DNA of 64,000 bases from Candidatus Hermodarchaeota archaeon (GTDB taxonomy: Archaea > Asgardarchaeota > Hermodarchaeia > Hermodarchaeales > Hermodarchaeaceae): positions 1-64,000 of the forward strand of contig JAEOTO010000031.1 in assembly GCA_016839805.1 (NCBI GenBank), in the 5' to 3' direction. Positions 1 to 64,000 of this stretch are shown piece by piece. The number at the start of each line of letters is the position of its first letter. Within the stretch, counting starts at the first letter, position 1. The notes beneath the pieces were generated by a model. The model did not search any database. It saw only the letters and a list, made by a program, of their open reading frames with translations, and had not been told where the DNA came from. The translations under genes and the position numbers were made by a program.

Positions 1-1478
1 ATGAAGATTGCCTTAACGGTCCAGAAGGTTTGCGTTGAATACCACGTCTCTTTAGGAGTAGTTCGTAAAAGTCCCATAAGCCATAATCCTTCAATTAAGA
101 CGAATGGGAGTAGTAGTAAGAAATATATTGGAACGTAAAGTGCACGTAAGGGGGAGAGTGCTTTTAGAAAGGGGAGGAATGCGCGAAAGTCTAATGCGAG
201 AAGTAGGTCAACGGGAAGCACCCATAGATACAACCATGTAATACCAATTAAACCAAGGAGAAATCCGAGACCCATTGTTTTGAGAAGAGTGCGTGAATCA
301 CCATTGAATCCTCCATAATCATTCCAGGTTGGTGGATTCACGGTTTTTTTGCTTTGAGAGTATTTGATTCCCAATAATACTAGAAGAGTTACGAGTCCGC
401 CAGTAAAAAGTCCTAGAGCTATGGATAATCCCATACCTTGTGGGAAATATATGGGGAGATCAACAAGTAATAAGATAAAAAGGGTTCCTAGTCCAATGAA
501 CCCATATAGCAGACCAAACCCGAGATACACAAGTGTGTTGGCAGAATAGGTGGAGTTGGGAATGCATTGGATTTGTTGGAATGGTCTTAATTTGATAAGA
601 ATTGTGAACAGGGCTAGAACTGAAAGCATCGCACCAATGCAGGCGATTAACCCCCCAAGAATCCAGAATGGGTAGACGAGGTTTTGATAAGGTATCCAAT
701 ATGCGTCAGGAGAACCCTTGAGACTATTCATGAGCCAATCAAGAGACTCACTAATAGTGTATGGATCCACAATTTCAAACAAATGATTTGATAGGGGAAT
801 AATCACTTTGCGTGCTGTTCCCGCGGAAAAGTCTCCATAGAGTTGACCGGGCACTACCGGAGCTGAGGTGTTGAAGAACGATGCTAATGTATTCAGGAAC
901 GCTGGAATGTCATATAATTCATCATAAAGGCCCGTAACCACTAGCATGTTATGTGGATATGTCGTGTTACCCCACGCCCTACTCCCCACGATTACAAGAC
1001 TATCAACTTGAATTGATGATCGATTAATGGCTTGCCTAGCAATACCTGAACCCATACTATGCCCAACCATTCCAATCGTACTCACGTAAGGGAGGCTATC
1101 TAAGAATTCGAGTGCGACAATACCTCCAAGATCTGTTCCTGACCCAAGGCTAGCTCCAGAATTACCATGACCAACTGCATCAATAGTCAGGACAACGAAC
1201 CCACGTCGTGAGAGTTCATGACCAAACCCCATCATCCATTCTTTAGCACCCATTACACCATGAATAACGATAACACCAGGTAGTGGGGATGAAGGTGATG
1301 CTGCTTGGGGAACCTGTAGGATTCCTGCAATAGGTACACCCTCAGCTGTTATGAGTGTCACTTCACTAGTGTGAGTGAATCCAAAGTTGTTTTGTATTCC
1401 CCAAGCCAGAGAAATTCCACCGATGATCATTATAACGCTAACAAGAAATACGATGTAGCGAGGGCGAAGTCGAGGCAT
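1..1478 (-). CDS. Membrane-anchored alpha/beta hydrolase with polytopic C-terminal domain (partial, cut by left edge)
   Basis: The minus strand is open from an ATG at 1478 to the left edge, giving about 492 codons with no stop in the window. It begins MPRLRPRYIVFLVSVIMI, one membrane anchor. A serine-hydrolase domain follows: a strand into HGVMGAKEW, a DAVGHGNSG turn, then the nucleophile elbow GHSMGSG. From about residue 270 the chain is a series of hydrophobic helices, perhaps six, running off the edge. Alpha/beta hydrolases use a Ser-Asp-His triad; Ser is visible, and the His is probably in SNHLFEIVDP. The substrate cannot be told; a lipid or peptide ester outside the membrane is a guess. 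Everything up to the window end is in frame, so the gene is intact as far as seen. Confidence 0.85.
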   Translation of the reverse strand, partial: MPRLRPRYIVFLVSVIMIIGGISLAWGIQNNFGFTHTSEVTLITAEGVPIAGILQVPQAASPSSPLPGVIVIHGVMGAKEWMMGFGHELSRRGFVVLTIDAVGHGNSGASLGSGTDLGGIVALEFLDSLPYVSTIGMVGHSMGSGIARQAINRSSIQVDSLVIVGSRAWGNTTYPHNMLVVTGLYDELYDIPAFLNTLASFFNTSAPVVPGQLYGDFSAGTARKVIIPLSNHLFEIVDPYTISESLDWLMNSLKGSPDAYWIPYQNLVYPFWILGGLIACIGAMLSVLALFTILIKLRPFQQIQCIPNSTYSANTLVYLGFGLLYGFIGLGTLFILLLVDLPIYFPQGMGLSIALGLFTGGLVTLLVLLGIKYSQSKKTVNPPTWNDYGGFNGDSRTLLKTMGLGFLLGLIGITWLYLWVLPVDLLLALDFRAFLPFLKALSPLRALYVPIYFLLLLPFVLIEGLWLMGLLRTTPKETWYSTQTFWTVKAIF

Positions 1479-1745
1479 ATTTACACGTCCTTATTCTATG
1501 AAATTACAACGGTTATGATTCGTTTATTATTATTTATGGAAAAACAAGATTATCCTTTGAAATTGTTCTAACTTAAATAATGAATTGTTTCGTTACTTTG
1601 CCTAGATGGTTTCGATGAAACATGTTCTCCGTCTGTGTTCGTAATGCAGGGTGAAGTCAAATGGCAGCTGAATTTGCTTAAAAGTATGCTAAGGGTTGAA
1701 TAACCCCTGCTATTGAATGTACTCACCCAGCCGATAAGGTTCATA

Positions 1746-1889
1746 ATGAAGTCGTGGAAGCGGCGGGCAATTGATTGGGAGTTGGATGATTCCAAAGACC
1801 AGTCTATTAAGAAAGTACGAGAAATTCGTGACGAAAATAAAAAACGCGTAATGCGACTAATCGAACGACTAACGGGTTACGAAAATTAG
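1746..1889 (+). CDS. Small charged hypothetical protein, 47 aa
   Basis: An ATG at 1746 opens a 47-residue frame ending at TAG 1887-1889. The peptide starts MKSWKRRAIDWELDD and is rich in Lys, Arg, Glu and Asp, so it is probably one long amphipathic helix. No family is recognised. It is supported by a clean ATG, protein-like composition and its position just before the MBL-fold gene on the same strand. There is no strong SD, so it may be spurious. The rest of 1479-1745 holds nothing I can name apart from the presumed promoter of the leftmost gene. Confidence 0.4.
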   Translation: MKSWKRRAIDWELDDSKDQSIKKVREIRDENKKRVMRLIERLTGYEN

Positions 1890-1931
1890 TTATGCTACTC
1901 GTAGCATTTATTCTCGGATGTTGAATAGACA

Positions 1932-2651
1932 TTGTCAGAGAACCACAACACTCTCGAAGCTATAAAGGCCTTCTTCGAAATATCAATAGAAAAGCAGGAA
2001 ATCGCATTCATATACATTGGATATGCGGGCATTCTCCTACGAGTGCCAAAGGGCACTCTCGCTTTTGATCTTGGGAAGTCACTTAGCAAAGAGGCGGCGG
2101 AGGCTATTCCCTGTCTTGATCTGCTTTTTTTCACCCACACTCACTGGGATCATTATCACGCCCCAAATGCTAATCGTATCCTGAAAACCACTTCGTCACA
2201 CATTATCGCTGAACCGCAGGTGGCTGAGGACTTAAGTTCAAGAATCCCTCATGAATATCTAATAACCGCAAATCCCGCCTCACCGGTTACCCTAAAGGGA
2301 TATGAAGTGATTCCAGTTGTTGGTGTCCACCCACGACCTATTACCCTCTTTCATGTGACCCATAAAACAACAAGCATCTTTCATGGAGGAGACTCTGGTT
2401 ATGTACCGATAAAAAACCAGTCTGTGGATGTGGCATTTCTTCCTGTCGGAGCCCCTTCACCTTCCTGCACTCCGAAAACAGCACTTCAATTTTCCCAAGA
2501 CCTAATACCAAAAGTAGCAGTGGCAATGCACGGAAATTCCAAACAAATGAAGCAGTTCAAAGAATTAGTTAATGAAGCTCTTCCAGGAGTTCGTGTCATT
2601 ATACCTGAATTATTTACACCAACCCGAGTCAATCTTGAACCGGAGCAGTAA
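1932..2651 (+). CDS. MBL-fold metallo-hydrolase (UlaG-like)
   Basis: A 239-residue metallo-beta-lactamase-fold protein. The metal-binding motif FTHTHWDHYHA (HxHxDH) lies at about residues 67-75, a later HGGDSGY segment supplies the Asp bridge, and AMHGN near the C-terminus looks like the last His ligand. Its length and compact form match the UlaG-like branch of small MBL hydrolases. The substrate is unknown. The frame has a stop at 1926-1928, so TTG 1932 is the only start that keeps the N-terminal strand. No good SD is visible. The gene is followed closely by a hemerythrin gene on the same strand with its own strong SD. Confidence 0.8.
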   Translation: MSENHNTLEAIKAFFEISIEKQEIAFIYIGYAGILLRVPKGTLAFDLGKSLSKEAAEAIPCLDLLFFTHTHWDHYHAPNANRILKTTSSHIIAEPQVAEDLSSRIPHEYLITANPASPVTLKGYEVIPVVGVHPRPITLFHVTHKTTSIFHGGDSGYVPIKNQSVDVAFLPVGAPSPSCTPKTALQFSQDLIPKVAVAMHGNSKQMKQFKELVNEALPGVRVIIPELFTPTRVNLEPEQ

Positions 2652-2719
2652 ATCAGAGATTCTTATAATAGAGGAGTCTGTTTAACACTAACAACGTCTT
2701 TCTTCAGGAGGAAAAACTA

Positions 2720-3268
2720 ATGCAACCCCTGAAACACCTCGTAATGGAACACCGTCTAATAAGTAAGGCCGTGACTGTAACCAAAACTTTTCGTGACAGA
2801 ATAGATACTGGTGGCCCCATTCGACCAAAACAGTATTGGTTACTAGTAGATTTCTGGAGCACCTATGCTGATATCGTTCACCACGGAAAAGAAGAGCAAC
2901 AACTATTTCCCACCTTATTAGACTACACCAAATCCTCGGAATTTGGAGCCACTATCGATAAGCTCGTTGAGGAGCACATGTATCTACTTGGTTATATTGG
3001 TGAGTTGCGTCGATTTGCCCGGCCTATGTTTACCGGTGACCGTCCAGCTCGGGAACGGGTCATTCAATGTCTGGATAAATATCTAAGACTCATTGAACCG
3101 CACATCCAATTAGAAGATGAGAAGCTCTTCCCCTCCGTAGCAAATCTACTCCCTGAGAAGAAATTGAATACATTAGCCAAAGAATTTAAGGCAATGGACG
3201 AAAGGACGGGAACCAAAGTCCAATCCTATTACAGTAACCTTGTGGAACAACTCAAGAAGGAAGTATAA
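2720..3268 (+). CDS. Hemerythrin HHE cation-binding domain protein
   Basis: A 182-residue all-helical protein with hemerythrin-type metal ligands: LVMEHRLI near the N-terminus, IVHHGKEEQQLFP around residue 55, LVEEHMYLL around 92 and IEPHIQLEDEKLFP around 133. Hemerythrins bind two irons in a four-helix bundle and bind oxygen, sense it or store iron. The start is an ATG at 2720 preceded by an excellent AGGAGG-type SD. It is separated by only 2 nt from the ferritin-like gene downstream, so the two are almost certainly cotranscribed. Confidence 0.85.
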   Translation: MQPLKHLVMEHRLISKAVTVTKTFRDRIDTGGPIRPKQYWLLVDFWSTYADIVHHGKEEQQLFPTLLDYTKSSEFGATIDKLVEEHMYLLGYIGELRRFARPMFTGDRPARERVIQCLDKYLRLIEPHIQLEDEKLFPSVANLLPEKKLNTLAKEFKAMDERTGTKVQSYYSNLVEQLKKEV

Positions 3269-3270
3269 CT

Positions 3271-3681
3271 ATGACCTACGATCAACTCATCAAATTATTA
3301 GAAACGCAATTACAACTTGAGAAGGAATCAGCACGAGCCCTGCGAAAGGAAATGAAGGAAATCGATCATCTCGGGATTAAAGTCTTGTTTGAAATCTGTG
3401 CCGCAGATTCGACGAAACATGCAAGCATGGTTCAAATGATATTAGATGCAATAAAGAAAAGCGAGCTTTCCCGCGAAACTTTTACGAGTACATGGCAACA
3501 GCGGAACCAAGGACTTGAAGCAATCAAACAACATATTGATCGAGAAAAGAAAATGATAAGCCTCATCAAAGATGAGGTGCTGGCAACTGATGACAAAATC
3601 TTGAAGGTTCTCTTAAAACATATTCTTGCGGATGAGGAACGCCATCACAAAATTCTCAAAGACGAAGTTTGGGAATTCTAA
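3271..3681 (+). CDS. Ferritin-like di-iron four-helix protein (first paralogue)
   Basis: A 136-residue helical protein with a ferritin/rubrerythrin-like pattern: Glu residues in helix 1 (about E17-E19), E41 with D46 and H50 (DSTKH) in helix 2, E92 in helix 3, and DEERHH at 121-126 in helix 4. Such proteins bind a di-iron site and often detoxify peroxide or oxygen. No rubredoxin domain is present. It follows the hemerythrin by 2 nt and is paralogous to the next gene, which shares the SAKH/STKH and DE(E/K)RHH blocks. The exact activity is not determined by sequence. Confidence 0.75.
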   Translation: MTYDQLIKLLETQLQLEKESARALRKEMKEIDHLGIKVLFEICAADSTKHASMVQMILDAIKKSELSRETFTSTWQQRNQGLEAIKQHIDREKKMISLIKDEVLATDDKILKVLLKHILADEERHHKILKDEVWEF

Positions 3682-3765
3682 CTGCCATTTATGCCAAGAG
3701 CAGAAGTCTTTTTTATAGGTGAACCCCAGTTCGGAACATAACCAGAATCCCAGGTGTGAACACCC

Positions 3766-4188
3766 ATGACAAATGGTCCCCATGAAGAATTACTCCAATT
3801 AATTGAGAAAGCAATCAAAGTTGAAAACAAAGCTGTTGAGCTCTACAAAAAAACAGCGAAAACGGTGGACAACGCTGCCGTCAGACTCTTAATTGACGAA
3901 CTCGGAATGGATTCTGCCAAACATGCAAAGATGTACAAAACCATTGAAAAAGTCCTAAAGGAAACACCGTATTCATTCCGAGACTTTCACGTTGATAAGT
4001 GGACAGATAAATTAGTGGCAAAACGCGATCTTGGAGAGCACATCGAAGTCGAAAAACACATGATTGAACTCATCCAGGAACAAATCAAGGTTACTGAGCA
4101 ACCAACCGTTAAAGCTATTCTTGAACACATCCTCGAAGATGAGAAACGCCATCATCGCATACTGATGCAAGTCATTGGCGAACTCTAA
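3766..4188 (+). CDS. Ferritin-like di-iron four-helix protein (second paralogue)
   Basis: A 140-residue paralogue of the preceding gene with the same helix order and ligands: KVENKAVELYKK in helix 1, LGMDSAKHAKM in helix 2, HIEVEKHMIEL in helix 3 and LEDEKRHHRIL in helix 4. It probably carries a di-iron centre like rubrerythrin-type proteins. It starts at ATG 3766, 84 nt after the upstream paralogue, with no strong SD, so it may be the last gene of the hemerythrin operon. The duplication suggests a heteromeric or condition-specific pair; that is inference. Confidence 0.75.
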   Translation: MTNGPHEELLQLIEKAIKVENKAVELYKKTAKTVDNAAVRLLIDELGMDSAKHAKMYKTIEKVLKETPYSFRDFHVDKWTDKLVAKRDLGEHIEVEKHMIELIQEQIKVTEQPTVKAILEHILEDEKRHHRILMQVIGEL

Positions 4189-4282
4189 CTTGACAGGGAC
4201 TCTGAACTTTAAGTTAAATTTCCTTCATTCTCTTCCTGTTTCCTAGGAAATTATTTATGAGATTTGCATAAGAACTGACGTC

Positions 4283-5236
4283 ATGGATGTTCGAATTACG
4301 ACCTGGGATGATGTGAACCCGGAAGAGATTGCACGATTCATATTTCAAGTTAGACAACAAGAGGGACTATTGACCGAAAACTCTACGGTAGATAATTACA
4401 TATCTGCCGTAGGATGGTGGAAAGAGCGCTTACACAGTACTCCCATCATTGCGTATTCGAAAAACCGCATGGTTGGGTGGCTCGTCTTTTTTTCATTTGT
4501 ACCGAGAATCTCTACGATCGGACGTTGGCATCCAATTGTAGAGGAAGGCCCCCAGAAAGAAGAGATTGTAAAACAACTCCTAAAGACTAGTATCACCCAT
4601 GCAAAGCAAAGTAACTTTGAACGGCTTGAAGCCGAATTGACTCACATCACACCTAACACAGAATCCCGGTATGAACAATATAAGACTTGGTATGAAAGCC
4701 AAGGATTTCACCTTGCTAGTGAAGAATCCCGATTAGAACGTGACCTCATACAAGAACCGCTACCTGAACCAGTTCTTCCCCCAACTTTTAAGCTCGTTCC
4801 CCTGATTCATTTCACTAACGATGAACTTGAAGCTCCATTTTTCGAAATGTTCGATAATAGCAAAGATCGCTTTTGGCTAGATCAAACCCCAGACCAACGT
4901 CTTGAGAGCTATAAATTCTGGTTCAACCGGGAAAGACCCTTCGTAGAAGAAGCAACTGCAGTCCTTCTGAAAGAAGACAAAATTGTGGGATTGACAGTTG
5001 TCCGTCCCGTTCAAGAAGTGGGCATGTTGGGACCAATAGCGATACTCCCGGAGTATCGTCGACGAGGTCTAGGTCGAACCCTAATGGCATTTAGTTTTCA
5101 CGGTGCCAGAAAAAGTGGATTTCCTAAAATCGCGTTAGAGTTTGATATCACGAATGAGCCAGCCTTTCAACTCTACAAAGAGTTGAGATTCAAGCAAGTA
5201 CACCGACTAGCGCTCTTCGCGCTAGCACTGATCTAG
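4283..5236 (+). CDS. GNAT-family N-acetyltransferase (two GNAT-like halves)
   Basis: A 317-residue protein. The C-terminal half holds a complete GNAT core: strand AVLLKEDKIVGLTVV, then GMLGPIAILPEYRRRGLGRTL, where RRRGLG is the acetyl-CoA pyrophosphate loop (about residues 258-263), then NEPAFQLYKELRF. The N-terminal half (residues 1-150) looks like a degenerate GNAT repeat, with IIAYSKNRMVGWLVFFSF and a later WYESQGF but no clear acetyl-CoA loop. The acceptor is unknown. ATG 4283 is the start. It appears to be monocistronic. Confidence 0.8.
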   Translation: MDVRITTWDDVNPEEIARFIFQVRQQEGLLTENSTVDNYISAVGWWKERLHSTPIIAYSKNRMVGWLVFFSFVPRISTIGRWHPIVEEGPQKEEIVKQLLKTSITHAKQSNFERLEAELTHITPNTESRYEQYKTWYESQGFHLASEESRLERDLIQEPLPEPVLPPTFKLVPLIHFTNDELEAPFFEMFDNSKDRFWLDQTPDQRLESYKFWFNRERPFVEEATAVLLKEDKIVGLTVVRPVQEVGMLGPIAILPEYRRRGLGRTLMAFSFHGARKSGFPKIALEFDITNEPAFQLYKELRFKQVHRLALFALALI

Positions 5237-5330
5237 TGTAGATTGCGAGAAACTTTACTCGTTTTCCGTTTAAACTCAAATTTACGGAAAAACAGTTAAT
5301 TTTATATGGAGGCAACTCCCCTTTCTCAGT

Positions 5331-6485
5331 GTGGAGACACCAACCTTGTCACCAACACCGACTTCACCACCAGACCGTTTCATTCCATCCAACCGTCCTA
5401 TACTAGGAGCAGAGGAGCTAGCAGCGGTCACTAAAGTACTTGAAAGTGGGATGCTTACTTCAAAATCAGGAGCAGGGAACTTCACCCTACAGTTCGAAGC
5501 TGATTTTGCCAAGTTCGTTGGCGCAAAGCATGCTATCGCTGTCAATACCGGGACCGCTGCTCTCCATGCCGCCTTATTAGCCTTCGACGTGAAGGCAGGT
5601 GACGAAGTTATTGCTCCTCCCTTCAGTTTCATTGCCACAACGAATATGGTGCTGCTCAATGGGGCCAAGGTGGTCTTCGCCGATATTTCTCCAAACACCT
5701 TCACATTGGATCCTGAGAAGGTAGAAGCCGCAATTACTTCAAAAACCCGAGCGATTATTCCCGTCCACTTGTATGGCCATCCCACAGATATGAATCCCTT
5801 ATGCGAGTTAGCCGAGAAACACGATATCGCAATCATCGAAGATGCCTGTCAGGCCCATGGCTCGAAGTATCGTGGTCATGATGTTGGAACCATCGGGGAC
5901 GTAGGGTGTTTTAGTCTATACCCCAGCAAATTAATAACGACGGGTGAAGGCGGGTTAATTACGACGAACGATAATCTTCTCGCTGAGCGTCTCCGGCAAA
6001 TCCGCACGCATGGTGAGATTCGCCCCTATGAATACGTTCAACTTGGACATAATTACCGATTACCCGAAATTCAGGCAGCAATCGGGATTGAACAACTAAA
6101 ACGGCTTCCCGATTTTTTGAAGAGCCGGAAAGCCAATGCGAAGTTCCTGACCGAACACTTGAATGACATAAAAGGTGTCACACTCCCGAAGGAGGCTTCT
6201 TGGGCAACACACAATTGGTATCTTTACACTATTCGAGTCCCTTCACCACGCAGTCGGGATAAAGTCCAGAAAACCTTATACAAAGCGAAGATTGGTGCAG
6301 CCGTCTACTATGAGGTACCCCTCCACCTTACACCAATCTACCAACAACTTTTCCATTATAAGGAAGGTCTGATGCCAGAATCCGAACGAGCCGCTAAGGA
6401 AGTTTTGTCTCTTCCCATTCATCCCGCTTTAACTGATGAAGAAAGAGAATGGGTCGTGCAGCAGAGCCGCCAAGCCCTCGCGTAA
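5331..6485 (+). CDS. DegT/DnrJ/EryC1/StrS-family PLP aminotransferase
   Basis: A 384-residue sugar-aminotransferase-type enzyme. Visible family blocks are VNTGTAALHAALLA, VIAPPFSFIATTN, VHLYGHPTDM, EDACQAHGSKY and FSLYPSKLITTGEGG, where the Lys of SLYPSK is the expected Schiff-base lysine (about residue 200). Family members transaminate keto-sugars in nucleotide-sugar pathways that decorate glycans or S-layers. The start is GTG 5331; the ATG at 5306 is in another frame, and TATGGAGGC upstream serves as an SD. No sugar-nucleotide dehydratase lies next to it, so the substrate stays open. Confidence 0.88.
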   Translation: METPTLSPTPTSPPDRFIPSNRPILGAEELAAVTKVLESGMLTSKSGAGNFTLQFEADFAKFVGAKHAIAVNTGTAALHAALLAFDVKAGDEVIAPPFSFIATTNMVLLNGAKVVFADISPNTFTLDPEKVEAAITSKTRAIIPVHLYGHPTDMNPLCELAEKHDIAIIEDACQAHGSKYRGHDVGTIGDVGCFSLYPSKLITTGEGGLITTNDNLLAERLRQIRTHGEIRPYEYVQLGHNYRLPEIQAAIGIEQLKRLPDFLKSRKANAKFLTEHLNDIKGVTLPKEASWATHNWYLYTIRVPSPRSRDKVQKTLYKAKIGAAVYYEVPLHLTPIYQQLFHYKEGLMPESERAAKEVLSLPIHPALTDEEREWVVQQSRQALA

Positions 6486-6565
6486 CTGAGTTAAATCTGC
6501 TTTAGCCAGGGGCAGAAAACTTAGTTACGCGGGGCCTGGTGAATGTCTGTCTAATCAAGGAAATT

Positions 6566-7141
6566 TCAGGATTCATAGTCAACGAGTTCTTGAAGTCTTT
6601 CTGCAATTTCGGAAGCCAGTGGATGATTGGGAACTTTGGTAAGAAGATCCTGAGCCCGTTCGAGACAGTTGATCGCATCAAATCGATAGCCAGTTTCACG
6701 ATAATGAATTGTCGCATTCTTATAAAGCAGTTCAATAGCGAGGGAAGGTTCATCTAAGGCAATAGAGAGCTCGATAGCTTTATCAACGGTTTGGGTAATG
6801 GAAGTCCACAATTCCTGATTTTTGTCACGAACTGCAAAGTAAGCATTAGCTGCGGCCAAGTAACTATCTCGAGCATCTGTTTGCCGACCCGCTGCAGATT
6901 CTAGATCACCAAGGTGGAGATAACTTGTACCAGCTTGAAATGGTGCTTCCGCAGCAGTAAAGCCAGTTGCAGCATGACTCCAAAGTTGTTCCAACTGATC
7001 CTTTTTATCCGCAGCCTCCAGTTTTACAGCGGCGTTCTCGAACTCAATAAATGCACGATGCCGCTCACCTTTACGGATATATTCTTCGGCATTTTCAAGG
7101 TGTCCTTCAATTGAACGGCGAAGTTTTTCTTCATCTATCAC
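6566..7141 (-). CDS. TPR-repeat protein (alpha-SNAP-like helical repeats)
   Basis: A protein of about 191 residues made of helix-turn-helix repeats of TPR type, for example NAEEYIRKGERHRAFIEFEN, DARDSYLAAANAYFAVRD and YRFDAINCLERAQDLL. Spacing and Ala/Tyr positions resemble TPR arrays of the soluble NSF-attachment kind, but this is only a general likeness. A longer frame to 7270 exists; its extra N-terminus would overlap the divergent DUF354 gene. GTG 7141 is preceded by AGGTGG at 8-nt spacing and begins directly at the repeat region, so I prefer it. It probably mediates protein-protein contacts. Confidence 0.7.
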   Translation of the reverse strand: MIDEEKLRRSIEGHLENAEEYIRKGERHRAFIEFENAAVKLEAADKKDQLEQLWSHAATGFTAAEAPFQAGTSYLHLGDLESAAGRQTDARDSYLAAANAYFAVRDKNQELWTSITQTVDKAIELSIALDEPSLAIELLYKNATIHYRETGYRFDAINCLERAQDLLTKVPNHPLASEIAERLQELVDYES

Positions 7142-7268
7142 AGCTAATCCACCTGACACATTTACTGAAACACCCTTAATGAATAAAGCTATGATGGAAA
7201 CATCAAATAAAAAAAGAAGGGACACTGCCATATGAGAATAAAGAGAAGTATTTAGGAGCGAGTAAGCC

Positions 7269-8360
7269 ATGACACGAATCTGGTTTGATGTACTAACACC
7301 AAAACAAGCGTTGTTTTGCCAAAAGATTGCAGAGCAGTTTAAAGCCGCAAATTTTGATCTTGCGTTTACAACTCGAGACTATCAGCAAGTAGTTGGCAAA
7401 CTAAACCTGCTGGGCATGGAGGCAGAAATAATCGGAAAACATGGGGGAGCTGGACGTTATGAAAAGTTATTAGCTAGTGCCGAACGAATTGTCGCTTTGA
7501 CAAAATATATTAACAAAGTTAATCCCGACCTGGCCTTTGGCTTTGCTTCACCTGAAAGCGCTAGGGTCGCCTATGGATTAGGAATTCCTTATTATACAGG
7601 AAATGATTCTCCCCACTCCCGGTTTGTTGCCCAACTGACGATACCCTATGCAATTATGCTCTTCACGCCCTGGATTATGGAAAAAGCGTGGTACCAATTG
7701 GACGTGCCACCCAAGAAAATCATTACATACCAGGGACTTGACCCTTTTGCCTGGTTACAAGATTTCCAACCAAATACAACTATTTTAAGAGATTTGGGGC
7801 TGGAGCCAGGGAGCGATTATGTAATAATCCGACCAGAAGAGGCGCAAGCGTCGTATCTTCATGGATTGGCGGATGAGTTAAATCCAGTTACGAATCCAGT
7901 GATTCATCAAATTCTCAAATCATTTCCAGACCTCCCAATAGTGGTTTTGTGCCGATATGAAGCTCAACGGGAGGTCATGCGAAAACAATTTGGAAATAAA
8001 ATCATCTTGCCGGAGAATGTCGTGGATGCGACCACTCTTTTAGCATCAGCTTGTTTGTTTGTTGGTGCTGGTGGAACCATGAACCAGGAGGCAGGTATTT
8101 TGGGCACACCGGTTATCTCCTGTTATCCTGGTGGAGAACTGCTAACCGAACAATTTCTTATGAAGAGAAAACTGCTCTATCGCTTTTCAGACCCCTCTGA
8201 AGCAGTTAGTAAAGCAATATCTATTCTAGAAAAGAAAAGTCATTATCAGAAGTTGCATCGTGAACGTGCACAGAAGTTGAGGGTCGAAATGGAAAATCCT
8301 GTTGATGTGATTAGCAAGCATATTCTAGCACATTATAACAAAACACAAGAATACTCGTAA
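7269..8360 (+). CDS. DUF354 protein, GT-B-fold glycosyltransferase-like
   Basis: A 363-residue protein that matches the archaeal DUF354 family. It starts MTRIWFDVLTPKQALF and has a first Rossmann-like half with DLAFGFASPESARVA and GIPYYTGND. The second half has DYVIIRPEEAQASY and VGAGGTMNQEAGILGTPVIS, the loop that in GT-B enzymes such as MurG and UDP-GlcNAc epimerases contacts the nucleotide-sugar. The role in DUF354 is not established; a glycan or cell-surface function is inferred. It is divergent from the TPR gene and followed on the same strand by a surface-protein gene. Confidence 0.82.
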   Translation: MTRIWFDVLTPKQALFCQKIAEQFKAANFDLAFTTRDYQQVVGKLNLLGMEAEIIGKHGGAGRYEKLLASAERIVALTKYINKVNPDLAFGFASPESARVAYGLGIPYYTGNDSPHSRFVAQLTIPYAIMLFTPWIMEKAWYQLDVPPKKIITYQGLDPFAWLQDFQPNTTILRDLGLEPGSDYVIIRPEEAQASYLHGLADELNPVTNPVIHQILKSFPDLPIVVLCRYEAQREVMRKQFGNKIILPENVVDATTLLASACLFVGAGGTMNQEAGILGTPVISCYPGGELLTEQFLMKRKLLYRFSDPSEAVSKAISILEKKSHYQKLHRERAQKLRVEMENPVDVISKHILAHYNKTQEYS

Positions 8361-8422
8361 GAATTCAACGTAACGTAAGGGATTTAAAAAGACCTTTCTA
8401 AGTCGGTTATTGAGGGTTGTTT

Positions 8423-9283
8423 ATGAGATTGACTCGCCGATCATTAAGGTTGATTTCCGTTCTGATCATCAGTCTTGTCATAAGTTGGAACGGAGTTCTT
8501 TCAGGGCAAATGTTAACTTCTGCGTATTATCCAACCATAGGAGACCACACTGAATACAGCTATGGATTCATCAGCAATCAACCGAACCAAACAGCCGTCA
8601 ATATCAATTTTTGGACCGGCCTAAATCTTCCAGATAGTAACTACACGATGCACTGGCATCAGAACGTCAATCTTACCATTCAAGTTACTAATGTAGCTCA
8701 AGTTGGTTTGAATATTCTCGGTTCATACAATGTATCTGCCAACATACATAGTAACTATGTTACAATTTCTAACAGTTCTTGGGAAACCACCATCATCCTA
8801 AATAGTACAGCCTCCACCCCAGCTCCAACAGGTATAACGAATGGGACATTCCTCAGTGATGTACTAGTAGGGTACCCTGGATTTTTCCTCGATTACACAA
8901 CATTGTCACAAATCGCCCCTGGCTCGAACGTAATTATCGGTTCAAGCCGTTGGCAAATGGTTTCCTATTCTAGCTTTAGCCTTGGAGGAGTTGAACACAT
9001 CTGTTATCAGTTCTTCAACACTAGTTCTACGCCAACAGAGTTTCTAGAGACAACGTTTGTTATCGATCAAGATGTGGGAATCTACTTCCAAGCGAATGAA
9101 ACACGAATCCTCTCAGTCGGGTCCATTCAACAATCCCTCACGTATTACTACCAAGTCACAGCAACGAATATTGCATTAATTCCTCCACCTAATCCATTAT
9201 TGATTCTAGGTATTTTTGGGATCGCAGTAGTGGTGCTTATCATCATCATTTATGTGATTCGCGCATACTTATCGCGTCGCTAA
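8423..9283 (+). CDS. Secreted, C-terminally membrane-anchored protein of unknown function
   Basis: About 286 residues. The N-terminus MRLTRRSLRLISVLIISLVI is a signal peptide or anchor. The middle is beta-rich with many Asn-x-Ser/Thr sites, as expected for a glycosylated archaeal surface protein. A single C-terminal helix LLILGIFGIAVVVLIIIIYV ends in a short basic tail (RAYLSRR), so the bulk is outside the cell. ATG 8423 is preferred over TTG 8417. No domain is recognised. A related layout (signal peptide, extracellular domain, one C-terminal helix) recurs in genes at 32.6 kb and 27.6 kb. Confidence 0.75.
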   Translation: MRLTRRSLRLISVLIISLVISWNGVLSGQMLTSAYYPTIGDHTEYSYGFISNQPNQTAVNINFWTGLNLPDSNYTMHWHQNVNLTIQVTNVAQVGLNILGSYNVSANIHSNYVTISNSSWETTIILNSTASTPAPTGITNGTFLSDVLVGYPGFFLDYTTLSQIAPGSNVIIGSSRWQMVSYSSFSLGGVEHICYQFFNTSSTPTEFLETTFVIDQDVGIYFQANETRILSVGSIQQSLTYYYQVTATNIALIPPPNPLLILGIFGIAVVVLIIIIYVIRAYLSRR

Positions 9284-9313
9284 CAGTAATCCAGTTCGCC
9301 AAAAGTTGTCAGA

Positions 9314-10465
9314 ATGGAGTTGGATGAGAACTTTTTGGTTTCAGAGAGTATTCTAAAACTTGGTGGAAACTCATTTATACGAACTTCGCGAACATGGAAA
9401 CGGGCTTGCACATTGATTCATCAATTGTATCACTTTCACAAAAGTGGACTTGTCCTAACCTCAGTGGGATTTGGTCCGATGACAGTGAATGTAAGTCCGG
9501 AACTCGTCTCAGGATTTCTCTCTGCATTACGAATGTTTGGACAGGATCTTTTAGCTGATGACGTTGCCTCAATTGAAACAGGTAACTATCAATTCGTTTG
9601 GGATTTTGCTGACCCGGTTCTTAGCGTGGCTTTAGCTGACCGTGAAGATGATGATGTTTCAATTATGGCGGTTTTGAAGACGCTCAATGCTTTGTTCATT
9701 GATCGTTTCCAAAAGGAATTACGTCGCTGGACAGGCGAGGTAGCACCCTATCGAACATTCAATCCTGTGGCTAGAGAAGTTGTGCAAGACTACCTACCCA
9801 CCTTCGAAAAACCTCAAGAAATGGCCGAACTTCGGCCTGCAATTATTCGTTTGTGGCGACGATTTGGCCCAGGTCTGGACATTCTCTTATATGGACTTCT
9901 TCGGGGAACACCAATTCTAGCGGTGGGTCGGAAATCGCGGAACCAATCAGTGATTCGAGCTCTCCAAACTTTGCGTCGTCGACGAATCCCAGTCATGTAC
10001 TTTGACGACGCGGGTGCCGCCCTTCAAGTTCTTCGCGATCGACCTGCCAATATGTCTTTTATCTTAAGTCTCCCGAATCGCGCTTATGAAGCCACCTTCG
10101 CTGATTCGGCAAAAATGGGGCTTACCTACATTTGTTTACTCGTCGAGGAACACATCGTCTTACCTGTTGGATTCGAGGCCAAAACACTAGGTATCGCGGC
10201 GAATTTGGGACATGCTGAAAACGTCCTTGGTGAGAGGGGTGCTGAACTCCGTTCAGTCGCAGAAACCGCCTTTTTAACTATACGGAATCGTACAGAGGAC
10301 GTGGCGCACCTGCTTGTCCATTCACCAGAATTACCAGACAAGGAAGCAGCAAGACTCTTACGACTCTCGAAAGATGATTATCAGATTTTTAAAGAACTCG
10401 CCCAAGAAGGGGGGTATATTCGTCGTGAAAAAAAACGAGTCGAACAAGAACAACGACAAACCTGA
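9314..10465 (+). CDS. Longin-like N-terminal domain protein with a second alpha/beta domain
   Basis: A 383-residue protein. Residues 1-135 have a profilin-like strand-helix pattern (GLVLTSVGFGPMTVNVSPEL, FLSALRMFGQDLL, then FVWDFADPVLSVALADRE and a long helix) that resembles longin/Roadblock-type domains found in Asgard proteins. Residues 170-300 form a Rossmann-like unit starting GLDILLYGLLRGTPILAVG. Residues 315-370 look like a winged helix (DKEAARLLRLSKDDYQIFKE). Longin domains act in small-GTPase and membrane-traffic systems in eukaryotes. The assignment rests on pattern only and needs a profile search. It overlaps the next gene by 41 nt, so they are translationally coupled. Confidence 0.5.
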   Translation: MELDENFLVSESILKLGGNSFIRTSRTWKRACTLIHQLYHFHKSGLVLTSVGFGPMTVNVSPELVSGFLSALRMFGQDLLADDVASIETGNYQFVWDFADPVLSVALADREDDDVSIMAVLKTLNALFIDRFQKELRRWTGEVAPYRTFNPVAREVVQDYLPTFEKPQEMAELRPAIIRLWRRFGPGLDILLYGLLRGTPILAVGRKSRNQSVIRALQTLRRRRIPVMYFDDAGAALQVLRDRPANMSFILSLPNRAYEATFADSAKMGLTYICLLVEEHIVLPVGFEAKTLGIAANLGHAENVLGERGAELRSVAETAFLTIRNRTEDVAHLLVHSPELPDKEAARLLRLSKDDYQIFKELAQEGGYIRREKKRVEQEQRQT

Positions 10466-10958
10466 TGTCGAAGAACCCCCATATGAGATAATCCATGCCC
10501 TTCCCAAACACTATTTCGAACGGATGAATGCCGGGAGTGAATTGGCCAAGCAAGGTAATTTTGAGAAAGCCACTGAAGAGTTTAACGCTGCCCGTAAAGA
10601 AGTTGGGCAGATCCTACGTCAACTACTTGAATTGAAAAAGGATCCCATAGCCCAGATGTGGCAGTTCTTCGGAATCTTATGGGCCTTTAAACTCATAAAA
10701 GGCGTCTTCTACTGGCTTCTCGCACTGAGTGAGACAGCAGATACACCTGAAGACCAAAAGGGACTTCTCATGGCGGCGATGGGTGCTCAACAAATCGGAG
10801 CTGACATGATTCCAGCATTTGAAAATCTTCACCAAAGCTTCAAAGGAGTAGATCGTGATTTGCTGCCAATGCTTGGAGAAGCTATCCGTAATTTTGAATA
10901 CCGACAACAAATTTTGAAAAAAGCACTTGAACAGCAAGGCATGGACTTCAAATTCTAA
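10425..10958 (+). CDS. Helical hypothetical protein, 177 aa
   Basis: Starts at GTG 10425 inside the end of the previous gene, with a purine-rich AAGGGGGG SD about 10 nt upstream. A charged N-terminus is followed by helices, the first with a TPR/MIT-like pattern (AGSELAKQGNFEKATEEFNA, about residues 37-56). A hydrophobic stretch near residues 82-102 (WQFFGILWAFKLIKGVFYWL) may be membrane-associated. The end has more amphipathic helix. No family is recognised. Coupling to the longin-like gene suggests they work together. Confidence 0.6.
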   Translation: MKKNESNKNNDKPDVEEPPYEIIHALPKHYFERMNAGSELAKQGNFEKATEEFNAARKEVGQILRQLLELKKDPIAQMWQFFGILWAFKLIKGVFYWLLALSETADTPEDQKGLLMAAMGAQQIGADMIPAFENLHQSFKGVDRDLLPMLGEAIRNFEYRQQILKKALEQQGMDFKF

Positions 10959-11072
10959 GAATACAATCAGCAATTCGATTCACATTGAAGGATTTTCTAA
11001 AAAATCTCGGCTAAAAAACATCTTTTGAAGTGAATCTCCAAGGAAAAAGCGGTTTATAGAGAAATGAGGCGA

Positions 11073-11080
11073 TTTATATA
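11073..11080 (+). promoter_or_regulatory. TATA box of the histone gene
   Basis: TTTATATA lies about 100 nt upstream of the histone GTG at 11180. TBP-dependent start sites usually fall some 25 nt downstream, giving a leader of roughly 75 nt. No other gene lies in 10959-11179, so this is the best promoter candidate there. Confidence 0.4.
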
Positions 11081-11179
11081 GTTAGAGTGAAAAATGGAGC
11101 CGACCCAAACGTTTTAATAGTAGAAGGCGCCGAACCTCAATTTAACGGCGTTTCATCTCATCCTAGAATGGATTAAGAC

Positions 11180-11392
11180 GTGACGTCGAGCTACTTGAAT
11201 TGGAGGATTCCAAAAGTGGCAGTAGATAAAATTGTCAAAAAACAAGTTGCCGCAAAAGCCCATAAAATGGGCTTCAACGTTTCTGGTGGCGCATACCAAG
11301 CATTAGATGATAAGGTTGAAGAACTTATTACTAGGGCAACCCACCGGGCTAAGGCCAACAAGCGTAAGACCTTAATGCCACACGACTTTTAG
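11180..11392 (+). CDS. Archaeal histone with shortened C-terminus
   Basis: A 70-residue histone-fold protein. WRIPKVAVDKIVKKQ is helix 1, SGGAYQALDDKVEELITRATHRAKAN is the long helix 2 region (only part quoted as residues 36-60), and the loop RKTLMPHD (62-69) matches the HMf-type RKT....D segment, in which Arg clamps Asp and Thr contacts DNA. The chain stops at residue 70, right after that Asp, so nearly all of helix 3 is missing; typical archaeal histones have about ten more residues there. The DNA after the stop does not continue the fold in another frame. The start is GTG. It probably binds DNA as a dimer, but end-to-end stacking may differ. Confidence 0.85.
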   Translation: MTSSYLNWRIPKVAVDKIVKKQVAAKAHKMGFNVSGGAYQALDDKVEELITRATHRAKANKRKTLMPHDF

Positions 11393-11495
11393 ATTAAATA
11401 ACTGTTAGTTTATGTAAAAGTCTTGTCGGGTTCGGGCAATCTCGCCGGTGCGTATGTCGCGGGGGATTGTCCACTCCTCTTTTTTCTCACACTCT

Positions 11496-12113
11496 TCAGC
11501 AACCGGGCTCTTCTACTACCGGAGTCCTAGACGAGGAAGAGGAACCCCGAAATCGCTTCCGGAATGCAGTCCCTATGTAATTTCGGAACAACACGTAAAT
11601 GGAGAGAAAAACACCGACAAACCCAATCGCAATAACTGCAAAGTAGAGAAAGGTACTCACAAGGCTCGGGAGATAATGTAGATCAAATGGAATCCCGAAG
11701 AGATGAATTGGAGTCATAATGGTTAGCGCGGAGAGGCAGGCAAGAGGCATCGTCACCACTGGTATCATTGCCACAACTAGTAAGAGTAGTGAAATAATGA
11801 ACCCGGTTACAATGAGTGGAATTATCACAGGATCAATAGGGATACTCGATAGCCCTGTTAAGAGTATGAAGCTGTCTGCCAGGTTAACGAGTATGGTTAA
11901 CATAACAGTGGCCATGCATGTACTTAAAATCCAGCTGAATAAATATCGCACCCAAGCCGCATAGCCTGTTTCAATTCCAAAGAGCGAGAGGAAGGAGTCA
12001 TTATAGGTGTGCGCCCTCCTAAAATGACGTTTATCGAATGTAACGAAGATGGAGCATACTGTGATGATGATTGTCGCTACAAGCAACCAGGTATATCGAA
12101 GAGCAAGGCTCAT
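11496..12113 (-). CDS. Polytopic membrane protein of unknown function
   Basis: A 205-residue protein with about five hydrophobic helices, for example YTWLLVATIIITVCSIFVTF at the N-terminus, ILSTCMATVMLTILV, IIPLIVTGFIISLLLLVVAM and FLYFAVIAIGFVGVFLSIYV. The C-terminus is a Ser/Arg-rich cytoplasmic tail. No catalytic or transport motif is seen. It starts at ATG 12113, divergent from the Roadblock gene, and its 3' end faces the histone gene. A T-rich stretch near 11478-11484 may terminate the histone transcript. Confidence 0.7.
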   Translation of the reverse strand: MSLALRYTWLLVATIIITVCSIFVTFDKRHFRRAHTYNDSFLSLFGIETGYAAWVRYLFSWILSTCMATVMLTILVNLADSFILLTGLSSIPIDPVIIPLIVTGFIISLLLLVVAMIPVVTMPLACLSALTIMTPIHLFGIPFDLHYLPSLVSTFLYFAVIAIGFVGVFLSIYVLFRNYIGTAFRKRFRGSSSSSRTPVVEEPGC

Positions 12114-12220
12114 GATGGATCACATCAAAAGTATGGAATTCTGAGGGAGCAGGTTCGCTAAAAGTTTACGTGTAGTGATTCTTTTTTTATTTTCTCGGGA
12201 AAAATCGAAGGCAAGCTGAA

Positions 12221-12228
12221 TTTATAAA
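12221..12228 (+). promoter_or_regulatory. TATA box of the Roadblock gene
   Basis: TTTATAAA, a near-consensus archaeal TATA box. A start site about 25 nt downstream would fall near 12250, leaving a short leader with an AGAGGT SD before ATG 12291. This favours that ATG over the GTG at 12249. Confidence 0.55.
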
Positions 12229-12290
12229 GCGTTACGCTAATTATTGGTGTGGCGTTTTGCCTAGATATTGGGTTCCAGAGGTTATCGTCG

Positions 12291-12677
12291 ATGTCTTCAA
12301 CCTTGGATTCGTTGACTGCAATTCTTAAGAAGTTAAATGAAACTGGACGAGTAAAAGCAAGTATTGTGGCAACTGATGAAGGATTTGTAATTGCATCAGC
12401 TGTGCAACGAGGTGTAGATGAGAAGGTGGCAGCAGCGATGGGAAGTTTCGTTCATAACGCTGCGGATAGGGCAAAGGATGAACTTGCTTTAGGTGCTATT
12501 CGCGATATCACGATTCGTTGTGAAAAAGGGACTCTTGTTTGTAAATCCACTGAGTTACAAGATGGCCGTCCAGTAGTATTAGCAGCGTTGGTTTCCCGTG
12601 ATACTCGTTTCTTCTTACGTGCAGTTAATAATGCTCTTCGTGAAGTTAGAATTGCATTGAAGGAATTAGAAATTTGA
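12291..12677 (+). CDS. Roadblock/LC7-domain protein
   Basis: A stand-alone Roadblock/LC7 domain of 128 residues: helix LDSLTAILKKLNETGRV, strand ASIVATDEGFVIASAV, helix VAAAMGSFVHNAADRAKDEL, strands around ITIRCEKGTLVCKST and VLAALVSRDTRFF, final helix LREVRIALKELEI. Roadblock proteins dimerise and regulate small GTPases (MglB, Ragulator) or dynein; they are numerous in Asgard archaea. No GTPase gene is next to it. The frame extends to GTG 12249, but ATG 12291 has an SD (AGAGGT) and starts at the domain. Confidence 0.88.
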   Translation: MSSTLDSLTAILKKLNETGRVKASIVATDEGFVIASAVQRGVDEKVAAAMGSFVHNAADRAKDELALGAIRDITIRCEKGTLVCKSTELQDGRPVVLAALVSRDTRFFLRAVNNALREVRIALKELEI

Positions 12678-12719
12678 AATCGGAGTAATTATTCTCTGAG
12701 GTGCGTTAGGCTGGATTGG

Positions 12720-13445
12720 ATGCTGAATGGAGAGCGGGTCCTCGCATCATTCCAGAACGGGAATAACCTCCGACAACTTCTAACCGCGACTTCAGGCGAA
12801 ACAATTTTGGAAACTAGACATCTCCCCGAAGCCCTTCGAGAATCAACCATCCTTCAGGCTCTAGAATCCGTTAATATGCTTAGGAGGGACTCGGAGAGTC
12901 AGTGGTCTTTTCCTGGATATGCGAAAGTACAAGTGGCGATTCGAGCACTCCAATTAGGTGAACCCCAACGACCGATTTTAAACGCGTTGACTTGGCAAGA
13001 ATTCGAGGAATTTGTAGTTAATGTTCTAACCTACCATGAGTATCAGGTGTTACATCGATTTCGCTTTTCGACACACCGGCGGTTTGAAATAGACATCATC
13101 GCAGGACATAAACCTAAACTCCTCTGCATCGACTGTAAACAATTCGGAGTTCGGTTAGGTAAAGCATCCGCACTACGTAGTGCCAGCGAGGAACAATTGG
13201 TTCGAACTCAAACTTTAGCAGATAATTTTGCCCGGTTTCAAACGGATCTTGGATGTTTGGATTGGCAACAACCACTGTTGATTCCGATGCTTGTGACAAT
13301 GTTGCAAGAAGACATTCAATTCCATGAACGAATTCCCATTGTGTCAGCTGCGCATTTGAACGCCTTTCTTTTAGAGTTCGAAAAACAATTGGATTCGTTA
13401 TGTTTTGTACGCCCGGGGTCAGGGCGCCAGCAACGGTTAGTTTAG
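12720..13445 (+). CDS. PD-(D/E)XK nuclease with N-terminal winged helix (Mrr-like)
   Basis: A 241-residue protein. Residues 1-80 look like a winged helix. A restriction-endonuclease-like core follows: TWQEFEEFVVNVL (conserved helix with Glu), then FEIDIIAG and LLCIDCKQF, giving the E-x-D...(D)xK active site of Mrr-type nucleases at about residues 122-140. Such enzymes cleave DNA, some of it modified. No methyltransferase is adjacent, so a classical restriction system is unlikely; a repair or recombination role fits the neighbours. It is convergent with the next minus-strand gene and overlaps its end by 4 nt. Confidence 0.75.
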   Translation: MLNGERVLASFQNGNNLRQLLTATSGETILETRHLPEALRESTILQALESVNMLRRDSESQWSFPGYAKVQVAIRALQLGEPQRPILNALTWQEFEEFVVNVLTYHEYQVLHRFRFSTHRRFEIDIIAGHKPKLLCIDCKQFGVRLGKASALRSASEEQLVRTQTLADNFARFQTDLGCLDWQQPLLIPMLVTMLQEDIQFHERIPIVSAAHLNAFLLEFEKQLDSLCFVRPGSGRQQRLV

Positions 13446-13774
13446 AAAAGTTTGGGTTGTCCACCATGCTTGGCTATCGCACAATTTAGAACCCAAAGAA
13501 AGTCCTCGAGTAATGTAAGCAGTTGATCAAGGTTTTGATGAGATTGAGGGGCCAACATTGAACCACTTTCGTTAATGATACTATGACCTTGTTGAGTGAG
13601 GAATCCATAGATTTGTTGTAAGTTATGAAAAAGAGTATTTAGCTCATCAATGCGTTCTTGAATAATCCGCTTCTCCCCAATTCCTCGACCAGGTCCCCGT
13701 CGTTGAAGAGATTGAATTATTTTATCTCGATCTAGTTTGAAACTACGCGAGTTGAGATCCTTTCTGTCGTTCAT
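13442..13774 (-). CDS. Small helical hypothetical protein, 110 aa
   Basis: ATG 13774 is preceded by AGGAG at 8-nt spacing and lies 19 nt after the end of the large Lrp-like gene, so they form one operon. The protein has a basic N-terminus, a GPGRGIGEKR turn and two long helices (RIIQERIDELNTLFHNLQQI and LDQLLTLLEDFLWVLNCAI). No family is recognised. A longer frame to 13834 would overlap the upstream gene and lacks an SD. Confidence 0.65.
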   Translation of the reverse strand: MNDRKDLNSRSFKLDRDKIIQSLQRRGPGRGIGEKRIIQERIDELNTLFHNLQQIYGFLTQQGHSIINESGSMLAPQSHQNLDQLLTLLEDFLWVLNCAIAKHGGQPKLF

Positions 13775-13793
13775 TTTTTTTCTCCTGGGATCA

Positions 13794-15557
13794 TTATCTT
13801 CTATCTTGGTTGTTTTCATAGCCGTGAAGTTCACGATGTTGTGGTTCTACATAATCAAAAGCCGTTGGAAAGTATTCTCGATGCCATTCCCATTGATTTA
13901 ATTCAATATTATATTGGCAACGTTTGAGGACAGGTGTCAACATGAAATCCTTCGAACCATTGCCATAAAATACCGCTGCGTCGAATTCGTCTTGTTCTAA
14001 GAACAGACGGTCAAGTTCTCGTCCAACCTTAAGAGCTAGACCAGTTGGGAGACCAAAAGCGACAATACAACCAGGGGTTGGATGATTGAAAACAGAGCCT
14101 CCATACATAGGAGCCTCCTGGCAACCGACAAGGAAGTTGCGGACTGTGTATCCACTACCTTCGAGGATAATGAAAATCGATTCATTGAGTCCTAGATGAT
14201 ACATACTCAGATCGGGGCGTTCGAAAACCACTCCTTGGTCGAATATTTTTTTCTGGTGACGTCGTATTACATGGACGGATACTCCTAGTAGTTGAGCAAG
14301 GCTATCAGCAGTACTATCAGGGTGCATATGAGCCAGGAGCTGATAATCAATAGATTCGAGTTCTACTGGTTCAATATTGGATTCGCTATATTGATAGATA
14401 TTAGGTTGTGTGAGAACTTCGCCATACCCTTCACGGATGAGAATGTCGCGAAGATATCGAATCCAGGCCACCCATCGGAACCTTTCAGCAATGGGAATAG
14501 CTGAATCATGGGCTAAGTAACTGCGGAGATTATAACCATTAAAGACACCACTTAGAGGGTAGAAACGATATCGAAGTAGATGACCAAGCCCCACGAGTTC
14601 TTGAAGCCATCTCTGCAATCGACTGAGTCGGAGTCGTGGAAGAATATAACTGAGGAGATAAGGCGCACCTGCACCGCCAAAGCGGTGTATTTTCCGCAGG
14701 TAAGGGCATTGCTCTAAATAGCGATTAACTCGACTGCCTGGTGCGGGATAAGCGAGAATTGCTACATGATTAAGGCGGATACGAGGAAAATCGATGCGGT
14801 AGAATCGTGAAAGAAGGAGTTTCTCACGGAAACTTGTCACGTAATTACTTAGACTACCTATGGAGAGGGAAGATTGTTCCTGTAGTTGTTTGAGGGTTGC
14901 CATGGGGTTTTCTTGGATGAGGTGGAGGACATAGAGTTCTTGTTCATTTAAAGGAGAGGTATAGTTCAGCATAAAGGTTTCAATTAATTCAACATATTCA
15001 CGAGGGGCGAGGGGGGTAATTGCAGGTTCGAGTTCGTGTAGAATGGGGAGGACTCGACGGAGGAAGCTGCCTTGCGTAACACGATTGAAGAGGGGAAAAG
15101 TCATGGGAGCATTGTATACGATGTCTCCATAATACCGACGAGGTGAGACAACTTGCCAAAGTTTTAGGAATTGTTCATGTTCGGTTAGGGGTAAATGATG
15201 AAAAGCACAAAGCAGCCCAAGATCTCTACTCTCAGAAACTTCCCGAACCACCAATGGAAGTAGAATTGAATACATCTCTCGATAGAGTACACTGTCAAGA
15301 AGAAATGGTCGATTGAAAAGTTGAGTTGCTAATCGGAACTCAGTATTTTCATAAGTACCGCAGAAGGTAGGGTCGGTAAGTGTTTCATCATCAAAGAAGT
15401 GGATACGAGTTGGTAGAGGAGGCGTGCGGTCGGTCAACTCCTTGATGTCTGCTTGAATTGATTGCAAACGTTTTTTGACCATTTGCCGTTGGTGCCGGCG
15501 TTTATTCGCACTGGGTTTTTTTGTTTTAGTTTCTTGTGTACGCGCCGTAGTCGCCAA
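13794..15557 (-). CDS. Large protein with two Lrp/AsnC-like winged helix plus RAM-like modules
   Basis: A 587-residue protein. After a basic N-terminus (KKPSANKRRHQRQMVKKR) and about 170 unassigned residues come two similar units. Unit 1 (about 205-330) has ELYVLHLIQENPMATLKQLQ and LSIGSLSNYVTSF, then ILAYPAPGSRVNRYLEQCP. Unit 2 (about 420-545) has IDYQLLAHMHPDSTADSLAQ and LLGVSVHVIRRHQKKIF, then FIILEGSGYTVRNFL. This order of HTH then effector-like beta-alpha domain is that of Lrp/AsnC regulators, here in tandem in one chain. It is likely DNA-binding. TTG 15557 follows a G-rich SD and a clear TATA box. Confidence 0.65.
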   Translation of the reverse strand: MATTARTQETKTKKPSANKRRHQRQMVKKRLQSIQADIKELTDRTPPLPTRIHFFDDETLTDPTFCGTYENTEFRLATQLFNRPFLLDSVLYREMYSILLPLVVREVSESRDLGLLCAFHHLPLTEHEQFLKLWQVVSPRRYYGDIVYNAPMTFPLFNRVTQGSFLRRVLPILHELEPAITPLAPREYVELIETFMLNYTSPLNEQELYVLHLIQENPMATLKQLQEQSSLSIGSLSNYVTSFREKLLLSRFYRIDFPRIRLNHVAILAYPAPGSRVNRYLEQCPYLRKIHRFGGAGAPYLLSYILPRLRLSRLQRWLQELVGLGHLLRYRFYPLSGVFNGYNLRSYLAHDSAIPIAERFRWVAWIRYLRDILIREGYGEVLTQPNIYQYSESNIEPVELESIDYQLLAHMHPDSTADSLAQLLGVSVHVIRRHQKKIFDQGVVFERPDLSMYHLGLNESIFIILEGSGYTVRNFLVGCQEAPMYGGSVFNHPTPGCIVAFGLPTGLALKVGRELDRLFLEQDEFDAAVFYGNGSKDFMLTPVLKRCQYNIELNQWEWHREYFPTAFDYVEPQHRELHGYENNQDRR

Positions 15558-15617
15558 GCCTAGATTCGCCCCCTACTCGGCGGTTGCCATTGAAAAACTT
15601 CAAGAGCCGTTGATGCG

Positions 15618-15626
15618 TATTTAAAG
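15618..15626 (-). promoter_or_regulatory. TATA box upstream of the Lrp-like gene
   Basis: On the minus strand this reads CTTTAAATA, about 61 nt upstream of TTG 15557. The gap 15558-15874 (317 nt) otherwise holds only AT-rich DNA with poly-A and poly-T runs, probably including the 3' end of the PLD gene's transcript. I see no other gene in it. Confidence 0.5.
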
Positions 15627-15874
15627 CCCACGATAGATATAGAAAAAACAGCTTCTTAACGCTAGAATAGTAAAAAAACACCGAATATTACTTTAAAACA
15701 GATTTAAACATATTATAGCTCTACAGACAGAAAACTAAGCCAAATAAATCGTTAAAAATTGATTTGATGATACTTATTTCAACCGTACTGTGATAATAAT
15801 TTCAGTCACTTAATAATTCTGAAAAATAATTTTGTCATTTCTAGTCAGACCCGGATTGAGGTCAAAGAGGTTGC

Positions 15875-16810
15875 TCATTGTATTCGTCGGGTTAGTGGGT
15901 GCACCTCGCATGTTCGGTTCTTACAGGCTGTACATTCTGAACTTTGATGGACCCAATAGCGATCGAAGCGATCGACGAATTGAGATACAAAATCAGGATT
16001 ATTTGTTGCAGTGGCTTGTTCGCCGATACCTGACAGCCCCTTTGCGGTGAAGTTCGCGCTGCCTTCGAGGACTTCTGTTTCGTCGATGATTAGAGCTTTG
16101 ATATGCATCTGAGCACAAACCAGAATTTCAATCGTGGATGAGTCCTGAAGTAGTTTCTCGACAGCTTCTTGGAAGTGCTTTGAGGTTGCACCAAAGGCTT
16201 CAGGTTCTCGGATGATGATTCTGACCGTTACCCCTTCTTTCGATTTAGCTACGAGACGGTCGATAAGATTTACTTCACAACTTTCGGTACCAACGGTGAT
16301 AGTTTTGACATCTGTTAGATTCTGCACCATGATACGGATGCTTTGACTTGTACACTCTAACATTTCGACCATCTTACACGCGATAGCAATGCCATTGAGT
16401 AACTGATGTTGAGTGGGTTCTACATCTCCCTCTTCTTGCACTACTTCGTTGTCAGCATTAGAGACCAGTGATTCAGGGGATGCTTCTTCACTGGCGGGGG
16501 CATGTAGCGGTTCGTCGCTTTCTAGAGTTGGGGGTTGTGAAGATGTGGGATAGAAACTGTCTAACGCCTCTACTAGATCAATTGGTAAACTTTCACCACG
16601 ACGGAGCACCTTAGTAATTTCCACAAGAATTCTTGCACGTTTGTATGCGATTTTATGGGCGGAGCCTGTAGAGTGTTTCGCAATTTCCTTGAAGGCTTCG
16701 GCGGCTTTGAGGGCAGCTTCGGAGGCGTTGTAAAAGTCGCCTTGACCCATGAATTTGCGAATCAAGAGTAAAGCTTCTCGTGCTACTCGACCGAGTCGCG
16801 TTGTATTCAC
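15875..16810 (-). CDS. MIT-like helical domain fused to a single-HKD PLD-fold domain
   Basis: A 311-residue protein. Residues 5-72 are a three-helix unit (ALLLIRKFMGQGDFYNASEA, AAEAFKEIAKH, IAYKRARILVEITKVL) that resembles MIT domains. Residues 73-135 are an acidic linker. Residues 137-290 are a phospholipase-D fold with one HKD motif: H236-x-K238, D243, then EGSANFT at 249-255. A C-terminal C293-C296-C301-H304 cluster may bind zinc. MIT-PLD order is that of eukaryotic MITD1, which binds ESCRT-III and membranes; the MIT part here is an inference. Single-HKD proteins also include Nuc-type nucleases that work as dimers. It lies about 80 nt downstream of the VirB4-like ATPase. Confidence 0.65.
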   Translation of the reverse strand: MNTTRLGRVAREALLLIRKFMGQGDFYNASEAALKAAEAFKEIAKHSTGSAHKIAYKRARILVEITKVLRRGESLPIDLVEALDSFYPTSSQPPTLESDEPLHAPASEEASPESLVSNADNEVVQEEGDVEPTQHQLLNGIAIACKMVEMLECTSQSIRIMVQNLTDVKTITVGTESCEVNLIDRLVAKSKEGVTVRIIIREPEAFGATSKHFQEAVEKLLQDSSTIEILVCAQMHIKALIIDETEVLEGSANFTAKGLSGIGEQATATNNPDFVSQFVDRFDRYWVHQSSECTACKNRTCEVHPLTRRIQ

Positions 16811-16890
16811 AAGTAACCCTCACAGGAACCTTCTAACTAGCCTGTTCAACATTGGTATTAGAAGTTATGGACTCAAGAGTCCAGGCAGAT

Positions 16891-18336
16891 TCAAGGTTGG
16901 GGAGAATTGGTTGGACTTGATATTGTGAAATATTGTGCGTATTCAGCAAGTGCGGACTCCCCCTTTGGAGTAATGGTAAATACTGTGCGCCGATAGGGGC
17001 GCTTTCCCATTTCATGAGATTGGATATATCGGTGTGAGATGAGGGTTTCTAGGAGGTAGACAACTAAATCATCAGCATATCCGCTAGTTTGCGAAAGAGC
17101 AGTAGGAGTTAGTTGGTATTCACGTAAGAGCCCAAGAATGCGAACGGCTTCTTCTAAATAGTTCGTGAAATCTTTGTGGAGCATTGTGGGAGAAGGCAGA
17201 ATTTCAGGAGGTTGACTTGGGAGCTGAACCGTGAATGGATCGTAGTCAATTCCAAGGGGCCGGGGGGGCAGAGCAGTGATGCGAACAGGAATTGCCGTTT
17301 GTAGATCGGGACGTGTCATTAGAGCTGTTCCGGGTTCTAAGGTACGTAGCAATTCTCGTTGATGATGACTTTCACGTTTTGTTGAGTAAGGACTGGTGCG
17401 AATTCCAGAAAGTTTGAGTGGAACCTGGATGGCATCGATATCTCGTTTGAGTTTCAGTTGATGGACGATGAGGGTGCCAAATAGTCCCAGGGTTTCAGGG
17501 TAAAGCTGAGCTGGATGGTTTCCACTGAGATGAAGTGCGATATCGGATTGGGATAAGCGGTGTTGCCAATGACGAATATCTTTGATGCCTTCTATTTCTT
17601 TTTGGTATGTGCCTGAGGAATTGAATAGATACAAGTCGGCGTCATCGATGAGAAGGATAAGGGGGGGAATAAGGGTGCTTGGTTTGTGTTCTAGCCGCAA
17701 GGCACAAGCTTTTGCCAGAATTAAGTTAATCAGGAAGGTGTGGATTTGTCGATTTGATATAGGGCATTCGATAACTGTGATGCCACTGGAGATGAGCTGG
17801 GCAAATTGTGGGTGTGAATTCCCAGTAAAACAGGCCCCAGCAAGACCAGAAGTTAATGAGGAAAACAGCCGTTCAAGAAATTGAGCGTCGCGGCGTTCAC
17901 TAAAGTCAGAAAATTCACCTCGAGCTTGATAGGCACGAATTTCGTCAAGCAGATCTAACAATGTGGGTGGGGAATGAATTGAATAGATGTTTGCAAGTAA
18001 TCTTTGGAGAAGTAACCACTGTTTATCAGATAAAGCAAAAGGGTGTAAGGCGGCAATCAGCAGATCCGTATAAGAATTAATTTCATCAAGGTTTTCAGTA
18101 TCTAAGGGATTGATGCGAAGATTATGACCTAGTTTGTAGATTCGACATTCGGGTGTATATTGTACCAGGTTCCGATAGGTAGATCTTGTGGTAATAATAA
18201 TGTAAGCAAAAGCCCGACGTGATGCTTCGAGGGCTATACGTTGATTAGTTTGGATTCGAGATTTGGTCTGACCGAGAGTAAGAAGACCAGCAGAAAGGTC
18301 GTCGAAGCGGAGACCAACCCGAGTTTCTGATTGCAT
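16891..18336 (-). CDS. VirB4/HerA-like ATPase domain, entered by likely -1 frameshift
   Basis: From ATG 18336 this is 481 residues, but the frame is open without any start codon up to the slippery site at 18489, and that part (FLTGAESVRLF, IPAEFIVPENLESDLFLGY) looks like the family's lead-in to the P-loop. The P-loop position reads LLTLGQTKSRIQTNQR, lacking GKS/T. RINPLD and Walker B LILLIDDADLYL are present. A C-terminal winged helix covers about 395-465. VirB4/HerA ATPases drive DNA or protein transfer; this one may bind but not hydrolyse ATP. If frameshifted, the fused chain would be 835 residues, a usual VirB4 length. Confidence 0.7.
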   Translation of the reverse strand: MQSETRVGLRFDDLSAGLLTLGQTKSRIQTNQRIALEASRRAFAYIIITTRSTYRNLVQYTPECRIYKLGHNLRINPLDTENLDEINSYTDLLIAALHPFALSDKQWLLLQRLLANIYSIHSPPTLLDLLDEIRAYQARGEFSDFSERRDAQFLERLFSSLTSGLAGACFTGNSHPQFAQLISSGITVIECPISNRQIHTFLINLILAKACALRLEHKPSTLIPPLILLIDDADLYLFNSSGTYQKEIEGIKDIRHWQHRLSQSDIALHLSGNHPAQLYPETLGLFGTLIVHQLKLKRDIDAIQVPLKLSGIRTSPYSTKRESHHQRELLRTLEPGTALMTRPDLQTAIPVRITALPPRPLGIDYDPFTVQLPSQPPEILPSPTMLHKDFTNYLEEAVRILGLLREYQLTPTALSQTSGYADDLVVYLLETLISHRYIQSHEMGKRPYRRTVFTITPKGESALAEYAQYFTISSPTNSPQP

Positions 18337-18439
18337 GGTTTCTGTTTCATAAGTATACCCAAGGAAGAGATCCGATTCTAAGTTTTCAGGAACTATGAAT
18401 TCAGCAGGGATTGAACTGCCCAGACCCTTAGCAAGTAAT

Positions 18440-18489
18440 GGCGGAATCCGCAGGAAGAGGCGAACAGATTCCGCCCCGGTCAGAAAAAA
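18440..18489 (-). promoter_or_regulatory. Programmed -1 ribosomal frameshift signal
   Basis: On the minus strand the zero frame reads AAT TTT TTC TGA. The heptamer T TTT TTC spans 18489-18483. It is followed by a 7-nt spacer (TGACCGG, containing the stop) and a perfect 9-bp stem: GGCGGAATC (18475-18467) pairs with GATTCCGCC (18448-18440), with an 18-nt loop. A -1 slip reads TTT TTT CTG ACC and enters the ATPase frame. Slippery X XXY YYZ, 5-9 nt spacer and downstream stem are the known elements of -1 frameshifting. The alternative is a homopolymer error in the run of six. Confidence 0.65.
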
Positions 18490-19397
18490 TTGGGTGGTTT
18501 CCCTTGAAGGAGAAGTGATCGAATCCCATCTTCGAGTTCGGATCCGGTAAGGCGTCGGAGACGGATATGAGGGTAGGCTGTTCGGAAGGCAATTTGCAGG
18601 GTTTGGAGGTCATGTTGAGTCTGATTTTCAAGAACTTCTTCGGATACACTATCATTGCTGATTGAGCTATCTCGGCGTGTTCCTAAGAGTAACCGGGTTT
18701 TCCACATTCCACCCCATCGCCATGTAAATGCGGCTTGCTGGGTATTATCGAGATTACTCAAAGTATTTTGTGCCTCATTGGAGAGAGCAGCATGACTTGG
18801 CAGGGATTGGCTGGGAACTGGTGCATGTAATAGAGCGTAGAAGAGGGGGACGCCAGCACTGTATATGGCTCGGATAAAGGCGGACATATTTCCGCGTATA
18901 CCGACTGGAACTTTATCGATGACTAAGAGTGCTGTGGCAGAGATTCCTCCTTTGTGCGACATTAGTAGCACATCCTGATTAGGTGTAAGAAAAAATTCTA
19001 CATCAGCGAGTGGATAGATTTGGTGATTTTCAGTTGTGCTGAGATGTTTCTTGCTTTTGAAGACATTTCGCAGAATCTGTCGAGTACGTGGAAAGAAGAT
19101 GATGGTACTTATACTTTGTAATAGGAGAAAGAGTCCGATTGCTGTTGGTGTCGTGATAAGTGGAATGAGTATCATGCACAGTGCGGTATTAATGATGAGG
19201 GTTAGAAACCAGGATCTGCAAGAGCGTGTCTGTTGTTGATCTTCTGTGCTTCGCCAGAACCACCCGGTAAAACGCATTTCATCTTGGATGGAGACGGTTG
19301 GTCGTTGGCGTGAGGACGATGGGGTACCGGCTTGGGCCGCCAGAACACGTGTTTGTGTAGAAGTAGTTTCAAACCAAGATTCTTTTTTTGCACACAT
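18480..19397 (-). CDS. VirB4-like N-terminal domain with two membrane helices (zero-frame product)
   Basis: A 305-residue protein from ATG 19397 (AGGTGA SD, 8-nt spacing). A polar N-terminus is followed by two close membrane helices (FLTLIINTALCMILIPLI and AIGLFLLLQSISTIIFF, about residues 80-120). A soluble domain then has VEFFLTPNQDVLLMSHKGG, LLVIDKVPVGIRGNMSAF, KTRLLLGTRRDS and IRLRRLTGSELEDGIRSLL. That order resembles the domain preceding the ATPase in VirB4/HerA-type proteins. The frame stops at TGA 18480 directly after the slippery run. Two products are expected: this short form and a fusion to the ATPase. A longer frame to 19553 overlaps the upstream gene and is not needed. Confidence 0.65.
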   Translation of the reverse strand: MCAKKESWFETTSTQTRVLAAQAGTPSSSRQRPTVSIQDEMRFTGWFWRSTEDQQQTRSCRSWFLTLIINTALCMILIPLITTPTAIGLFLLLQSISTIIFFPRTRQILRNVFKSKKHLSTTENHQIYPLADVEFFLTPNQDVLLMSHKGGISATALLVIDKVPVGIRGNMSAFIRAIYSAGVPLFYALLHAPVPSQSLPSHAALSNEAQNTLSNLDNTQQAAFTWRWGGMWKTRLLLGTRRDSSISNDSVSEEVLENQTQHDLQTLQIAFRTAYPHIRLRRLTGSELEDGIRSLLLQGKPPNFF

Positions 19398-19411
19398 TTT
19401 TTGGTTCACCT

Positions 19412-19918
19412 TTAAAGGATGAGTAAGAGGAAGAGACCGAAGCCAAGACCGCTGAGGAAGAGGCTGAAGGTTGAATAGGTCTTGAGCTCGAGTATGTATG
19501 GAACTGTTAGGAAGGGTAGGGGAACAAGAAGGGGAAGAAAGATTAGGACCCATTGGAAGGTGTAGGGTCTATTCAGATAGTTTACAACAAGGAACGTGAT
19601 AGTAAAAATACTGGATACACAGGCGTAGAGGGCAAATTGTGACCATGAGTGCTTATATGGAGATTGGTTAGCTGAGGGTAGGATTATTTCTTGAATGTGG
19701 GGTTGTAGATTCGTATCTAACTTGTTATTATTTGTGGAGTGAAGGGGCTGTCCTTGATTTTGATTAGGTTGTGTGAAAACAAGTAAGAGATGTTGTTTTG
19801 CAAAGTCATTGGATTGTTTGCCTTGTCGGGTTTTTCGATAGATTTGCCATGCAATTAGAATCTCAATGAAAAATCCGATGATGATAATGATTGTGAGAGA
19901 ATTAAACCAGTTAGCCAT
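19412..19918 (-). CDS. Small membrane protein of unknown function
   Basis: 168 residues from ATG 19918, which overlaps the end of the M28-like gene by 8 nt and has AAGGTGAG as SD. There is one N-terminal helix (SLTIIIIIGFFIEILIAWQI), a polar loop of about 70 residues and three C-terminal helices (FALYACVSSIFTITFLVVNY, WVLIFLPLLVPLPFLTVPYI, FSLFLSGLGFGLFLLLIL). No family is recognised. It ends 14 nt before the VirB4-like gene, so it is very likely a partner of that ATPase at the membrane. Confidence 0.7.
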   Translation of the reverse strand: MANWFNSLTIIIIIGFFIEILIAWQIYRKTRQGKQSNDFAKQHLLLVFTQPNQNQGQPLHSTNNNKLDTNLQPHIQEIILPSANQSPYKHSWSQFALYACVSSIFTITFLVVNYLNRPYTFQWVLIFLPLLVPLPFLTVPYILELKTYSTFSLFLSGLGFGLFLLLIL

Positions 19919-22900
19919 GTGGGGACTCACCTTCATTTGTTTTGGAGTTCATCTCCTTTGAGAAAAAGTGAAAGAGCCGGTTTACCAGTTCAGGATTTTC
20001 CCCTTTCACTTTTATGTGGAGTTCATTGCCGTTTTTCTCCCAGGTCAATACCACCCGATTTTTTGTACGGTCCTTTGTCTCAGCCTTGTTTAATCCAAAC
20101 TCTTTCATTGCTTGGGTGATTTGTCGGTGGACTTCAGGGGGAAGGATATTGAGCTGATGCTCTGTGGCATCTGTTGAGGACCCCCATTTCATCTCTCGAG
20201 AATTTGTGCCAGGAGGAATGAGGAGAGATGATGGCGTGGATTGAGTAGGAGGGTTGCGCTGGGCGCGTTTGCCGTTACGCATCCATATTATTCCGATAAC
20301 GCAGAGGCTGATAAGGAAGATTGGTGGGATTAATGTGATGATGAGATTTATTGTGGAGTGAGCAATGAAAATTTGATTTTCGACTGACATGATTCGGTAG
20401 GTTTCAAGATAGAGTGCGATGGAAACATAACGAATGCCGGTATCCATAATGGTTTGCGGGATGTACTGAACTGTTAATGAAATTGTTCGGATTTCATTGG
20501 GCTGGAGGATGGTTTGTGTAGAGCCGTAAAAATTCGCTTCGCCAACAATTTCAAAAGCGCGAGTTTGGGATCCAAGATTGGTTATATTTACTGTTACTTG
20601 GAAAGGTGTGTTTTGGATAACATCTTGGGGCATCTCAATGAGTGTTAACATGAAGGCAACCTGTACATTTAGAGGAACATGTTCACAATGTAGAATTAGG
20701 TCGGGTGTTGAAATCAGAAGAGTAAGGTTATGGAGTTGTGATGGACAATTGGGGAGAATTTGAACGTGTAGATGGTAGAGATTTTCACCTGGGGTGAGTA
20801 GGAGATTGGTTTTATTGATGTATCCAACTAGGGTTGCTGAGAGGCTTAGGTTGATGTTTGTTGGAGCATCCAAGCTTGAATTAATGAAACAGAATACTGA
20901 GAGCCGTTCACCTTGTTGAACGGATGACTCGTATTGTAAATAAGTTGAACATAGTGACAGTGGCGTTAAAATAAAGAGGGATTCAAGGTCAGGCTCAATG
21001 CAGGCATGGATGTAATGTGAGGCTGGGTTAGTGAGGAAGAGTGGAGTAGTGGTAATCCCTGATTCATTAGTGACTAGATGAGTGAGTTGTGGTTTGGGGA
21101 AATATTTGCAAGTGATGTTTACCTGGACTGGCTGATTAGAGTATCCTGTCCAATTGATGAAATTATAGACAAGAACATAAAGGATAGGAGTAGTTCCAAC
21201 GCGTGGATTTTTTTGGTCGATTCCTTGGCAAATCCCAAACGTAGTTTGATCGAGGAGCCATGAAAGACTGTTAGTAGCAATATGACCGCTATTGGAAGGT
21301 TGAGGTGTATTGAGTCCTAAGAAAACAATCGGAATTTGTGTTGATGTGGGTGGGAAATAGGCGAGGCTGCACCAGGAGGCATTTCCTACTAGGATGAGAG
21401 TGGGTGTTAATGGAGCAACCGCATAAACGAGGGGGCTATTTCTAAAGAGTTGTGCATCCTCTCCCATTAGTAAATGGGGACTTTGAATAATTGGATGAAA
21501 TGCCTTGAATCCCTCTACTCCGAGTGATTGGGTACCCCTTGAAGTTGTGGAGGTCATGGTTAATTCATGGAGTAACTGACAGCCAGCTTTTCCGAGAGCT
21601 AGAATAGGAATTGAGAGGTTAACTAATCGGAGTGCATTGATAGGTATGATGGTGAAACCTGGATCAAGGACCAGAGTCTGATATTGGTGGAGAGATGGAT
21701 CCAGGTAATCAGTGAGGGTGATATTGTTACTAGGGGATAATGTGGGATACCATTGAGCAAGGTAGTTGGGTGGTGTTGGGGGAAGATGGTAGGTTAGGGC
21801 AAGAATCGTTGCGATGATTAAACGAGTGATGTTTAATAGATTAATAGTACTGCATTGGATTTCTGTATCATGGAATGTGTGTTTGTACGGGTCAGGGTAT
21901 TGATCTGTTGAGAGAGTGAGTGAAGGGATAGAATTAGTATGAAACATCCACTCTGAAATACTCCATGCTTGAGACTTTTGAACTTCTTCCAACGTATTTG
22001 CGCGAGGTTTTTCAGTATCTAAGAGTGAGAATCCTAGATTAGTACTTGCAGCGGTTAAATTTGAAAGAAGGGGTTGGACGCCTTCATTGGGGTACCGATA
22101 GATTGCCAGGTTAGTGGGGAGGAACATACCCTTGTAGGCAATCTCATCGAGATTTAGAGCTATAGAGGTGGATTTGTTGATTCCTAATGTAGGTAGTCCG
22201 TGTTCTAGGAGTTGTAGTGATCCCCAAAGGGATAGGGAGCCATTGCCTTCTTCCCCACTGAGGAATGCGAATAGTACATTCCAATTCTGGTAAATTCCTG
22301 AGTGTTGCGTTAATACACAGATTGTTTCAAGGAGTGTTACGACACCGGAGGCATCGTCATTCGCACCTGGAGCGTTTGAGGATGCTAGACCTAATAGCGT
22401 GAAACGTGCTGAGTCAACGTGGCATGTGATGAGTAAGGTGGGAGCAGCCGGATTAACATCCCAGGGTGTCACGTATAGATTTCGAGTCCAGTATGTCTGA
22501 TAGACGTAGTCGATTCCATTCCAGACTCTTTTGGGTATGATGAACCAGTCTTCTGTATACGAAACGCCTATTTGGGTTAGGGAAGAGGTCACCCAGTCTA
22601 GTGAGGCATTTCCGTCGATATTGAAGGGATGACGACTGTCAAACCCTGTTAGGATGTGGAGAAGACCCAATAGACGCGTCACATTTACACGTGTTGCTAA
22701 TTCTCGCTGCCAGTGGGCTAGGCTTGATATATTTGCCACATATGCAACGGAAGGAGGGGACGATTCGGGTGGAGAAACATAGCAAGAATGTTGGAGGGGA
22801 AAAGCTGCTGTACGTGGCGGGGAACCGAGGGGAAAATGAGACGCAGATCTTGGCACTTCAGATACAGGTTGAGCTGAAGCTATGGCACCTAGCAGCAAGC

Positions 22901-22937
22901 TAGAAACAAATAGCGTATAGAGTGTGACGCGTCTCAT
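19911..22937 (-). CDS. M28-family peptidase-like surface protein, membrane anchored
   Basis: A protein of about 1008 residues from ATG 22937. A signal peptide (LYTLFVSSLLLGAIASA) is followed by an M28 zinc aminopeptidase domain: TCHVDSARF (H about 173), APGANDDASGV (bridging Asp about 195), LSGEEGNGS (Glu pair about 229-230), NLDEIAYKG and YKHTFHDTE (last His). Beta-rich domains with NPASHYI- and NITNLGSQTR-type strands follow. Near residue 895 there is one membrane helix (LIPPIFLISLCVIGIIWM), then a cytoplasmic tail ending in an amphipathic region. The family removes N-terminal amino acids or folds as a receptor-like domain. It is first in the operon with the VirB4-like ATPase. Confidence 0.82.
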   Translation of the reverse strand: MRRVTLYTLFVSSLLLGAIASAQPVSEVPRSASHFPLGSPPRTAAFPLQHSCYVSPPESSPPSVAYVANISSLAHWQRELATRVNVTRLLGLLHILTGFDSRHPFNIDGNASLDWVTSSLTQIGVSYTEDWFIIPKRVWNGIDYVYQTYWTRNLYVTPWDVNPAAPTLLITCHVDSARFTLLGLASSNAPGANDDASGVVTLLETICVLTQHSGIYQNWNVLFAFLSGEEGNGSLSLWGSLQLLEHGLPTLGINKSTSIALNLDEIAYKGMFLPTNLAIYRYPNEGVQPLLSNLTAASTNLGFSLLDTEKPRANTLEEVQKSQAWSISEWMFHTNSIPSLTLSTDQYPDPYKHTFHDTEIQCSTINLLNITRLIIATILALTYHLPPTPPNYLAQWYPTLSPSNNITLTDYLDPSLHQYQTLVLDPGFTIIPINALRLVNLSIPILALGKAGCQLLHELTMTSTTSRGTQSLGVEGFKAFHPIIQSPHLLMGEDAQLFRNSPLVYAVAPLTPTLILVGNASWCSLAYFPPTSTQIPIVFLGLNTPQPSNSGHIATNSLSWLLDQTTFGICQGIDQKNPRVGTTPILYVLVYNFINWTGYSNQPVQVNITCKYFPKPQLTHLVTNESGITTTPLFLTNPASHYIHACIEPDLESLFILTPLSLCSTYLQYESSVQQGERLSVFCFINSSLDAPTNINLSLSATLVGYINKTNLLLTPGENLYHLHVQILPNCPSQLHNLTLLISTPDLILHCEHVPLNVQVAFMLTLIEMPQDVIQNTPFQVTVNITNLGSQTRAFEIVGEANFYGSTQTILQPNEIRTISLTVQYIPQTIMDTGIRYVSIALYLETYRIMSVENQIFIAHSTINLIITLIPPIFLISLCVIGIIWMRNGKRAQRNPPTQSTPSSLLIPPGTNSREMKWGSSTDATEHQLNILPPEVHRQITQAMKEFGLNKAETKDRTKNRVVLTWEKNGNELHIKVKGENPELVNRLFHFFSKEMNSKTNEGESPHG

Positions 22938-22965
22938 GGGTTCTTCGATGAGTTGCGCCAATTTG

Positions 22966-22976
22966 AATTGTTTATA
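22966..22976 (-). promoter_or_regulatory. TATA box of the M28/VirB4-like operon
   Basis: On the minus strand CGCATATAAACAATTC contains a TATA element 25-35 nt before ATG 22937. This would give a leaderless or nearly leaderless transcript and argues against the upstream TTG at 22961. Confidence 0.45.
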
Positions 22977-23122
22977 TGCGTTATGGTCTTGATTTTTAAA
23001 TCAATGATGATTAATACTTCCCAAGCAGAACTTTTTAGGAGGTTTTTTGATAGGAAAAAACAATTCTTTAAATATCACAGAGAGACGCTATTTTTACTAA
23101 CTGGGTAATGGGAGAAAATAAA

Positions 23123-23374
23123 ATGTCGAAAGTTCCAGATACCCCTGAAAATTTAGAAATCTGTAAACGATTTTGTGGACCCTGCCCTACCTTCAAACCC
23201 AACGAACTGAATAAGATTCCCCCGAATGCACTATTCTGTGCACGTGGCGCTTCCGAAAAACCCGCTGAAGAGATTGAAGATAAAGGTTGCAGTTGCTTCG
23301 GTTGTGAGGTCTTTCAGAAATACAAAATTAGTGGCGGGTGGTTCTGCATGCACGGTGTCGAGGGGCGCAAGTAG
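23123..23374 (+). CDS. DUF2769 cysteine-rich protein
   Basis: 83 residues with the DUF2769 pattern: ICKRFCGPCPTF near the N-terminus, LFCARGAS in the middle, GCSCFGCEVFQKY and WFCMHG at the end, about nine cysteines in all. They probably bind metal, zinc or an Fe-S cluster. The function of this family is unknown. ATG 23123 has GGGAGA upstream at 8 nt; an ATG at 23108 would add MGENK. A pyrimidine run at 23383-23405 downstream looks like a terminator. Confidence 0.8.
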   Translation: MSKVPDTPENLEICKRFCGPCPTFKPNELNKIPPNALFCARGASEKPAEEIEDKGCSCFGCEVFQKYKISGGWFCMHGVEGRK

Positions 23375-23382
23375 CCCCTACC

Positions 23383-23405
23383 ATTCTTTCTTTTTTCTTT
23401 CTCTC
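23383..23405 (+). terminator. Pyrimidine/T-rich terminator after the DUF2769 gene
   Basis: A run of T and C (TTCTTTCTTTTTTCTTTCTC) begins 9 nt after the stop codon. Archaeal RNA polymerase stops at T-tracts without needing a hairpin. No other function is apparent. Confidence 0.4.
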
Positions 23406-23425
23406 TTCGAATTATGATAATTACA

Positions 23426-23439
23426 CTTCTATAGAAAAC
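23426..23439. promoter_or_regulatory. CTTCTATAGAAAAC element, copy 1
   Basis: This 14-bp sequence recurs exactly at 24144-24157. Its core TTCTATAGAA is a perfect 10-bp palindrome. Both copies lie in intergenic DNA upstream of plus-strand genes, so it may be a shared regulator site. Confidence 0.35.
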
Positions 23440-23600
23440 CAAGAAAAATCTGAATAATGCTAAATTAAAATCAGTCTTATTTGCAGGTATTATATAAGAT
23501 GTACAAGGAGCGCTTGGGCGTAAACTTTTATTATGACAGCTCGTTGTATTAGAGATTGGATGGGAATACCAGTGCTCACCCAATAGAGGGAGGCACGTAG

Positions 23601-24047
23601 ATGCTTATCACACTCACGATTTGTTTGTTGATCTGGCTGATACTTCGATCCAAGAAATCACTCGTCCGATTTACAGTGTTTCTCCTGGCCTTGGGCATAG
23701 CCGCAGTTACCGCATATTTCAGCGCATTTTGGTTGATAGACCAGATTCAATTGGGACCTTACACCTACACCTTTTGGGCTCAGACAAGTTTTCCTCTATC
23801 CATTGTCGGGGTTCACGATGAAACCAATAACATCTACGAATACGCAGTCATGTTAGGTGGACCCGGTGGTTTAGGGGTGTTCAAATCGACGCTCTATTAT
23901 CCCACTGATGTATCAGCCCAGTTAGCCCAGTTACGGCTTGAAATGGGTATCATTATCTGGGTTCTAACAAGTGTCGTAACCACACTCGTTCTTCTGATAG
24001 CTGAAGCAATTCGAAAGACATCGCAGCGTGAACCGTCTTCCCAGTGA
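23601..24047 (+). CDS. Membrane protein of unknown function, 148 aa
   Basis: Starts at ATG 23601 with GGGAGG upstream. It has two N-terminal helices (TLTICLLIWLILRSKKSLVR and FTVFLLALGIAAVTAYFSAF), an extracellular loop of about 70 residues with IVGVHDETNNIYEY and a Gly-rich GGPGGLGVF, and one C-terminal helix (MGIIIWVLTSVVTTLVLLIA). No family is recognised. It sits alone between the DUF2769 gene and the helicase. Confidence 0.65.
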   Translation: MLITLTICLLIWLILRSKKSLVRFTVFLLALGIAAVTAYFSAFWLIDQIQLGPYTYTFWAQTSFPLSIVGVHDETNNIYEYAVMLGGPGGLGVFKSTLYYPTDVSAQLAQLRLEMGIIIWVLTSVVTTLVLLIAEAIRKTSQREPSSQ

Positions 24048-24143
24048 ATGGGTATTAGAATTCTGTGGTGCGGAGAAGAACAAGATATGTGGCTTACTTC
24101 GGTCAGGGTTTCAAACTAAGAAATGATTCAGAATAATTTTCAT

Positions 24144-24166
24144 CTTCTATAGAAAACATATAAAAA
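24144..24166 (+). promoter_or_regulatory. Helicase promoter: CTTCTATAGAAAAC copy 2 and TATA box
   Basis: The palindromic element (24144-24157) directly abuts a TATA-like ACATATAAAAAT (24156-24166). The expected start site is near 24190. The element therefore sits where TFB contacts the BRE, a common place for archaeal activators or repressors. Confidence 0.45.
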
Positions 24167-24190
24167 TCAACTTAATTCCGCCGCAATCTG

Positions 24191-24206
24191 AAACACTACA
24201 GTGTTT
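24191..24206. promoter_or_regulatory. Inverted repeat AAACACT-AC-AGTGTTT, possible operator
   Basis: A perfect 7-bp inverted repeat with a 2-nt spacer lies at the predicted transcription start and 18 nt before the helicase GTG at 24224. A dimeric repressor bound there would block initiation. It could also form a small hairpin in the leader. Confidence 0.4.
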
Positions 24207-24223
24207 GATTCGAGGCGTATTAT

Positions 24224-26428
24224 GTGAAACCAGAGCACAGAAGGACTCCTAATACAGTGCCAGTTGGTGATCGTTTCTCAGACTCTGAGTGGGGGATTCA
24301 TCCGGCTATTGCAGATATCTTGATTGATGAAGGGATTCGACAACTTCACACTATTCAATATCAGGCTTTGAAGCAAGGTGCGCTTCAAGGAGAAAATCTG
24401 CTCGTGTGCTCACCGAGTGGATCAGGAAAGACCCTGATTGGCGAATTGGTGTGTGTTCACAAGGGGATGGATGGGCAGAAATCCTTCTTTCTCGTTCCAT
24501 TGCGTGCCTTGGCTAGTGAAAAATTTCTACGATTTCAACGTCGGTATCACAAATTGGGTTTACGAATCGGTATTTCCACAGGAGATTATATAACGGAGCC
24601 TAGTGAACTCGAGAAAATCGACATAGCTATTCTCACCTATGAACGCTTTGACTGGTTAATTCGAATGGAGCCAGATTGGTTAGATCAATTAGGAGCAGTC
24701 GTGATTGATGAAATTCATAACATCGACACCCAAATCCGCGGTCCCCGCTTAGAATGTTCTATTACCCGATTACGTCAAGCTTATCCAAAGATTCAAATTA
24801 TTGGACTAAGTGCTACTGTCGCGAATCCTCAGGAACTAGGGGAATGGATGGGATGTAAATTAATTTATTCTGAGGACAGACCGGTGGCCCTATTGCATCG
24901 AGTAATCATTGCCCCCAAACCCCTGCAAACACTTGCTAGATTAGTTCGAGCCACAGTTCGGAAAGGAGGACAAGTACTCATTTTTACTCCTTCAAGACGT
25001 GAAGCGGAGCGAGTCAGTCTTACTCTCGTAAATGTCATTCGTCCACTTCTTGAATCGACTGACAAGAAGGCCCTCGAAGAATTCCATAGTCTTATCAATT
25101 TTTCTGAGGAAACTCCATTTGTACATGAGAGACTCGCAAAACGCTTACAGTTCGGAGTTGCGTTTCACCACGCAGGTCTTGATACCACGTCACGCCGAAT
25201 TATCGAAGCCCTGTACCAGAACCAGCTATTGAAAGTAATATGTTGCACAACCACGCTTGGATCTGGCATTAACACTCCTGCGCGTTTAGTGGTTTTGTTT
25301 CAGCCACTACTTACGCCACAAAGCCATAATGGTCAGTATACCATATCGCATCTTAAGGCCAATCGCGTACACCAGATTCTTGGTCGTGCAGGACGTCTTG
25401 GTCAGGAATCACTTGGATTTGCTATCCTTCTTGCCAACGGCCCCAAAGAAGCTGAAACTCTTCACGAATTATATTTCAATAATGAAAACGGAAACTCCGT
25501 GCCACGGTATAATCAGGTGTGTAGTCAACTGTTCTCTATTCAAAATCTCCGGGAACAAATCCTAGTCCTTGCAGCTCAATCAAATGGCACATCGCCTACA
25601 GAGATTGAACAGTTTTTCAAACGAACCTTTTGGTGGCATCAGAACCAGACAAAGAATCCACAATCCCGATTCGAACAGCTCATCCGAATTGGGAGCCTTG
25701 ATATTGAAACTTTGCTCTCAACCCAAAGTCAACTCAAATCAATCCAACGCCATAAAGAACGCGAACCGCGAGTAGAATTAACGCTTCTTGATCAAGATAG
25801 AATTGAAGGAAGGATTTTCGATGGTGGTTGGTTTACTAGCGCGTTTACCAAGTCAGGACCAGTGTGTAGCTGCTGCCAACAGCGGGAAGACTTAACCCTT
25901 TGCTCCCATCTATTAGCTTTGGCTCGATTTTCAGCAACACAATATCCTCAGTATGCACGTGAAATCGTACCAAGAAGCCTCAAAGAAGAATTTGTCCTTG
26001 ATTACCTAGAACGCCATGGATTACTTGCCCTGAGTGATAATCGATATTTAGCTACCATCTTGGGAAAAGTAGCTGTTAAGTTGTATATAAGACCAGAAAC
26101 CGCATTATGGATTCGATCTCGTCTACCTGTTATCACCTCAAGCTCTAGTTTCATCGAAGTTATAGTTCAGGGATTACGTTTTGAGTGCGACCCCCCGAAC
26201 AGTGTTGGATTATCCCGGGGTCTACTACATCTTGCAGAGAAAGCAGATTCCTCAATAGCCATTGCAGCGCAAAGAGAGAAGGTTGAGATAGGAGATTTAG
26301 AGAGCATACTCCAAACGGTTGTTTGGCTAGCAAAAGTAACGATAACAATTGCACGTTCAGTTGGTATTGATGGAGTTGCTTTGATAGGGGAACCGATTGT
26401 CCAAGCGTGGGACGGGTATCTAGGCTAG
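24224..26428 (+). CDS. Ski2/Hel308-like SF2 helicase with SWIM-type zinc motif
   Basis: A 734-residue superfamily 2 helicase: Q-motif region IRQLHTIQYQAL, Walker A SPSGSGKT (about 64-71), PLRALASEK, box II VIDEIHNID, LSATV, FHHAGLD, TLGSGINTPAR and motif VI HQILGRAGR. This matches Hel308/Ski2-type 3'-5' helicases that act on forks and recombination intermediates. After the two motor domains a CxC...CxH set (VCSCCQQREDLTLCSHLLAL, about 546-565) fits a SWIM zinc finger, not typical of Hel308. The C-terminal 170 residues are helical and lack the usual RAR-type ending. The start is GTG 24224. It is convergent with the RadB-like gene. Confidence 0.82.
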   Translation: MKPEHRRTPNTVPVGDRFSDSEWGIHPAIADILIDEGIRQLHTIQYQALKQGALQGENLLVCSPSGSGKTLIGELVCVHKGMDGQKSFFLVPLRALASEKFLRFQRRYHKLGLRIGISTGDYITEPSELEKIDIAILTYERFDWLIRMEPDWLDQLGAVVIDEIHNIDTQIRGPRLECSITRLRQAYPKIQIIGLSATVANPQELGEWMGCKLIYSEDRPVALLHRVIIAPKPLQTLARLVRATVRKGGQVLIFTPSRREAERVSLTLVNVIRPLLESTDKKALEEFHSLINFSEETPFVHERLAKRLQFGVAFHHAGLDTTSRRIIEALYQNQLLKVICCTTTLGSGINTPARLVVLFQPLLTPQSHNGQYTISHLKANRVHQILGRAGRLGQESLGFAILLANGPKEAETLHELYFNNENGNSVPRYNQVCSQLFSIQNLREQILVLAAQSNGTSPTEIEQFFKRTFWWHQNQTKNPQSRFEQLIRIGSLDIETLLSTQSQLKSIQRHKEREPRVELTLLDQDRIEGRIFDGGWFTSAFTKSGPVCSCCQQREDLTLCSHLLALARFSATQYPQYAREIVPRSLKEEFVLDYLERHGLLALSDNRYLATILGKVAVKLYIRPETALWIRSRLPVITSSSSFIEVIVQGLRFECDPPNSVGLSRGLLHLAEKADSSIAIAAQREKVEIGDLESILQTVVWLAKVTITIARSVGIDGVALIGEPIVQAWDGYLG

Positions 26429-26451
26429 TTTTTTCAAAGCTTCTCTGCGAC

Positions 26452-27159
26452 TCACAGAGCTTGGAAACCTAAGTTATCGAGTTGGACTAAAAGGCGTTGA
26501 ACATTTGGATGTTTTCGACGACGAATTACCATCCAACGGTGAGTCGAATCTAGTCCCTTTCGGCGTTGGAGTTGAATTTCTAATATAGCATATCGGCTGA
26601 TGGCATCACCGCCTACGGGTCGGTCTTCCCCTTGCCAGGTAGAGATTTGGTTAATAACAAGGATTGCCAATTCATAATCTCGGGCTAGTCCGAGTAAGCG
26701 AGGAAGTTGATGTTCTGTTAACTCTCTGTAAAAAGTAATTGCTGTTTGAGGAGTCATTCGTTGACGGTATAATCCCGTGATTGGATCAATGACGATAAGA
26801 CGTATGGTTGGATCCAAGAATAGATGAAGTTTGGAAATAAGCTCAGATTGCTCGTTGAAGGTTCGGGGATAAAAGAGGGTGAGACGATGAGCCGGGAAAG
26901 AAGGGGCGGCTGCTAATTGAAGTAGACGCCGTGGGTTGTAGCTGCGAGCACAATCAATGATGAAACATCCACTACCTTTTCTGGCGAGGTGAAGAAATGC
27001 TTCCATTGCAAGGGTAGATTTTCCTACTCCTGCAGGTCCGTAGATATGGGTAATTCCGCCAAGTGGTAAACCACCTAATCCTACATCAATGAAGTGATTT
27101 CCTGTAAGAAGTGCTGGGGGGTTTTCGTGGTTGTGTGGACTAGTTGAGAGGAACGGCAC
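26452..27159 (-). CDS. RadB/RecA-like ATPase
   Basis: About 235 residues forming a RecA-fold core without the N-terminal HhH domain of RadA. Features are GLGGLPLGGITHIYGPAGVG with Walker A GPAGVGKST (about residues 42-50), a strand into FIIDCAR, Walker B LIVIDPITGL, and LAILVINQIST (L2 region). Size and form match RadB, an archaeal RadA paralogue that helps recombination. GTG 27159 is backed by GGGAGGA; a TTG start at 27195 is weaker. It overlaps the zinc-ribbon gene by 20 nt, so translation is coupled. Confidence 0.8.
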   Translation of the reverse strand: MPFLSTSPHNHENPPALLTGNHFIDVGLGGLPLGGITHIYGPAGVGKSTLAMEAFLHLARKGSGCFIIDCARSYNPRRLLQLAAAPSFPAHRLTLFYPRTFNEQSELISKLHLFLDPTIRLIVIDPITGLYRQRMTPQTAITFYRELTEHQLPRLLGLARDYELAILVINQISTWQGEDRPVGGDAISRYAILEIQLQRRKGLDSTHRWMVIRRRKHPNVQRLLVQLDNLGFQAL

Positions 27160-27565
27160 GTACAGTATCCTCCCGTTTTTCGAGGAACCCTTCAACCTTC
27201 AACAGTTCAATTGCCTCTTGGATCTCTTTGGGAAGTAATCCGACCTCAATACCTTGTTGATAGACTTCATGAATTGGTAACCATTGAGGATATGTTGATC
27301 GATGCCATCGGAGTATTTGAAGTAGTTGCTTTGCAGGGCTTTGATTGAGGTGTAGGTTTGGAGGTTGTTTCACGTTATGTAAGGCATATTGAGATGTTTG
27401 CACTAGCTGTTGGGCTTCGCGGGAGCTATTCACGATTTGTCCATCTAATTCATGAAGTGGTACTTTCGCGTCACAGCGTGGGCAATAATTACGATGAATC
27501 CCAATTGGTACATAAGTGAACTCTTTACATTTGGGACACTGAACAACTTTGTATTTGCGTGCCAT
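27140..27565 (-). CDS. Zinc-ribbon plus winged-helix protein
   Basis: 141 residues from ATG 27565 with GGTGAT just upstream. The N-terminus has two CxxC pairs (VQCPKCKEFTYVP and NYCPRCDAKVPL), a zinc ribbon. The C-terminal 70 residues (LLQILRWHRSTYPQWLPIHE, IQEAIELLKVEGFLEKRED) form a winged helix like those at the ends of archaeal replication proteins. It is likely a nucleic-acid-binding partner of the RadB-like ATPase, whose gene it overlaps. The start overlaps the end of the giant surface-protein gene. Confidence 0.7.
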   Translation of the reverse strand: MARKYKVVQCPKCKEFTYVPIGIHRNYCPRCDAKVPLHELDGQIVNSSREAQQLVQTSQYALHNVKQPPNLHLNQSPAKQLLQILRWHRSTYPQWLPIHEVYQQGIEVGLLPKEIQEAIELLKVEGFLEKREDTVRAVPLN

Positions 27566-27567
27566 TC

Positions 27568-30500
27568 TCAATCACCATTTTTATTTGGGTCATCAAGGTT
27601 TGAAGATGGATTTTCTTGATCGTCTAGTTCTAATCTTAAACTATCTGAAGAATCTGGGACAATTGTTTGATTGGGGAGAAACAGTTGCATTAAGCGGTTT
27701 AGCCTATTGCGTAGTCGTCGGAAGATGAGGATTCCTGAAAGTACACCAATGATCATAACCACCAGCGAGATGAGAATAATTGGAGAAAAGATACCAGCGA
27801 TTTGATTATGGGGAATTCGGACAAGGAAAGGCATCGATTGGGAACAGGGACCAAATCCGCGTTGTCCACTGAATGTGACATAAACAGTATAGATGCCGGG
27901 TTGAGGAGTCGGAATTGCAAGTTGGCTTAACCCGGTTTCGTTTGTTCTAAGCACGGTCTCAAGAATAATTGTGGAATCTTGAGTAATGAGTTGCAACGTA
28001 ATATTCGCAGTTAATCCATATACGGACGTACCGTTCACATAGATTAGCTGGATATCGATTGTTATTGATGGAGTTAGATAAAAGGCTTCGACTTCTAACG
28101 GGTCGATAATGAGGGTAAGTGTTGGTGTAATATTGGGTAACAGGTTAATCAGGACCAAAGATGAGCTTTCACTGTACACATCAGGAGAATCAAAGCGTCC
28201 AAATAGCACGACAATGATATGTTGTCCAGCAAGGTCTGAATAAGCGCTGGGTAGTGATGTGATACCGTATCCCTGATTAATAGAGAAATCATGTTGCCAC
28301 ACACCATCCCAGAATAGCGAAGCTGTGCCATTAGGAAGTCCTGAATTCCCCGTGGTAACAAAGACCTCAAGTTCGACTGTTTCTCCAAGAAAGAGAGTGG
28401 GAGTATTAGTTGTAACTTCTAAAGCTGAAGTGTCCCGAATTTGCAAGGATAGGTCAGAGGAGAGCCATCGGTCATAGGATGGGGTTTCAGCGATTTCCAC
28501 CTGAAGGGATCGTAGTCCTACTGGAACTGATACTAACCATTGACAAATGGCATGACCAGTTGCATTCGTTATTGATGAATCGATAAGCTCTTGATTTTCG
28601 TAGAGACTAATCAACATATTTGAGAGAGGTGAACTATTCAGACTATCTGTGACTTTGAGGAGAATGTGACTTTGATTTCCGATGAATAGAGTAGATGAGG
28701 GAAGGATTTGGATAGTGCATGTGATTTGACGGCGATTGATGTTTATGTGTGTGGAACTTGCACTAGCTTGGTACATATCCTTCCCGTTGAATGCATAGGT
28801 GATGAACCAATGACCAGCTGTATCGGGAGTCCAAGAACATGTGGCGATTCCCGAAGCGTTAGTCATTTCGGTAGTTATGATAATCGGGGAGGTCTCACCA
28901 GGTCGAGTAATATTGAAATGAACCTGATAATTCACAAGGGGCGCTCCGCTATCATTCCAAAGACCAACTTGTTGTGTAACTTGTTCGGAGAGCATAGGGA
29001 TTGAAGGAAGCGATTGTTCGGCAGTGAAGTATGTATCGAAAATAAGAATTGAGAGAAAATCAGTTGTAGTAAAGGGGATACAATAAGGAACTGTGGCATT
29101 CATTCTAAGCAGATGCGCGATTGGTGCAAGGTCTTCTGTCGAGATGATGACCTCATATCGACCACTACCCTGATGGATGGGATAGTAAACGTCTGCAGTT
29201 GTTTCAAGAGTTATGGAGAGATTTCCATTCGTAAGCCCTGCTTCAGTGCCGATGGCTCCTTCTAGTGTGAGCTGTAGAGATACATTGAGAGGAACACTAC
29301 GAGGTACTTGCAAACCTGGTGTATAGGTTTGTTGCAAAGCGAGAGTTCCCCAAACTTCACAAGTATCGTGGTAAAACATGTAGCACGGAATAGCTCCTGG
29401 AGCAAAAGCGATAAGCGTAAGGTTGTGGGGTCCAAGGGCACCTGGTGTTGCTGGAATGGATTCTTGAAGCTCCCAATATCTTGGCTGAGAAAGGTCACAG
29501 GAATTTAAAAACAGATGGTCGAAGATGAAGGCTCCTACACTAATATCATCATGAAGCAGACCCCAACGAGTTTCAGTCACCACAGCAGAGAAATCGACGG
29601 CATCTCCGATCGAGAACGTGCCATTCGGAAAACTTGCGTGGGATAGATCTAATACAGGATTCACATCGAGTTGTGAGAGGAACGATAAATGATTTGTAAG
29701 CTGAAGTGCGAGATCCACTAAATAAGGTGTCCATTTCTGGGAGGGCAAAGCAGGTTCAATGACGAGTCCTTCATATGTGAACGCACTAAGTAGTGACGTT
29801 TTGATTTCATCACGATCAAGGAGATTGAGAGCCTCACTGTAGAGTCCAGTTTCAACGAGAAGGAAGAGAATCTCTGTCGCGTAATATGAGGTGATGATGG
29901 TTGGGCCATTTGAAAGATAAGCACTCGCATAGGTTGCTAATTTCTGGCCATCTAGTCCTGTAAGGCTCGGATCCAGATAGGCGTAAGCTCTAAGCCCATA
30001 GAGAGTGTCAGCGAGATGTCCCCCAGCAGAACGCCAGGGAGCGGGATATGGGACAGAATGATCTGAATCATGGAAGAATTGATGAGTTCCATTATCGTGT
30101 AAGCAGTCGAGTAAGTACGCTAAGACACTGGATGAGTCGGTTAAGTCTACTGGTTGGCCTCCAAGAGCAGCATGAGCAATGATATTCCAACAAGTAGTGT
30201 CGAATCGAAAGGTGAGATCGCTTTCCCGACCTACATAGAGGTGGTGGATCCCGAACATCCCTAAATAACCGGAAGCACTCGATTGGCAGGCTTCGATTTC
30301 TTGACGGATTTGTATATTCCGGGTTAACCAAGGAGTTCCTGAGAGATTCAAGATGTCGGTTAAGAGGGCATATGAATAATGGTAGATGGGTCCGAATGTT
30401 CCTGCTTCGACCACCATGCGGTCAGGCGTGGGTGTATCAGTATCGGTGCCTACAGTCGAGGGCAGTTGGTGAGAACAAAACGAGATTCGTGTGGAAGACC

Positions 30501-32505
30501 AACAATTCTCAAGATACGCTAGAAAAACGGTGAGATTGATGACAGACAGAGCGTCACATTGGAATAAAGCTGACAGAATGTGTGTGCTGGTAAGAAAATC
30601 ACCAAATATTGCAGGTTCTGTTGCCCCGCCCCAGTTGGAACAACAACTGGTGAGAAATTCAGTGAGCGTAGAATTGGTCCCAGAGAGCCCACCTGTGAGG
30701 GCTAGACTATGCACAGCATACCAGGTCTCATCGGGTGAATTATGAAAGTCATGAAGAGTGTCTCCTCGCCCCCAACCTCCATTTGCGAATTGGTTGGTCA
30801 AAATAAAGGCACGACAGCTAGTGACATTAAATAACTCCAAGGAATCGATGATATCAAGGATTTGAATGGCACATGCAGTGCCTAACACCCATTCGTCAGA
30901 ATCCATATTGAGCTTTGTATCAAAGATACTCGATCCGAATGGATCTTCACACGCGGCTAAAAATGTAAGGAGAGCTGTCTGATTGATAGAATTTACTGCA
31001 CCTAGCTTGTTGAGAGCAACTAGCGCATCCAGGCTATGAACAAGACTTGTGGTTATGCTACCACTAATAGAAGCGTAAAAGCCTCCAAACTCAGGAGTCT
31101 CTGAATTCACTTCTTGGCATGCTGCGATATAATTGATTGCGGCTACCTCATCAATTTTAGAAAGTTGTCCAAGTTCGGATAAAGCTTCGATGGCAAATCG
31201 TGTAGCTCTCAGAGTTGTTTGAGGAACTCCGAGTTCAGTGAAGAAACCACCTGTGACAGCGTCTTGGCAGCTCGCAATATAATCACCAATTTGATTTTGG
31301 TCAAGCTGAGCGAGAATTCCTAGAGTCCTAGAAGTGAGTACACTCAAACTAGTAGTAACACAGCGATCGTGAAGTTGTGGGCTAGATAAGTCCTCGAAGC
31401 ATCCCTGAATAGGATTGAAACAATTAAGGAGCCATGATTTGAACGCTGAGATATTGACAGGTAATCCATAACTTTCAACCAGATCAGCTACATAATACGT
31501 GAAGGCGAGAGAAGGTTCTAGGGGGTATCCAAAGCCGCCTAGACCTTGTACCGCCCAGAAATCGTTTATGGGAGGATCAAAGAGTTGTAATACTGCAAAT
31601 GTGGTTCCAAGTCGTTGTTGCAAACTGGGTCGAACAAGCCAATGTAAGAGATTTTCGCAGAATAGAATTCCTTCGGTACTAAGATGGGCAACTTGATCCA
31701 GACCCCAGTAGTAGATGTAAGGATTAGTAGAAAGGGCTCGAAACCAGAGTAATTGAGCTCCTGATCCTAAGGCATTGGACCCAAGGATTTCTACTTTGTC
31801 GGGTAGTTCCGAGAGACGGTAGGCATCATAGCTGATATGTTGAGAATAAATCCCAAGCCGCTGATTGACAAATGGGATTGAATGGGGAAGTGTGAAAATT
31901 TGTTGATCTGCATCTGAGGTCCATAGATAACTTTCTATACTGACTACAAAATCCATGATAGGATCAAAACCCCAGAGTTGATCAAGGACCTCATGAGCGT
32001 ATCCTAAAAGGAGGATAGGATAAGAGCTGGCTCCGATTATCTGGGCTGATGCCTGTGACACACCGTAGGTTGCATTACTTGATCCTACGCTCGGAGTTAT
32101 TATTAGCAAATCATATTCTAATTGCGTTGGAAGAGCATTGATGTGAATTGAAGTAGTATTGAATCCCATATTCTCAAAGAGAGTAATCCAAACATGAACT
32201 GGCTCTTGTCCTGATTCATTAACAAGATCACCATAAACGAGAAGCAGGTTTCCAAATGGAAGTGACTCGAGGATTCCTTCTTGAGGATTAGGCTCTGGAA
32301 CAGGAGGGCTACGAGGGTCACTGAGCTTTGATGATAATAAGGAATTTTGTAAGTTCAATTCCTCTAGAGGAACATCGTCAGTTGATTCTAGTGCAGTTGA
32401 TTGGGTTGGGTAGTTAGTGGGTGCATTTGCGGGTAAACCAAGTAGGAGAAAAAGCATGACAGAAAGGACTATTAGTTGAGGAATTGCTTTTGTCGTGGAA
32501 ATCAT
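27568..32505 (-). CDS. Giant surface protein with alpha/alpha-toroid repeats and Ig-like domains
   Basis: A 1645-residue protein: signal peptide (LIVLSVMLFLLLGLPANA), a Rossmann-like segment (about 90-290), then about 600 residues of helical repeats of prenyltransferase/terpene-cyclase type, for example IGDYIASCQDAVTGGFF, AINYIAACQEVNS and CRAFILTNQFANGGWGRGD. Several beta-sandwich domains follow (LFIGNQSHILLKVTDSL, LFLGETVELEVFV). One membrane helix (SPIILISLVVMIIGVLSGIL) and a cytoplasmic tail of about 60 residues end it. The toroid repeats recall the thioester domain of alpha-2-macroglobulins, but no CGEQ-type thioester is seen. It probably binds something outside the cell. Confidence 0.75.
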   Translation of the reverse strand: MISTTKAIPQLIVLSVMLFLLLGLPANAPTNYPTQSTALESTDDVPLEELNLQNSLLSSKLSDPRSPPVPEPNPQEGILESLPFGNLLLVYGDLVNESGQEPVHVWITLFENMGFNTTSIHINALPTQLEYDLLIITPSVGSSNATYGVSQASAQIIGASSYPILLLGYAHEVLDQLWGFDPIMDFVVSIESYLWTSDADQQIFTLPHSIPFVNQRLGIYSQHISYDAYRLSELPDKVEILGSNALGSGAQLLWFRALSTNPYIYYWGLDQVAHLSTEGILFCENLLHWLVRPSLQQRLGTTFAVLQLFDPPINDFWAVQGLGGFGYPLEPSLAFTYYVADLVESYGLPVNISAFKSWLLNCFNPIQGCFEDLSSPQLHDRCVTTSLSVLTSRTLGILAQLDQNQIGDYIASCQDAVTGGFFTELGVPQTTLRATRFAIEALSELGQLSKIDEVAAINYIAACQEVNSETPEFGGFYASISGSITTSLVHSLDALVALNKLGAVNSINQTALLTFLAACEDPFGSSIFDTKLNMDSDEWVLGTACAIQILDIIDSLELFNVTSCRAFILTNQFANGGWGRGDTLHDFHNSPDETWYAVHSLALTGGLSGTNSTLTEFLTSCCSNWGGATEPAIFGDFLTSTHILSALFQCDALSVINLTVFLAYLENCWSSTRISFCSHQLPSTVGTDTDTPTPDRMVVEAGTFGPIYHYSYALLTDILNLSGTPWLTRNIQIRQEIEACQSSASGYLGMFGIHHLYVGRESDLTFRFDTTCWNIIAHAALGGQPVDLTDSSSVLAYLLDCLHDNGTHQFFHDSDHSVPYPAPWRSAGGHLADTLYGLRAYAYLDPSLTGLDGQKLATYASAYLSNGPTIITSYYATEILFLLVETGLYSEALNLLDRDEIKTSLLSAFTYEGLVIEPALPSQKWTPYLVDLALQLTNHLSFLSQLDVNPVLDLSHASFPNGTFSIGDAVDFSAVVTETRWGLLHDDISVGAFIFDHLFLNSCDLSQPRYWELQESIPATPGALGPHNLTLIAFAPGAIPCYMFYHDTCEVWGTLALQQTYTPGLQVPRSVPLNVSLQLTLEGAIGTEAGLTNGNLSITLETTADVYYPIHQGSGRYEVIISTEDLAPIAHLLRMNATVPYCIPFTTTDFLSILIFDTYFTAEQSLPSIPMLSEQVTQQVGLWNDSGAPLVNYQVHFNITRPGETSPIIITTEMTNASGIATCSWTPDTAGHWFITYAFNGKDMYQASASSTHININRRQITCTIQILPSSTLFIGNQSHILLKVTDSLNSSPLSNMLISLYENQELIDSSITNATGHAICQWLVSVPVGLRSLQVEIAETPSYDRWLSSDLSLQIRDTSALEVTTNTPTLFLGETVELEVFVTTGNSGLPNGTASLFWDGVWQHDFSINQGYGITSLPSAYSDLAGQHIIVVLFGRFDSPDVYSESSSLVLINLLPNITPTLTLIIDPLEVEAFYLTPSITIDIQLIYVNGTSVYGLTANITLQLITQDSTIILETVLRTNETGLSQLAIPTPQPGIYTVYVTFSGQRGFGPCSQSMPFLVRIPHNQIAGIFSPIILISLVVMIIGVLSGILIFRRLRNRLNRLMQLFLPNQTIVPDSSDSLRLELDDQENPSSNLDDPNKNGD

Positions 32506-32558
32506 TGAGTTGCTATCTCCCCAGGAATGGGTGTGCGGCGTGGGTTTTAGGTTCGTTT

Positions 32559-33392
32559 TTAAGCATTATGCTCACTGTGCGGAGGGAGGAGTCGGTTGTG
32601 ATGACGTGGTCGAAATCGTTGTAAAAGATAGTAGAAGAAAAGGGCAACTAGAGTAGCACCTGTGAAGGAAAGAATTATGGAATTGTAGTTGGTCCAATAA
32701 TGAAGGAGGGTAGAATTTGAAGGAAGTGGGGGATTTGCTGTTTGTAACTCAAGATAGATTTCATGCAGGTATTGAGTAGAGTCCTGAAGAAGCGAAATGG
32801 CACGAACAAGTATGCCAGTTCGATATTCATAGTAGTAAAGTTCGTGTTGTCGATTTCCCGATGAATACGATAATTGCCAACACAGAAAATATTGGTGAGC
32901 GACTTCAATTGATACTAAATCAGTAACGGTGAAGGGGGCGATCCGAAGAAAATTATTTGTCGCGGGGAGATCTCCATCAATTCGTATTTGTTCACCTAGT
33001 TGGATTGATGGATTAATCCACCAGGCTGTATAGCAATTCAGACCTGCATAGTTGTAAGTTCGATTTGAGGAGTAAGTATAGTTGGTGTTATCTGCATACC
33101 AGGTGTGACCATTATCCCAGGTGAGATTCCACGTGAGATAACCGAGATAGGAAAGGGATCCGGTTGAATTCAGGGTTAATTGTTCTTTCCCATAATAAGA
33201 AATTGATAGATTGTCGTTAGATGAAATGACCTGGAGCTGGTAGGTCCGAGTCTGCGTGACAGGAACGGGATTGGTGAATGTACAATAAGCAAAGGTATTG
33301 GACATGAAACTTAACGAGAAAATGAGGAGAAGCCCTAGCCAGCGAAGGGGGCGTTGTCGAGTGATTCTGTGTTGTGCATTAATGCGTTTCAC
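32559..33392 (-). CDS. Secreted, C-terminally anchored protein of unknown function
   Basis: 277 residues. GTG 33392 overlaps the RadA stop as GTGA, a coupled start. A basic N-terminus and signal helix (WLGLLLIFSLSFMSNTFAYC) precede a Tyr- and Asn-rich beta domain with many N-glycosylation sequons (NLTWDNGHTWYADNTNYTYS), then one C-terminal helix (IILSFTGATLVALFFYYLL) and a basic His/Arg tail. No family is recognised. It is placed between RadA and the giant surface protein. Confidence 0.7.
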   Translation of the reverse strand: MKRINAQHRITRQRPLRWLGLLLIFSLSFMSNTFAYCTFTNPVPVTQTRTYQLQVISSNDNLSISYYGKEQLTLNSTGSLSYLGYLTWNLTWDNGHTWYADNTNYTYSSNRTYNYAGLNCYTAWWINPSIQLGEQIRIDGDLPATNNFLRIAPFTVTDLVSIEVAHQYFLCWQLSYSSGNRQHELYYYEYRTGILVRAISLLQDSTQYLHEIYLELQTANPPLPSNSTLLHYWTNYNSIILSFTGATLVALFFYYLLQRFRPRHHNRLLPPHSEHNA

Positions 33393-34420
33393 TCGGTGTC
33401 ACCATTATCAGTACTTGTGGGGTTAGCGAGGGTGCCAAGACCGTTTTTGTCTACGAGTCCAATGTCGGTGAGATAATAGGTGACTTCCTCTTCGGGAAGG
33501 TCAGGTGCGTCCCGGATGGTTGCTCGACGTTCTTCTCCTTTAATTGGGCGTAGTCGAATTCGGTAAGTTGAGCCATAAGCGAGGATATTCCCACCTGCCT
33601 CCTTGGTGGGGCTTCCAAAGGGTGAGGGATTAGCTCGAACTTGGTTTGTGAATATTACAACTGCTTGGTAGGCATCAGCATATTCGATGAGAAGCTGTAA
33701 CAAGCGACTAATAATCTGCTGTCGTCGTGCTAACGTTTCTCGACCAATAAATTCAGCACCAAAATGTCGAATTAGGCTATCAACGACGATGAGTTTAGCG
33801 TTTGTAGCGTCTAATACAAAGGGGAGGCGTTCTTCGATGAGCCAGCGGAGATGATGAGCATTGACAACCTTAACGTAGTTTATACTCTCAACAGCCATAT
33901 TGGGATCCATGCCAAACCGCTCTGCAATTCGGGAAACCCGATCTGGACGAAATGTCTTTTCTGTGTCTAGCCAGATAGCAGGACCACCTCGACCATGGAC
34001 GGTGTATTCTTCATCCTTTCCAATCTGAATAGTTCGTCCATCGGGTGGGAGTTGCACGGTTACACAGCACTGGCAGCACACCGAGGTTTTACCAGATCGG
34101 GCTGGTCCGACAAATTCATAGATAGCACCTGCACGAAGACCACCACCTAGAATCTTATCCAACCCAGCCACACCAGTAGAAAATATTGGTACATCTAATA
34201 CTTTGGCAGCTATACTACCTGGAACGAAATCCAAGGCCATTTTTTCTTTCAGCATAAGGCGGGCTTCAGTGATGAATCGGTTTCCAGTGCTTTCTGGTAA
34301 TCCCGTACGGTCTGCCATCACCTTAGGGTCCTGAATGGCTAGGGCTTCAAGTGTGAGAATTCCTGCGTCTTGCAGTTTTTGCAGGCTTTTAGGACCAAGT
34401 CCATTTACATCTTTAAGCAA
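33389..34420 (-). CDS. radA: DNA repair and recombination protein RadA
   Basis: 343 residues, normal for RadA. The N-terminal HhH domain (VNGLGPKSLQKLQDAGILTL, residues 5-24) is followed by the linker, then LDKILGGGLRAGAIYEFVGP, Walker A GPARSGKTS (about 105-113; most RadA have GEFGSGKT), WLDTEKTFRPDRV, Walker B KLIVVDSLIRH, and VVIFTNQVRANPS with PTKEAGGNILAYGSTYRI (L2 region). It forms filaments on ssDNA and exchanges strands. The start is TTG 34420 with a GGTGGT SD. It is unusual to find it between membrane-protein genes. It could be a paralogue rather than the main RadA, given the altered P-loop. Confidence 0.88.
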   Translation of the reverse strand: MLKDVNGLGPKSLQKLQDAGILTLEALAIQDPKVMADRTGLPESTGNRFITEARLMLKEKMALDFVPGSIAAKVLDVPIFSTGVAGLDKILGGGLRAGAIYEFVGPARSGKTSVCCQCCVTVQLPPDGRTIQIGKDEEYTVHGRGGPAIWLDTEKTFRPDRVSRIAERFGMDPNMAVESINYVKVVNAHHLRWLIEERLPFVLDATNAKLIVVDSLIRHFGAEFIGRETLARRQQIISRLLQLLIEYADAYQAVVIFTNQVRANPSPFGSPTKEAGGNILAYGSTYRIRLRPIKGEERRATIRDAPDLPEEEVTYYLTDIGLVDKNGLGTLANPTSTDNGDTE

Positions 34421-34486
34421 GGTTTTACCACCAAATTTGACCTGATTGTTGAAGCGTCGAATTGGGGCGCAGATTTTGGTTGATTT

Positions 34487-35155
34487 TTATGAATTTCGGT
34501 GTGGTTTGAAAACTTGCCAGAATAATAAGGCGAGTAATGCACCTGCTAAGACTGCTCCACTGAAAAGCCATATTGAGAACGGGAGTGCCCACAAGGTTCG
34601 TAGGAATAGGTAGGTAAGGGCAGTGAATAGGGGTATGGATAATAGACCTAATTCCAGGATGGTTTGATTTGGTCTTTCTTTTGCCACTGATGTAACTAAT
34701 TTTATGTCTGCTTTGCTTGGGGCGAGTCCGATAAAAAAGCAGAAGGCGAAGTAATATTTGAGAATTTCATGCATAGGGATAATGACCCAGAAGGCAATTA
34801 GAAGATACAAAGCGAGTGCTAAAATGATAAGTGGGGCAAAACCGATAAGAACGCTGGTTGTGAAAGTGTGGATTTTACTGGCTTCAACAACTACACCTCC
34901 TGCAACGCCATTACGGTTACCAATGAAGATTCGGTGTTCCAGAATTGGAATGCCTGTAATGCGACAGAGGAGATCGTGGCATATCTCATGGAGAACTACA
35001 CCAGGAAAAGCAAGATAGCGAAGGAGGGTTCCAAGGCGATGGCTGATGAAATCAGTAAAGGTCATGAGGAGCAGGCTAGCAATAAGAAAGAGGGGAATAC
35101 AGAACATGACTTCTAGGAGCAGTCCCAGTGCATAGAGATCAGGATTCACCTGCAC
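34487..35155 (-). CDS. HEXXH membrane metalloprotease-like protein
   Basis: About 222 residues. Helix 1 (LYALGLLLEVMFCIPLFLIA) is followed by helix 2 carrying FPGVVLHEICHDLLCRITGI, an HEXXH motif with ligands at about H56, E57 and H60. Two or three more helices follow, with GLAPSKADIKLV, which recalls the conserved polar motif after the catalytic helix in M50-like and DUF3267-type proteins. The last helices are near 185-215. A zinc-dependent intramembrane protease is likely. GTG 35155 follows GAGGGTGA and starts 5 nt after the upstream stop; a longer frame to 35272 lacks an SD. Confidence 0.7.
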   Translation of the reverse strand: MQVNPDLYALGLLLEVMFCIPLFLIASLLLMTFTDFISHRLGTLLRYLAFPGVVLHEICHDLLCRITGIPILEHRIFIGNRNGVAGGVVVEASKIHTFTTSVLIGFAPLIILALALYLLIAFWVIIPMHEILKYYFAFCFFIGLAPSKADIKLVTSVAKERPNQTILELGLLSIPLFTALTYLFLRTLWALPFSIWLFSGAVLAGALLALLFWQVFKPHRNS

Positions 35156-35159
35156 CGGT

Positions 35160-37592
35160 TCACCCTCGTTGTTGAATCTTCTGAGATTTGGTTTTTCGTC
35201 TTCGCCGTGGTTGGGGAAGTGTGTCATCGAGAAATTGATTTTGCGATTGACCATCGAGGGTGGGTAGCACATCCATAGCTCGGAGTTGGTGTATATTCGC
35301 GATTAGGTGCTCTGCTTTGGGTTTCGTTAAAAGGCGTTCTGTACCGTTAAAACAGAGTTTGACAGAGCCTGGGGGTAATTTCAATACTTTACTTGCAGTA
35401 GGGTGGTTTTCGCTGTCGATGTACTGGGCAATAAGATAGGGTTCTTCAGCTGCAGCTGTTTCGAGTGCATCGAGGATGAATTGATCCCGAGGAAGACGTA
35501 CAACGGCTAATGCAATAAGTTGCATACGCGCTAGGACTCGTCGTTCCTGAGCGACCGATAAATCGACTTCCATTACCCGCTGTGTGGCTGTGTTCAAAGG
35601 AGCAGTTATCACTTCTTCAATGACATCATCTATTTCCGCTACTACCGAAGATGGAAGTGAACCTGACTCAGATACTTTGGCAGGCTCTGTTTTGTTTTTA
35701 TCAGAGACGGATTCCGTTTTTTGATTAATTACCCCTTGGGGAGAAGCCGGTTCCAGTGCTTCAGGGTCAATCTGATAGGTTTGAGCCGTCTTGATGAGAC
35801 TTTCTACCTGGTCAAGAAATCCTTTGATTCGGTATTTGATAATGAGGTCGGTGGGAACTGGGAATGCATCTTCAACTATATGCATCAATAATTGACGTGA
35901 AAGCAAACAGATGAAAGGTAATGAAGGGGGCTCAGTGCTTCCTTCAACGCGAAAGAGCTGGTAATATTCCATAATTTCGGGGGTACGTTCGGAGTCACCA
36001 AGTCCCGGGAAAAGGATTACATTCAGTTTTGAGCCTAATTGCTGGGCGACTTGATTCACATGAGTTAGGAGTGTGCTCCAACTAGTGACATATCGGTTTG
36101 CGAAGACCAGGAGGTAAGGAGAAGCCCCACTTCGGATTAAATCAGATAGTAATCTCAAGTCATTTTTAGATTCCACTCGCAAAGGAACCCCTTGATCTAG
36201 AGTGGTTGGTGTTGATGGAGTATCTGTCGGTATAATTTGTCTTGGTTGTATAGGTATTGTCCGTGATGGTTCACGATTCATTTCTTGATCAAAAACCAAA
36301 GAATTGGGTGTAGGGAGTTTAGGTTGCGTTATAGGCAGTGATATTAAATTATTGACTCGTGGAATCACTTGGAAGACCTGGATTTCCCAAGTGGGGGGAA
36401 TGGCATGTTGTTGCCGAAGGATATGGACTGCATAATTCATGAGTTGCTGAGCTTCTGAGGGTAAAAGGGGCCGCTGTTGTCGGGCAATCGCAAGGCGTTG
36501 AAGCCAAGCAGCGAGCGATTGGCGTGTTTCATCAGAATCTATCTGGTTAAGAAGCGATGTTAGATTATCCGGTGGAGCTTCGCCACTTTGTTTCAAAACA
36601 CCCATTCGCAAGCCATTGATCAGGAAAGCACGGGCATGTTCGGAGAAGCCACGCCAATTCCCTGCCTGATAGGTGTTTAAAGAGGCCGTCATCGCGGCGT
36701 GAATTGTGTCCTGAAGATATGCTGCAGTGGTTGTAGCAGTCCAGGCAGTGTTAGTAGTAACTAGTTCATCATTGACATTTAGCTGGCTGAGCTCTGCTGG
36801 TTGCCCTTGAATACCAATAACTTCTGGAGGTGCCGATACCGTCGAGGGCGATTTAAGAAGCGTTACTTTGATGGAATGTTGCAATCTGAATCGATGAAAT
36901 GCGTTCAGGGCTTTTCGAAGCAATAAGATCGGGGCAAAAAGTCCACACAGCATTATTGGAATTCCTAGTAGAACCAGACCAAGTCCCCAAAGAATGCCTG
37001 AAAGTCCTAGCAAAAACGGGAAACAAATTAAGGCAAGACTCAGATACTGATATGCCCTTTGAAGGGGACGAAAAGTCCCTTCAAGTGGGTGCAGTTTTGT
37101 ATCACTTTGAATGATATTTTGAGTGAGATACGTTGCGAGTTGGTTTACCTGAATTATAGGTGGTGCAAACACCGAAGTAGAGTCTTGGAAGACTTCAGGG
37201 TTAGTGGAAGAATGCGAGATGAAAAGAGGGTAAATCCGACATTCGAGGAGATGACCAGATTCATCGGTGAGAATGTACGCCTTTTTACCGAGGAATGTGA
37301 TGGTTTGGCTTTGAGTTTTAGGGTTAAGGTGGAGAGTGGGGCTTTGGAGTTGAGTTTGGAGTTGTGAGATAGCTTGAATGAGAAGGGGAACCTCATTAGA
37401 GAGCGTCTCACCCTTCCCTTGGAGTTCTCGATAAACAAGAAAATCGCAGCAAACAACATCCTGAATATCATATTTGCGCACCGTGAGTTGAGTACCATCT
37501 ACTCCTGTCGGCAAGGGCACAAAATCCTGTTCTTGCAGGATTTGTTGTATATCAGTTGATCTAGGTTGATTCACTCTTTTCACTTCGCCCAT
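35160..37592 (-). CDS. 810-aa protein with a membrane hairpin and a Trx-like segment, unknown function
   Basis: Residues 1-170 are soluble and mixed alpha/beta (VRKYDIQDVVCCDFLVYREL, KKAYILTDESGHLLECRIYP). A hydrophobic hairpin lies at about 182-230 (LALICFPFLLGLSGILWGLG, PIMLCGLFAPILLL). A helical region follows with AFLINGLRMGVLKQSGEAP. Residues 485-570 (SPYLLVFANRYVTSWSTLLT, KLNVILFPG, SLPFICLL) resemble a thioredoxin-like fold with a possible cis-Pro but no CxxC. The tail is acidic, then basic (PRRRRKTKSQK). No family is recognised. It is first in the operon that continues to the HEXXH protein and RadA. Confidence 0.65.
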   Translation of the reverse strand: MGEVKRVNQPRSTDIQQILQEQDFVPLPTGVDGTQLTVRKYDIQDVVCCDFLVYRELQGKGETLSNEVPLLIQAISQLQTQLQSPTLHLNPKTQSQTITFLGKKAYILTDESGHLLECRIYPLFISHSSTNPEVFQDSTSVFAPPIIQVNQLATYLTQNIIQSDTKLHPLEGTFRPLQRAYQYLSLALICFPFLLGLSGILWGLGLVLLGIPIMLCGLFAPILLLRKALNAFHRFRLQHSIKVTLLKSPSTVSAPPEVIGIQGQPAELSQLNVNDELVTTNTAWTATTTAAYLQDTIHAAMTASLNTYQAGNWRGFSEHARAFLINGLRMGVLKQSGEAPPDNLTSLLNQIDSDETRQSLAAWLQRLAIARQQRPLLPSEAQQLMNYAVHILRQQHAIPPTWEIQVFQVIPRVNNLISLPITQPKLPTPNSLVFDQEMNREPSRTIPIQPRQIIPTDTPSTPTTLDQGVPLRVESKNDLRLLSDLIRSGASPYLLVFANRYVTSWSTLLTHVNQVAQQLGSKLNVILFPGLGDSERTPEIMEYYQLFRVEGSTEPPSLPFICLLSRQLLMHIVEDAFPVPTDLIIKYRIKGFLDQVESLIKTAQTYQIDPEALEPASPQGVINQKTESVSDKNKTEPAKVSESGSLPSSVVAEIDDVIEEVITAPLNTATQRVMEVDLSVAQERRVLARMQLIALAVVRLPRDQFILDALETAAAEEPYLIAQYIDSENHPTASKVLKLPPGSVKLCFNGTERLLTKPKAEHLIANIHQLRAMDVLPTLDGQSQNQFLDDTLPQPRRRRKTKSQKIQQRG

Positions 37593-37620
37593 GAATAAGG
37601 GCAGCTGTGGGCGGCTTTTG

Positions 37621-37634
37621 AATAATTTTTAAGG
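37621..37634. promoter_or_regulatory. Shared AT-rich core of a divergent promoter
   Basis: AATAATTTTTAAGG lies between the 810-aa gene (start 37592) and the FEN1-like gene (start 37666). Read either way it supplies a TATA-like element 29-40 nt from the start codon. The two transcripts are therefore likely coregulated. Confidence 0.4.
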
Positions 37635-37665
37635 ATTTCTATTCGTGACAACTTTGGGATTGACC

Positions 37666-38631
37666 ATGGGAGTGAAACTAGCTCAGCTCGTCACAAGCGA
37701 AATCCGTAATCTTTCCACATTAACTCGAAAACGAGTGGTACTTGATGGCAGCTATGTCATTATTTCCGCATTGAAAAAAATCCGTCCTAATGGACAGATG
37801 TTCGTAAATCGTTGGGGTGAACCGCTCGCTCCAGTGCACGTAATCTTCTATAAAACCCTGCGTCTGCTCGAAGAGGGGATTCGACCAATTTACGTCTTTG
37901 ATGGCATTCCACCAATCGAGAAAAGATGCAACGATCAGCGAATACAACTCCACATGCAACAACTTTGGAAGGCTTACGAGAGAGCAAAAGAGGTGCAAGA
38001 TGGAGAAACGATTCGAAACCTTTTCCAAAGCACCGCATTAACTTACCGCAAAGCTATCCTCGACGCTGTGGAGTTACTCAAAGCCATGGGGGCCCCAGCA
38101 ATTATTGCACCAAGTGAAGGAGAAGCACAGGGAGCAGCCCTCGTGAAGGAGAACCGAGCGGATTTTCTCTTTACACCGGATTATGACGCCCTCATTTTTG
38201 GGTGTCCAACAATTATCCGTCGCATAGACTTCGACCAACACCAAATCGAAGTTATTGTATTAGAAAACGTCCTGAAAACTCTGGATCTAAATCTATCACA
38301 ATTAATCGACTTAGCAATCCTGATTGGAACAGATTTCAATAAGGGTGTTCCCCGTATTGGTCCAAGACGGGGATTGGCATTAATCAAAAAATACGAAGCC
38401 CTTGAACAAATTCCAACCTTATCCTCGATAGAAGACTTACTAGAAATCCGACAGCTGTTCCAAACTCCACCAATTATATCCTTTGATCCACATGTCCGTC
38501 CACCCAATGTGGAAATGGTCCAACGGCTCCTCCTTGAAAAGGGATTCAATGCTCGTCGCGCTCTGAAAGCAAGAAATCGACTTGTAAATGCTTATTATTC
38601 ACACCGAACGGCCCAACAACACCTTACTTGA
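37666..38631 (+). CDS. FEN1/XPG-family flap endonuclease, no PIP box
   Basis: 321 residues from ATG 37666, giving the family's N-terminal MGV. Metal ligands are present: VVLDGSY (Asp), YVFDGIPP (Asp), APSEGEAQGA (two Glu), FTPDYDALIFG (two Asp) and LIGTDFNKGVPRIGPRRG (Asp and the H2TH loop). FEN1 cuts 5' flaps in Okazaki fragment maturation and repair. The chain ends TAQQHLT without the QxxLxxWF PCNA-binding box, so it may be a specialised paralogue. An upstream GTG at 37645 would bury the conserved N-terminal Gly and is rejected. Confidence 0.88.
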   Translation: MGVKLAQLVTSEIRNLSTLTRKRVVLDGSYVIISALKKIRPNGQMFVNRWGEPLAPVHVIFYKTLRLLEEGIRPIYVFDGIPPIEKRCNDQRIQLHMQQLWKAYERAKEVQDGETIRNLFQSTALTYRKAILDAVELLKAMGAPAIIAPSEGEAQGAALVKENRADFLFTPDYDALIFGCPTIIRRIDFDQHQIEVIVLENVLKTLDLNLSQLIDLAILIGTDFNKGVPRIGPRRGLALIKKYEALEQIPTLSSIEDLLEIRQLFQTPPIISFDPHVRPPNVEMVQRLLLEKGFNARRALKARNRLVNAYYSHRTAQQHLT

Positions 38632-38952
38632 AAATAAGTAGTTGGATAAGCAGGAGAGTGGTGATCCAAAAAATTTCAGGATTTCACTCAGTTTACTGAA
38701 ATTCCTAGCAAATCCTCACCATTGAGTAACTAAATAAGCTGCTCCACAAGCGTCGATAAAGAAAGGCATTGATGGAGTAACGTACGTATTTTGCAATGAT
38801 ACTTGTTTCCAAAGGAGTTTGAAAGATTTCAACAAATGCCTGAATTCGATGAAATTCATTTCTCGGTTTATGGTTATTTAGCAGAAGACTTCATGATACT
38901 TGTGTGGTTTAAGTAACATTTACTCGAGGGAGGGGTGAGGAGCGTTTATAAT
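38632..38952. other. Intergenic region with no gene seen
   Basis: About 320 nt between the FEN1-like gene and the small gene at 38953. I see no tRNA-like cloverleaf, long repeat or convincing short ORF. A run of GGAGGGGTGAGGAG at its end serves as SD for the next gene, and TTTAAG near 38908 may be its TATA element. Confidence 0.4.
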
Positions 38953-39237
38953 ATGAGCGAGTCGCATTGGCTGATTAGAGAAACTCTAAGACGCATTGCT
39001 TTGAATGCCAGGGGACCAGCGCTCCCCTTAGCTAGAGGAATGTTAGAGCAGATTCCTCAGTTTTTATCCACTGGTATGCCTATTGTAAACGCTCTACGTG
39101 AATCATTGTTAATTGCGATTCACACAGCGCAACTAAGGGCGCAACATTGTGTGGGCACGGAACGATATGCGTTAGACGATTTCATTAAAACTTGTGTTGA
39201 AATGGAATCAGAAACTGAATATCTCGTGACGGTCTAA
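38953..39237 (+). CDS. Small helical hypothetical protein, 94 aa
   Basis: From ATG 38953, downstream of a purine-rich SD. It starts MSESHWLIRETLRRIALNAR and is helical throughout, with one mildly hydrophobic helix (IVNALRESLLIAIHTAQL). No family is recognised. GTG 38935 would add six residues. It stands alone, before the Lrp-type ligand-domain pair. Confidence 0.55.
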   Translation: MSESHWLIRETLRRIALNARGPALPLARGMLEQIPQFLSTGMPIVNALRESLLIAIHTAQLRAQHCVGTERYALDDFIKTCVEMESETEYLVTV

Positions 39238-39332
39238 CCTGTTATGTAATTTAAGAGGGAAAAGGTCACAGAAAACCTTTAATCGCTGATTGAAGGGGTT
39301 GGCATCAGCTAGTGTGGTAGAGGTTGATTGAT

Positions 39333-39572
39333 GTGACTGTCTCTGCATATATCATGTGTAAGGTTTTCATGGGTTACATTCAGGATGTTGTGAATGCACT
39401 TCGTGAGCTTGAAGCGGCCACGAGTATCACGGTGACGACAGGGGATTATGATATCATCGCTCGATTCGATGTATCCAACCTGGAAGCCCTCTATGATTTG
39501 ACCGTTAATGCGATTGGTAAAATCAAGGGGATGGAGAGCGTCACAACAGCAGTTGTAGAAAAGGAATTCTAA
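39333..39572 (+). CDS. Stand-alone Lrp/AsnC ligand-binding (RAM) domain
   Basis: 79 residues with the beta-alpha-beta-beta-alpha-beta form of the Lrp/AsnC effector domain: SAYIMCKVFMG, DVVNALRELEAATSITVTTG, YDIIARFDVSNLEALYDLTV, IKGMESVTTAVV. No HTH is present. Such domains form dimers and rings that bind amino acids. GTG 39333 has AGAGGT at 8 nt; a TTG at 39324 is too close to the SD. The next gene, a transporter, carries the same domain at its C-terminus, so the two products may co-assemble. Confidence 0.85.
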   Translation: MTVSAYIMCKVFMGYIQDVVNALRELEAATSITVTTGDYDIIARFDVSNLEALYDLTVNAIGKIKGMESVTTAVVEKEF

Positions 39573-39619
39573 GATCGGGTTATGACTAAGAATAGGCGGG
39601 ATTGACCTTGCGGGCGGCA

Positions 39620-40867
39620 ATGGAACGACGAATGGGGTCGCAACGCACCCGGACCGTGTTTTATTTCTTAGCCCTCATTTCTGGTGTCTTGTATGCCTTT
39701 TCGGTGTTTTATGATGTGTTTATCTATCGCGTGTTTTTACCCAATCCTATCGCCTTTGCCCTTGCGGAGCAATGGCTTGCCCTCCTCTTTACGGTAGCGA
39801 TGCTCCTTGTGCTAAGTATTCCGACAAATAGGGCTCGTCGTCGTAGTTTGGGAACACAACTTGATCGATCCTTTGCTCACATCTCTTTACCCTCACGCAA
39901 AGTAATTTTCGATATTATTCTAGCGGGTATTTTCGCAGGTGCTGCGACCTTTGCCTATTACTACGTTACAGGCCTTAGTGCTGACGTTTCAGCAGTAATC
40001 CCCTTCTCACGGTTTTCTCTTATCTATCTCATGATTGGTGATTTGATCTTAATCCGCGATTGGCCAAGTCCCATCGAAGCGCTCTCGATTCTTGCCATTA
40101 CCTTTGGTGTCATCCTTGTTGGTACAACGCCTGGAATTTTTGATCCAGCGATGCTGCTGTTTGTCATTGGTTCATGGGCAGGTGGAGTTGCCGTGAGTAT
40201 CTTCTTTCAAAGTCGGGCTAAGCGCAAAGAGATACGTCCAGGTGCAACTATCGACTCCTTAAACTTGCGATTATGGATACTTCTCTTCCTCAACCTTATC
40301 ATGACACTCATGATGATCCCCCTGATAACTCCAGATACCGTGACTCTGCTCATCGTTCAATTTCCGATTGTTGCTCCCTGGCTGCTGCTTCCTGTCTGCC
40401 TCACCTTCTTTTCATTGGTCGCATATCTACAAGCCTTAGGTCAGGGTAAAATGTCTATAGTGCAAAGTGTTGGTTCCGTATCGATTATTTTGGGCATTCC
40501 ACTCACACTGTTGGGTGCTTTTTTGTATCCTGGCGTCTTCAACCCGCCAGCCACTGATGTTCTCTCGTGGCTTCTGAAATTAACTGGAACTATTTTTGTA
40601 ATTGCGGGAATCGTCGCTTTGTCCATGAGTGAAATGCGTGGCTTTGTTCTAGTGAAATTGCGACCGGGAACAGGTGATATTATGAAAGAATTGCGTGGTA
40701 TTCATGGTGTAAGCCGAGTCTCAGCCATTTCAGGAAAATGGGATTACATCATTCGAATTGATATTCGAAGCCTCAGTAGCGCCCGGGTCAAGACGCTGCA
40801 ACGGATTGAGGAAACACCTGGTGTAATAGATATGGAAACCCAGCTTATACTCAGAGAATGGGCCTAA
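39620..40867 (+). CDS. EamA/DMT-type transporter fused to a C-terminal Lrp RAM domain
   Basis: About 415 residues. The first 335 hold roughly ten hydrophobic helices in two halves, as in the drug/metabolite transporter family (VFYFLALISGVLYAFSVFYD, FAGAATFAYYYVTGLSADVS, IVQSVGSVSIILGIPLTLLG). The last 75 residues are a soluble RAM domain: MRGFVLVKLRPGTGDIMKEL, VSRVSAISGKWDYIIRIDIR, IEETPGVIDMETQLIL. The family exports amino acids or other metabolites; the RAM part would sense a ligand on the cytoplasmic side. ATG 39620 is chosen; TTG 39602 has an SD too close. It lies about 47 nt after the stand-alone RAM gene. Confidence 0.82.
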   Translation: MERRMGSQRTRTVFYFLALISGVLYAFSVFYDVFIYRVFLPNPIAFALAEQWLALLFTVAMLLVLSIPTNRARRRSLGTQLDRSFAHISLPSRKVIFDIILAGIFAGAATFAYYYVTGLSADVSAVIPFSRFSLIYLMIGDLILIRDWPSPIEALSILAITFGVILVGTTPGIFDPAMLLFVIGSWAGGVAVSIFFQSRAKRKEIRPGATIDSLNLRLWILLFLNLIMTLMMIPLITPDTVTLLIVQFPIVAPWLLLPVCLTFFSLVAYLQALGQGKMSIVQSVGSVSIILGIPLTLLGAFLYPGVFNPPATDVLSWLLKLTGTIFVIAGIVALSMSEMRGFVLVKLRPGTGDIMKELRGIHGVSRVSAISGKWDYIIRIDIRSLSSARVKTLQRIEETPGVIDMETQLILREWA

Positions 40868-40933
40868 CTACTCTCTCAAGAAGCGGTTTACTTCTCAGAC
40901 AGCGTCCAAAACTTATTTAATAATCCCAAAAAA

Positions 40934-40952
40934 CGGCGAGTCATTGAATCGC
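40934..40952 (+). promoter_or_regulatory. Inverted repeat before the 315-aa gene
   Basis: GGCGA and TCGCC, 9 nt apart, lie immediately upstream of ATG 40954 and 10-20 nt after a TATA-like element. This could be an operator or a small leader hairpin. The arms are short, so chance is possible. Confidence 0.25.
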
Positions 40953-40953
40953 C

Positions 40954-41901
40954 ATGGAACCAAGTACACTTCTTCCACTGGATGGGCTCACCGAAGGTTA
41001 TGGTCTTCGTGATGATGCCCTTGATCAAATGCTAATGACCTCCGAATATCGTGAGGTGACGATTCAATATCGTTCAGCAATCAAGACTATTCAGGAAGCT
41101 TTTTGCAGCGATACACGAATCCGTGTAATTGCCTTTCCTCTCAATGACGACCAAGACCCGCTCTGGCCGCATATGGCATGGGTGCCGTTATGGTCGAACC
41201 GAGATACCTGCGTCCTCGTTGCTGATCCTTTAGAGCCTCCAAGCCGACACGACCTCGATTACCTTATTCCACAAGGATTTGCCCAACACGCTGCTCATGT
41301 AACCGAAGGATTTCCCTATTATTTACCAAACACCACACCGGAGATGCTTTGGCCTCAATATTTAGACTGTCATCCCATTCGGATATCTCCATTACATGTT
41401 TTGAATCCAAAGGTACCCCATCAGCCAGAAGAAAGCGAGCCCACAATGTTCGCATTAACTCTGGAAGCTATTCTCCGGTTACGAGCATTCATTGCGGACT
41501 ACTTGTTAATTGATCGTGGTTTTTCCACAGGTGTCGCATATCAACATGCTACCCTCCTCTATGAACTACCATTACCCGCATATTCCGATGCAGCAAACTC
41601 GCCTTGGCTTCTCTCCTTTCTCCTGATTGATGCCGCACGGGCAGCCGTTACCCTCGGGAAAACTAACTGTTTCACTTGGACTGGACTCCGGAACATGATT
41701 GACCAAGCACGGTGTCGACTTAGTGAACTTGATCATCTACTTGGAAACATCCAGCCAATGCCAACATTTACAAAACAATTTGACCAGATTCATCACTGCT
41801 TTACGACGTTGCATCCGTCTAGTTTGCGAGACTCCTCTGATACTAATCGGTTCATCTGCGAATTATTAGAGAAAGCAGATATCTATCAGGAAGAGCGTTA
41901 A
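40954..41901 (+). CDS. Hypothetical protein, 315 aa
   Basis: No family is recognised. The N-terminal half is alpha/beta (RVIAFPLNDDQDPLWPHMAW, RDTCVLVADPLEPP); the C-terminal half is helical (LLSFLLIDAARAAVTLGKTN, MIDQARCRLSELDHLLGNI), ending acidic. It has no signal peptide and appears soluble. A TATA-like CTTATTTAATAA at about 40912-40923 and an inverted repeat GGCGA...TCGCC (40934-40952) directly before the ATG suggest its own controlled promoter. It lies 59 nt before the Hef-type helicase on the same strand. Confidence 0.6.
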   Translation: MEPSTLLPLDGLTEGYGLRDDALDQMLMTSEYREVTIQYRSAIKTIQEAFCSDTRIRVIAFPLNDDQDPLWPHMAWVPLWSNRDTCVLVADPLEPPSRHDLDYLIPQGFAQHAAHVTEGFPYYLPNTTPEMLWPQYLDCHPIRISPLHVLNPKVPHQPEESEPTMFALTLEAILRLRAFIADYLLIDRGFSTGVAYQHATLLYELPLPAYSDAANSPWLLSFLLIDAARAAVTLGKTNCFTWTGLRNMIDQARCRLSELDHLLGNIQPMPTFTKQFDQIHHCFTTLHPSSLRDSSDTNRFICELLEKADIYQEER

Positions 41902-41960
41902 ATCGGATGAGCAACCAGTCACAAGATATAAAAACAGAGTAAAAACTGCACAGCATCTCG

Positions 41961-43529
41961 GTGACCGTGAACGCTGACTACTTTGACCTTCCACTTCTAA
42001 GGCCCCAAACAGTGAAGCGTCGTCTGTATCAGGAAGTAATTTTCGCCTCCGCCATCAACCAAAATACGTTAGTTGTTTTACCAACTGGATTGGGAAAAAC
42101 CATAATCGCAGTGGTTTTATGCGCATATCGTCTCGAAAAAGAGCCTATAGCAAAGGTTGTGATGTTAGCCCCTACACGACCTCTAGTGGGACAGCATCAT
42201 AAACGGTTTTCTGAGATGCTAATGATAATTCCCGAGAAGCTTCGCATGATTACAGGTAGAACACCTGTGAAACAACGGGCGAGGATATGGGAGAGGAGTA
42301 GTGTAATTTTCATGACCCCCCAAACCTTGCGAAATGATCTGGAACAGAATCGGTATTCTCTGAATGAGGTAGCGCTATTAATTTTCGATGAAGCGCACCG
42401 GGCGACTGGACGTTATGACTACATCGCACTAGCTGATTATTATCTTCGTCAACGAGATGATGGTCGAATTCTCGCTCTCACGGCTTCACCCAGAAAGGTG
42501 AGAGAACTAGGTGAGGCGTTGTATATCGAGAACATTGAAGTCCGAACAGAACAGAGCCCGGATTTAATTCCTTATATTCAACAGGTAGGCATCCATTATG
42601 TAATAGTAGATTTACCCCCCGAATATCAACAGATAGAAGCTTTACTTATACAGGGTACTCAAATGGCTGCCATACCCCTTATTGAATTGGGGCTAGTCAA
42701 ACCCAGCGAACTCAAGTTTCTCAGTCGACGTGATCTCCTCAAATATAGAATCTCTTTAGGACAACGAATTAAGTTTGGAGAGGGAACTTCTGAGCCACGT
42801 CTTTTTGATGCAATGCTTGGAATTGCCCTGATTCTCCGATTGTCGCATGCACGTGAAGTCCTCGAAACTCAGGGTGTACCACAACTCTTCGAATATTTTC
42901 GTGGAATTGAACGAAAAGCTCAAGATGAGAAGGCTCCAAAAAACGTTCACGTTCTCTTATCTAGCCCGTGGTATCATGAAGCCCGAAATCTCCTTGAAAC
43001 CTTGACACAACAAGGAGAAAATCATCCTAAACATCCTATTCTCCTTCGGATACTCCAAGAGCAGCTTCAACAGAAAGCTAATAGTCGTATTCTCGTATTT
43101 ACGCGATTTCGTGTCTCCGCAAAGATACTCACGAAGTATTTGAATGACCATGAAAAATTACGTGCTGCTCGATTTGTGGGTCAAACAAATATTCCTGGCG
43201 ATCGAGGCCTAAGTCAGAAAGAACAATTAGACCTTTTAGATGGCTTCCGAGCGAATACCTACAATGTGCTGGTTGCTACAAACGTGGGCGAAGAGGGATT
43301 AGATATCAGTGAGTGTAATCTTGTCGTCTTTTATGACAGTGTTCCGAGTGCAATTCGTCGAATTCAACGCGCAGGTCGTACAGGTCGACGGACACCGGGT
43401 CAGCTCATAGTCCTTATCACTAGAGGAACCCGTGATGAAAGTTACCATTACAGCAGCCTCCACAAAGAACGAAATATGCAATCAAAACTCATTCATTATT
43501 CGCGACGGTTACAAAATTCATCCAGATAG
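41961..43529 (+). CDS. Hef/FANCM-type SF2 helicase without nuclease domain
   Basis: A 522-residue helicase: LYQEVIFASAINQNTLVVLP, Walker A PTGLGKT (about 41-47), APTRPLVGQH, MTPQTLRNDL, box II IFDEAHRATG, LTASP, a helical insert (about 215-330), then LVFTRFRVSAKIL, ATNVGEEGLDI and motif VI QRAGRTGR. The helical insert and motifs match the N-terminal helicase half of archaeal Hef. The ERCC4-type nuclease and HhH part of Euryarchaeal Hef is absent: the chain ends shortly after motif VI. The start is GTG 41961. It probably acts on stalled forks or branched DNA. Confidence 0.85.
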   Translation: MTVNADYFDLPLLRPQTVKRRLYQEVIFASAINQNTLVVLPTGLGKTIIAVVLCAYRLEKEPIAKVVMLAPTRPLVGQHHKRFSEMLMIIPEKLRMITGRTPVKQRARIWERSSVIFMTPQTLRNDLEQNRYSLNEVALLIFDEAHRATGRYDYIALADYYLRQRDDGRILALTASPRKVRELGEALYIENIEVRTEQSPDLIPYIQQVGIHYVIVDLPPEYQQIEALLIQGTQMAAIPLIELGLVKPSELKFLSRRDLLKYRISLGQRIKFGEGTSEPRLFDAMLGIALILRLSHAREVLETQGVPQLFEYFRGIERKAQDEKAPKNVHVLLSSPWYHEARNLLETLTQQGENHPKHPILLRILQEQLQQKANSRILVFTRFRVSAKILTKYLNDHEKLRAARFVGQTNIPGDRGLSQKEQLDLLDGFRANTYNVLVATNVGEEGLDISECNLVVFYDSVPSAIRRIQRAGRTGRRTPGQLIVLITRGTRDESYHYSSLHKERNMQSKLIHYSRRLQNSSR

Positions 43530-43594
43530 TAGTTTAAATGCTTAAAAGTCGAAACGGATAACAGATACCCTAACATCCCCCCTGGTGGCATGAT

Positions 43595-44248
43595 ATGGCA
43601 TTCCCGTCCCCTGACCCTCTATGGATATTAGAACTTGTAAAAGTCATCATTCTATTCGCGTTAGGTTTACTCCTCCTCATCCGATGGAGCCGTGCCGAAC
43701 GCCGTTTCTATACGGATATCCCCTTCCTTTTCGCTCTAGGATTCTTCATCCTTGCCGGTGCTGAATCAGTTGATGTGTTAATTCACTCAGGGTTATTACC
43801 CCCGTTTGATCTCTTCACATATAAAATCCGAGCCGCCTTTACCGCTATCAGTCTTGGTTTCTTTCTATATCCCACACTGCTCATTTGGATTAGTGAGCGT
43901 CGACGAATCAGGGATCTGATTCCAATCATCTACATAATCTCCGTTCTACTGATAATTCTCCTATCCCCCACAGAGCAGCTTTTGCGGCTCCTACTGATTC
44001 CCTTTATGTTAGTTGTGTATATTGGCTTTACAGTTTCTTTCTTCCTTGCATGGATGTGGAAGCGCCTCACTGAAGTCCATGGTTTACTTATCAGTCTAGG
44101 TGGAACAGTTACCATCCTCGGTCAAATTCTCAAGGTGTTCGTTCCACCTACACTAGTATGGGTTTCAGAGGTGGTTGAAATCCTTGGCCTGATAATTCTT
44201 TGGGGTGGTCTCAACATTAAGACTAAGACTGCTAAAGCGCCTTCGTAA
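43595..44248 (+). CDS. Polytopic membrane protein, about seven helices
   Basis: 217 residues with hydrophobic stretches such as VIILFALGLLLLIRW, FLFALGFFILAGAE, AISLGFFLYPTLLIW, IIYIISVLLIILL, LLLIPFMLVVYIGFTVSFFL and VVEILGLIILWGGL. Arg-rich loops (RWSRAERRF, SERRRIRDL) orient it by the positive-inside rule. No motif links it to a known family; sensor-type seven-helix proteins look similar. It is convergent with the GH3-like gene. Confidence 0.65.
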   Translation: MAFPSPDPLWILELVKVIILFALGLLLLIRWSRAERRFYTDIPFLFALGFFILAGAESVDVLIHSGLLPPFDLFTYKIRAAFTAISLGFFLYPTLLIWISERRRIRDLIPIIYIISVLLIILLSPTEQLLRLLLIPFMLVVYIGFTVSFFLAWMWKRLTEVHGLLISLGGTVTILGQILKVFVPPTLVWVSEVVEILGLIILWGGLNIKTKTAKAPS

Positions 44249-44302
44249 TTACCTTAGAGAGACACGTAATAACTACGTACAGATTCCCATTGTCTTCATT
44301 AG

Positions 44303-45877
44303 CTAGGCAGCGGTTGCTGTTACTATTAGTAGCTGTTCTTGAGCTTGGTCAAAAGTTGTAATTCGTGGCATCTTTGTTTGCCCAATTGTACATTGCTGGG
44401 ATTGAAGCTTGTTAAACTCGTAATCATCAAAGCGACCTGAGGGAACGGGATGAATAACCGCAGGGCTAATTGTGCTTGCCGTACGAACCTCCCAATAAAG
44501 GCGATTAACCGCTTGGAGCGCTGAATCAAACCCTTTTGTAAATCCTTGTAAATCATGAGGTGCACGGCTAAATTCTACGAATAGATGATAACAAGCACCA
44601 GTAGAACCCACTTGGGGAGCAACAACGAAATCTCGGACTAACGCATCCTGTTCTTCACTTGTAATAGTAAGAGCAGCACTAATGTGTTGTTCAGAGACTT
44701 TTTCACCACTAAGATTTAGGATATTCGTGCTTTTGCCAAGGCACTGAAGGGTTAGTGGATTAAGGGATGAAAACATTACTACATCATGTAGGTCGTAACG
44801 CCACAAAGTACTGGGAGTTGACACGATGATACGATATGGTGTGTTTTTCTTAACTTCGATTAGAGGAATCGTTTCAACATCTGGGGGTAGCGGACCCTTC
44901 TGCATACTAGCAAATTCAAAAACTATGTCATCCAGCATTGGAACGACGCCAGCTAGATCTTCGTAGAGCTGAATTCCATAACAGGCCTCTGTACCGGCAT
45001 AGACCTCATGAATATGAACATCACCAGCAAGATCACAAATCATCGGTTCGTAAAGATCACGAACAACGCCTCCATGAAAAATCACTGAAAGCTTAGGCCA
45101 CAAAGCTCTGAGGTCAAGAGTATTTTCATCAGTGAGAGCCGCTTGGAGTCGATGTTGTGTCTTTGAAGAAAGTGTAGGATCATTCTTCAGCCAATCAATG
45201 GATTCATACTTGATTCGTCGAAGGAGTGCGAGTATGAAAGAAGTAATTCCACCACAAGCTGTGACTTTGGGAGTGTTAATGCCTTGACGAATCGTCTCGC
45301 GGAATTTAAGCTCCCAATCCTTGATATCAAAAACATCAGGACTAGGCACAACTTTGCTCTTGATGAGTCGGCTGCCTCCCTTCATCGCTTGACCAGTCCC
45401 ATAACCTACATCCCATTCGCCGATCTTAGTATAAACTGCAGGAGCGACCATGACTAAGATTTTACCATGCAGAAATGGCCGAATGTTAGCAGCGGCGGCA
45501 AATGACATGATACGCAACCGCTTGAGTGATTTCAGGCATGTCGCGGTTTGAGGAATAAGCTTGGGTTTACCTGTGCTACCACTTGTTGATAAGACAACTT
45601 GGATGGGTTCGGGATACAAAGAATTATTGATTCCCTCTAATTCCTGCTGAATATAGGGTTGCAGATCTGAATATTGATTGATTGGGATGTGATCCACAAA
45701 TTCTTCATAACATCCAATGTCACTAAATCGGTGGCGCTTACCATAAGTTGTTCCTTCAGCATAGCGGAGAAGTTCAAGAAGTCGTTGTTCTTGGGCAGCC
45801 ACAGGGTCCTCAACGGTCTTAAGAAATGGTTTGAGCTTCATTCGATAGAGAATTTTGGATGCAAGTGACCAAATCAT
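44303..45877 (-). CDS. GH3-family acyl-adenylate ligase-like enzyme
   Basis: 524 residues from ATG 45877 (GGAGAG SD at 8 nt). Family blocks seen are YAEGTTYGKRHRFSDI, LSTSGSTGKPKLIPQT (ATP-binding A3 motif), VYAGTEACYGIQL, IVSTPSTLWRYDLHDVV and SGEKVSEQHISAAL. GH3 enzymes adenylate a carboxylic acid and join it to an amino acid; plant members conjugate auxin or jasmonate, and relatives occur in bacteria and archaea. The substrate is unknown. A longer frame to 45988 adds an unlikely charged leader. It stands alone between a convergent gene and a long intergenic region. Confidence 0.82.
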   Translation of the reverse strand: MIWSLASKILYRMKLKPFLKTVEDPVAAQEQRLLELLRYAEGTTYGKRHRFSDIGCYEEFVDHIPINQYSDLQPYIQQELEGINNSLYPEPIQVVLSTSGSTGKPKLIPQTATCLKSLKRLRIMSFAAAANIRPFLHGKILVMVAPAVYTKIGEWDVGYGTGQAMKGGSRLIKSKVVPSPDVFDIKDWELKFRETIRQGINTPKVTACGGITSFILALLRRIKYESIDWLKNDPTLSSKTQHRLQAALTDENTLDLRALWPKLSVIFHGGVVRDLYEPMICDLAGDVHIHEVYAGTEACYGIQLYEDLAGVVPMLDDIVFEFASMQKGPLPPDVETIPLIEVKKNTPYRIIVSTPSTLWRYDLHDVVMFSSLNPLTLQCLGKSTNILNLSGEKVSEQHISAALTITSEEQDALVRDFVVAPQVGSTGACYHLFVEFSRAPHDLQGFTKGFDSALQAVNRLYWEVRTASTISPAVIHPVPSGRFDDYEFNKLQSQQCTIGQTKMPRITTFDQAQEQLLIVTATAA

Positions 45878-46570
45878 TTTTTTCTCTCCATTTTGTTTTA
45901 ATCTTCTTTTTGAATGAGAGCGGAACATTCGCTTCGTACCGTCTTCCAGTATGCCGGGTGTACCACATTCGCCTTGAGCTGCTGACACATCCAGAACTGG
46001 TGGGGCTCAGAGAACCCTTATGTCCGCGAGTTCTCGCTCTTTCCTGAAAATCCGACTAATTTGATCCTCTTTTAAGCGATACGGGGAGAGAGTAAGATTA
46101 ATCCAAAAGAGATCTCTGTTGAATGCATCGAAAAATGTACTGAGAAGCCGTTTCCAGCCTAGTAATCAATAATAGAATTCTTCCCGAAAAACTGAACTAG
46201 AGATAAAAAAAATCGATAGTTTTTTTAATTTCAGGAGTTTTTTGAGAATAAAATTTTCACTACTGCAATTTGATCTGGTTCTCAGCTACTTGAAGAGTAA
46301 AAATTAAGGTTAAACCACCCCTGAAGGGGGTTTGAGAGCGAATATTATCAATCTCGGGTTCGCATAGTTGCCCGTAACGCTTAAAAACTCATCAAAATCC
46401 GCGGGGAAATGGACACAACTCAACCCTCACCCAAGAATCCGAGGCGAGGAACAAATGGACCCAAGAGAACATGGACCAGGTGCCCCTCTTCCCTGTTAAA
46501 ATTTAATATGAATTAAAATCGAGGGATGTGCAATGCATTCTGACACTGCCTCCCTCTTTCCCCTTTTTAA
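45878..46570. other. Long intergenic region
   Basis: About 690 nt. It holds the presumed promoter of the GH3-like gene, an AT-rich segment with AAAAAAATCGATAGTTTTTTT (46205-46226), a bulged GC-rich hairpin at 46312-46333, and a possible 35-codon ORF at 46409-46516 (MDTTQPSPKNPRRG...) about 25 nt after TTAAAAAC. None has enough support to be called a gene. No tRNA or known RNA motif was found. Confidence 0.4.
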
Positions 46571-47455
46571 TTAAGACTGCAGTTGATGAAAAATGTAATC
46601 CACGATTTCTTCTGCTGCATCCACTCCAGTTGCCTTCTGCAGTCCACTCCAGTTTGGCGCAGCGTTAATTTCATTAACAACATAGCCTTCATCGGATTCG
46701 AGAATATCAATACCAGCAAAATCCATTTTCATTGCCTTCGCAGCCTGTAAAGCAATCGACTCAAGATCCTTAGAGAGAGTACATTCCGTGGGCTTTCCAC
46801 CTCGCGAGATGTTGGTTTTCCAATCGCCAGGTTTTGCATACCGATACATTGCACCAATTATCCGCTCTCCTACTACGAATACACGAATATCACGACCAGG
46901 TGTTTCTATGAACTCCTGAATCAGGATGGTTTGGTTTGCGGTTTGTAATATCTTAAAAATACGAAAAGCCAAATCAGGTTCCTGTAGTCGAAAGATACCT
47001 TGCCCTTGAGATCCACGAAGAGGTTTCGATACGATGTCACTATAGCGTTTGGTTGCAGCGACAGCGACTGCTAGCCGCTCCGTGACGGTCGTCCGTGGAA
47101 TAGGAATCCCATGATGGGCAAGCCAAACCAGTGTTGCGAGTTTATCCTTTGCACGACGATGACTATAGGCCGAATTGAAAATCCGAACTCCCGAGAATTC
47201 AAGGGCCTCTAAAATCGAAATACGGCTAGTGATTTGATCTGTCGATCCACCACCGATACTTCGAAGAATAATCCCGTTAACATCAAGAGGACGTCGACGG
47301 GGTAGTAAGAATTGCACAGACTCTGAATTCATGTGAATGGAAAGATCCTTTAGACGAAATGTGATTACCTCACATTGCCTCGTTTCTAACGCCCGAGTTA
47401 ATCGTCGAACAGGCCAATTTGGACGCTCTCGACTCATTGCAATCCCGATTCGCAT
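46571..47455 (-). CDS. RimK-type ATP-grasp ligase
   Basis: About 294 residues: N-terminal MRIGIAMSRERPNWP, substrate domain with ILRSIGGGSTD, then KDKLATLVWLAHHGIPIPRT, DIVSKPLRGSQGQGIFRL (ATP-binding loop), ILIQEFIETPGRDIRVFVVG, GDWKTNISRGGKPTE and the metal-binding GIDILESDEGYVVNEINAAP. RimK relatives add Glu or other amino acids to proteins (RimK), tetrahydromethanopterin (MptN), F420 (CofF) or LysW. No LysW or cofactor genes are adjacent, so the target is open. ATG 47467 is an alternative start four codons upstream. Confidence 0.88.
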   Translation of the reverse strand: MRIGIAMSRERPNWPVRRLTRALETRQCEVITFRLKDLSIHMNSESVQFLLPRRRPLDVNGIILRSIGGGSTDQITSRISILEALEFSGVRIFNSAYSHRRAKDKLATLVWLAHHGIPIPRTTVTERLAVAVAATKRYSDIVSKPLRGSQGQGIFRLQEPDLAFRIFKILQTANQTILIQEFIETPGRDIRVFVVGERIIGAMYRYAKPGDWKTNISRGGKPTECTLSKDLESIALQAAKAMKMDFAGIDILESDEGYVVNEINAAPNWSGLQKATGVDAAEEIVDYIFHQLQS

Positions 47456-47534
47456 GGCATCGCACATCCATAGTAACTACTAGTGCTACTGTCGTTTGAC
47501 GCCATAACTTATAAGAACGGTGGACAGCGCTTCG

Positions 47535-48602
47535 CTAGACAGGTCGAGTACTTCGAATAAAGTGTTCGAATATTGTTTCACTTAATGAGAGAGGATAAGG
47601 TCGAGGAGGTGCTTTAAAGCCATAAGAACACACCGCATCAATTGGCCCAGCGAACCCACGGTCAATACCAATTTGCACACCACGGATAACATCTAAGAGA
47701 ATAGAGGTACTATTAGGTGCATCTTGGCTCACCAATCGAAGATCAATTTTGAAATCTGCATCACCGACATAGCGACCCTGTAGATAGAAATAACTTTCCC
47801 GGCGATTACCCAAGAAATAAACGTAATCAGTTGAGCCAGCTGTAACTGGTACTTCGTATGGGATTTCAGTAGAGACAATATTAGTTTTCATGGACCGTTT
47901 CTGATCCCGAGCACGATGAAGTGATTCTAAGGATTCTGTGCCTCCGCCGACATCCAGTTGATAACTTTCGATGATACGGACACCTCGTTTGACAAGAAAA
48001 TCAAGAAGTGCCCGATGGAGCGCAGTAGCTCCAATTTGGCTCATCAAATCATCACCGACAAGGGGAACTTTCCTGTCAGTAAACCGTTGTGCCCATTCTC
48101 GGTTGCATGCAAGAAAAACGGGAGAAGTGTTGATATAACCACACCCGGCTTTCAAAGCCTCCTCCGCATAAAACAAAGTAGCGTCATTCGCTCCACTTGG
48201 TAATAATCCCACAAGAATCTGGGCTCCGCTTTCTTCAAGTTGTTTAGCCACATCTGCTGGTTTGGCATCACTCTCTTCCACTAGCTCATTGAGTTCAGTG
48301 GGAATCCCATCCAATGTAGGTCCACGTTGAACCATAATTTTCGTGATGGGCATTTCGGTGAATTTGGGGGCATTATTAGGTTTGGCAAATATCGCCTTGC
48401 TAAGATCTTGACCCACCTTTTGCTTGTTTACATCGAAGGCAGCAACGATTTCAATATCACTCACTGCATAGTTTCCCAACATTGGATGGGCAAGACCAGC
48501 ACCTTCGCCAACATCGGTCAGATTACCATAATGATGAAGGGTTTGCACTAAACTACTCGCGCAATTGCCAACGCCGGCAAGGGCAACTTTGATTTTTTTC
48601 AA
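47535..48602 (-). CDS. ino1: Inositol-1-phosphate synthase (myo-inositol-3-phosphate synthase family)
   Basis: 355 residues. The NAD-binding start is KVALAGVGNCASSLVQTL; family blocks are LVGLLPSGANDATLFYAEEA, GYINTSPVFLA, LVGDDLMSQIGATALHRALL (catalytic Lys/Asp region), YQLDVGGGTESLE, SYFYLQGRYVGDADFKIDLR and NSTSILLDVIRGVQIGIDRG. It converts glucose-6-phosphate to inositol-1-phosphate, the headgroup precursor of archaetidylinositol. TTG 48602 is supported by GGAGGC at 8 nt. Length matches archaeal and mycobacterial-type Ino1. Confidence 0.92.
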   Translation of the reverse strand: MKKIKVALAGVGNCASSLVQTLHHYGNLTDVGEGAGLAHPMLGNYAVSDIEIVAAFDVNKQKVGQDLSKAIFAKPNNAPKFTEMPITKIMVQRGPTLDGIPTELNELVEESDAKPADVAKQLEESGAQILVGLLPSGANDATLFYAEEALKAGCGYINTSPVFLACNREWAQRFTDRKVPLVGDDLMSQIGATALHRALLDFLVKRGVRIIESYQLDVGGGTESLESLHRARDQKRSMKTNIVSTEIPYEVPVTAGSTDYVYFLGNRRESYFYLQGRYVGDADFKIDLRLVSQDAPNSTSILLDVIRGVQIGIDRGFAGPIDAVCSYGFKAPPRPYPLSLSETIFEHFIRSTRPV

Positions 48603-48767
48603 CAGAGACGCCTCCGTAATTATTTTATAGTCATGAAATAAGTAGCGGGTAAAGGGCGTTCATTCATAAACCCATTTAAGCGTTTCTCTTTACAAAGGCA
48701 AAACCTGTATAACATGACGGGGAGAGAATAAATGGCATAAAGGGAATGTATGTGGATGGTTGATATA

Positions 48768-49199
48768 ATGTCAGGACGTATCACTCCTTGTGTGGGTGCA
48801 GTAATTCTCGACAATCAGGAGCGAGTGCTTCTTGTGAAACATGTTCCAGAGAAAGGTGGGTTTTGGGCTGAGAAGTACATTTGTCCTGGGGGACGATTAG
48901 AGCCGGGTGAGGCTCTTGAGGAAGGCGTGCGACGTGAAATTTGGGAAGAGACAGGTCTAGAGATTAATATCGTGCGTTGGGTTCGACCAATGGAACGAGT
49001 CATTCGAGATGCGCAAGGAATTCTCTTAGATCATGTTCTTTACCTCGATGTAATTGCCAAAGTAAAGAAAGGAACCTTTCAACCAGCATCAGATGTAGGC
49101 TCGGGAGCTTGGTTTACCAAAAAAGAACTCCAAGAAATTGTGAATGAAATTCATGAGGATACCCAGGAACTTCTTCGAGAAGCAGGTTTACTAACCTAA
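48768..49199 (+). CDS. Nudix hydrolase
   Basis: About 143 residues with a complete Nudix box, GRLEPGEALEEGVRREIWEE followed by TGLEI (GX5EX7REUXEEXGU). It is preceded by ITPCVGAVILDNQERVLLVK. Nudix enzymes hydrolyse nucleoside diphosphates linked to other groups; this could be an ADP-ribose or dNTP-cleaning enzyme. ATG 48768 gives the typical short N-terminus, and the TATA-like AATAAATGGCATAAA lies 30-40 nt before it. ATG 48750 is possible. It is divergent from Ino1. Confidence 0.88.
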   Translation: MSGRITPCVGAVILDNQERVLLVKHVPEKGGFWAEKYICPGGRLEPGEALEEGVRREIWEETGLEINIVRWVRPMERVIRDAQGILLDHVLYLDVIAKVKKGTFQPASDVGSGAWFTKKELQEIVNEIHEDTQELLREAGLLT

Positions 49200-49211
49200 A
49201 CGAACCAAAGT

Positions 49212-49760
49212 TCATTTCAAATATTTTGGCAAATGTTCCTTGATTTCAGAGGGGCAACTAAGGATCGTCATGCCCGTCATTGCACGTAATCGTTCAACAT
49301 TCTCTAAGTCTACTTCTCGGGTGGCTAATTCTAATTTATCGCCACTAGGCAAAACTGTAGTTACTATCCCGGGTTTCTGATCCACAGGGTACACATAAAT
49401 TGGTACAGCTGTTTTCATAGCCTGAGCAACTGAATTAGTAATCAGCGTGTCGGCAATGCCATGGGCAATTTTCGCTACTGTGTTGGCAGTGGCTGGCATC
49501 ACCACCAAAAATTGGTAAACCTTGCGCTGGAGAGCACTCACGACAAAAGGAGTATTAGCATCAATCTCAGTTCGAATTTTCGAAGTAATGGATTTCAACT
49601 CATCCATCAGTTTATACCATTTTAGAACTTGCAAGCCAGCCTTTGAAACGAAAACCAGAACCGTCACATCATGTTCGGTCACAATTTCTTTCATAACCTG
49701 AACTGATTCGGGCATGAAATCACCAGCACCAGTAATCCCCCATGCAAATTTTACTGTCAA
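49212..49760 (-). CDS. afpA: Archaeoflavoprotein AfpA-like flavoprotein
   Basis: 182 residues of the flavoprotein/DFP-fold family: FAWGITGAGDFMPESVQVMK, VTVLVFVSKAGLQVLKWY, FLVVMPATANTVAKIAHGIA with DTLITNSVAQAMKTAVPIYV, and a CPSEIKEHLPKYLK tail. It matches archaeoflavoprotein AfpA, which binds FMN and takes electrons from ferredoxin. TTG 49760 has AGGAGG at about 8 nt. A divergent flavodoxin-like gene lies 150 nt away; AfpA is often paired with an iron-sulfur flavoprotein, which supports both calls. Confidence 0.85.
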   Translation of the reverse strand: MTVKFAWGITGAGDFMPESVQVMKEIVTEHDVTVLVFVSKAGLQVLKWYKLMDELKSITSKIRTEIDANTPFVVSALQRKVYQFLVVMPATANTVAKIAHGIADTLITNSVAQAMKTAVPIYVYPVDQKPGIVTTVLPSGDKLELATREVDLENVERLRAMTGMTILSCPSEIKEHLPKYLK

Positions 49761-49910
49761 CCAAGTTGCCTCCTAGCTTAATGAGTAACATGAACTTAAC
49801 AGCTTATTTTGATTATGTCTTGTCCTAGATGACCTTTGCATATTATCTTGATACTTGATAATTGATAAGGTTGAAAAAACAGGTTCACTGAGTAGTGATA
49901 GGTGAAAGTA

Positions 49911-50525
49911 ATGTCCAGCAAGAAAATTCGCTTATTGGGAATCTCAGGTAGCCCACGGAAAGCTGCAACAGTGTACGCCATTCAAGAAGCGCTGAACTAT
50001 GCAAAAGAGAAGTATAATGCGGAGGTTCGATCCTTTTCAGTCGCAAATAAGAAAATTAATTTTTGCATTCATTGTGATCATTGCATTCGGACTCGGGAAG
50101 GGTGTGTCTTTAAAGACGATATGGAAGAAATTTATGAATTAATGGAGTGGGCGGATGCGTATATCATTGGAAGTCCTGTATACCAAGGCAATATTAGTGG
50201 ACAATTAAAGACCGTATTAGATCGGACTCGAGCCTTGGTGGCTAGAACTCCTAAGGTCTTTGATGGGAAATTTGGTGCAGGAATTGCTGTTGGAGGAGAT
50301 CGAGTTGGAGGGCAAGAACCTACTTTACGGACTATCCATGATTTTTACACAATCAATTTCATCTTATCGCTAGGAGGAGGTGCCTTTGGAGCGAACCTTG
50401 GGGCAACGATTTGGTCAAAAGATAAGGGAGCTGCTGGAGCAGAAGCAGATAAACGTGGATTAAAGACACTTTACAAGACAATGGACCGACTTATTCTAGT
50501 CGCGCAAAGACTCCGAAAATCATAG
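49911..50525 (+). CDS. Flavodoxin-like NADPH:FMN reductase / iron-sulfur flavoprotein
   Basis: About 204 residues: IRLLGISGSPRKAATVYAIQ (FMN phosphate loop), NFCIHCDHCIRTREGCVFKD (a compact four-cysteine-type motif C-x2-C-x2-C-x6-C that binds a 4Fe-4S cluster in Isf proteins), YIIGSPVYQGNISGQLKTVL and KFGAGIAVGGDRVGGQE. It transfers electrons from reduced ferredoxin to oxidants such as O2 or H2O2. ATG 49911 has AGGTGA 6 nt upstream. It is divergent from the AfpA-like gene. Confidence 0.85.
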   Translation: MSSKKIRLLGISGSPRKAATVYAIQEALNYAKEKYNAEVRSFSVANKKINFCIHCDHCIRTREGCVFKDDMEEIYELMEWADAYIIGSPVYQGNISGQLKTVLDRTRALVARTPKVFDGKFGAGIAVGGDRVGGQEPTLRTIHDFYTINFILSLGGGAFGANLGATIWSKDKGAAGAEADKRGLKTLYKTMDRLILVAQRLRKS

Positions 50526-50722
50526 ACCTAAGTCTTATTTGCTGATTTCAGTTTTGGTAAAAGAACCAAGAAATATGACCAGAAACTTTGATTCGATGAA
50601 TTCGAGACTAATTTTTGTATCTGCGATGGCTCAGGATGGTCTGTACTCATTTGTACACCCTATTGATTAATAGAAGACCTCTATTCAGAGGTTACATTGA
50701 AAAAAAGTATATCAAAGAGTAA

Positions 50723-52441
50723 TCAACCATCAATGAGCAAGGACCTAGCCAAGATTTTGCCAATTATATAATTGAGAAGAATTCCTAGCCATAATCCAGC
50801 AAAGCCGATTATGTGAGCAGTTTCTACAATTCCTGTAATAATCGAACCTATGATCCAAAATATGCCAAAGAACCCGATTGGTATGAAGGATATAAAGGCA
50901 CTAATAAAACTCACTAATATCATTTGAGTGATATGTTGTCCAATCTCAAATCCAATCAATCGACCACCGCCAATAATCCGTGTGAAGAGTACAAGCGAAA
51001 TCATCGCTGAAACGTAAACTACAGGTATTTGAGAAAAAGCAATCGCAAACGAGATGGGATTGGTAAATGGCTTAAAGAAAGATACTGCGATTACAAAGAG
51101 GGGAATCACGACACTAATGCAGGTTAAAAGTTGGGCTTTCGATCGGAGAATGCGTTCTGTTCTAATCGGCAAGGTCAGGGTGTAAACCATTCCTCGAGCT
51201 TCAAGGCTTAGAAAGAAAATCGAAGTAAACCCAAGCATCATGGTTGGGATAACCACATAGATGAGGACATCCGAGACGTATACGTATCCAGCATCCCAAA
51301 AGAACTGGAGAAAGATTGGAACCATTACAAGAATTGGTAGAAAGAACATTATCGCTTGTCCTGGTGTCCGTAATGCAATGCGCAAATCCTTGCGGAGTAA
51401 AGCGATACTTGTACTACTTACTTTCACCTTAACAGGACGAACCACACTTGGACCAGTTTGGATAATACTACCAGTTCCTATTTGCAGGAGAAATCGTCTT
51501 GACCACCTGACACCGACAAAAGCTAAGAAACCATAGATTATGACAGCGATTATGTCGGGCCAGAGGGCTGGAGTTCCATGAACCCCGGATATTAACACTA
51601 CAAAGGTTCCAAGCGAGAAGGGATAGCTGAAGGTGATAATAAACCAAACGGGGAGTAAAAGAACAGCAAAAGTTTCGACGAGGGGAATGATATAGGGAAG
51701 TATTTGAAATGAGAAGGATAAACCCATGAAAGCTACAACCCAAAGGAAAATGAAGATAATTCTGATTATTGAGCCAAGACGGGAACCACCAGTTGTTTGA
51801 ATACGGGTATAAAAGTATAGGGCGAGTATAAGCATCAAGGTGATGGCTAATCCCACTGTAATTAGAAATGAGACAAAACAAGCTAATGCTCCAATGATAG
51901 ACATTGTCGCAAGGCCATAGGCAAGAGGAAATCCGATGATAATAGTAAACATCTGAGCATCAAAAAGGCGGATGTAAGCTAAAAGTGCCAGTTTTCCTGT
52001 ATCTGAATGGGAGAGGGGAAGGTAATGTCCAATGGAAGCGGCATTGGTGGAAATAAACGAAGTGGAAATCATAAGCCCCCAAAAAACCAGGAAGCCTAAA
52101 CCGATTAAATTGAAAACTGATACAGTAAAAGCGATGGTAATCCAGCGGTTTTCAACAAGGGTTCCTAAAAGACCATTGAGCGTACTCCAGATAATGAGTC
52201 CGAAGACTCCCGCTAGCATTGCAATGAAAAAACTCACAAATCCCTTGTTTCGTTTAGTATTTGCCCGAGCTTTCTCAATTTGCTTTTCAACTAATTGGTC
52301 CATCCCCCCTTGACTCATCGACATCGCTGAACGGAATTGGATCTCAAACGCAATCTTACCTGCAATTTTCCATGCATCACCCCAACTTAGATTTTGCTTG
52401 GATTCTATGATTTCGGACACGTCTTGTCGACCATCCAGCAC
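50723..52441 (-). CDS. ABC-2-type exporter permease
   Basis: 572 residues with about twelve membrane helices in two halves (GFVSFFIAMLAGVFGLIIW, AQMFTIIIGFPLAYGLATMS, IRIIFIFLWVVAFMGLSF, then ALLRKDLRIALRTPGQAIMF, VIPTMMLGFTSIFFLSLEA, IILVSFISAFISFIPIGFFGIF-type regions). The soluble N-terminus binds the ATPase. It begins at GTG 52441, 1 nt after the ATPase gene, so the two form one exporter. The cargo is unknown. Confidence 0.82.
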   Translation of the reverse strand: MLDGRQDVSEIIESKQNLSWGDAWKIAGKIAFEIQFRSAMSMSQGGMDQLVEKQIEKARANTKRNKGFVSFFIAMLAGVFGLIIWSTLNGLLGTLVENRWITIAFTVSVFNLIGLGFLVFWGLMISTSFISTNAASIGHYLPLSHSDTGKLALLAYIRLFDAQMFTIIIGFPLAYGLATMSIIGALACFVSFLITVGLAITLMLILALYFYTRIQTTGGSRLGSIIRIIFIFLWVVAFMGLSFSFQILPYIIPLVETFAVLLLPVWFIITFSYPFSLGTFVVLISGVHGTPALWPDIIAVIIYGFLAFVGVRWSRRFLLQIGTGSIIQTGPSVVRPVKVKVSSTSIALLRKDLRIALRTPGQAIMFFLPILVMVPIFLQFFWDAGYVYVSDVLIYVVIPTMMLGFTSIFFLSLEARGMVYTLTLPIRTERILRSKAQLLTCISVVIPLFVIAVSFFKPFTNPISFAIAFSQIPVVYVSAMISLVLFTRIIGGGRLIGFEIGQHITQMILVSFISAFISFIPIGFFGIFWIIGSIITGIVETAHIIGFAGLWLGILLNYIIGKILARSLLIDG

Positions 52442-52442
52442 C

Positions 52443-53252
52443 TTAGTCGCTATTTTTTGCTAGTGCAAGGCGAAGGGCTTTCACAGTCTGAGCAACTTCG
52501 TCATCTTGTTGAACTGCCCGAAGAAAGATTTCTTCAAGAGACCCATGAGCTTTGACCATTTCACGGAGTTCGTCAACGGTACCCTCGGCTACCATTTTCC
52601 CCTTATCTATGATGCCTATTCGATTACAAAGACTTTCAGCAACCTCAAGAATATGGCTGCTGAAAAGAATACCGCCTCCATTCTCCAAGTGAATATTCAA
52701 CACGTCTTTCAGGACGCGAACCGTTCGTGCATCTAAACCACTAAAAGGTTCATCTAAAACCAATAAGGGAGGATCATGGACGAGTGCAGAGAGAATACTG
52801 GCTTTCTGCCGATTGCCATGGCTTAAGACTGCAATCGGTTTATCATAATATTCTGCAAATTCGAAAGCTTCAACAAGAGATGTAATTCGCTTTTCAATAT
52901 GTTCTTGGTCTAGTTGTCGTACTGAGGCAACAAAATCAAAGAACTCGCGGGGGGTCAGGGATTCATAGAGAATATGGTCCTCAGGGACCAATCCAATTCG
53001 TTTTTTCACTTCAATGGGTTGAATCATCGGATCAAACCCAAAGACTTCAACATGACCTTCAGTGGGAGGAAGAAGTCCACTAACCATCTTTACGGTGGTT
53101 GTTTTTCCAGCTCCATTTGGTCCAAGTAAGCCATAGATTTCACCTGCTTGAACTCGGAAGGAAAGCTGATCAACAGCTACGGTGTCACCAAAATGGCGGA
53201 CCAAGTTAGTAGAAACGATGGGGTAACCATTACCCATGATGGATTCCGTCAT
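52443..53252 (-). CDS. ABC transporter ATPase
   Basis: 269 residues with all motor motifs: Walker A GPNGAGKTT, Q-loop LVPEDHILYE, signature VLSHGNRQK (LSGGQ variant), Walker B LLVLDEPFSGLD and the H-switch ILFSSHILEV. The variant signature and PPTEGHVEVFG match the export-type DRA/CcmA subgroup. It powers the permease encoded 1 nt downstream. ATG 53252; an internal ATG five residues later (MGNGYP) is also possible. Confidence 0.92.
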   Translation of the reverse strand: MTESIMGNGYPIVSTNLVRHFGDTVAVDQLSFRVQAGEIYGLLGPNGAGKTTTVKMVSGLLPPTEGHVEVFGFDPMIQPIEVKKRIGLVPEDHILYESLTPREFFDFVASVRQLDQEHIEKRITSLVEAFEFAEYYDKPIAVLSHGNRQKASILSALVHDPPLLVLDEPFSGLDARTVRVLKDVLNIHLENGGGILFSSHILEVAESLCNRIGIIDKGKMVAEGTVDELREMVKAHGSLEEIFLRAVQQDDEVAQTVKALRLALAKNSD

Positions 53253-53312
53253 TTACTGTCTCCTGATTTCATCAATAAAGTTCAAGGCTAAAAGATTTCG
53301 GAATCAGGGAAA

Positions 53313-54527
53313 TTATTCAGTCTCTTTGGATGACTGACGTTGGTGGACAAGTGGGATTAATAATGTGGCAAGAAATGCTAGAAGTGCCATCATGAAGAAA
53401 CCAGTAACCCATGTGCCAAAGTATACTTGACTCAAAGCTACTATAGGAATGCCGAAAGCGCCTAATCCAAATCGCGCAAAGAAGCTCCAGCCAAACACGG
53501 TTCCTCGGCTTTCAGGGCTAGATAATATGGAGACCATAGTGTTATTCGCAGCTTGCGCAGAGAAAAAGGAGAAGCCAAAAAGTAACATAGCTACGACGAG
53601 TAACACATCGTTGAATACCGTTTGTACATAGGGTATAGCCAACAGTAAGAGAGCTACACCAGATAATGCTGTCATGAATATGAGTGTTTTACGCCAACCA
53701 TAAGAGTCTGTTAACCGACCCCCTACCTCTTGACCCACCATTCCACCGATATAGATGAGAGTGCCAAATAACCCAGCCAGGATAAGTAGTGCGTTTAGTT
53801 CGGTTGTAATATAGACAGGGAGCGCAGTCACTGTTCCTCGATATAGCATCCCACGAAATGCAAAGATGATGGTAACAATAATCATGACAACTGGCGTCAT
53901 CAAACTGAAGAAGCCAGTAGACGACTTGGCTTCTGTGTCAGACCTTGGTTTAACGTCGTAGACCTCTCCTTTCATTCGTAGAGTTACAAAGATGATGAGT
54001 AATCCGACTGCTGAAAGAAAGATGAAGATAACAGGCCAAAATATGGTACTGAGTATGAAAGCTGAGATGAGAGGAGCAGAGGCTTGACCAATACTACCAC
54101 CGATACCATGACGTCCTAGGGCTCTTCCACGATTCTTTTCAAAGGCGTTTGAAACCCAAGTTGTACCAGCTGGATGATACAAACCTGCTCCAAAGGCATA
54201 AATAATAAAAAGAATCGTAATGGCAATGATGCCAAGGGGCCAGAGGAAGAATAGAGCAATCCCGGCTATTACAGAGAGTGATAGGCCCATGACAATTGTT
54301 TGACGGGGTCCAATACGATCACAAAGGACTCCAGCAGGAAGTGCTCCAAAGCCAAAAATGAAGTAGGCTGGAGTATTGAGGAGTAGAACCACTAATCCTT
54401 CTTGACCAGGAAGCACAGGCGTAATTAGAAGAAGTTTAGCTGTAATAAAAGGCAAGGCAAGCATTAGTAAATGAACCAACCCATGAGATGCTCCCGTAAT
54501 GAGCAACGTCGCATTCTGGTGGTTCAT
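53313..54527 (-). CDS. MFS transporter
   Basis: 404 residues with about twelve helices. The loop 2-3 motif is GVLCDRIGPRQTIVMG (G-x-x-x-D-R-x-G), repeated in the second half as GGRLTDSYGWRKTLIFM. IYAFGAGLYHPAGTTWVSN resembles the fosmidomycin-resistance-type subgroup. It is a proton- or substrate-driven carrier of unknown substrate. It is divergent from a second MFS gene at 54705. Confidence 0.88.
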   Translation of the reverse strand: MNHQNATLLITGASHGLVHLLMLALPFITAKLLLITPVLPGQEGLVVLLLNTPAYFIFGFGALPAGVLCDRIGPRQTIVMGLSLSVIAGIALFFLWPLGIIAITILFIIYAFGAGLYHPAGTTWVSNAFEKNRGRALGRHGIGGSIGQASAPLISAFILSTIFWPVIFIFLSAVGLLIIFVTLRMKGEVYDVKPRSDTEAKSSTGFFSLMTPVVMIIVTIIFAFRGMLYRGTVTALPVYITTELNALLILAGLFGTLIYIGGMVGQEVGGRLTDSYGWRKTLIFMTALSGVALLLLAIPYVQTVFNDVLLVVAMLLFGFSFFSAQAANNTMVSILSSPESRGTVFGWSFFARFGLGAFGIPIVALSQVYFGTWVTGFFMMALLAFLATLLIPLVHQRQSSKETE

Positions 54528-54704
54528 GATTCAATACACCTGCTTTCCTGTTGTTGTAAGGAAGTTGGCTATTTCATCTCCCCTTTAAGTTCTTTTCACA
54601 TAGTTGAAATACAGATACGTTTAGCTAATGAGGACTTTATCAAGCAGAAGAGAAAAACATTAAATTGACAAAGAAACTGGTAGCTGCACTCAACGGGGAT
54701 ATCA

Positions 54705-56090
54705 ATGACTGCCAATAATGAGAAACCAGAGACACCGCCATGGGCTGGTCGTGATCGCCTAACCTACGGTATACTCTTTTTTCTCTCCGTAATCATCAGT
54801 GCCGCTAGTGCGCTCCTCCCACCCATGACGGGAATCATCGCCCCCATTCTTGGTGTACCCTCTGATGACTGGATTGCCTTGATAGTAACCGTCTTTCTAC
54901 TCATCTCAGGATTTGCTGCTATCCCCTGGGCATACATGGCCGATCGCACAACCCGACGGAAGCTTCTCATTATCAGCACCTTTTTTTGGGTCTTCTGGTT
55001 TATTCCCATTCTACTCCCAAACATATCGTATTGGACCCTCTTTCTCTTCTATAGTTTAGCAGCCATTGGAATAGGTGCGACAGGACCCCTTGCCCTGTCA
55101 ATGACCATTGATTGTGTACCCTCTCACTTCCGGTCCACGACCATTGGCTTATTAGGCACCGCAGCAGGAGCAGGGTATGGCTTGGGCTTCATTATCAGCG
55201 GGCTCCTCGTTGAAACCGTTGGGTGGCAAATGCCCTTCCTCATCATCATAGTAATTGGATTTGCCACTGGATTTTTTCTATTACTCACTCGAGAACCCCC
55301 ACGAGGACAACACGACGAATGCCTGATTGACCTCCATCAGGCTGGTCACGTCTACAGCTACAAGCTAAACCGACAGGACCTGCATCGCATGTGGCGTAGA
55401 CGATCGAATATTTGGCTCATCGTAGTAGGTATAATTGCCATCATTCCCACCGCTGCCTTCGGTGCATGGGCCGTTCGATGGCTTAATGTGGACCATAGCC
55501 TCAGCATTTTTGTTGCAACCATCTTCATGACGCTAGCGTTAGCTAGCCAAATTGCTGGCACAGCTTTTTTTGGTCGATGGGGCGACCGCTTGTTCCAGAA
55601 GGATAAACGTGGACGCACCTATCTCATCCTACTCTGCTGTTTGGCAGCCGGACCACTCCTTCTCATAGCATGTTTCTATCCATTCACCGTAGCTCCTACA
55701 TCCACCATCTTTGACCTCTTCTTAAATCCAATTACCCTGATCTTTTTCATCCTCGTGTTCGCAGGTACTTTCTTTGATGCAGGTATCTCACCTTTGATCT
55801 ATGTAAGCGCAGGAGACATCAATCCACCTGAAATTCGCAGCACCGCTTTATCACTTCACCTTCTAGCGCACGTAATGGGGGTAGCCCTTGGCACTCAACT
55901 AGCGCCTACTTTCGCAGTTCTTTTCTTCGGGGGAATCTACTCACCCGCCTTAGCTGTAATTTGCATTTTCTTTTTCATTGCAGCAGTAACCACAATACCA
56001 ATTGTCCGGGGCATTCGCCAAGATATCACCTCCACAGAAAAGGATGTCAGAAGTCGCATTGAAAATACTTCACCCAGCAAACACGACTAG
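54705..56090 (+). CDS. MFS transporter
   Basis: 461 residues and about twelve helices, with the loop motif WAYMADRTTRRKLLIIS, the helix 5 motif LGTAAGAGYGLGFIISGLLV and a second-half FFGRWGDRLFQKDKRGRTYL. It is of the spinster or sugar-phosphate-antiporter-like type by general form only. ATG 54705 has GGGGAT nearby. It is not closely related to the neighbouring MFS protein. Confidence 0.85.
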   Translation: MTANNEKPETPPWAGRDRLTYGILFFLSVIISAASALLPPMTGIIAPILGVPSDDWIALIVTVFLLISGFAAIPWAYMADRTTRRKLLIISTFFWVFWFIPILLPNISYWTLFLFYSLAAIGIGATGPLALSMTIDCVPSHFRSTTIGLLGTAAGAGYGLGFIISGLLVETVGWQMPFLIIIVIGFATGFFLLLTREPPRGQHDECLIDLHQAGHVYSYKLNRQDLHRMWRRRSNIWLIVVGIIAIIPTAAFGAWAVRWLNVDHSLSIFVATIFMTLALASQIAGTAFFGRWGDRLFQKDKRGRTYLILLCCLAAGPLLLIACFYPFTVAPTSTIFDLFLNPITLIFFILVFAGTFFDAGISPLIYVSAGDINPPEIRSTALSLHLLAHVMGVALGTQLAPTFAVLFFGGIYSPALAVICIFFFIAAVTTIPIVRGIRQDITSTEKDVRSRIENTSPSKHD

Positions 56091-56167
56091 CTGACTAAGA
56101 ATCTTTTAATCTACCAACTGGACCTAAGCATGACTGAGAGTACGTATTAGCGTTGAAGGTGATTGTT

Positions 56168-57190
56168 ATGACTAAATCTGCCTTAACAGCTGGAATTGTT
56201 AGCACAGGGGTTTATTTGCCTAAACACCGTCACATGGCTTCCTACATCTCAGAACAAACCGGAATTCCTGAAGAGATCTTAAAAACAAAATTTGGACTCA
56301 CAAGCAAAACCGTCGGCGGCCCCGAGGACGGCCCAGTCAAGATGGGTATCCGTGCCTCCCAAAATGCTCTCGACAAAACTACCGAAGTTAAGCCCAAGGA
56401 TATTGATGTGATTCTTTGGACCGGTGAAACCTTCATTGAACGACCCATGCAAGTTGCCGGTGTCAAACTTGCCTATGAAATCGGAGCCACTGATGCATGG
56501 TCTCTCGATATCAGTGCAAGATGTGCAACGCTGATGGGTGGAATCCGACTTGCCAAAGCTCTAATGACCGCTGAACCAGAAATTCAAACAGTTTTACTTG
56601 CAAGTGGCTATCAAAACTGCGATTTAATCAATTACAAAAACGAGCGAAGCCGCTTCATGTTCAGTCTAGCGGCAAGTGGTGTAGCAGCAATCATTCAAAA
56701 GGACTATCCCCACAATCAGGTTCTTGAAACGACCATCATCACAGATGGAGCCTTTGCTGATGATGTCTATTGCCCAGCAGGTGGCACGGAGTTGCCAGTA
56801 AGCTGTGAAGCAATTGAAAAGGGACTTCATTATCTCGATGTTCCAGACCCAGCTGGGATGAAGGAACGACTGGATAAATTATCTATGCAAAACTTCATTC
56901 GCGTCGTTAAGGATGCCACTGAAAGAAGTGGTTATTCGATTAACGATATTGATTATCTAGCACTACTTCACATGAAACGCAGTGCCTTCACCTACGTCCT
57001 CAACAAACTAGGATTAACAATGGAGCAAACCACCTATTTTGAGGAATGGGGGCACATGGGCCAAAACGACGCAATTGTATCTATCGAAGAAGGGTTAAAA
57101 GCCGGAAAAATCAAACCTGGCGACCTAATATGCATGGCCGCAGCAGGGATTGGCTACACCTGGTCTGCAAGTTGTATTAAATGGGGATAA
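56168..57190 (+). CDS. Beta-ketoacyl synthase III / HMG-CoA synthase-like enzyme
   Basis: About 340 residues of the thiolase superfamily: GIVSTGVYLPKHRH, the nucleophile loop DISARCATLMGG (Cys about 118), HMKRSAFTYVLNKLGL (His about 267), and EEWGHMGQNDAIVSIEEGLK followed by GDLICMAAAGIGYTWSASCI. The last two blocks match the FabH C-terminus, but the usual catalytic Asn block (NxGN) reads GHMGQN. Archaeal HMG-CoA synthase is an alternative; its usual thiolase and DUF35 neighbours are absent. ATG 56168 has AAGGTGAT just upstream, better than TTG 56153. Confidence 0.8.
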   Translation: MTKSALTAGIVSTGVYLPKHRHMASYISEQTGIPEEILKTKFGLTSKTVGGPEDGPVKMGIRASQNALDKTTEVKPKDIDVILWTGETFIERPMQVAGVKLAYEIGATDAWSLDISARCATLMGGIRLAKALMTAEPEIQTVLLASGYQNCDLINYKNERSRFMFSLAASGVAAIIQKDYPHNQVLETTIITDGAFADDVYCPAGGTELPVSCEAIEKGLHYLDVPDPAGMKERLDKLSMQNFIRVVKDATERSGYSINDIDYLALLHMKRSAFTYVLNKLGLTMEQTTYFEEWGHMGQNDAIVSIEEGLKAGKIKPGDLICMAAAGIGYTWSASCIKWG

Positions 57191-57239
57191 ATTCCAGTTT
57201 CATGCATTTCCAGCGAGCGTAGCAGAATTTCTGGAATTG

Positions 57240-57398
57240 CTAGATTTCCTTTAGATGTCGTTCAACACAGTTGAGCTGATGTTCTGCACCTTTGATATCG
57301 CCTTCGGCTAAAAGCTTACGAGCGGTGGTAATGTGTTTAAGTGCACAACCCTTGAAATCGTTCGTATGTTCACATTCCTGACACTTGCTCTCTTTCAT
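57240..57398 (-). CDS. Small cysteine-rich protein, 52 aa
   Basis: A short frame from ATG 57398 with AAGGTGA upstream: it starts MKESKCQECEHTNDFKGCAL, then a helix ITTARKLLAEGDIKGAEHQL and NCVERHLKEI. Four cysteines (C6, C9, C18, C44) and several His could bind a metal. The helix has a TPR-like AEGDIKGAEHQLN. No family is recognised. Good SD, codon use and its clean fit between flanking genes support it as a real gene. Confidence 0.6.
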   Translation of the reverse strand: MKESKCQECEHTNDFKGCALKHITTARKLLAEGDIKGAEHQLNCVERHLKEI

Positions 57399-57548
57399 CA
57401 ATGATGAGTCACCTTAGATGGACAAAAGTTCACAAGTTCCTCTTATGTCTTATCACCGAACCTATCAATTCAATTTGATTATGAAGAAAAATCGGTTTGA
57501 ATCCTCCCATATCCAAATCTAAAATCATAACGAATTGAAGAAGACATT

Positions 57549-58577
57549 TCAGGGGGAATTGCGTGGTGAAGAAGTACTCAGTTTCACCGCATCCATTATT
57601 GAAACAATTTTGCCAGTAGAAAGATGATAACCAGCGACGGCATTCGCAAATTTTGTGGCTTCAGGGATGGTTAATCCAATTTGTTGTCCTGCTAAGAAAC
57701 CAGCGTGCCAACAGTCACCCGCTCCCGTTGATCGAATAATAGGAACTTGAAAACTAGCTTCAAGAGCAAGTTGTTTATTTTTTTGCCAAATTTCAGCTTT
57801 TGTAGGTGTATGTAATCCAAATAGTATGTTAGGAAAGGTTGAGGATAGAAATCGGATTGCCTCCTCAGGTGTTTTCTTTGGTTTTCTGGCCAACAATCTA
57901 ATTTCAGTCGCATTACCAAAAATTTGTGAAGGAGGTCGTGTATGTTTTAAGATTCGCTTCCAAATTTTATTTATTCGGTGAATATGTGGGGTGAGGTCCG
58001 AAAAATCGATTGAAATCTTCACATTGTTTGGCGTTTTATGAAGAATCGCCTCCACAAGTTCTTCCATTTTTAAGTTATGAGCATTGGTAATTACAATCGC
58101 ATCACTCTTTTTCATGATGTTCCATTGTTCTTGCGTCAGTTTAGCGGATGAGAAATCTGCCACACTTCCTGAACTATTTACCATTACATTATTCTTACTT
58201 GAGCCATGTGGAATCTCAAGAATCATAGAACTTGCTAAGTCACCTGTGTCAGTTATTATGGTATTAACGTTTAGAGGATGTAAGAAAAATTCGATGAGAT
58301 GTTTACCAAGTGGAGATGTTTCAGTTAAGAAAGTAGTCGATACACCCAGTCCGGCTAATATTTTAGCAACATTCCCTGCATTTCCTCCCGAAACGAGTTG
58401 AATGCTTGGTCCTAATAAATTCCCTCCACCTCTTGAATAAATGTCACTTATTCCAGCCATTAATTTCTCGTAAGACATATGTGGATTAACAATGATGTCC
58501 AAATAGAAATCCGGCAGAACTGTCACATTGGATTTTTTTATCTTTTCTAATGCTGATTGAATATCAATTGATACCAT
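57549..58577 (-). CDS. PfkB-family sugar/nucleoside kinase
   Basis: About 342 residues from ATG 58577: LPDFYLDIIVNP, the substrate-binding VSGGNAGNVAKILAGLGVST, then IFGNATEIRLLARK and the catalytic STGAGDCWHAGFLAGQQIGL (anion hole GAGD with catalytic Asp) followed by ATKFANAVAGYHLSTG. Family members phosphorylate ribose, fructose, adenosine and others; the substrate is not clear. A longer frame to 58613 adds MIILGDILGLVV, less likely. Confidence 0.88.
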   Translation of the reverse strand: MVSIDIQSALEKIKKSNVTVLPDFYLDIIVNPHMSYEKLMAGISDIYSRGGGNLLGPSIQLVSGGNAGNVAKILAGLGVSTTFLTETSPLGKHLIEFFLHPLNVNTIITDTGDLASSMILEIPHGSSKNNVMVNSSGSVADFSSAKLTQEQWNIMKKSDAIVITNAHNLKMEELVEAILHKTPNNVKISIDFSDLTPHIHRINKIWKRILKHTRPPSQIFGNATEIRLLARKPKKTPEEAIRFLSSTFPNILFGLHTPTKAEIWQKNKQLALEASFQVPIIRSTGAGDCWHAGFLAGQQIGLTIPEATKFANAVAGYHLSTGKIVSIMDAVKLSTSSPRNSP

Positions 58578-58751
58578 AACGACTAACCCCAGTATGTCGC
58601 CCAAGATAATCAAATCTTATAAATTAAAATCATTACTTTTGATAGAGTAGCACTCCTAAAAGTGGAAAGTTTAGTTTTGAAATGCAGGAAAGCCTATTCT
58701 TTTGTATTACTTGCCAGCTTTTGTATCCCACCTTGACTGAGGTTTGAGACA

Positions 58752-59231
58752 ATGTCAGATTGGATACGACAAGCTTTCACCGATGGGCTCTATGGCAAAC
58801 TCGCACACTACGATGTGCTCAAAGCCCTTGAAGGAATCACACCAGAACAGGCAAAGAAAAAATCATACAAGGGTGGGCATTCGATTTGGGATCACCTCTT
58901 CCATATCGTGTTTTGGCATGATATCACGATGAAAGCAATTCAGGGAAAAGCCATTGATTGGGATGCCATCAAGGGTACTGACTGGTTACAATCCGATGCA
59001 AAGCTTACGAAAAAATCGTGGGAGAAACTCGTCAAGAGCTTTGCCAAGCATCTTATCGAATTGAAAGAACTTGCTGAGACTGAGGACTTGACACAACTTA
59101 TCAAAGGATTCGGGGACATGCCACTGGGAAAAGGTATTCTTGTAGAAATTCAGCATAATAGCTACCATATCGGGCAAATCGTCATCCTACGCCAACTCCA
59201 AGGAAATTGGCCGCCACCTGATGACAAGTGA
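58752..59231 (+). CDS. DinB-family protein
   Basis: 159 residues, four-helix bundle. The metal-binding histidines of the DinB/YfiT type are seen as HSIWDHLFHIVFWHD (about 43-57) and EIQHNSYHIGQIVILRQLQG near the C-terminus. Members are thiol transferases or stress proteins. ATG 58752 follows GAGACA. The gap 59232-59498 downstream shows nothing definite. Confidence 0.85.
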   Translation: MSDWIRQAFTDGLYGKLAHYDVLKALEGITPEQAKKKSYKGGHSIWDHLFHIVFWHDITMKAIQGKAIDWDAIKGTDWLQSDAKLTKKSWEKLVKSFAKHLIELKELAETEDLTQLIKGFGDMPLGKGILVEIQHNSYHIGQIVILRQLQGNWPPPDDK

Positions 59232-59498
59232 GCTCCACAAATACTTGCTCTGTACACTTGCTTGAATAGGTCGGAAACAAGATAGCTTCTAAGTTAATCT
59301 GTTCATCACGGCGCGTAATTTCGAGAATATTTGTTGGTACAGGTTTCACCTCATTAAATGTCTATTGCAGATTTGTCAACATCTTATGAGGGGAACTACT
59401 CCAAACAGAATCTTTTTACACTAATTTTGGGCGGGATAAATTAAAGAATATGTGACTTGGAAGGTTGCGAAAGATCTGACACTTCCATCAGTTGAAAA

Positions 59499-59924
59499 CT
59501 AGTACCTCTCTCCCCTCTCAGGGGAAACAGTGTTTTCAGAAGTGTTAAATCCGCGATCGCCTTCGAGCACACCAGGTTTAGCAGTAATATGCTGTACTGC
59601 GGTTTTGAGAATTTTTCGTAAACGTTCGGGTTCTAACTGTGATAGCTGTCGATAACGGAGACAACTCTTCCCCACACTTAATTTCGCTAATGATACTCGA
59701 TATTGATCCAAAACCTGAGGATCTAAATAGAGACTCACATAGTGTTTTTGAGCAGCCAAAGAGGCAAGAGTAACTCCATTCAGCGAATAATGAAGCATCC
59801 CATATTTCACCCCTTCATGGACAGTGGGAGCAACTTCGAATATCAGACTGCGTACTGACTCCAGGATTTCCCGGAGCTCCCCAGAAACATCAGCACGATA
59901 AGCCGACGGAGAAGATGCACTCAC
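59499..59924 (-). CDS. DUF1801-type protein
   Basis: 141 residues with the DUF1801 form: LREILESVRSLIFEVAPTVH, VKYGMLHYSLNGVTLASLAA, KHYVSLYLDP, LAKLSVGKSCLRYRQLSQL and LRKILKTAVQHI. The fold resembles frataxin/YdhG; the function is unknown. The start is GTG 59924 with no clear SD. It lies 26 nt downstream of the SDR gene, so they are probably cotranscribed. Confidence 0.78.
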   Translation of the reverse strand: MSASSPSAYRADVSGELREILESVRSLIFEVAPTVHEGVKYGMLHYSLNGVTLASLAAQKHYVSLYLDPQVLDQYRVSLAKLSVGKSCLRYRQLSQLEPERLRKILKTAVQHITAKPGVLEGDRGFNTSENTVSPERGERY

Positions 59925-59950
59925 AGGATGATCATTGTAGAGTCTAGGAT

Positions 59951-60679
59951 TTACTTATGGTCGAAGTTTCCTCCATCAACATGAAGGGTTTCGCCAGTAA
60001 TATATGACGCCTTGCTAGAGGCGAGAAAGAGAATGGCATTCGCAACGTCTGTGGGATGTCCAGTACGTTTGATGAGGGCTTGCTTGATAAACACAGCTTT
60101 CTCTTCTTTGGTCATACCCCAGGTGTCAATCGGTCCTGGTGAGACGGCATTAACGCGGATTGGTGCCAGTTCACGGGCTAGCCCCCGTGTAATTGGTGTA
60201 CCCGCGGTTTTAGTCAGCGCGTAACCGATGCCGCCAAGATGGTAATCCATAACGACATTCACGATGTTTCCATGTGTTTCCTTCAAGTAAGGGGCTACAT
60301 AATGAGAGCAGACTAATATGCCCATGATATTGACTCGTACCATTCGTATCCAGAGATCCCAATCCGGATTTTTAAATTGAAACAGTGGAGGCGGATGGGC
60401 TGCTGCATTATTGACGAGCACATCAATTCTTCCAAATTGATCTATGACTTCTTTGGTCATAGTAGATACGTCGGTTGGGTTTGAGACATCCGCTTTGAGG
60501 CACAAGGCTTGCCTTCCTAATTGTTGAATAGCGTCTACTACTTCATCAGCTTTCGTTGAAGAAGAATAATAATTGACGACCACATCAGCACCATTTTCTG
60601 CAAATAATCGAGCTGTTGCACTACCAATTCCTCCACTTGCTCCCGTAATAATCACGGATTTTCCATCAAAACTATGCAT
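59951..60679 (-). CDS. SDR-family oxidoreductase (FabG-like)
   Basis: 242 residues: cofactor loop ITGASGGIGSATARLFAENG (TGxxxGIG), LKADVSNPTD, LVNNAAAHPPP (NNAG variant), catalytic YALTK, and the C-terminal GETLHVDGGNF. Classical SDRs reduce keto groups with NAD(P)H. The segment before Tyr reads NIVNVVMDYHLGGIGY, so the usual catalytic Ser 13 residues before Tyr is Val. It may be an altered-activity member. It lies near acyl-CoA synthetase and KAS III genes, so a lipid-related role is plausible. Confidence 0.88.
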   Translation of the reverse strand: MHSFDGKSVIITGASGGIGSATARLFAENGADVVVNYYSSSTKADEVVDAIQQLGRQALCLKADVSNPTDVSTMTKEVIDQFGRIDVLVNNAAAHPPPLFQFKNPDWDLWIRMVRVNIMGILVCSHYVAPYLKETHGNIVNVVMDYHLGGIGYALTKTAGTPITRGLARELAPIRVNAVSPGPIDTWGMTKEEKAVFIKQALIKRTGHPTDVANAILFLASSKASYITGETLHVDGGNFDHK

Positions 60680-60923
60680 AGAAATCTCCCTTCAAGTAAA
60701 TTACGTGAATAATCTACAGTATCAACCTTTTCATTCAGATTATTCAGAAGTTGTAGGCATCCGTTTGAACACAGTTCGCGTTTTTATTTATTTTAAAACG
60801 CTTTCATAAGCACACAACCACTCACAAATAATTCAGATACAATAGGGAATACTACAACCAACTCGTGTTTGAATGAAAATTAATATTTCATTAAATAAAA
60901 GTGATGATGAGGAAGGGGAATAG

Positions 60924-61301
60924 GATGAGCGTGCTTGTGAACAAACAGGGCATTTTCTCCGTGATATCTACGACCATGTGGTACGGATTCTTGATACAAT
61001 CGAAACTTACCGCGATATGTTATCTGGGATGTTGGACATTTATCTATCGAGCACAAGTTTTCGCATGAACGAAGTCATGAAAGTTCTAACAATTATCGCG
61101 ACAATCTTCATCCCCCTCACACTCCTTGTTGGCATCTATGGCATGAATTTTCCAAATATGCCAGAATATACTTTCCCCTGGAGCTATTCTATCCTGCTAG
61201 TATTGATGCTTGTCATTACAATCAGCCTTCTTGTTTATTTTCGGAAAAAAGGTGGCTCTAACGAGCTTCAGAATTGGGTGTCGTTTTACTTAACGCACTA
61301 G
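60924..61301 (+). pseudogene. 5'-truncated CorA magnesium transporter remnant
   Basis: The frame after TAG 60921 reads DERACEQTGHFLRDIYDHVV, then ETYRDMLSGMLDIYLSS, FRMNEVMKVLTIIATIFIPL and the CorA signature GIYGMNFPNMPEYTFPW, followed by the second membrane helix. This is only the last ~110 residues of CorA; the ~200-residue cytoplasmic domain is absent and not found in other frames upstream. The tail after YFRKKG also departs from the family ending. GTG 60978 could start a 107-residue two-helix protein, but a remnant is more likely. Confidence 0.7.
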
Positions 61302-62850
61302 CTTGCTTTTCGAGTACTCGTTTCGCTATCTTTCCGGCGCTGGTTTTTGGAAAGGCATCAGTAAAGACAAGGTGCTTGGGAACCTTATAACGTGCAAGCT
61401 TCGACCGCATGAAAGCAAAAAGCTCGGTCTCTGAGACCTGCATTCCCTGCTTACGCATGATGAAAGCACAGCCAACTTCCCCCCACTTCTCATCAGGAAC
61501 TCCGACAACTGCGGCTTGATCGACTGCCGGATGCTCATCCAACACCCGTTCAATCTCGATTGGAAACACATTCTCACCCCCCGAAATGAAAAGGTCTTTC
61601 TTTCGACCAGCAATGAAGAAGAAGCCGTCTTCGTCTTGCCGAGCGAGATCTCCTGTATGAATCCAACCATCAGGTTCAATGACATCCTGAGTAGCTTGTG
61701 GGTTATTCCAATACCCACTGAACGCGTGAGGTCCCCTGAGAAGGAGTTCGCCTACCTCGCCTTGCGGAACATCTTCAAGCTCGTCATTTATGATGCGGAC
61801 TTCATTGTGGAAGAAGGGAAGGCCAATGGCGGTTGGTTTCTGTTTTGATGTTCCGGGTGGCATATAGAAGTTATTGGGTCCCACTTCAGTGAGCCCGTAT
61901 CCCATAGCAAATTCCTGACCACGTTTCCAGAAGGATTCCATTATTGAGACTGGACAGGGTGCCCCGCCACTGAGCCAGAAGCGTACAGAGCTAAAATCAG
62001 TCTTAGCGAATTCCGGTGTATTGATCATCATGTGGTACATAGTAGGAACCCCGATGACAATGGTGCAGCTTTCTTCTTCGATTCGACGGAGGACATCGAT
62101 GGGATCAAAATTTTGCCAAAGAATCATGCGGGCACCAACGTGGAGGAGAGAGACGAGAAGGACGTTCCACCCACCGGTGTGGAAGAGAGGAAAGATGATC
62201 GGACAGACATCGGTGGGGTTGATACCCCAGCAGACGATGGTGTTCACTGAGTTCCAGAAAACGTGGCGATGTGAGAGTACTGCGCCTTTGGGTAGCCCGG
62301 TTGTTCCCCCAGTGGGAAGGATGAGAAACGGGTCTTCAAATCGTAGTGTTGGACGTGGCGGTGGCGTTGTGGGCTGGGTTTTGATGGATTTGTAATAAGA
62401 TGTGGTGCTAGAAAGTGAGGTTTCTTCTATAGCAAGAAAGTTGATGAGACTTGGAGTTTGTTTGCGGAACGCTAAGATGGTTTCATCAAATGTGTTTTCA
62501 TATATCAGCACTTTTGGCGAGGTATTATTGATGTATTCTTGGTGCTCAACAGGGGTGAGCCGAGCATTGAGGGGAACTAGAATAGCACCGAGTTTTCCAC
62601 AGGCAGCAAAGGCGTCGATGCATTCGACGCGATTGTTCATCAAAAACGCTACCCGGTCTCCTTTTCTAATATTATATTTGTTAGATAGAAGATTGGCGAG
62701 TTGGTTTCCTCGTTGATTAAGTTCGTCATATGTGTATCGGCGATTAGTTCTGGAGTCAAGCAGGGCCTCCAGTTTGGGCGTGAGGCCAGTGCGGCGTCCG
62801 AGCCAGTCACCTATCCAATGCCAGTCCTCTGGGGGTGAGATATTCATCAT
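61258..62850 (-). CDS. Acyl-CoA synthetase (AMP-forming)
   Basis: 530 residues with the ANL-family motifs: ILPTGGTTGLPKGAVLSH (A3), FPLFHTGGWNVLLV, GYGLTEVGPNN (A5), GWIHTGDLARQDEDGFFFIA (A7), GRKKDLFISGGENVFPIEIE (A8) and the catalytic Lys in PKTSAGKIAKRVL (A10). It activates a fatty or aromatic acid to its CoA ester. ATG 62850 or 62847. The alpha/beta hydrolase gene lies 35 nt upstream on the same strand, so both may be in one unit. Its 3' end overlaps the CorA remnant. Confidence 0.92.
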   Translation of the reverse strand: MMNISPPEDWHWIGDWLGRRTGLTPKLEALLDSRTNRRYTYDELNQRGNQLANLLSNKYNIRKGDRVAFLMNNRVECIDAFAACGKLGAILVPLNARLTPVEHQEYINNTSPKVLIYENTFDETILAFRKQTPSLINFLAIEETSLSSTTSYYKSIKTQPTTPPPRPTLRFEDPFLILPTGGTTGLPKGAVLSHRHVFWNSVNTIVCWGINPTDVCPIIFPLFHTGGWNVLLVSLLHVGARMILWQNFDPIDVLRRIEEESCTIVIGVPTMYHMMINTPEFAKTDFSSVRFWLSGGAPCPVSIMESFWKRGQEFAMGYGLTEVGPNNFYMPPGTSKQKPTAIGLPFFHNEVRIINDELEDVPQGEVGELLLRGPHAFSGYWNNPQATQDVIEPDGWIHTGDLARQDEDGFFFIAGRKKDLFISGGENVFPIEIERVLDEHPAVDQAAVVGVPDEKWGEVGCAFIMRKQGMQVSETELFAFMRSKLARYKVPKHLVFTDAFPKTSAGKIAKRVLEKQASALSKTTPNSEAR

Positions 62851-62885
62851 TACGTCTCACTTTAAATGGTTAGTAATCTACCAAG

Positions 62886-63662
62886 CTATGTTTTGTCGAC
62901 TTCAGCCAAGAAATTGAGCACAAGTTTGTTGAATTCATCAGGGTTATCAACAGGTGTCATATGAGAAGCCCCTTTCATGATGATGAATTTGTTACCAGGA
63001 ATCCAGTTCTTTAGCTGTTCAGCATGCCACATTGGAACAGTTTCATCCTTCTCTCCTTGAATAATCAGCGTAGGGGATTGGATTTTTTTCAACTCATTTG
63101 CGATGTTGAACCCTGCCGTTGAAATGAGGGCTAACCGATAATCAGTTCTATCAACTCGGCGAATCATTTCCCGAACATGATTCTTTGCTTCATCCGATGC
63201 AAGCCGTAGGATTTTCTTGACTCCCCAGTTGGCAAACCAGTTCATATCGTGATCAGCTGTGAGAGTGAGTCGATCGCTCACTGCATGATCTGCTATCATG
63301 GCAGCAGAATCAGCCAGAATGAGTCCCTTTACAAGTTTAGGGTATTTTATCGCTAACACTTCTGCGACCATTCCTCCCATCGAGAGGCCACAAACGTGGG
63401 TTTGGCTGATATTCAGATGGTGAAGAAATGCATTAAGATCGTTCGCATGTGAGTGAACCTGATATTCTTCACTAGGTTTGGTGGATTTACCGAACCCCTT
63501 CAAATCGACAGTGATGACGCGATAATGTTTGGCAAAGGGATCAATCTGGTATCGCCAGCTAGTTAGGTCACTTAGTAATCCATGGATGAGAAGTAGTGGG
63601 AACCCTTCGCCTTCTTCTTCATAATAGAGTGTTACATCATCACTTACTTGGGCTTCTGGCAT
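62886..63662 (-). CDS. Alpha/beta-fold hydrolase
   Basis: About 258 residues: oxyanion region LLLIHGLLSDLTSW, VDLKGFGKSTKP, nucleophile elbow VCGLSMGGMVAE, acid QGEKDETVPMWHAE, and His in IMKGASHMTPVDNPDEF. This is a complete Ser-Asp-His triad of the esterase/lactonase type. ATG 63662 has GAGGG upstream, and a TATA-like ATATTTAAG at 63714-63722 fits that start; the ATG at 63707 lies too close to the TATA element. It is likely cotranscribed with the acyl-CoA synthetase. Confidence 0.88.
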   Translation of the reverse strand: MPEAQVSDDVTLYYEEEGEGFPLLLIHGLLSDLTSWRYQIDPFAKHYRVITVDLKGFGKSTKPSEEYQVHSHANDLNAFLHHLNISQTHVCGLSMGGMVAEVLAIKYPKLVKGLILADSAAMIADHAVSDRLTLTADHDMNWFANWGVKKILRLASDEAKNHVREMIRRVDRTDYRLALISTAGFNIANELKKIQSPTLIIQGEKDETVPMWHAEQLKNWIPGNKFIIMKGASHMTPVDNPDEFNKLVLNFLAEVDKT

Positions 63663-63750
63663 GCTAAACCCTCTTTTGCGTAAATATACATTGAAAGGGT
63701 CGTTCATTTACGCTTAAATATCTTGACTGCGTGATATAGGATTCGCCAAA

Positions 63751-64000
63751 ATGTCAACAGGTGTTGACACAATGACAGAAGAAAAACCATTAGAAAAACA
63801 GATGTGGCGTCCAGTCATTACGGAACGTCGTTGGAACTGGATTGTTTCAGGTTTAGTGAATTTCATCATCGTTTTCATCGTTGCTCTATTGTTCTGGTAT
63901 GTCTTCATGGACTGGCGATTCTCCCTCTTTTACTGGTTTGGATGGATGTTCCTAGGATCTGCGATAGCTGGATGGGGAATTCTCGTTGTTGTTCTTCAAA
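63751..64000 (+). CDS. Membrane protein, N-terminal part (cut by right edge)
   Basis: ATG 63751 opens a frame that runs off the window after 83 codons. It has a polar N-terminus (MSTGVDTMTEEKPLEKQMWR), then two hydrophobic helices (SGLVNFIIVFIVALLFWYVF and YWFGWMFLGSAIAGWGILVV). A second ATG at 63772 is possible. It is too short for a family call. It is divergent from the alpha/beta hydrolase gene. Confidence 0.65.
   Translation, partial: MSTGVDTMTEEKPLEKQMWRPVITERRWNWIVSGLVNFIIVFIVALLFWYVFMDWRFSLFYWFGWMFLGSAIAGWGILVVVLQ

Follow-up and report, generated by a model that had tools for sequence, protein, structure and literature searches.

According to a 2021 review, a single -1 frameshift had been shown in an archaeal host gene, that of fucA1, and it had no known purpose (PMC8211752). 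This frameshift was demonstrated both in vitro and in vivo, and the gene is split only in strains of S. solfataricus, with full-length genes in the relatives (PMC8211752). In bacteria, the dnaX gene (tau/gamma) carries a site of the X XXY YYZ type, A_AAA_AAG, with a downstream stem and an upstream Shine-Dalgarno (SD)-like element (PMC3711429), and has short and long ATPase-fold forms. In a magnesium chelatase cluster, which has members in Methanocaldococcus and Methanococcus, genes with a conserved -1 frameshift are annotated as pairs, and fused single-ORF homologues exist elsewhere (PMC3711429).

The gene analyzed here lies on the minus strand of a 64,000-nucleotide stretch of a Candidatus Hermodarchaeota archaeon contig, referred to below as the window. 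Like fucA1, which shifts at A AAA AAT and has a putative stem-loop, it is an archaeal host gene in two ORFs, with a homopolymeric heptamer at the proposed -1 shift; unlike the strain-confined fucA1, it keeps both the site and the split across several deep lineages, and there is no experimental demonstration for the Asgard gene. The sequence-only reading of the window had named a Sulfolobus alpha-fucosidase as archaeal precedent, which corresponds to fucA1 of Saccharolobus solfataricus (PMC8211752). With dnaX the gene shares the heptamer class, the downstream stem and predicted short and long forms of an ATPase-fold protein, but the heptamer is T_TTT_TTC, the protein family is another one and archaeal, and an upstream SD-like element is notable only in Jordarchaeia. 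It is also comparable to the magnesium chelatase cluster as a conserved, here probable, -1 frameshift that separates what is fused elsewhere, although the latter is a different gene with an A-run slippery site. In domain layout (transmembrane segments, a VirB4-like N-terminal domain and a C-terminal HerA/VirB4-like domain) it resembles CedD of the archaeal DNA-import system (PMC11868833). The word "frameshift" was absent from the Ced papers searched and from a study of recoded stop codons in Asgard archaea (PMC9723677), and no report of frameshifting in the split-gene family or in Asgard archaea was found in the open-access literature, most subscription papers and all bioRxiv preprints not being covered. 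Within the reach of these searches, the mechanism belongs to a known kind, and the novelty lies in the gene, the phylum and how deeply the arrangement is conserved.

In the absence of protein or RNA data, we consider it highly probable that the gene is expressed by programmed -1 ribosomal frameshifting, with a 305-residue form and an 835-residue fusion as products. The features of the site are collected in Table 1. Read along the minus strand, the junction is ...CCA CCC AAT TTT TTC TGA CCG G..., and the AAT TTT TTC TGA string, the 7-nt spacer, the 9-bp stem and the 18-nt loop were all present where the sequence-only reading had placed them, as was the -1 frame it had claimed, which is open for 530 codons after TTC. 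The length of the fusion is the sum of 305 and 530 residues, with the ATG at 19397 as its first codon; the gene before it ends only a short way upstream, at 19412. An in-frame X XXY YYZ heptamer occurred within the last 20 codons of 24 of the 152 ORFs of at least 60 residues in the window, and only 2 of those 24 sites had a -1 frame open for at least 100 codons. The other of the two (~48656) was set aside as a spurious ORF before an independent gene. Stop codon readthrough was rejected as the next frame-0 stop follows 7-29 codons on in every locus.

Table 1. Features of the frameshift site and the two coding frames, in window coordinates.
Feature	Position	Strand	Details
Slippery heptamer T TTT TTC	18483..18489	minus	identical in 8 loci of 3 lineages
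Frame-0 stop TGA	18480..18482	minus	immediately 3' of heptamer
Spacer, heptamer to stem	18476..18482	minus	7 nt including the stop
Stem 5' arm GGCGGAATC	18467..18475	minus	12-bp version 18464-18475
Stem 3' arm GATTCCGCC	18440..18448	minus	12-bp version 18440-18451
Weak Shine-Dalgarno-like AAGGGA	18500..18505	minus	upstream of heptamer
Frame-0 ORF with stop (305-aa short form)	18480..19397	minus	ATG 19397
Frame-0 ORF, longer reading			from ATG 19553, is open
-1-frame part	16891..18483	minus	530 codons + stop
Predicted junction peptide			window fusion SLLLQGKPPNFFLTGAESVR; Jordarchaeia version ...GGGVSHFFLTGLEA...

Homologues were sought in 59 relatives and then in 228 genomes of the Asgard phylum. 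The split together with the heptamer was found in eight loci, namely the window, G004 and G007 in Hermodarchaeia, G034, G041, G020 and G057 in Jordarchaeia, and G114 in family f27. All eight have T TTT TTC TRA at the same codon with a -1 frame reading Phe-Phe-Leu-Thr-Gly; the stop is TAA in six and TGA in the others, and the codon before Phe-Phe is AAT, CAT or CGT, such that the residue varies (Asn/His/Arg) and the third base is always T. The C-terminal halves are about 31% identical between Hermodarchaeia and Jordarchaeia. The sequence-only reading had proposed a comparison of homologues and had held that homologues lacking the site could refute it; the split, heptamer and stop were kept in 8 genomes of 3 clades, and the homologues without the heptamer were single ORFs or had a second gene with another start. 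The arrangement is kept across class-level Asgard lineages. Because a motor gene is split at an identical slippery spot in several lineages, the ribosome very probably slips there.

The main rival is programmed transcriptional slippage, whereby RNA polymerase would add a U at the run of six T and bring the second half into frame without any shift by the ribosome. One extra U would give the same fusion and the homopolymer run is conserved at the site, but in 8/8 loci this run is T6, under the cited lengths (A over 7, T over 8; PMC3711429), and what is conserved is precisely T_TTT_TTC, placed in the phase of the ribosome and beside the stop. The stems also sit at the spacing expected for ribosomal stimulators, the criterion applied being a structure 5-9 nt from the heptamer. 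Slippage by the polymerase at T6 cannot be excluded from sequence alone; we consider it improbable.

The RNA downstream of the heptamer supports strong folding in Hermodarchaeia and in G114. The 9-bp arms in the window (GGCGGAATC / GATTCCGCC) are exactly complementary around the 18-nt loop, and in the RNAfold prediction 12 bp enclose a 12-nt loop (dG -20.8, shuffle z -3.7). The stem is the most stable 40-nt window of both ORFs (0/879 as low). Corresponding ranks were 0/870 in G004, 1/826 in G007 and 2/862 in G114. The 12-bp stem begins 7 nt past the heptamer in the window and in G004, and a 14-bp stem begins 5 nt past it in G114; overall, strong stems lie 5-8 nt downstream in Hermodarchaeia and G114, with sequences unrelated to each other. 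Few sequences were available, and therefore stem covariation cannot be tested properly. A second genomic copy of TTTTTTCTGACCGG (C1:823) is antisense inside an unrelated ORF and was taken as chance.

The hairpin of Jordarchaeia is shorter and weaker (z -0.9 to -1.6), as in G020, where it reads TTGGAG-GCGA-CTCCAA. Since it is short and 6 to 52 of about 800 windows are as stable, the stimulator in Jordarchaeia is less certain than that of Hermodarchaeia and G114. The duplex formed by the SD-like element was stronger in Jordarchaeia (-9.8 to -12.6) than in the window, where at -5.5 (rank 84 of 885) it was not exceptional. By eye, a possible pseudoknot between the GCGG/GCGA loop of Jordarchaeia and a UCGC further downstream fits three loci (L006, L007, L008), and this pairing fails in 1 of the 4 Jordarchaeia sequences (L009/G057).

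The phase of nucleotide substitutions was compared on the two sides of the site. Between the window and G007, substitutions upstream were distributed 24/8/9 over the codon phases, with the excess at third positions of frame 0, and 14/8/27 over the 143 nt downstream, with the excess at third positions of the -1 frame. For two Jordarchaeia genomes (G034 versus G020) the counts were 15/0/0 upstream and 8/3/19 downstream, and the overlap just before the site kept to frame 0 (8/0/0). The substitution phase switches from frame 0 to -1 exactly at the heptamer. The site itself was unchanged within Jordarchaeia and between the window and G004, and only two changes separate the window from G007 (Asn to His, TGA to TAA). 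Ka/Ks between the window and G004 was 0.16 upstream, 0.07 over the first 49 codons after the site and 0.11 beyond, and these 49 codons precede any start codon. On these estimates, the start-less lead-in codons and both halves are under purifying selection. The phase switch and the Ka/Ks values thus speak against late initiation as well as against an assembly error or a pseudogene. So far as the sequences themselves can establish it, the site, the stem, their conservation, the switch of the selected frame and the absence of start codons are secure.

The sources are metagenome assemblies and homopolymers are error-prone, so that a sequencing or assembly error or a decaying pseudogene has to be weighed; the same arrangement in 8 separate assemblies and the strong purifying selection on both halves leave this explanation hardly credible. 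Two separate proteins could also be made if the second half were initiated on its own, either through coupled re-initiation close to the stop or from a start codon further on, and two ORFs with a plausible second start do exist in Baldrarchaeota and in family f5. Start-like codons are likewise found 5-17 codons past the site in Jordarchaeia and G114. In Hermodarchaeia, however, the -1 frame has no start until codon 41 or 51, though the earlier codons are conserved; in the window no ATG, GTG or TTG was present in this frame from 40 codons before to 51 after the T-run, the first canonical start coming 51 codons past it. Six loci have CTA as the -1 codon across the stop and the other two have CTG, so this codon cannot be a shared start, which refutes CTG re-initiation at the stop. 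Separate synthesis would also leave the invariant T_TTT_TTC, the stem and the gap-free match to fused homologues unexplained, and we regard it as very improbable.

The encoded protein was examined by fold as well as by profile. The second half has a HerA/VirB4 fold (HerA E 2.3e-12; VirB4 TM-score 0.73 by target length; model pLDDT 74). Winged-helix matches, all weak, lie at the C-terminal end of this half. The first half has two predicted transmembrane helices and a VirB4-N-terminal-like domain, for which the best structural hits were to TrwK/VirB4 with a probability of 0.96-1.00 but an E value of only 5.6e-3 and a weak model (pLDDT 63). The fold evidence thus supports the VirB4-like identification made in the sequence-only reading, with weaker support in the N-terminal half than in the C-terminal one. 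That reading had further described about 49 start-less codons as the family's lead-in to the P-loop; their membership of the family held, and the P-loop they were said to reach did not, the Walker A motif being degenerate in 12/12 aligned members (GQT-KSR / GGSQDER-type, no GK[ST]; ~18250-18280 in the window). An acidic, Walker-B-like IDDA motif and the HerA/VirB4 fold are retained despite this loss. As a consequence of the degenerate Walker A, ATPase activity is not to be assumed, and the whole aligned family may possibly be a pseudo-ATPase family, predicted from its motifs, that is widespread in Asgard archaea. CedD was the commonest NCBIfam match (9/12 members). The window protein scored 28 bits against the CedD profile (NF053655), the curated cut-off of which is 600 bits, and no match above this cut-off was found in 12 genomes. 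An identity with CedD was rejected, the score being far too low and CedD being matched better by other HerA-type proteins that this genome encodes.

Near the split gene are genes for a Rad51-like ATPase, a DEAD-box helicase, an M28-peptidase membrane protein and a four-TM protein. In Jordarchaeia, neighbors were judged by sequence and TM counts without a profile search, and a recurring ordered block was observed which resembles RadA-like protein / large membrane protein / four-TM protein / split gene. Recurrent Rad51/RadA-like proteins, SF2 helicases and large membrane and small TM proteins were also seen at 19412-37592 of the window and at L072, L073, L074, L076, L078 and L079. This recurrent neighborhood has the look of an Asgard system for DNA processing or DNA transfer that has not been described, and a membrane-associated role of the split gene in DNA transfer or recombination is our inference. 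Directly downstream of the frameshift gene (15875-16810) is a gene for a PLD-like (PLDc_2) domain protein.

Under programmed ribosomal frameshifting, translation in frame 0 would cover the transmembrane and VirB4-N-terminal-domain part, and at T TTT TTC two Phe-tRNAs would move back one base (TTT TTC to TTT TTT). The hairpin 5-8 nt downstream would help this slippage, as perhaps would the upstream SD-like element in Jordarchaeia. Ribosomes that slip would continue into the HerA/VirB4-fold domain and complete the 835-residue fusion, and those that do not would stop at once and release the 305-residue form without the motor-fold domain. The two products would probably fix the proportion of subunits with and without the motor in a membrane complex linked to DNA transfer or recombination. 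The ribosomal nature of the slippage, its rate, and the making and use of both products are inferred.

Other Asgard members of the family are organized differently. Single-ORF homologues (15 sampled) occur in families f3, f6, f8, f16 and f26 and in a second genus of f27 (G115); when the predicted fusion is aligned to these, no gap falls at the junction (...KPPNFFLTGAES... versus ...EQSVFYQTGIEN..., ...SEHKFLLSGREV...), and no T-run was present in the 7/7 checked at the DNA level. Baldrarchaeota (L010, L014) retain two frames but have TATATC in place of the run, or no run at all, and their second half has its own ATG (ATG-CGT), which lies within the first ORF and is preceded by GGAGG. Family f5 (L059, L060) has two ORFs in one frame with TGA between them and ATG or TTG just after. 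Family f27 is mixed, with the frameshift in one genus (L062/G114) and a single ORF in the other (L069/G115), representing a gain or a loss.

In the gene tree the frameshifted loci fell in three clades, and several branches were long. Grouping these loci as one clade was rejected (AU p 0.004), with the caveat that the tree is weakened by its long branches. Both a repeated origin and an ancestral frameshift that was later lost are compatible with these data, and the shared codon site favors, by inference, the ancestral alternative. That the frameshift predates the split of Hermodarchaeia, Jordarchaeia and f27, was kept because the ratio of motor-free to motor-bearing product matters, and was lost elsewhere by adoption of a single frame or of an own start is a scenario we hold to be evenly balanced between true and false.

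The locus presents a textbook signal in a membrane-anchored HerA/VirB4-type protein, against one earlier case in an archaeal host gene, and the site offers a compact cassette with which frameshifting in archaeal translation could be measured. The frameshifted, fused and re-started versions of one gene amount to a natural experiment on the retention of a frameshift.
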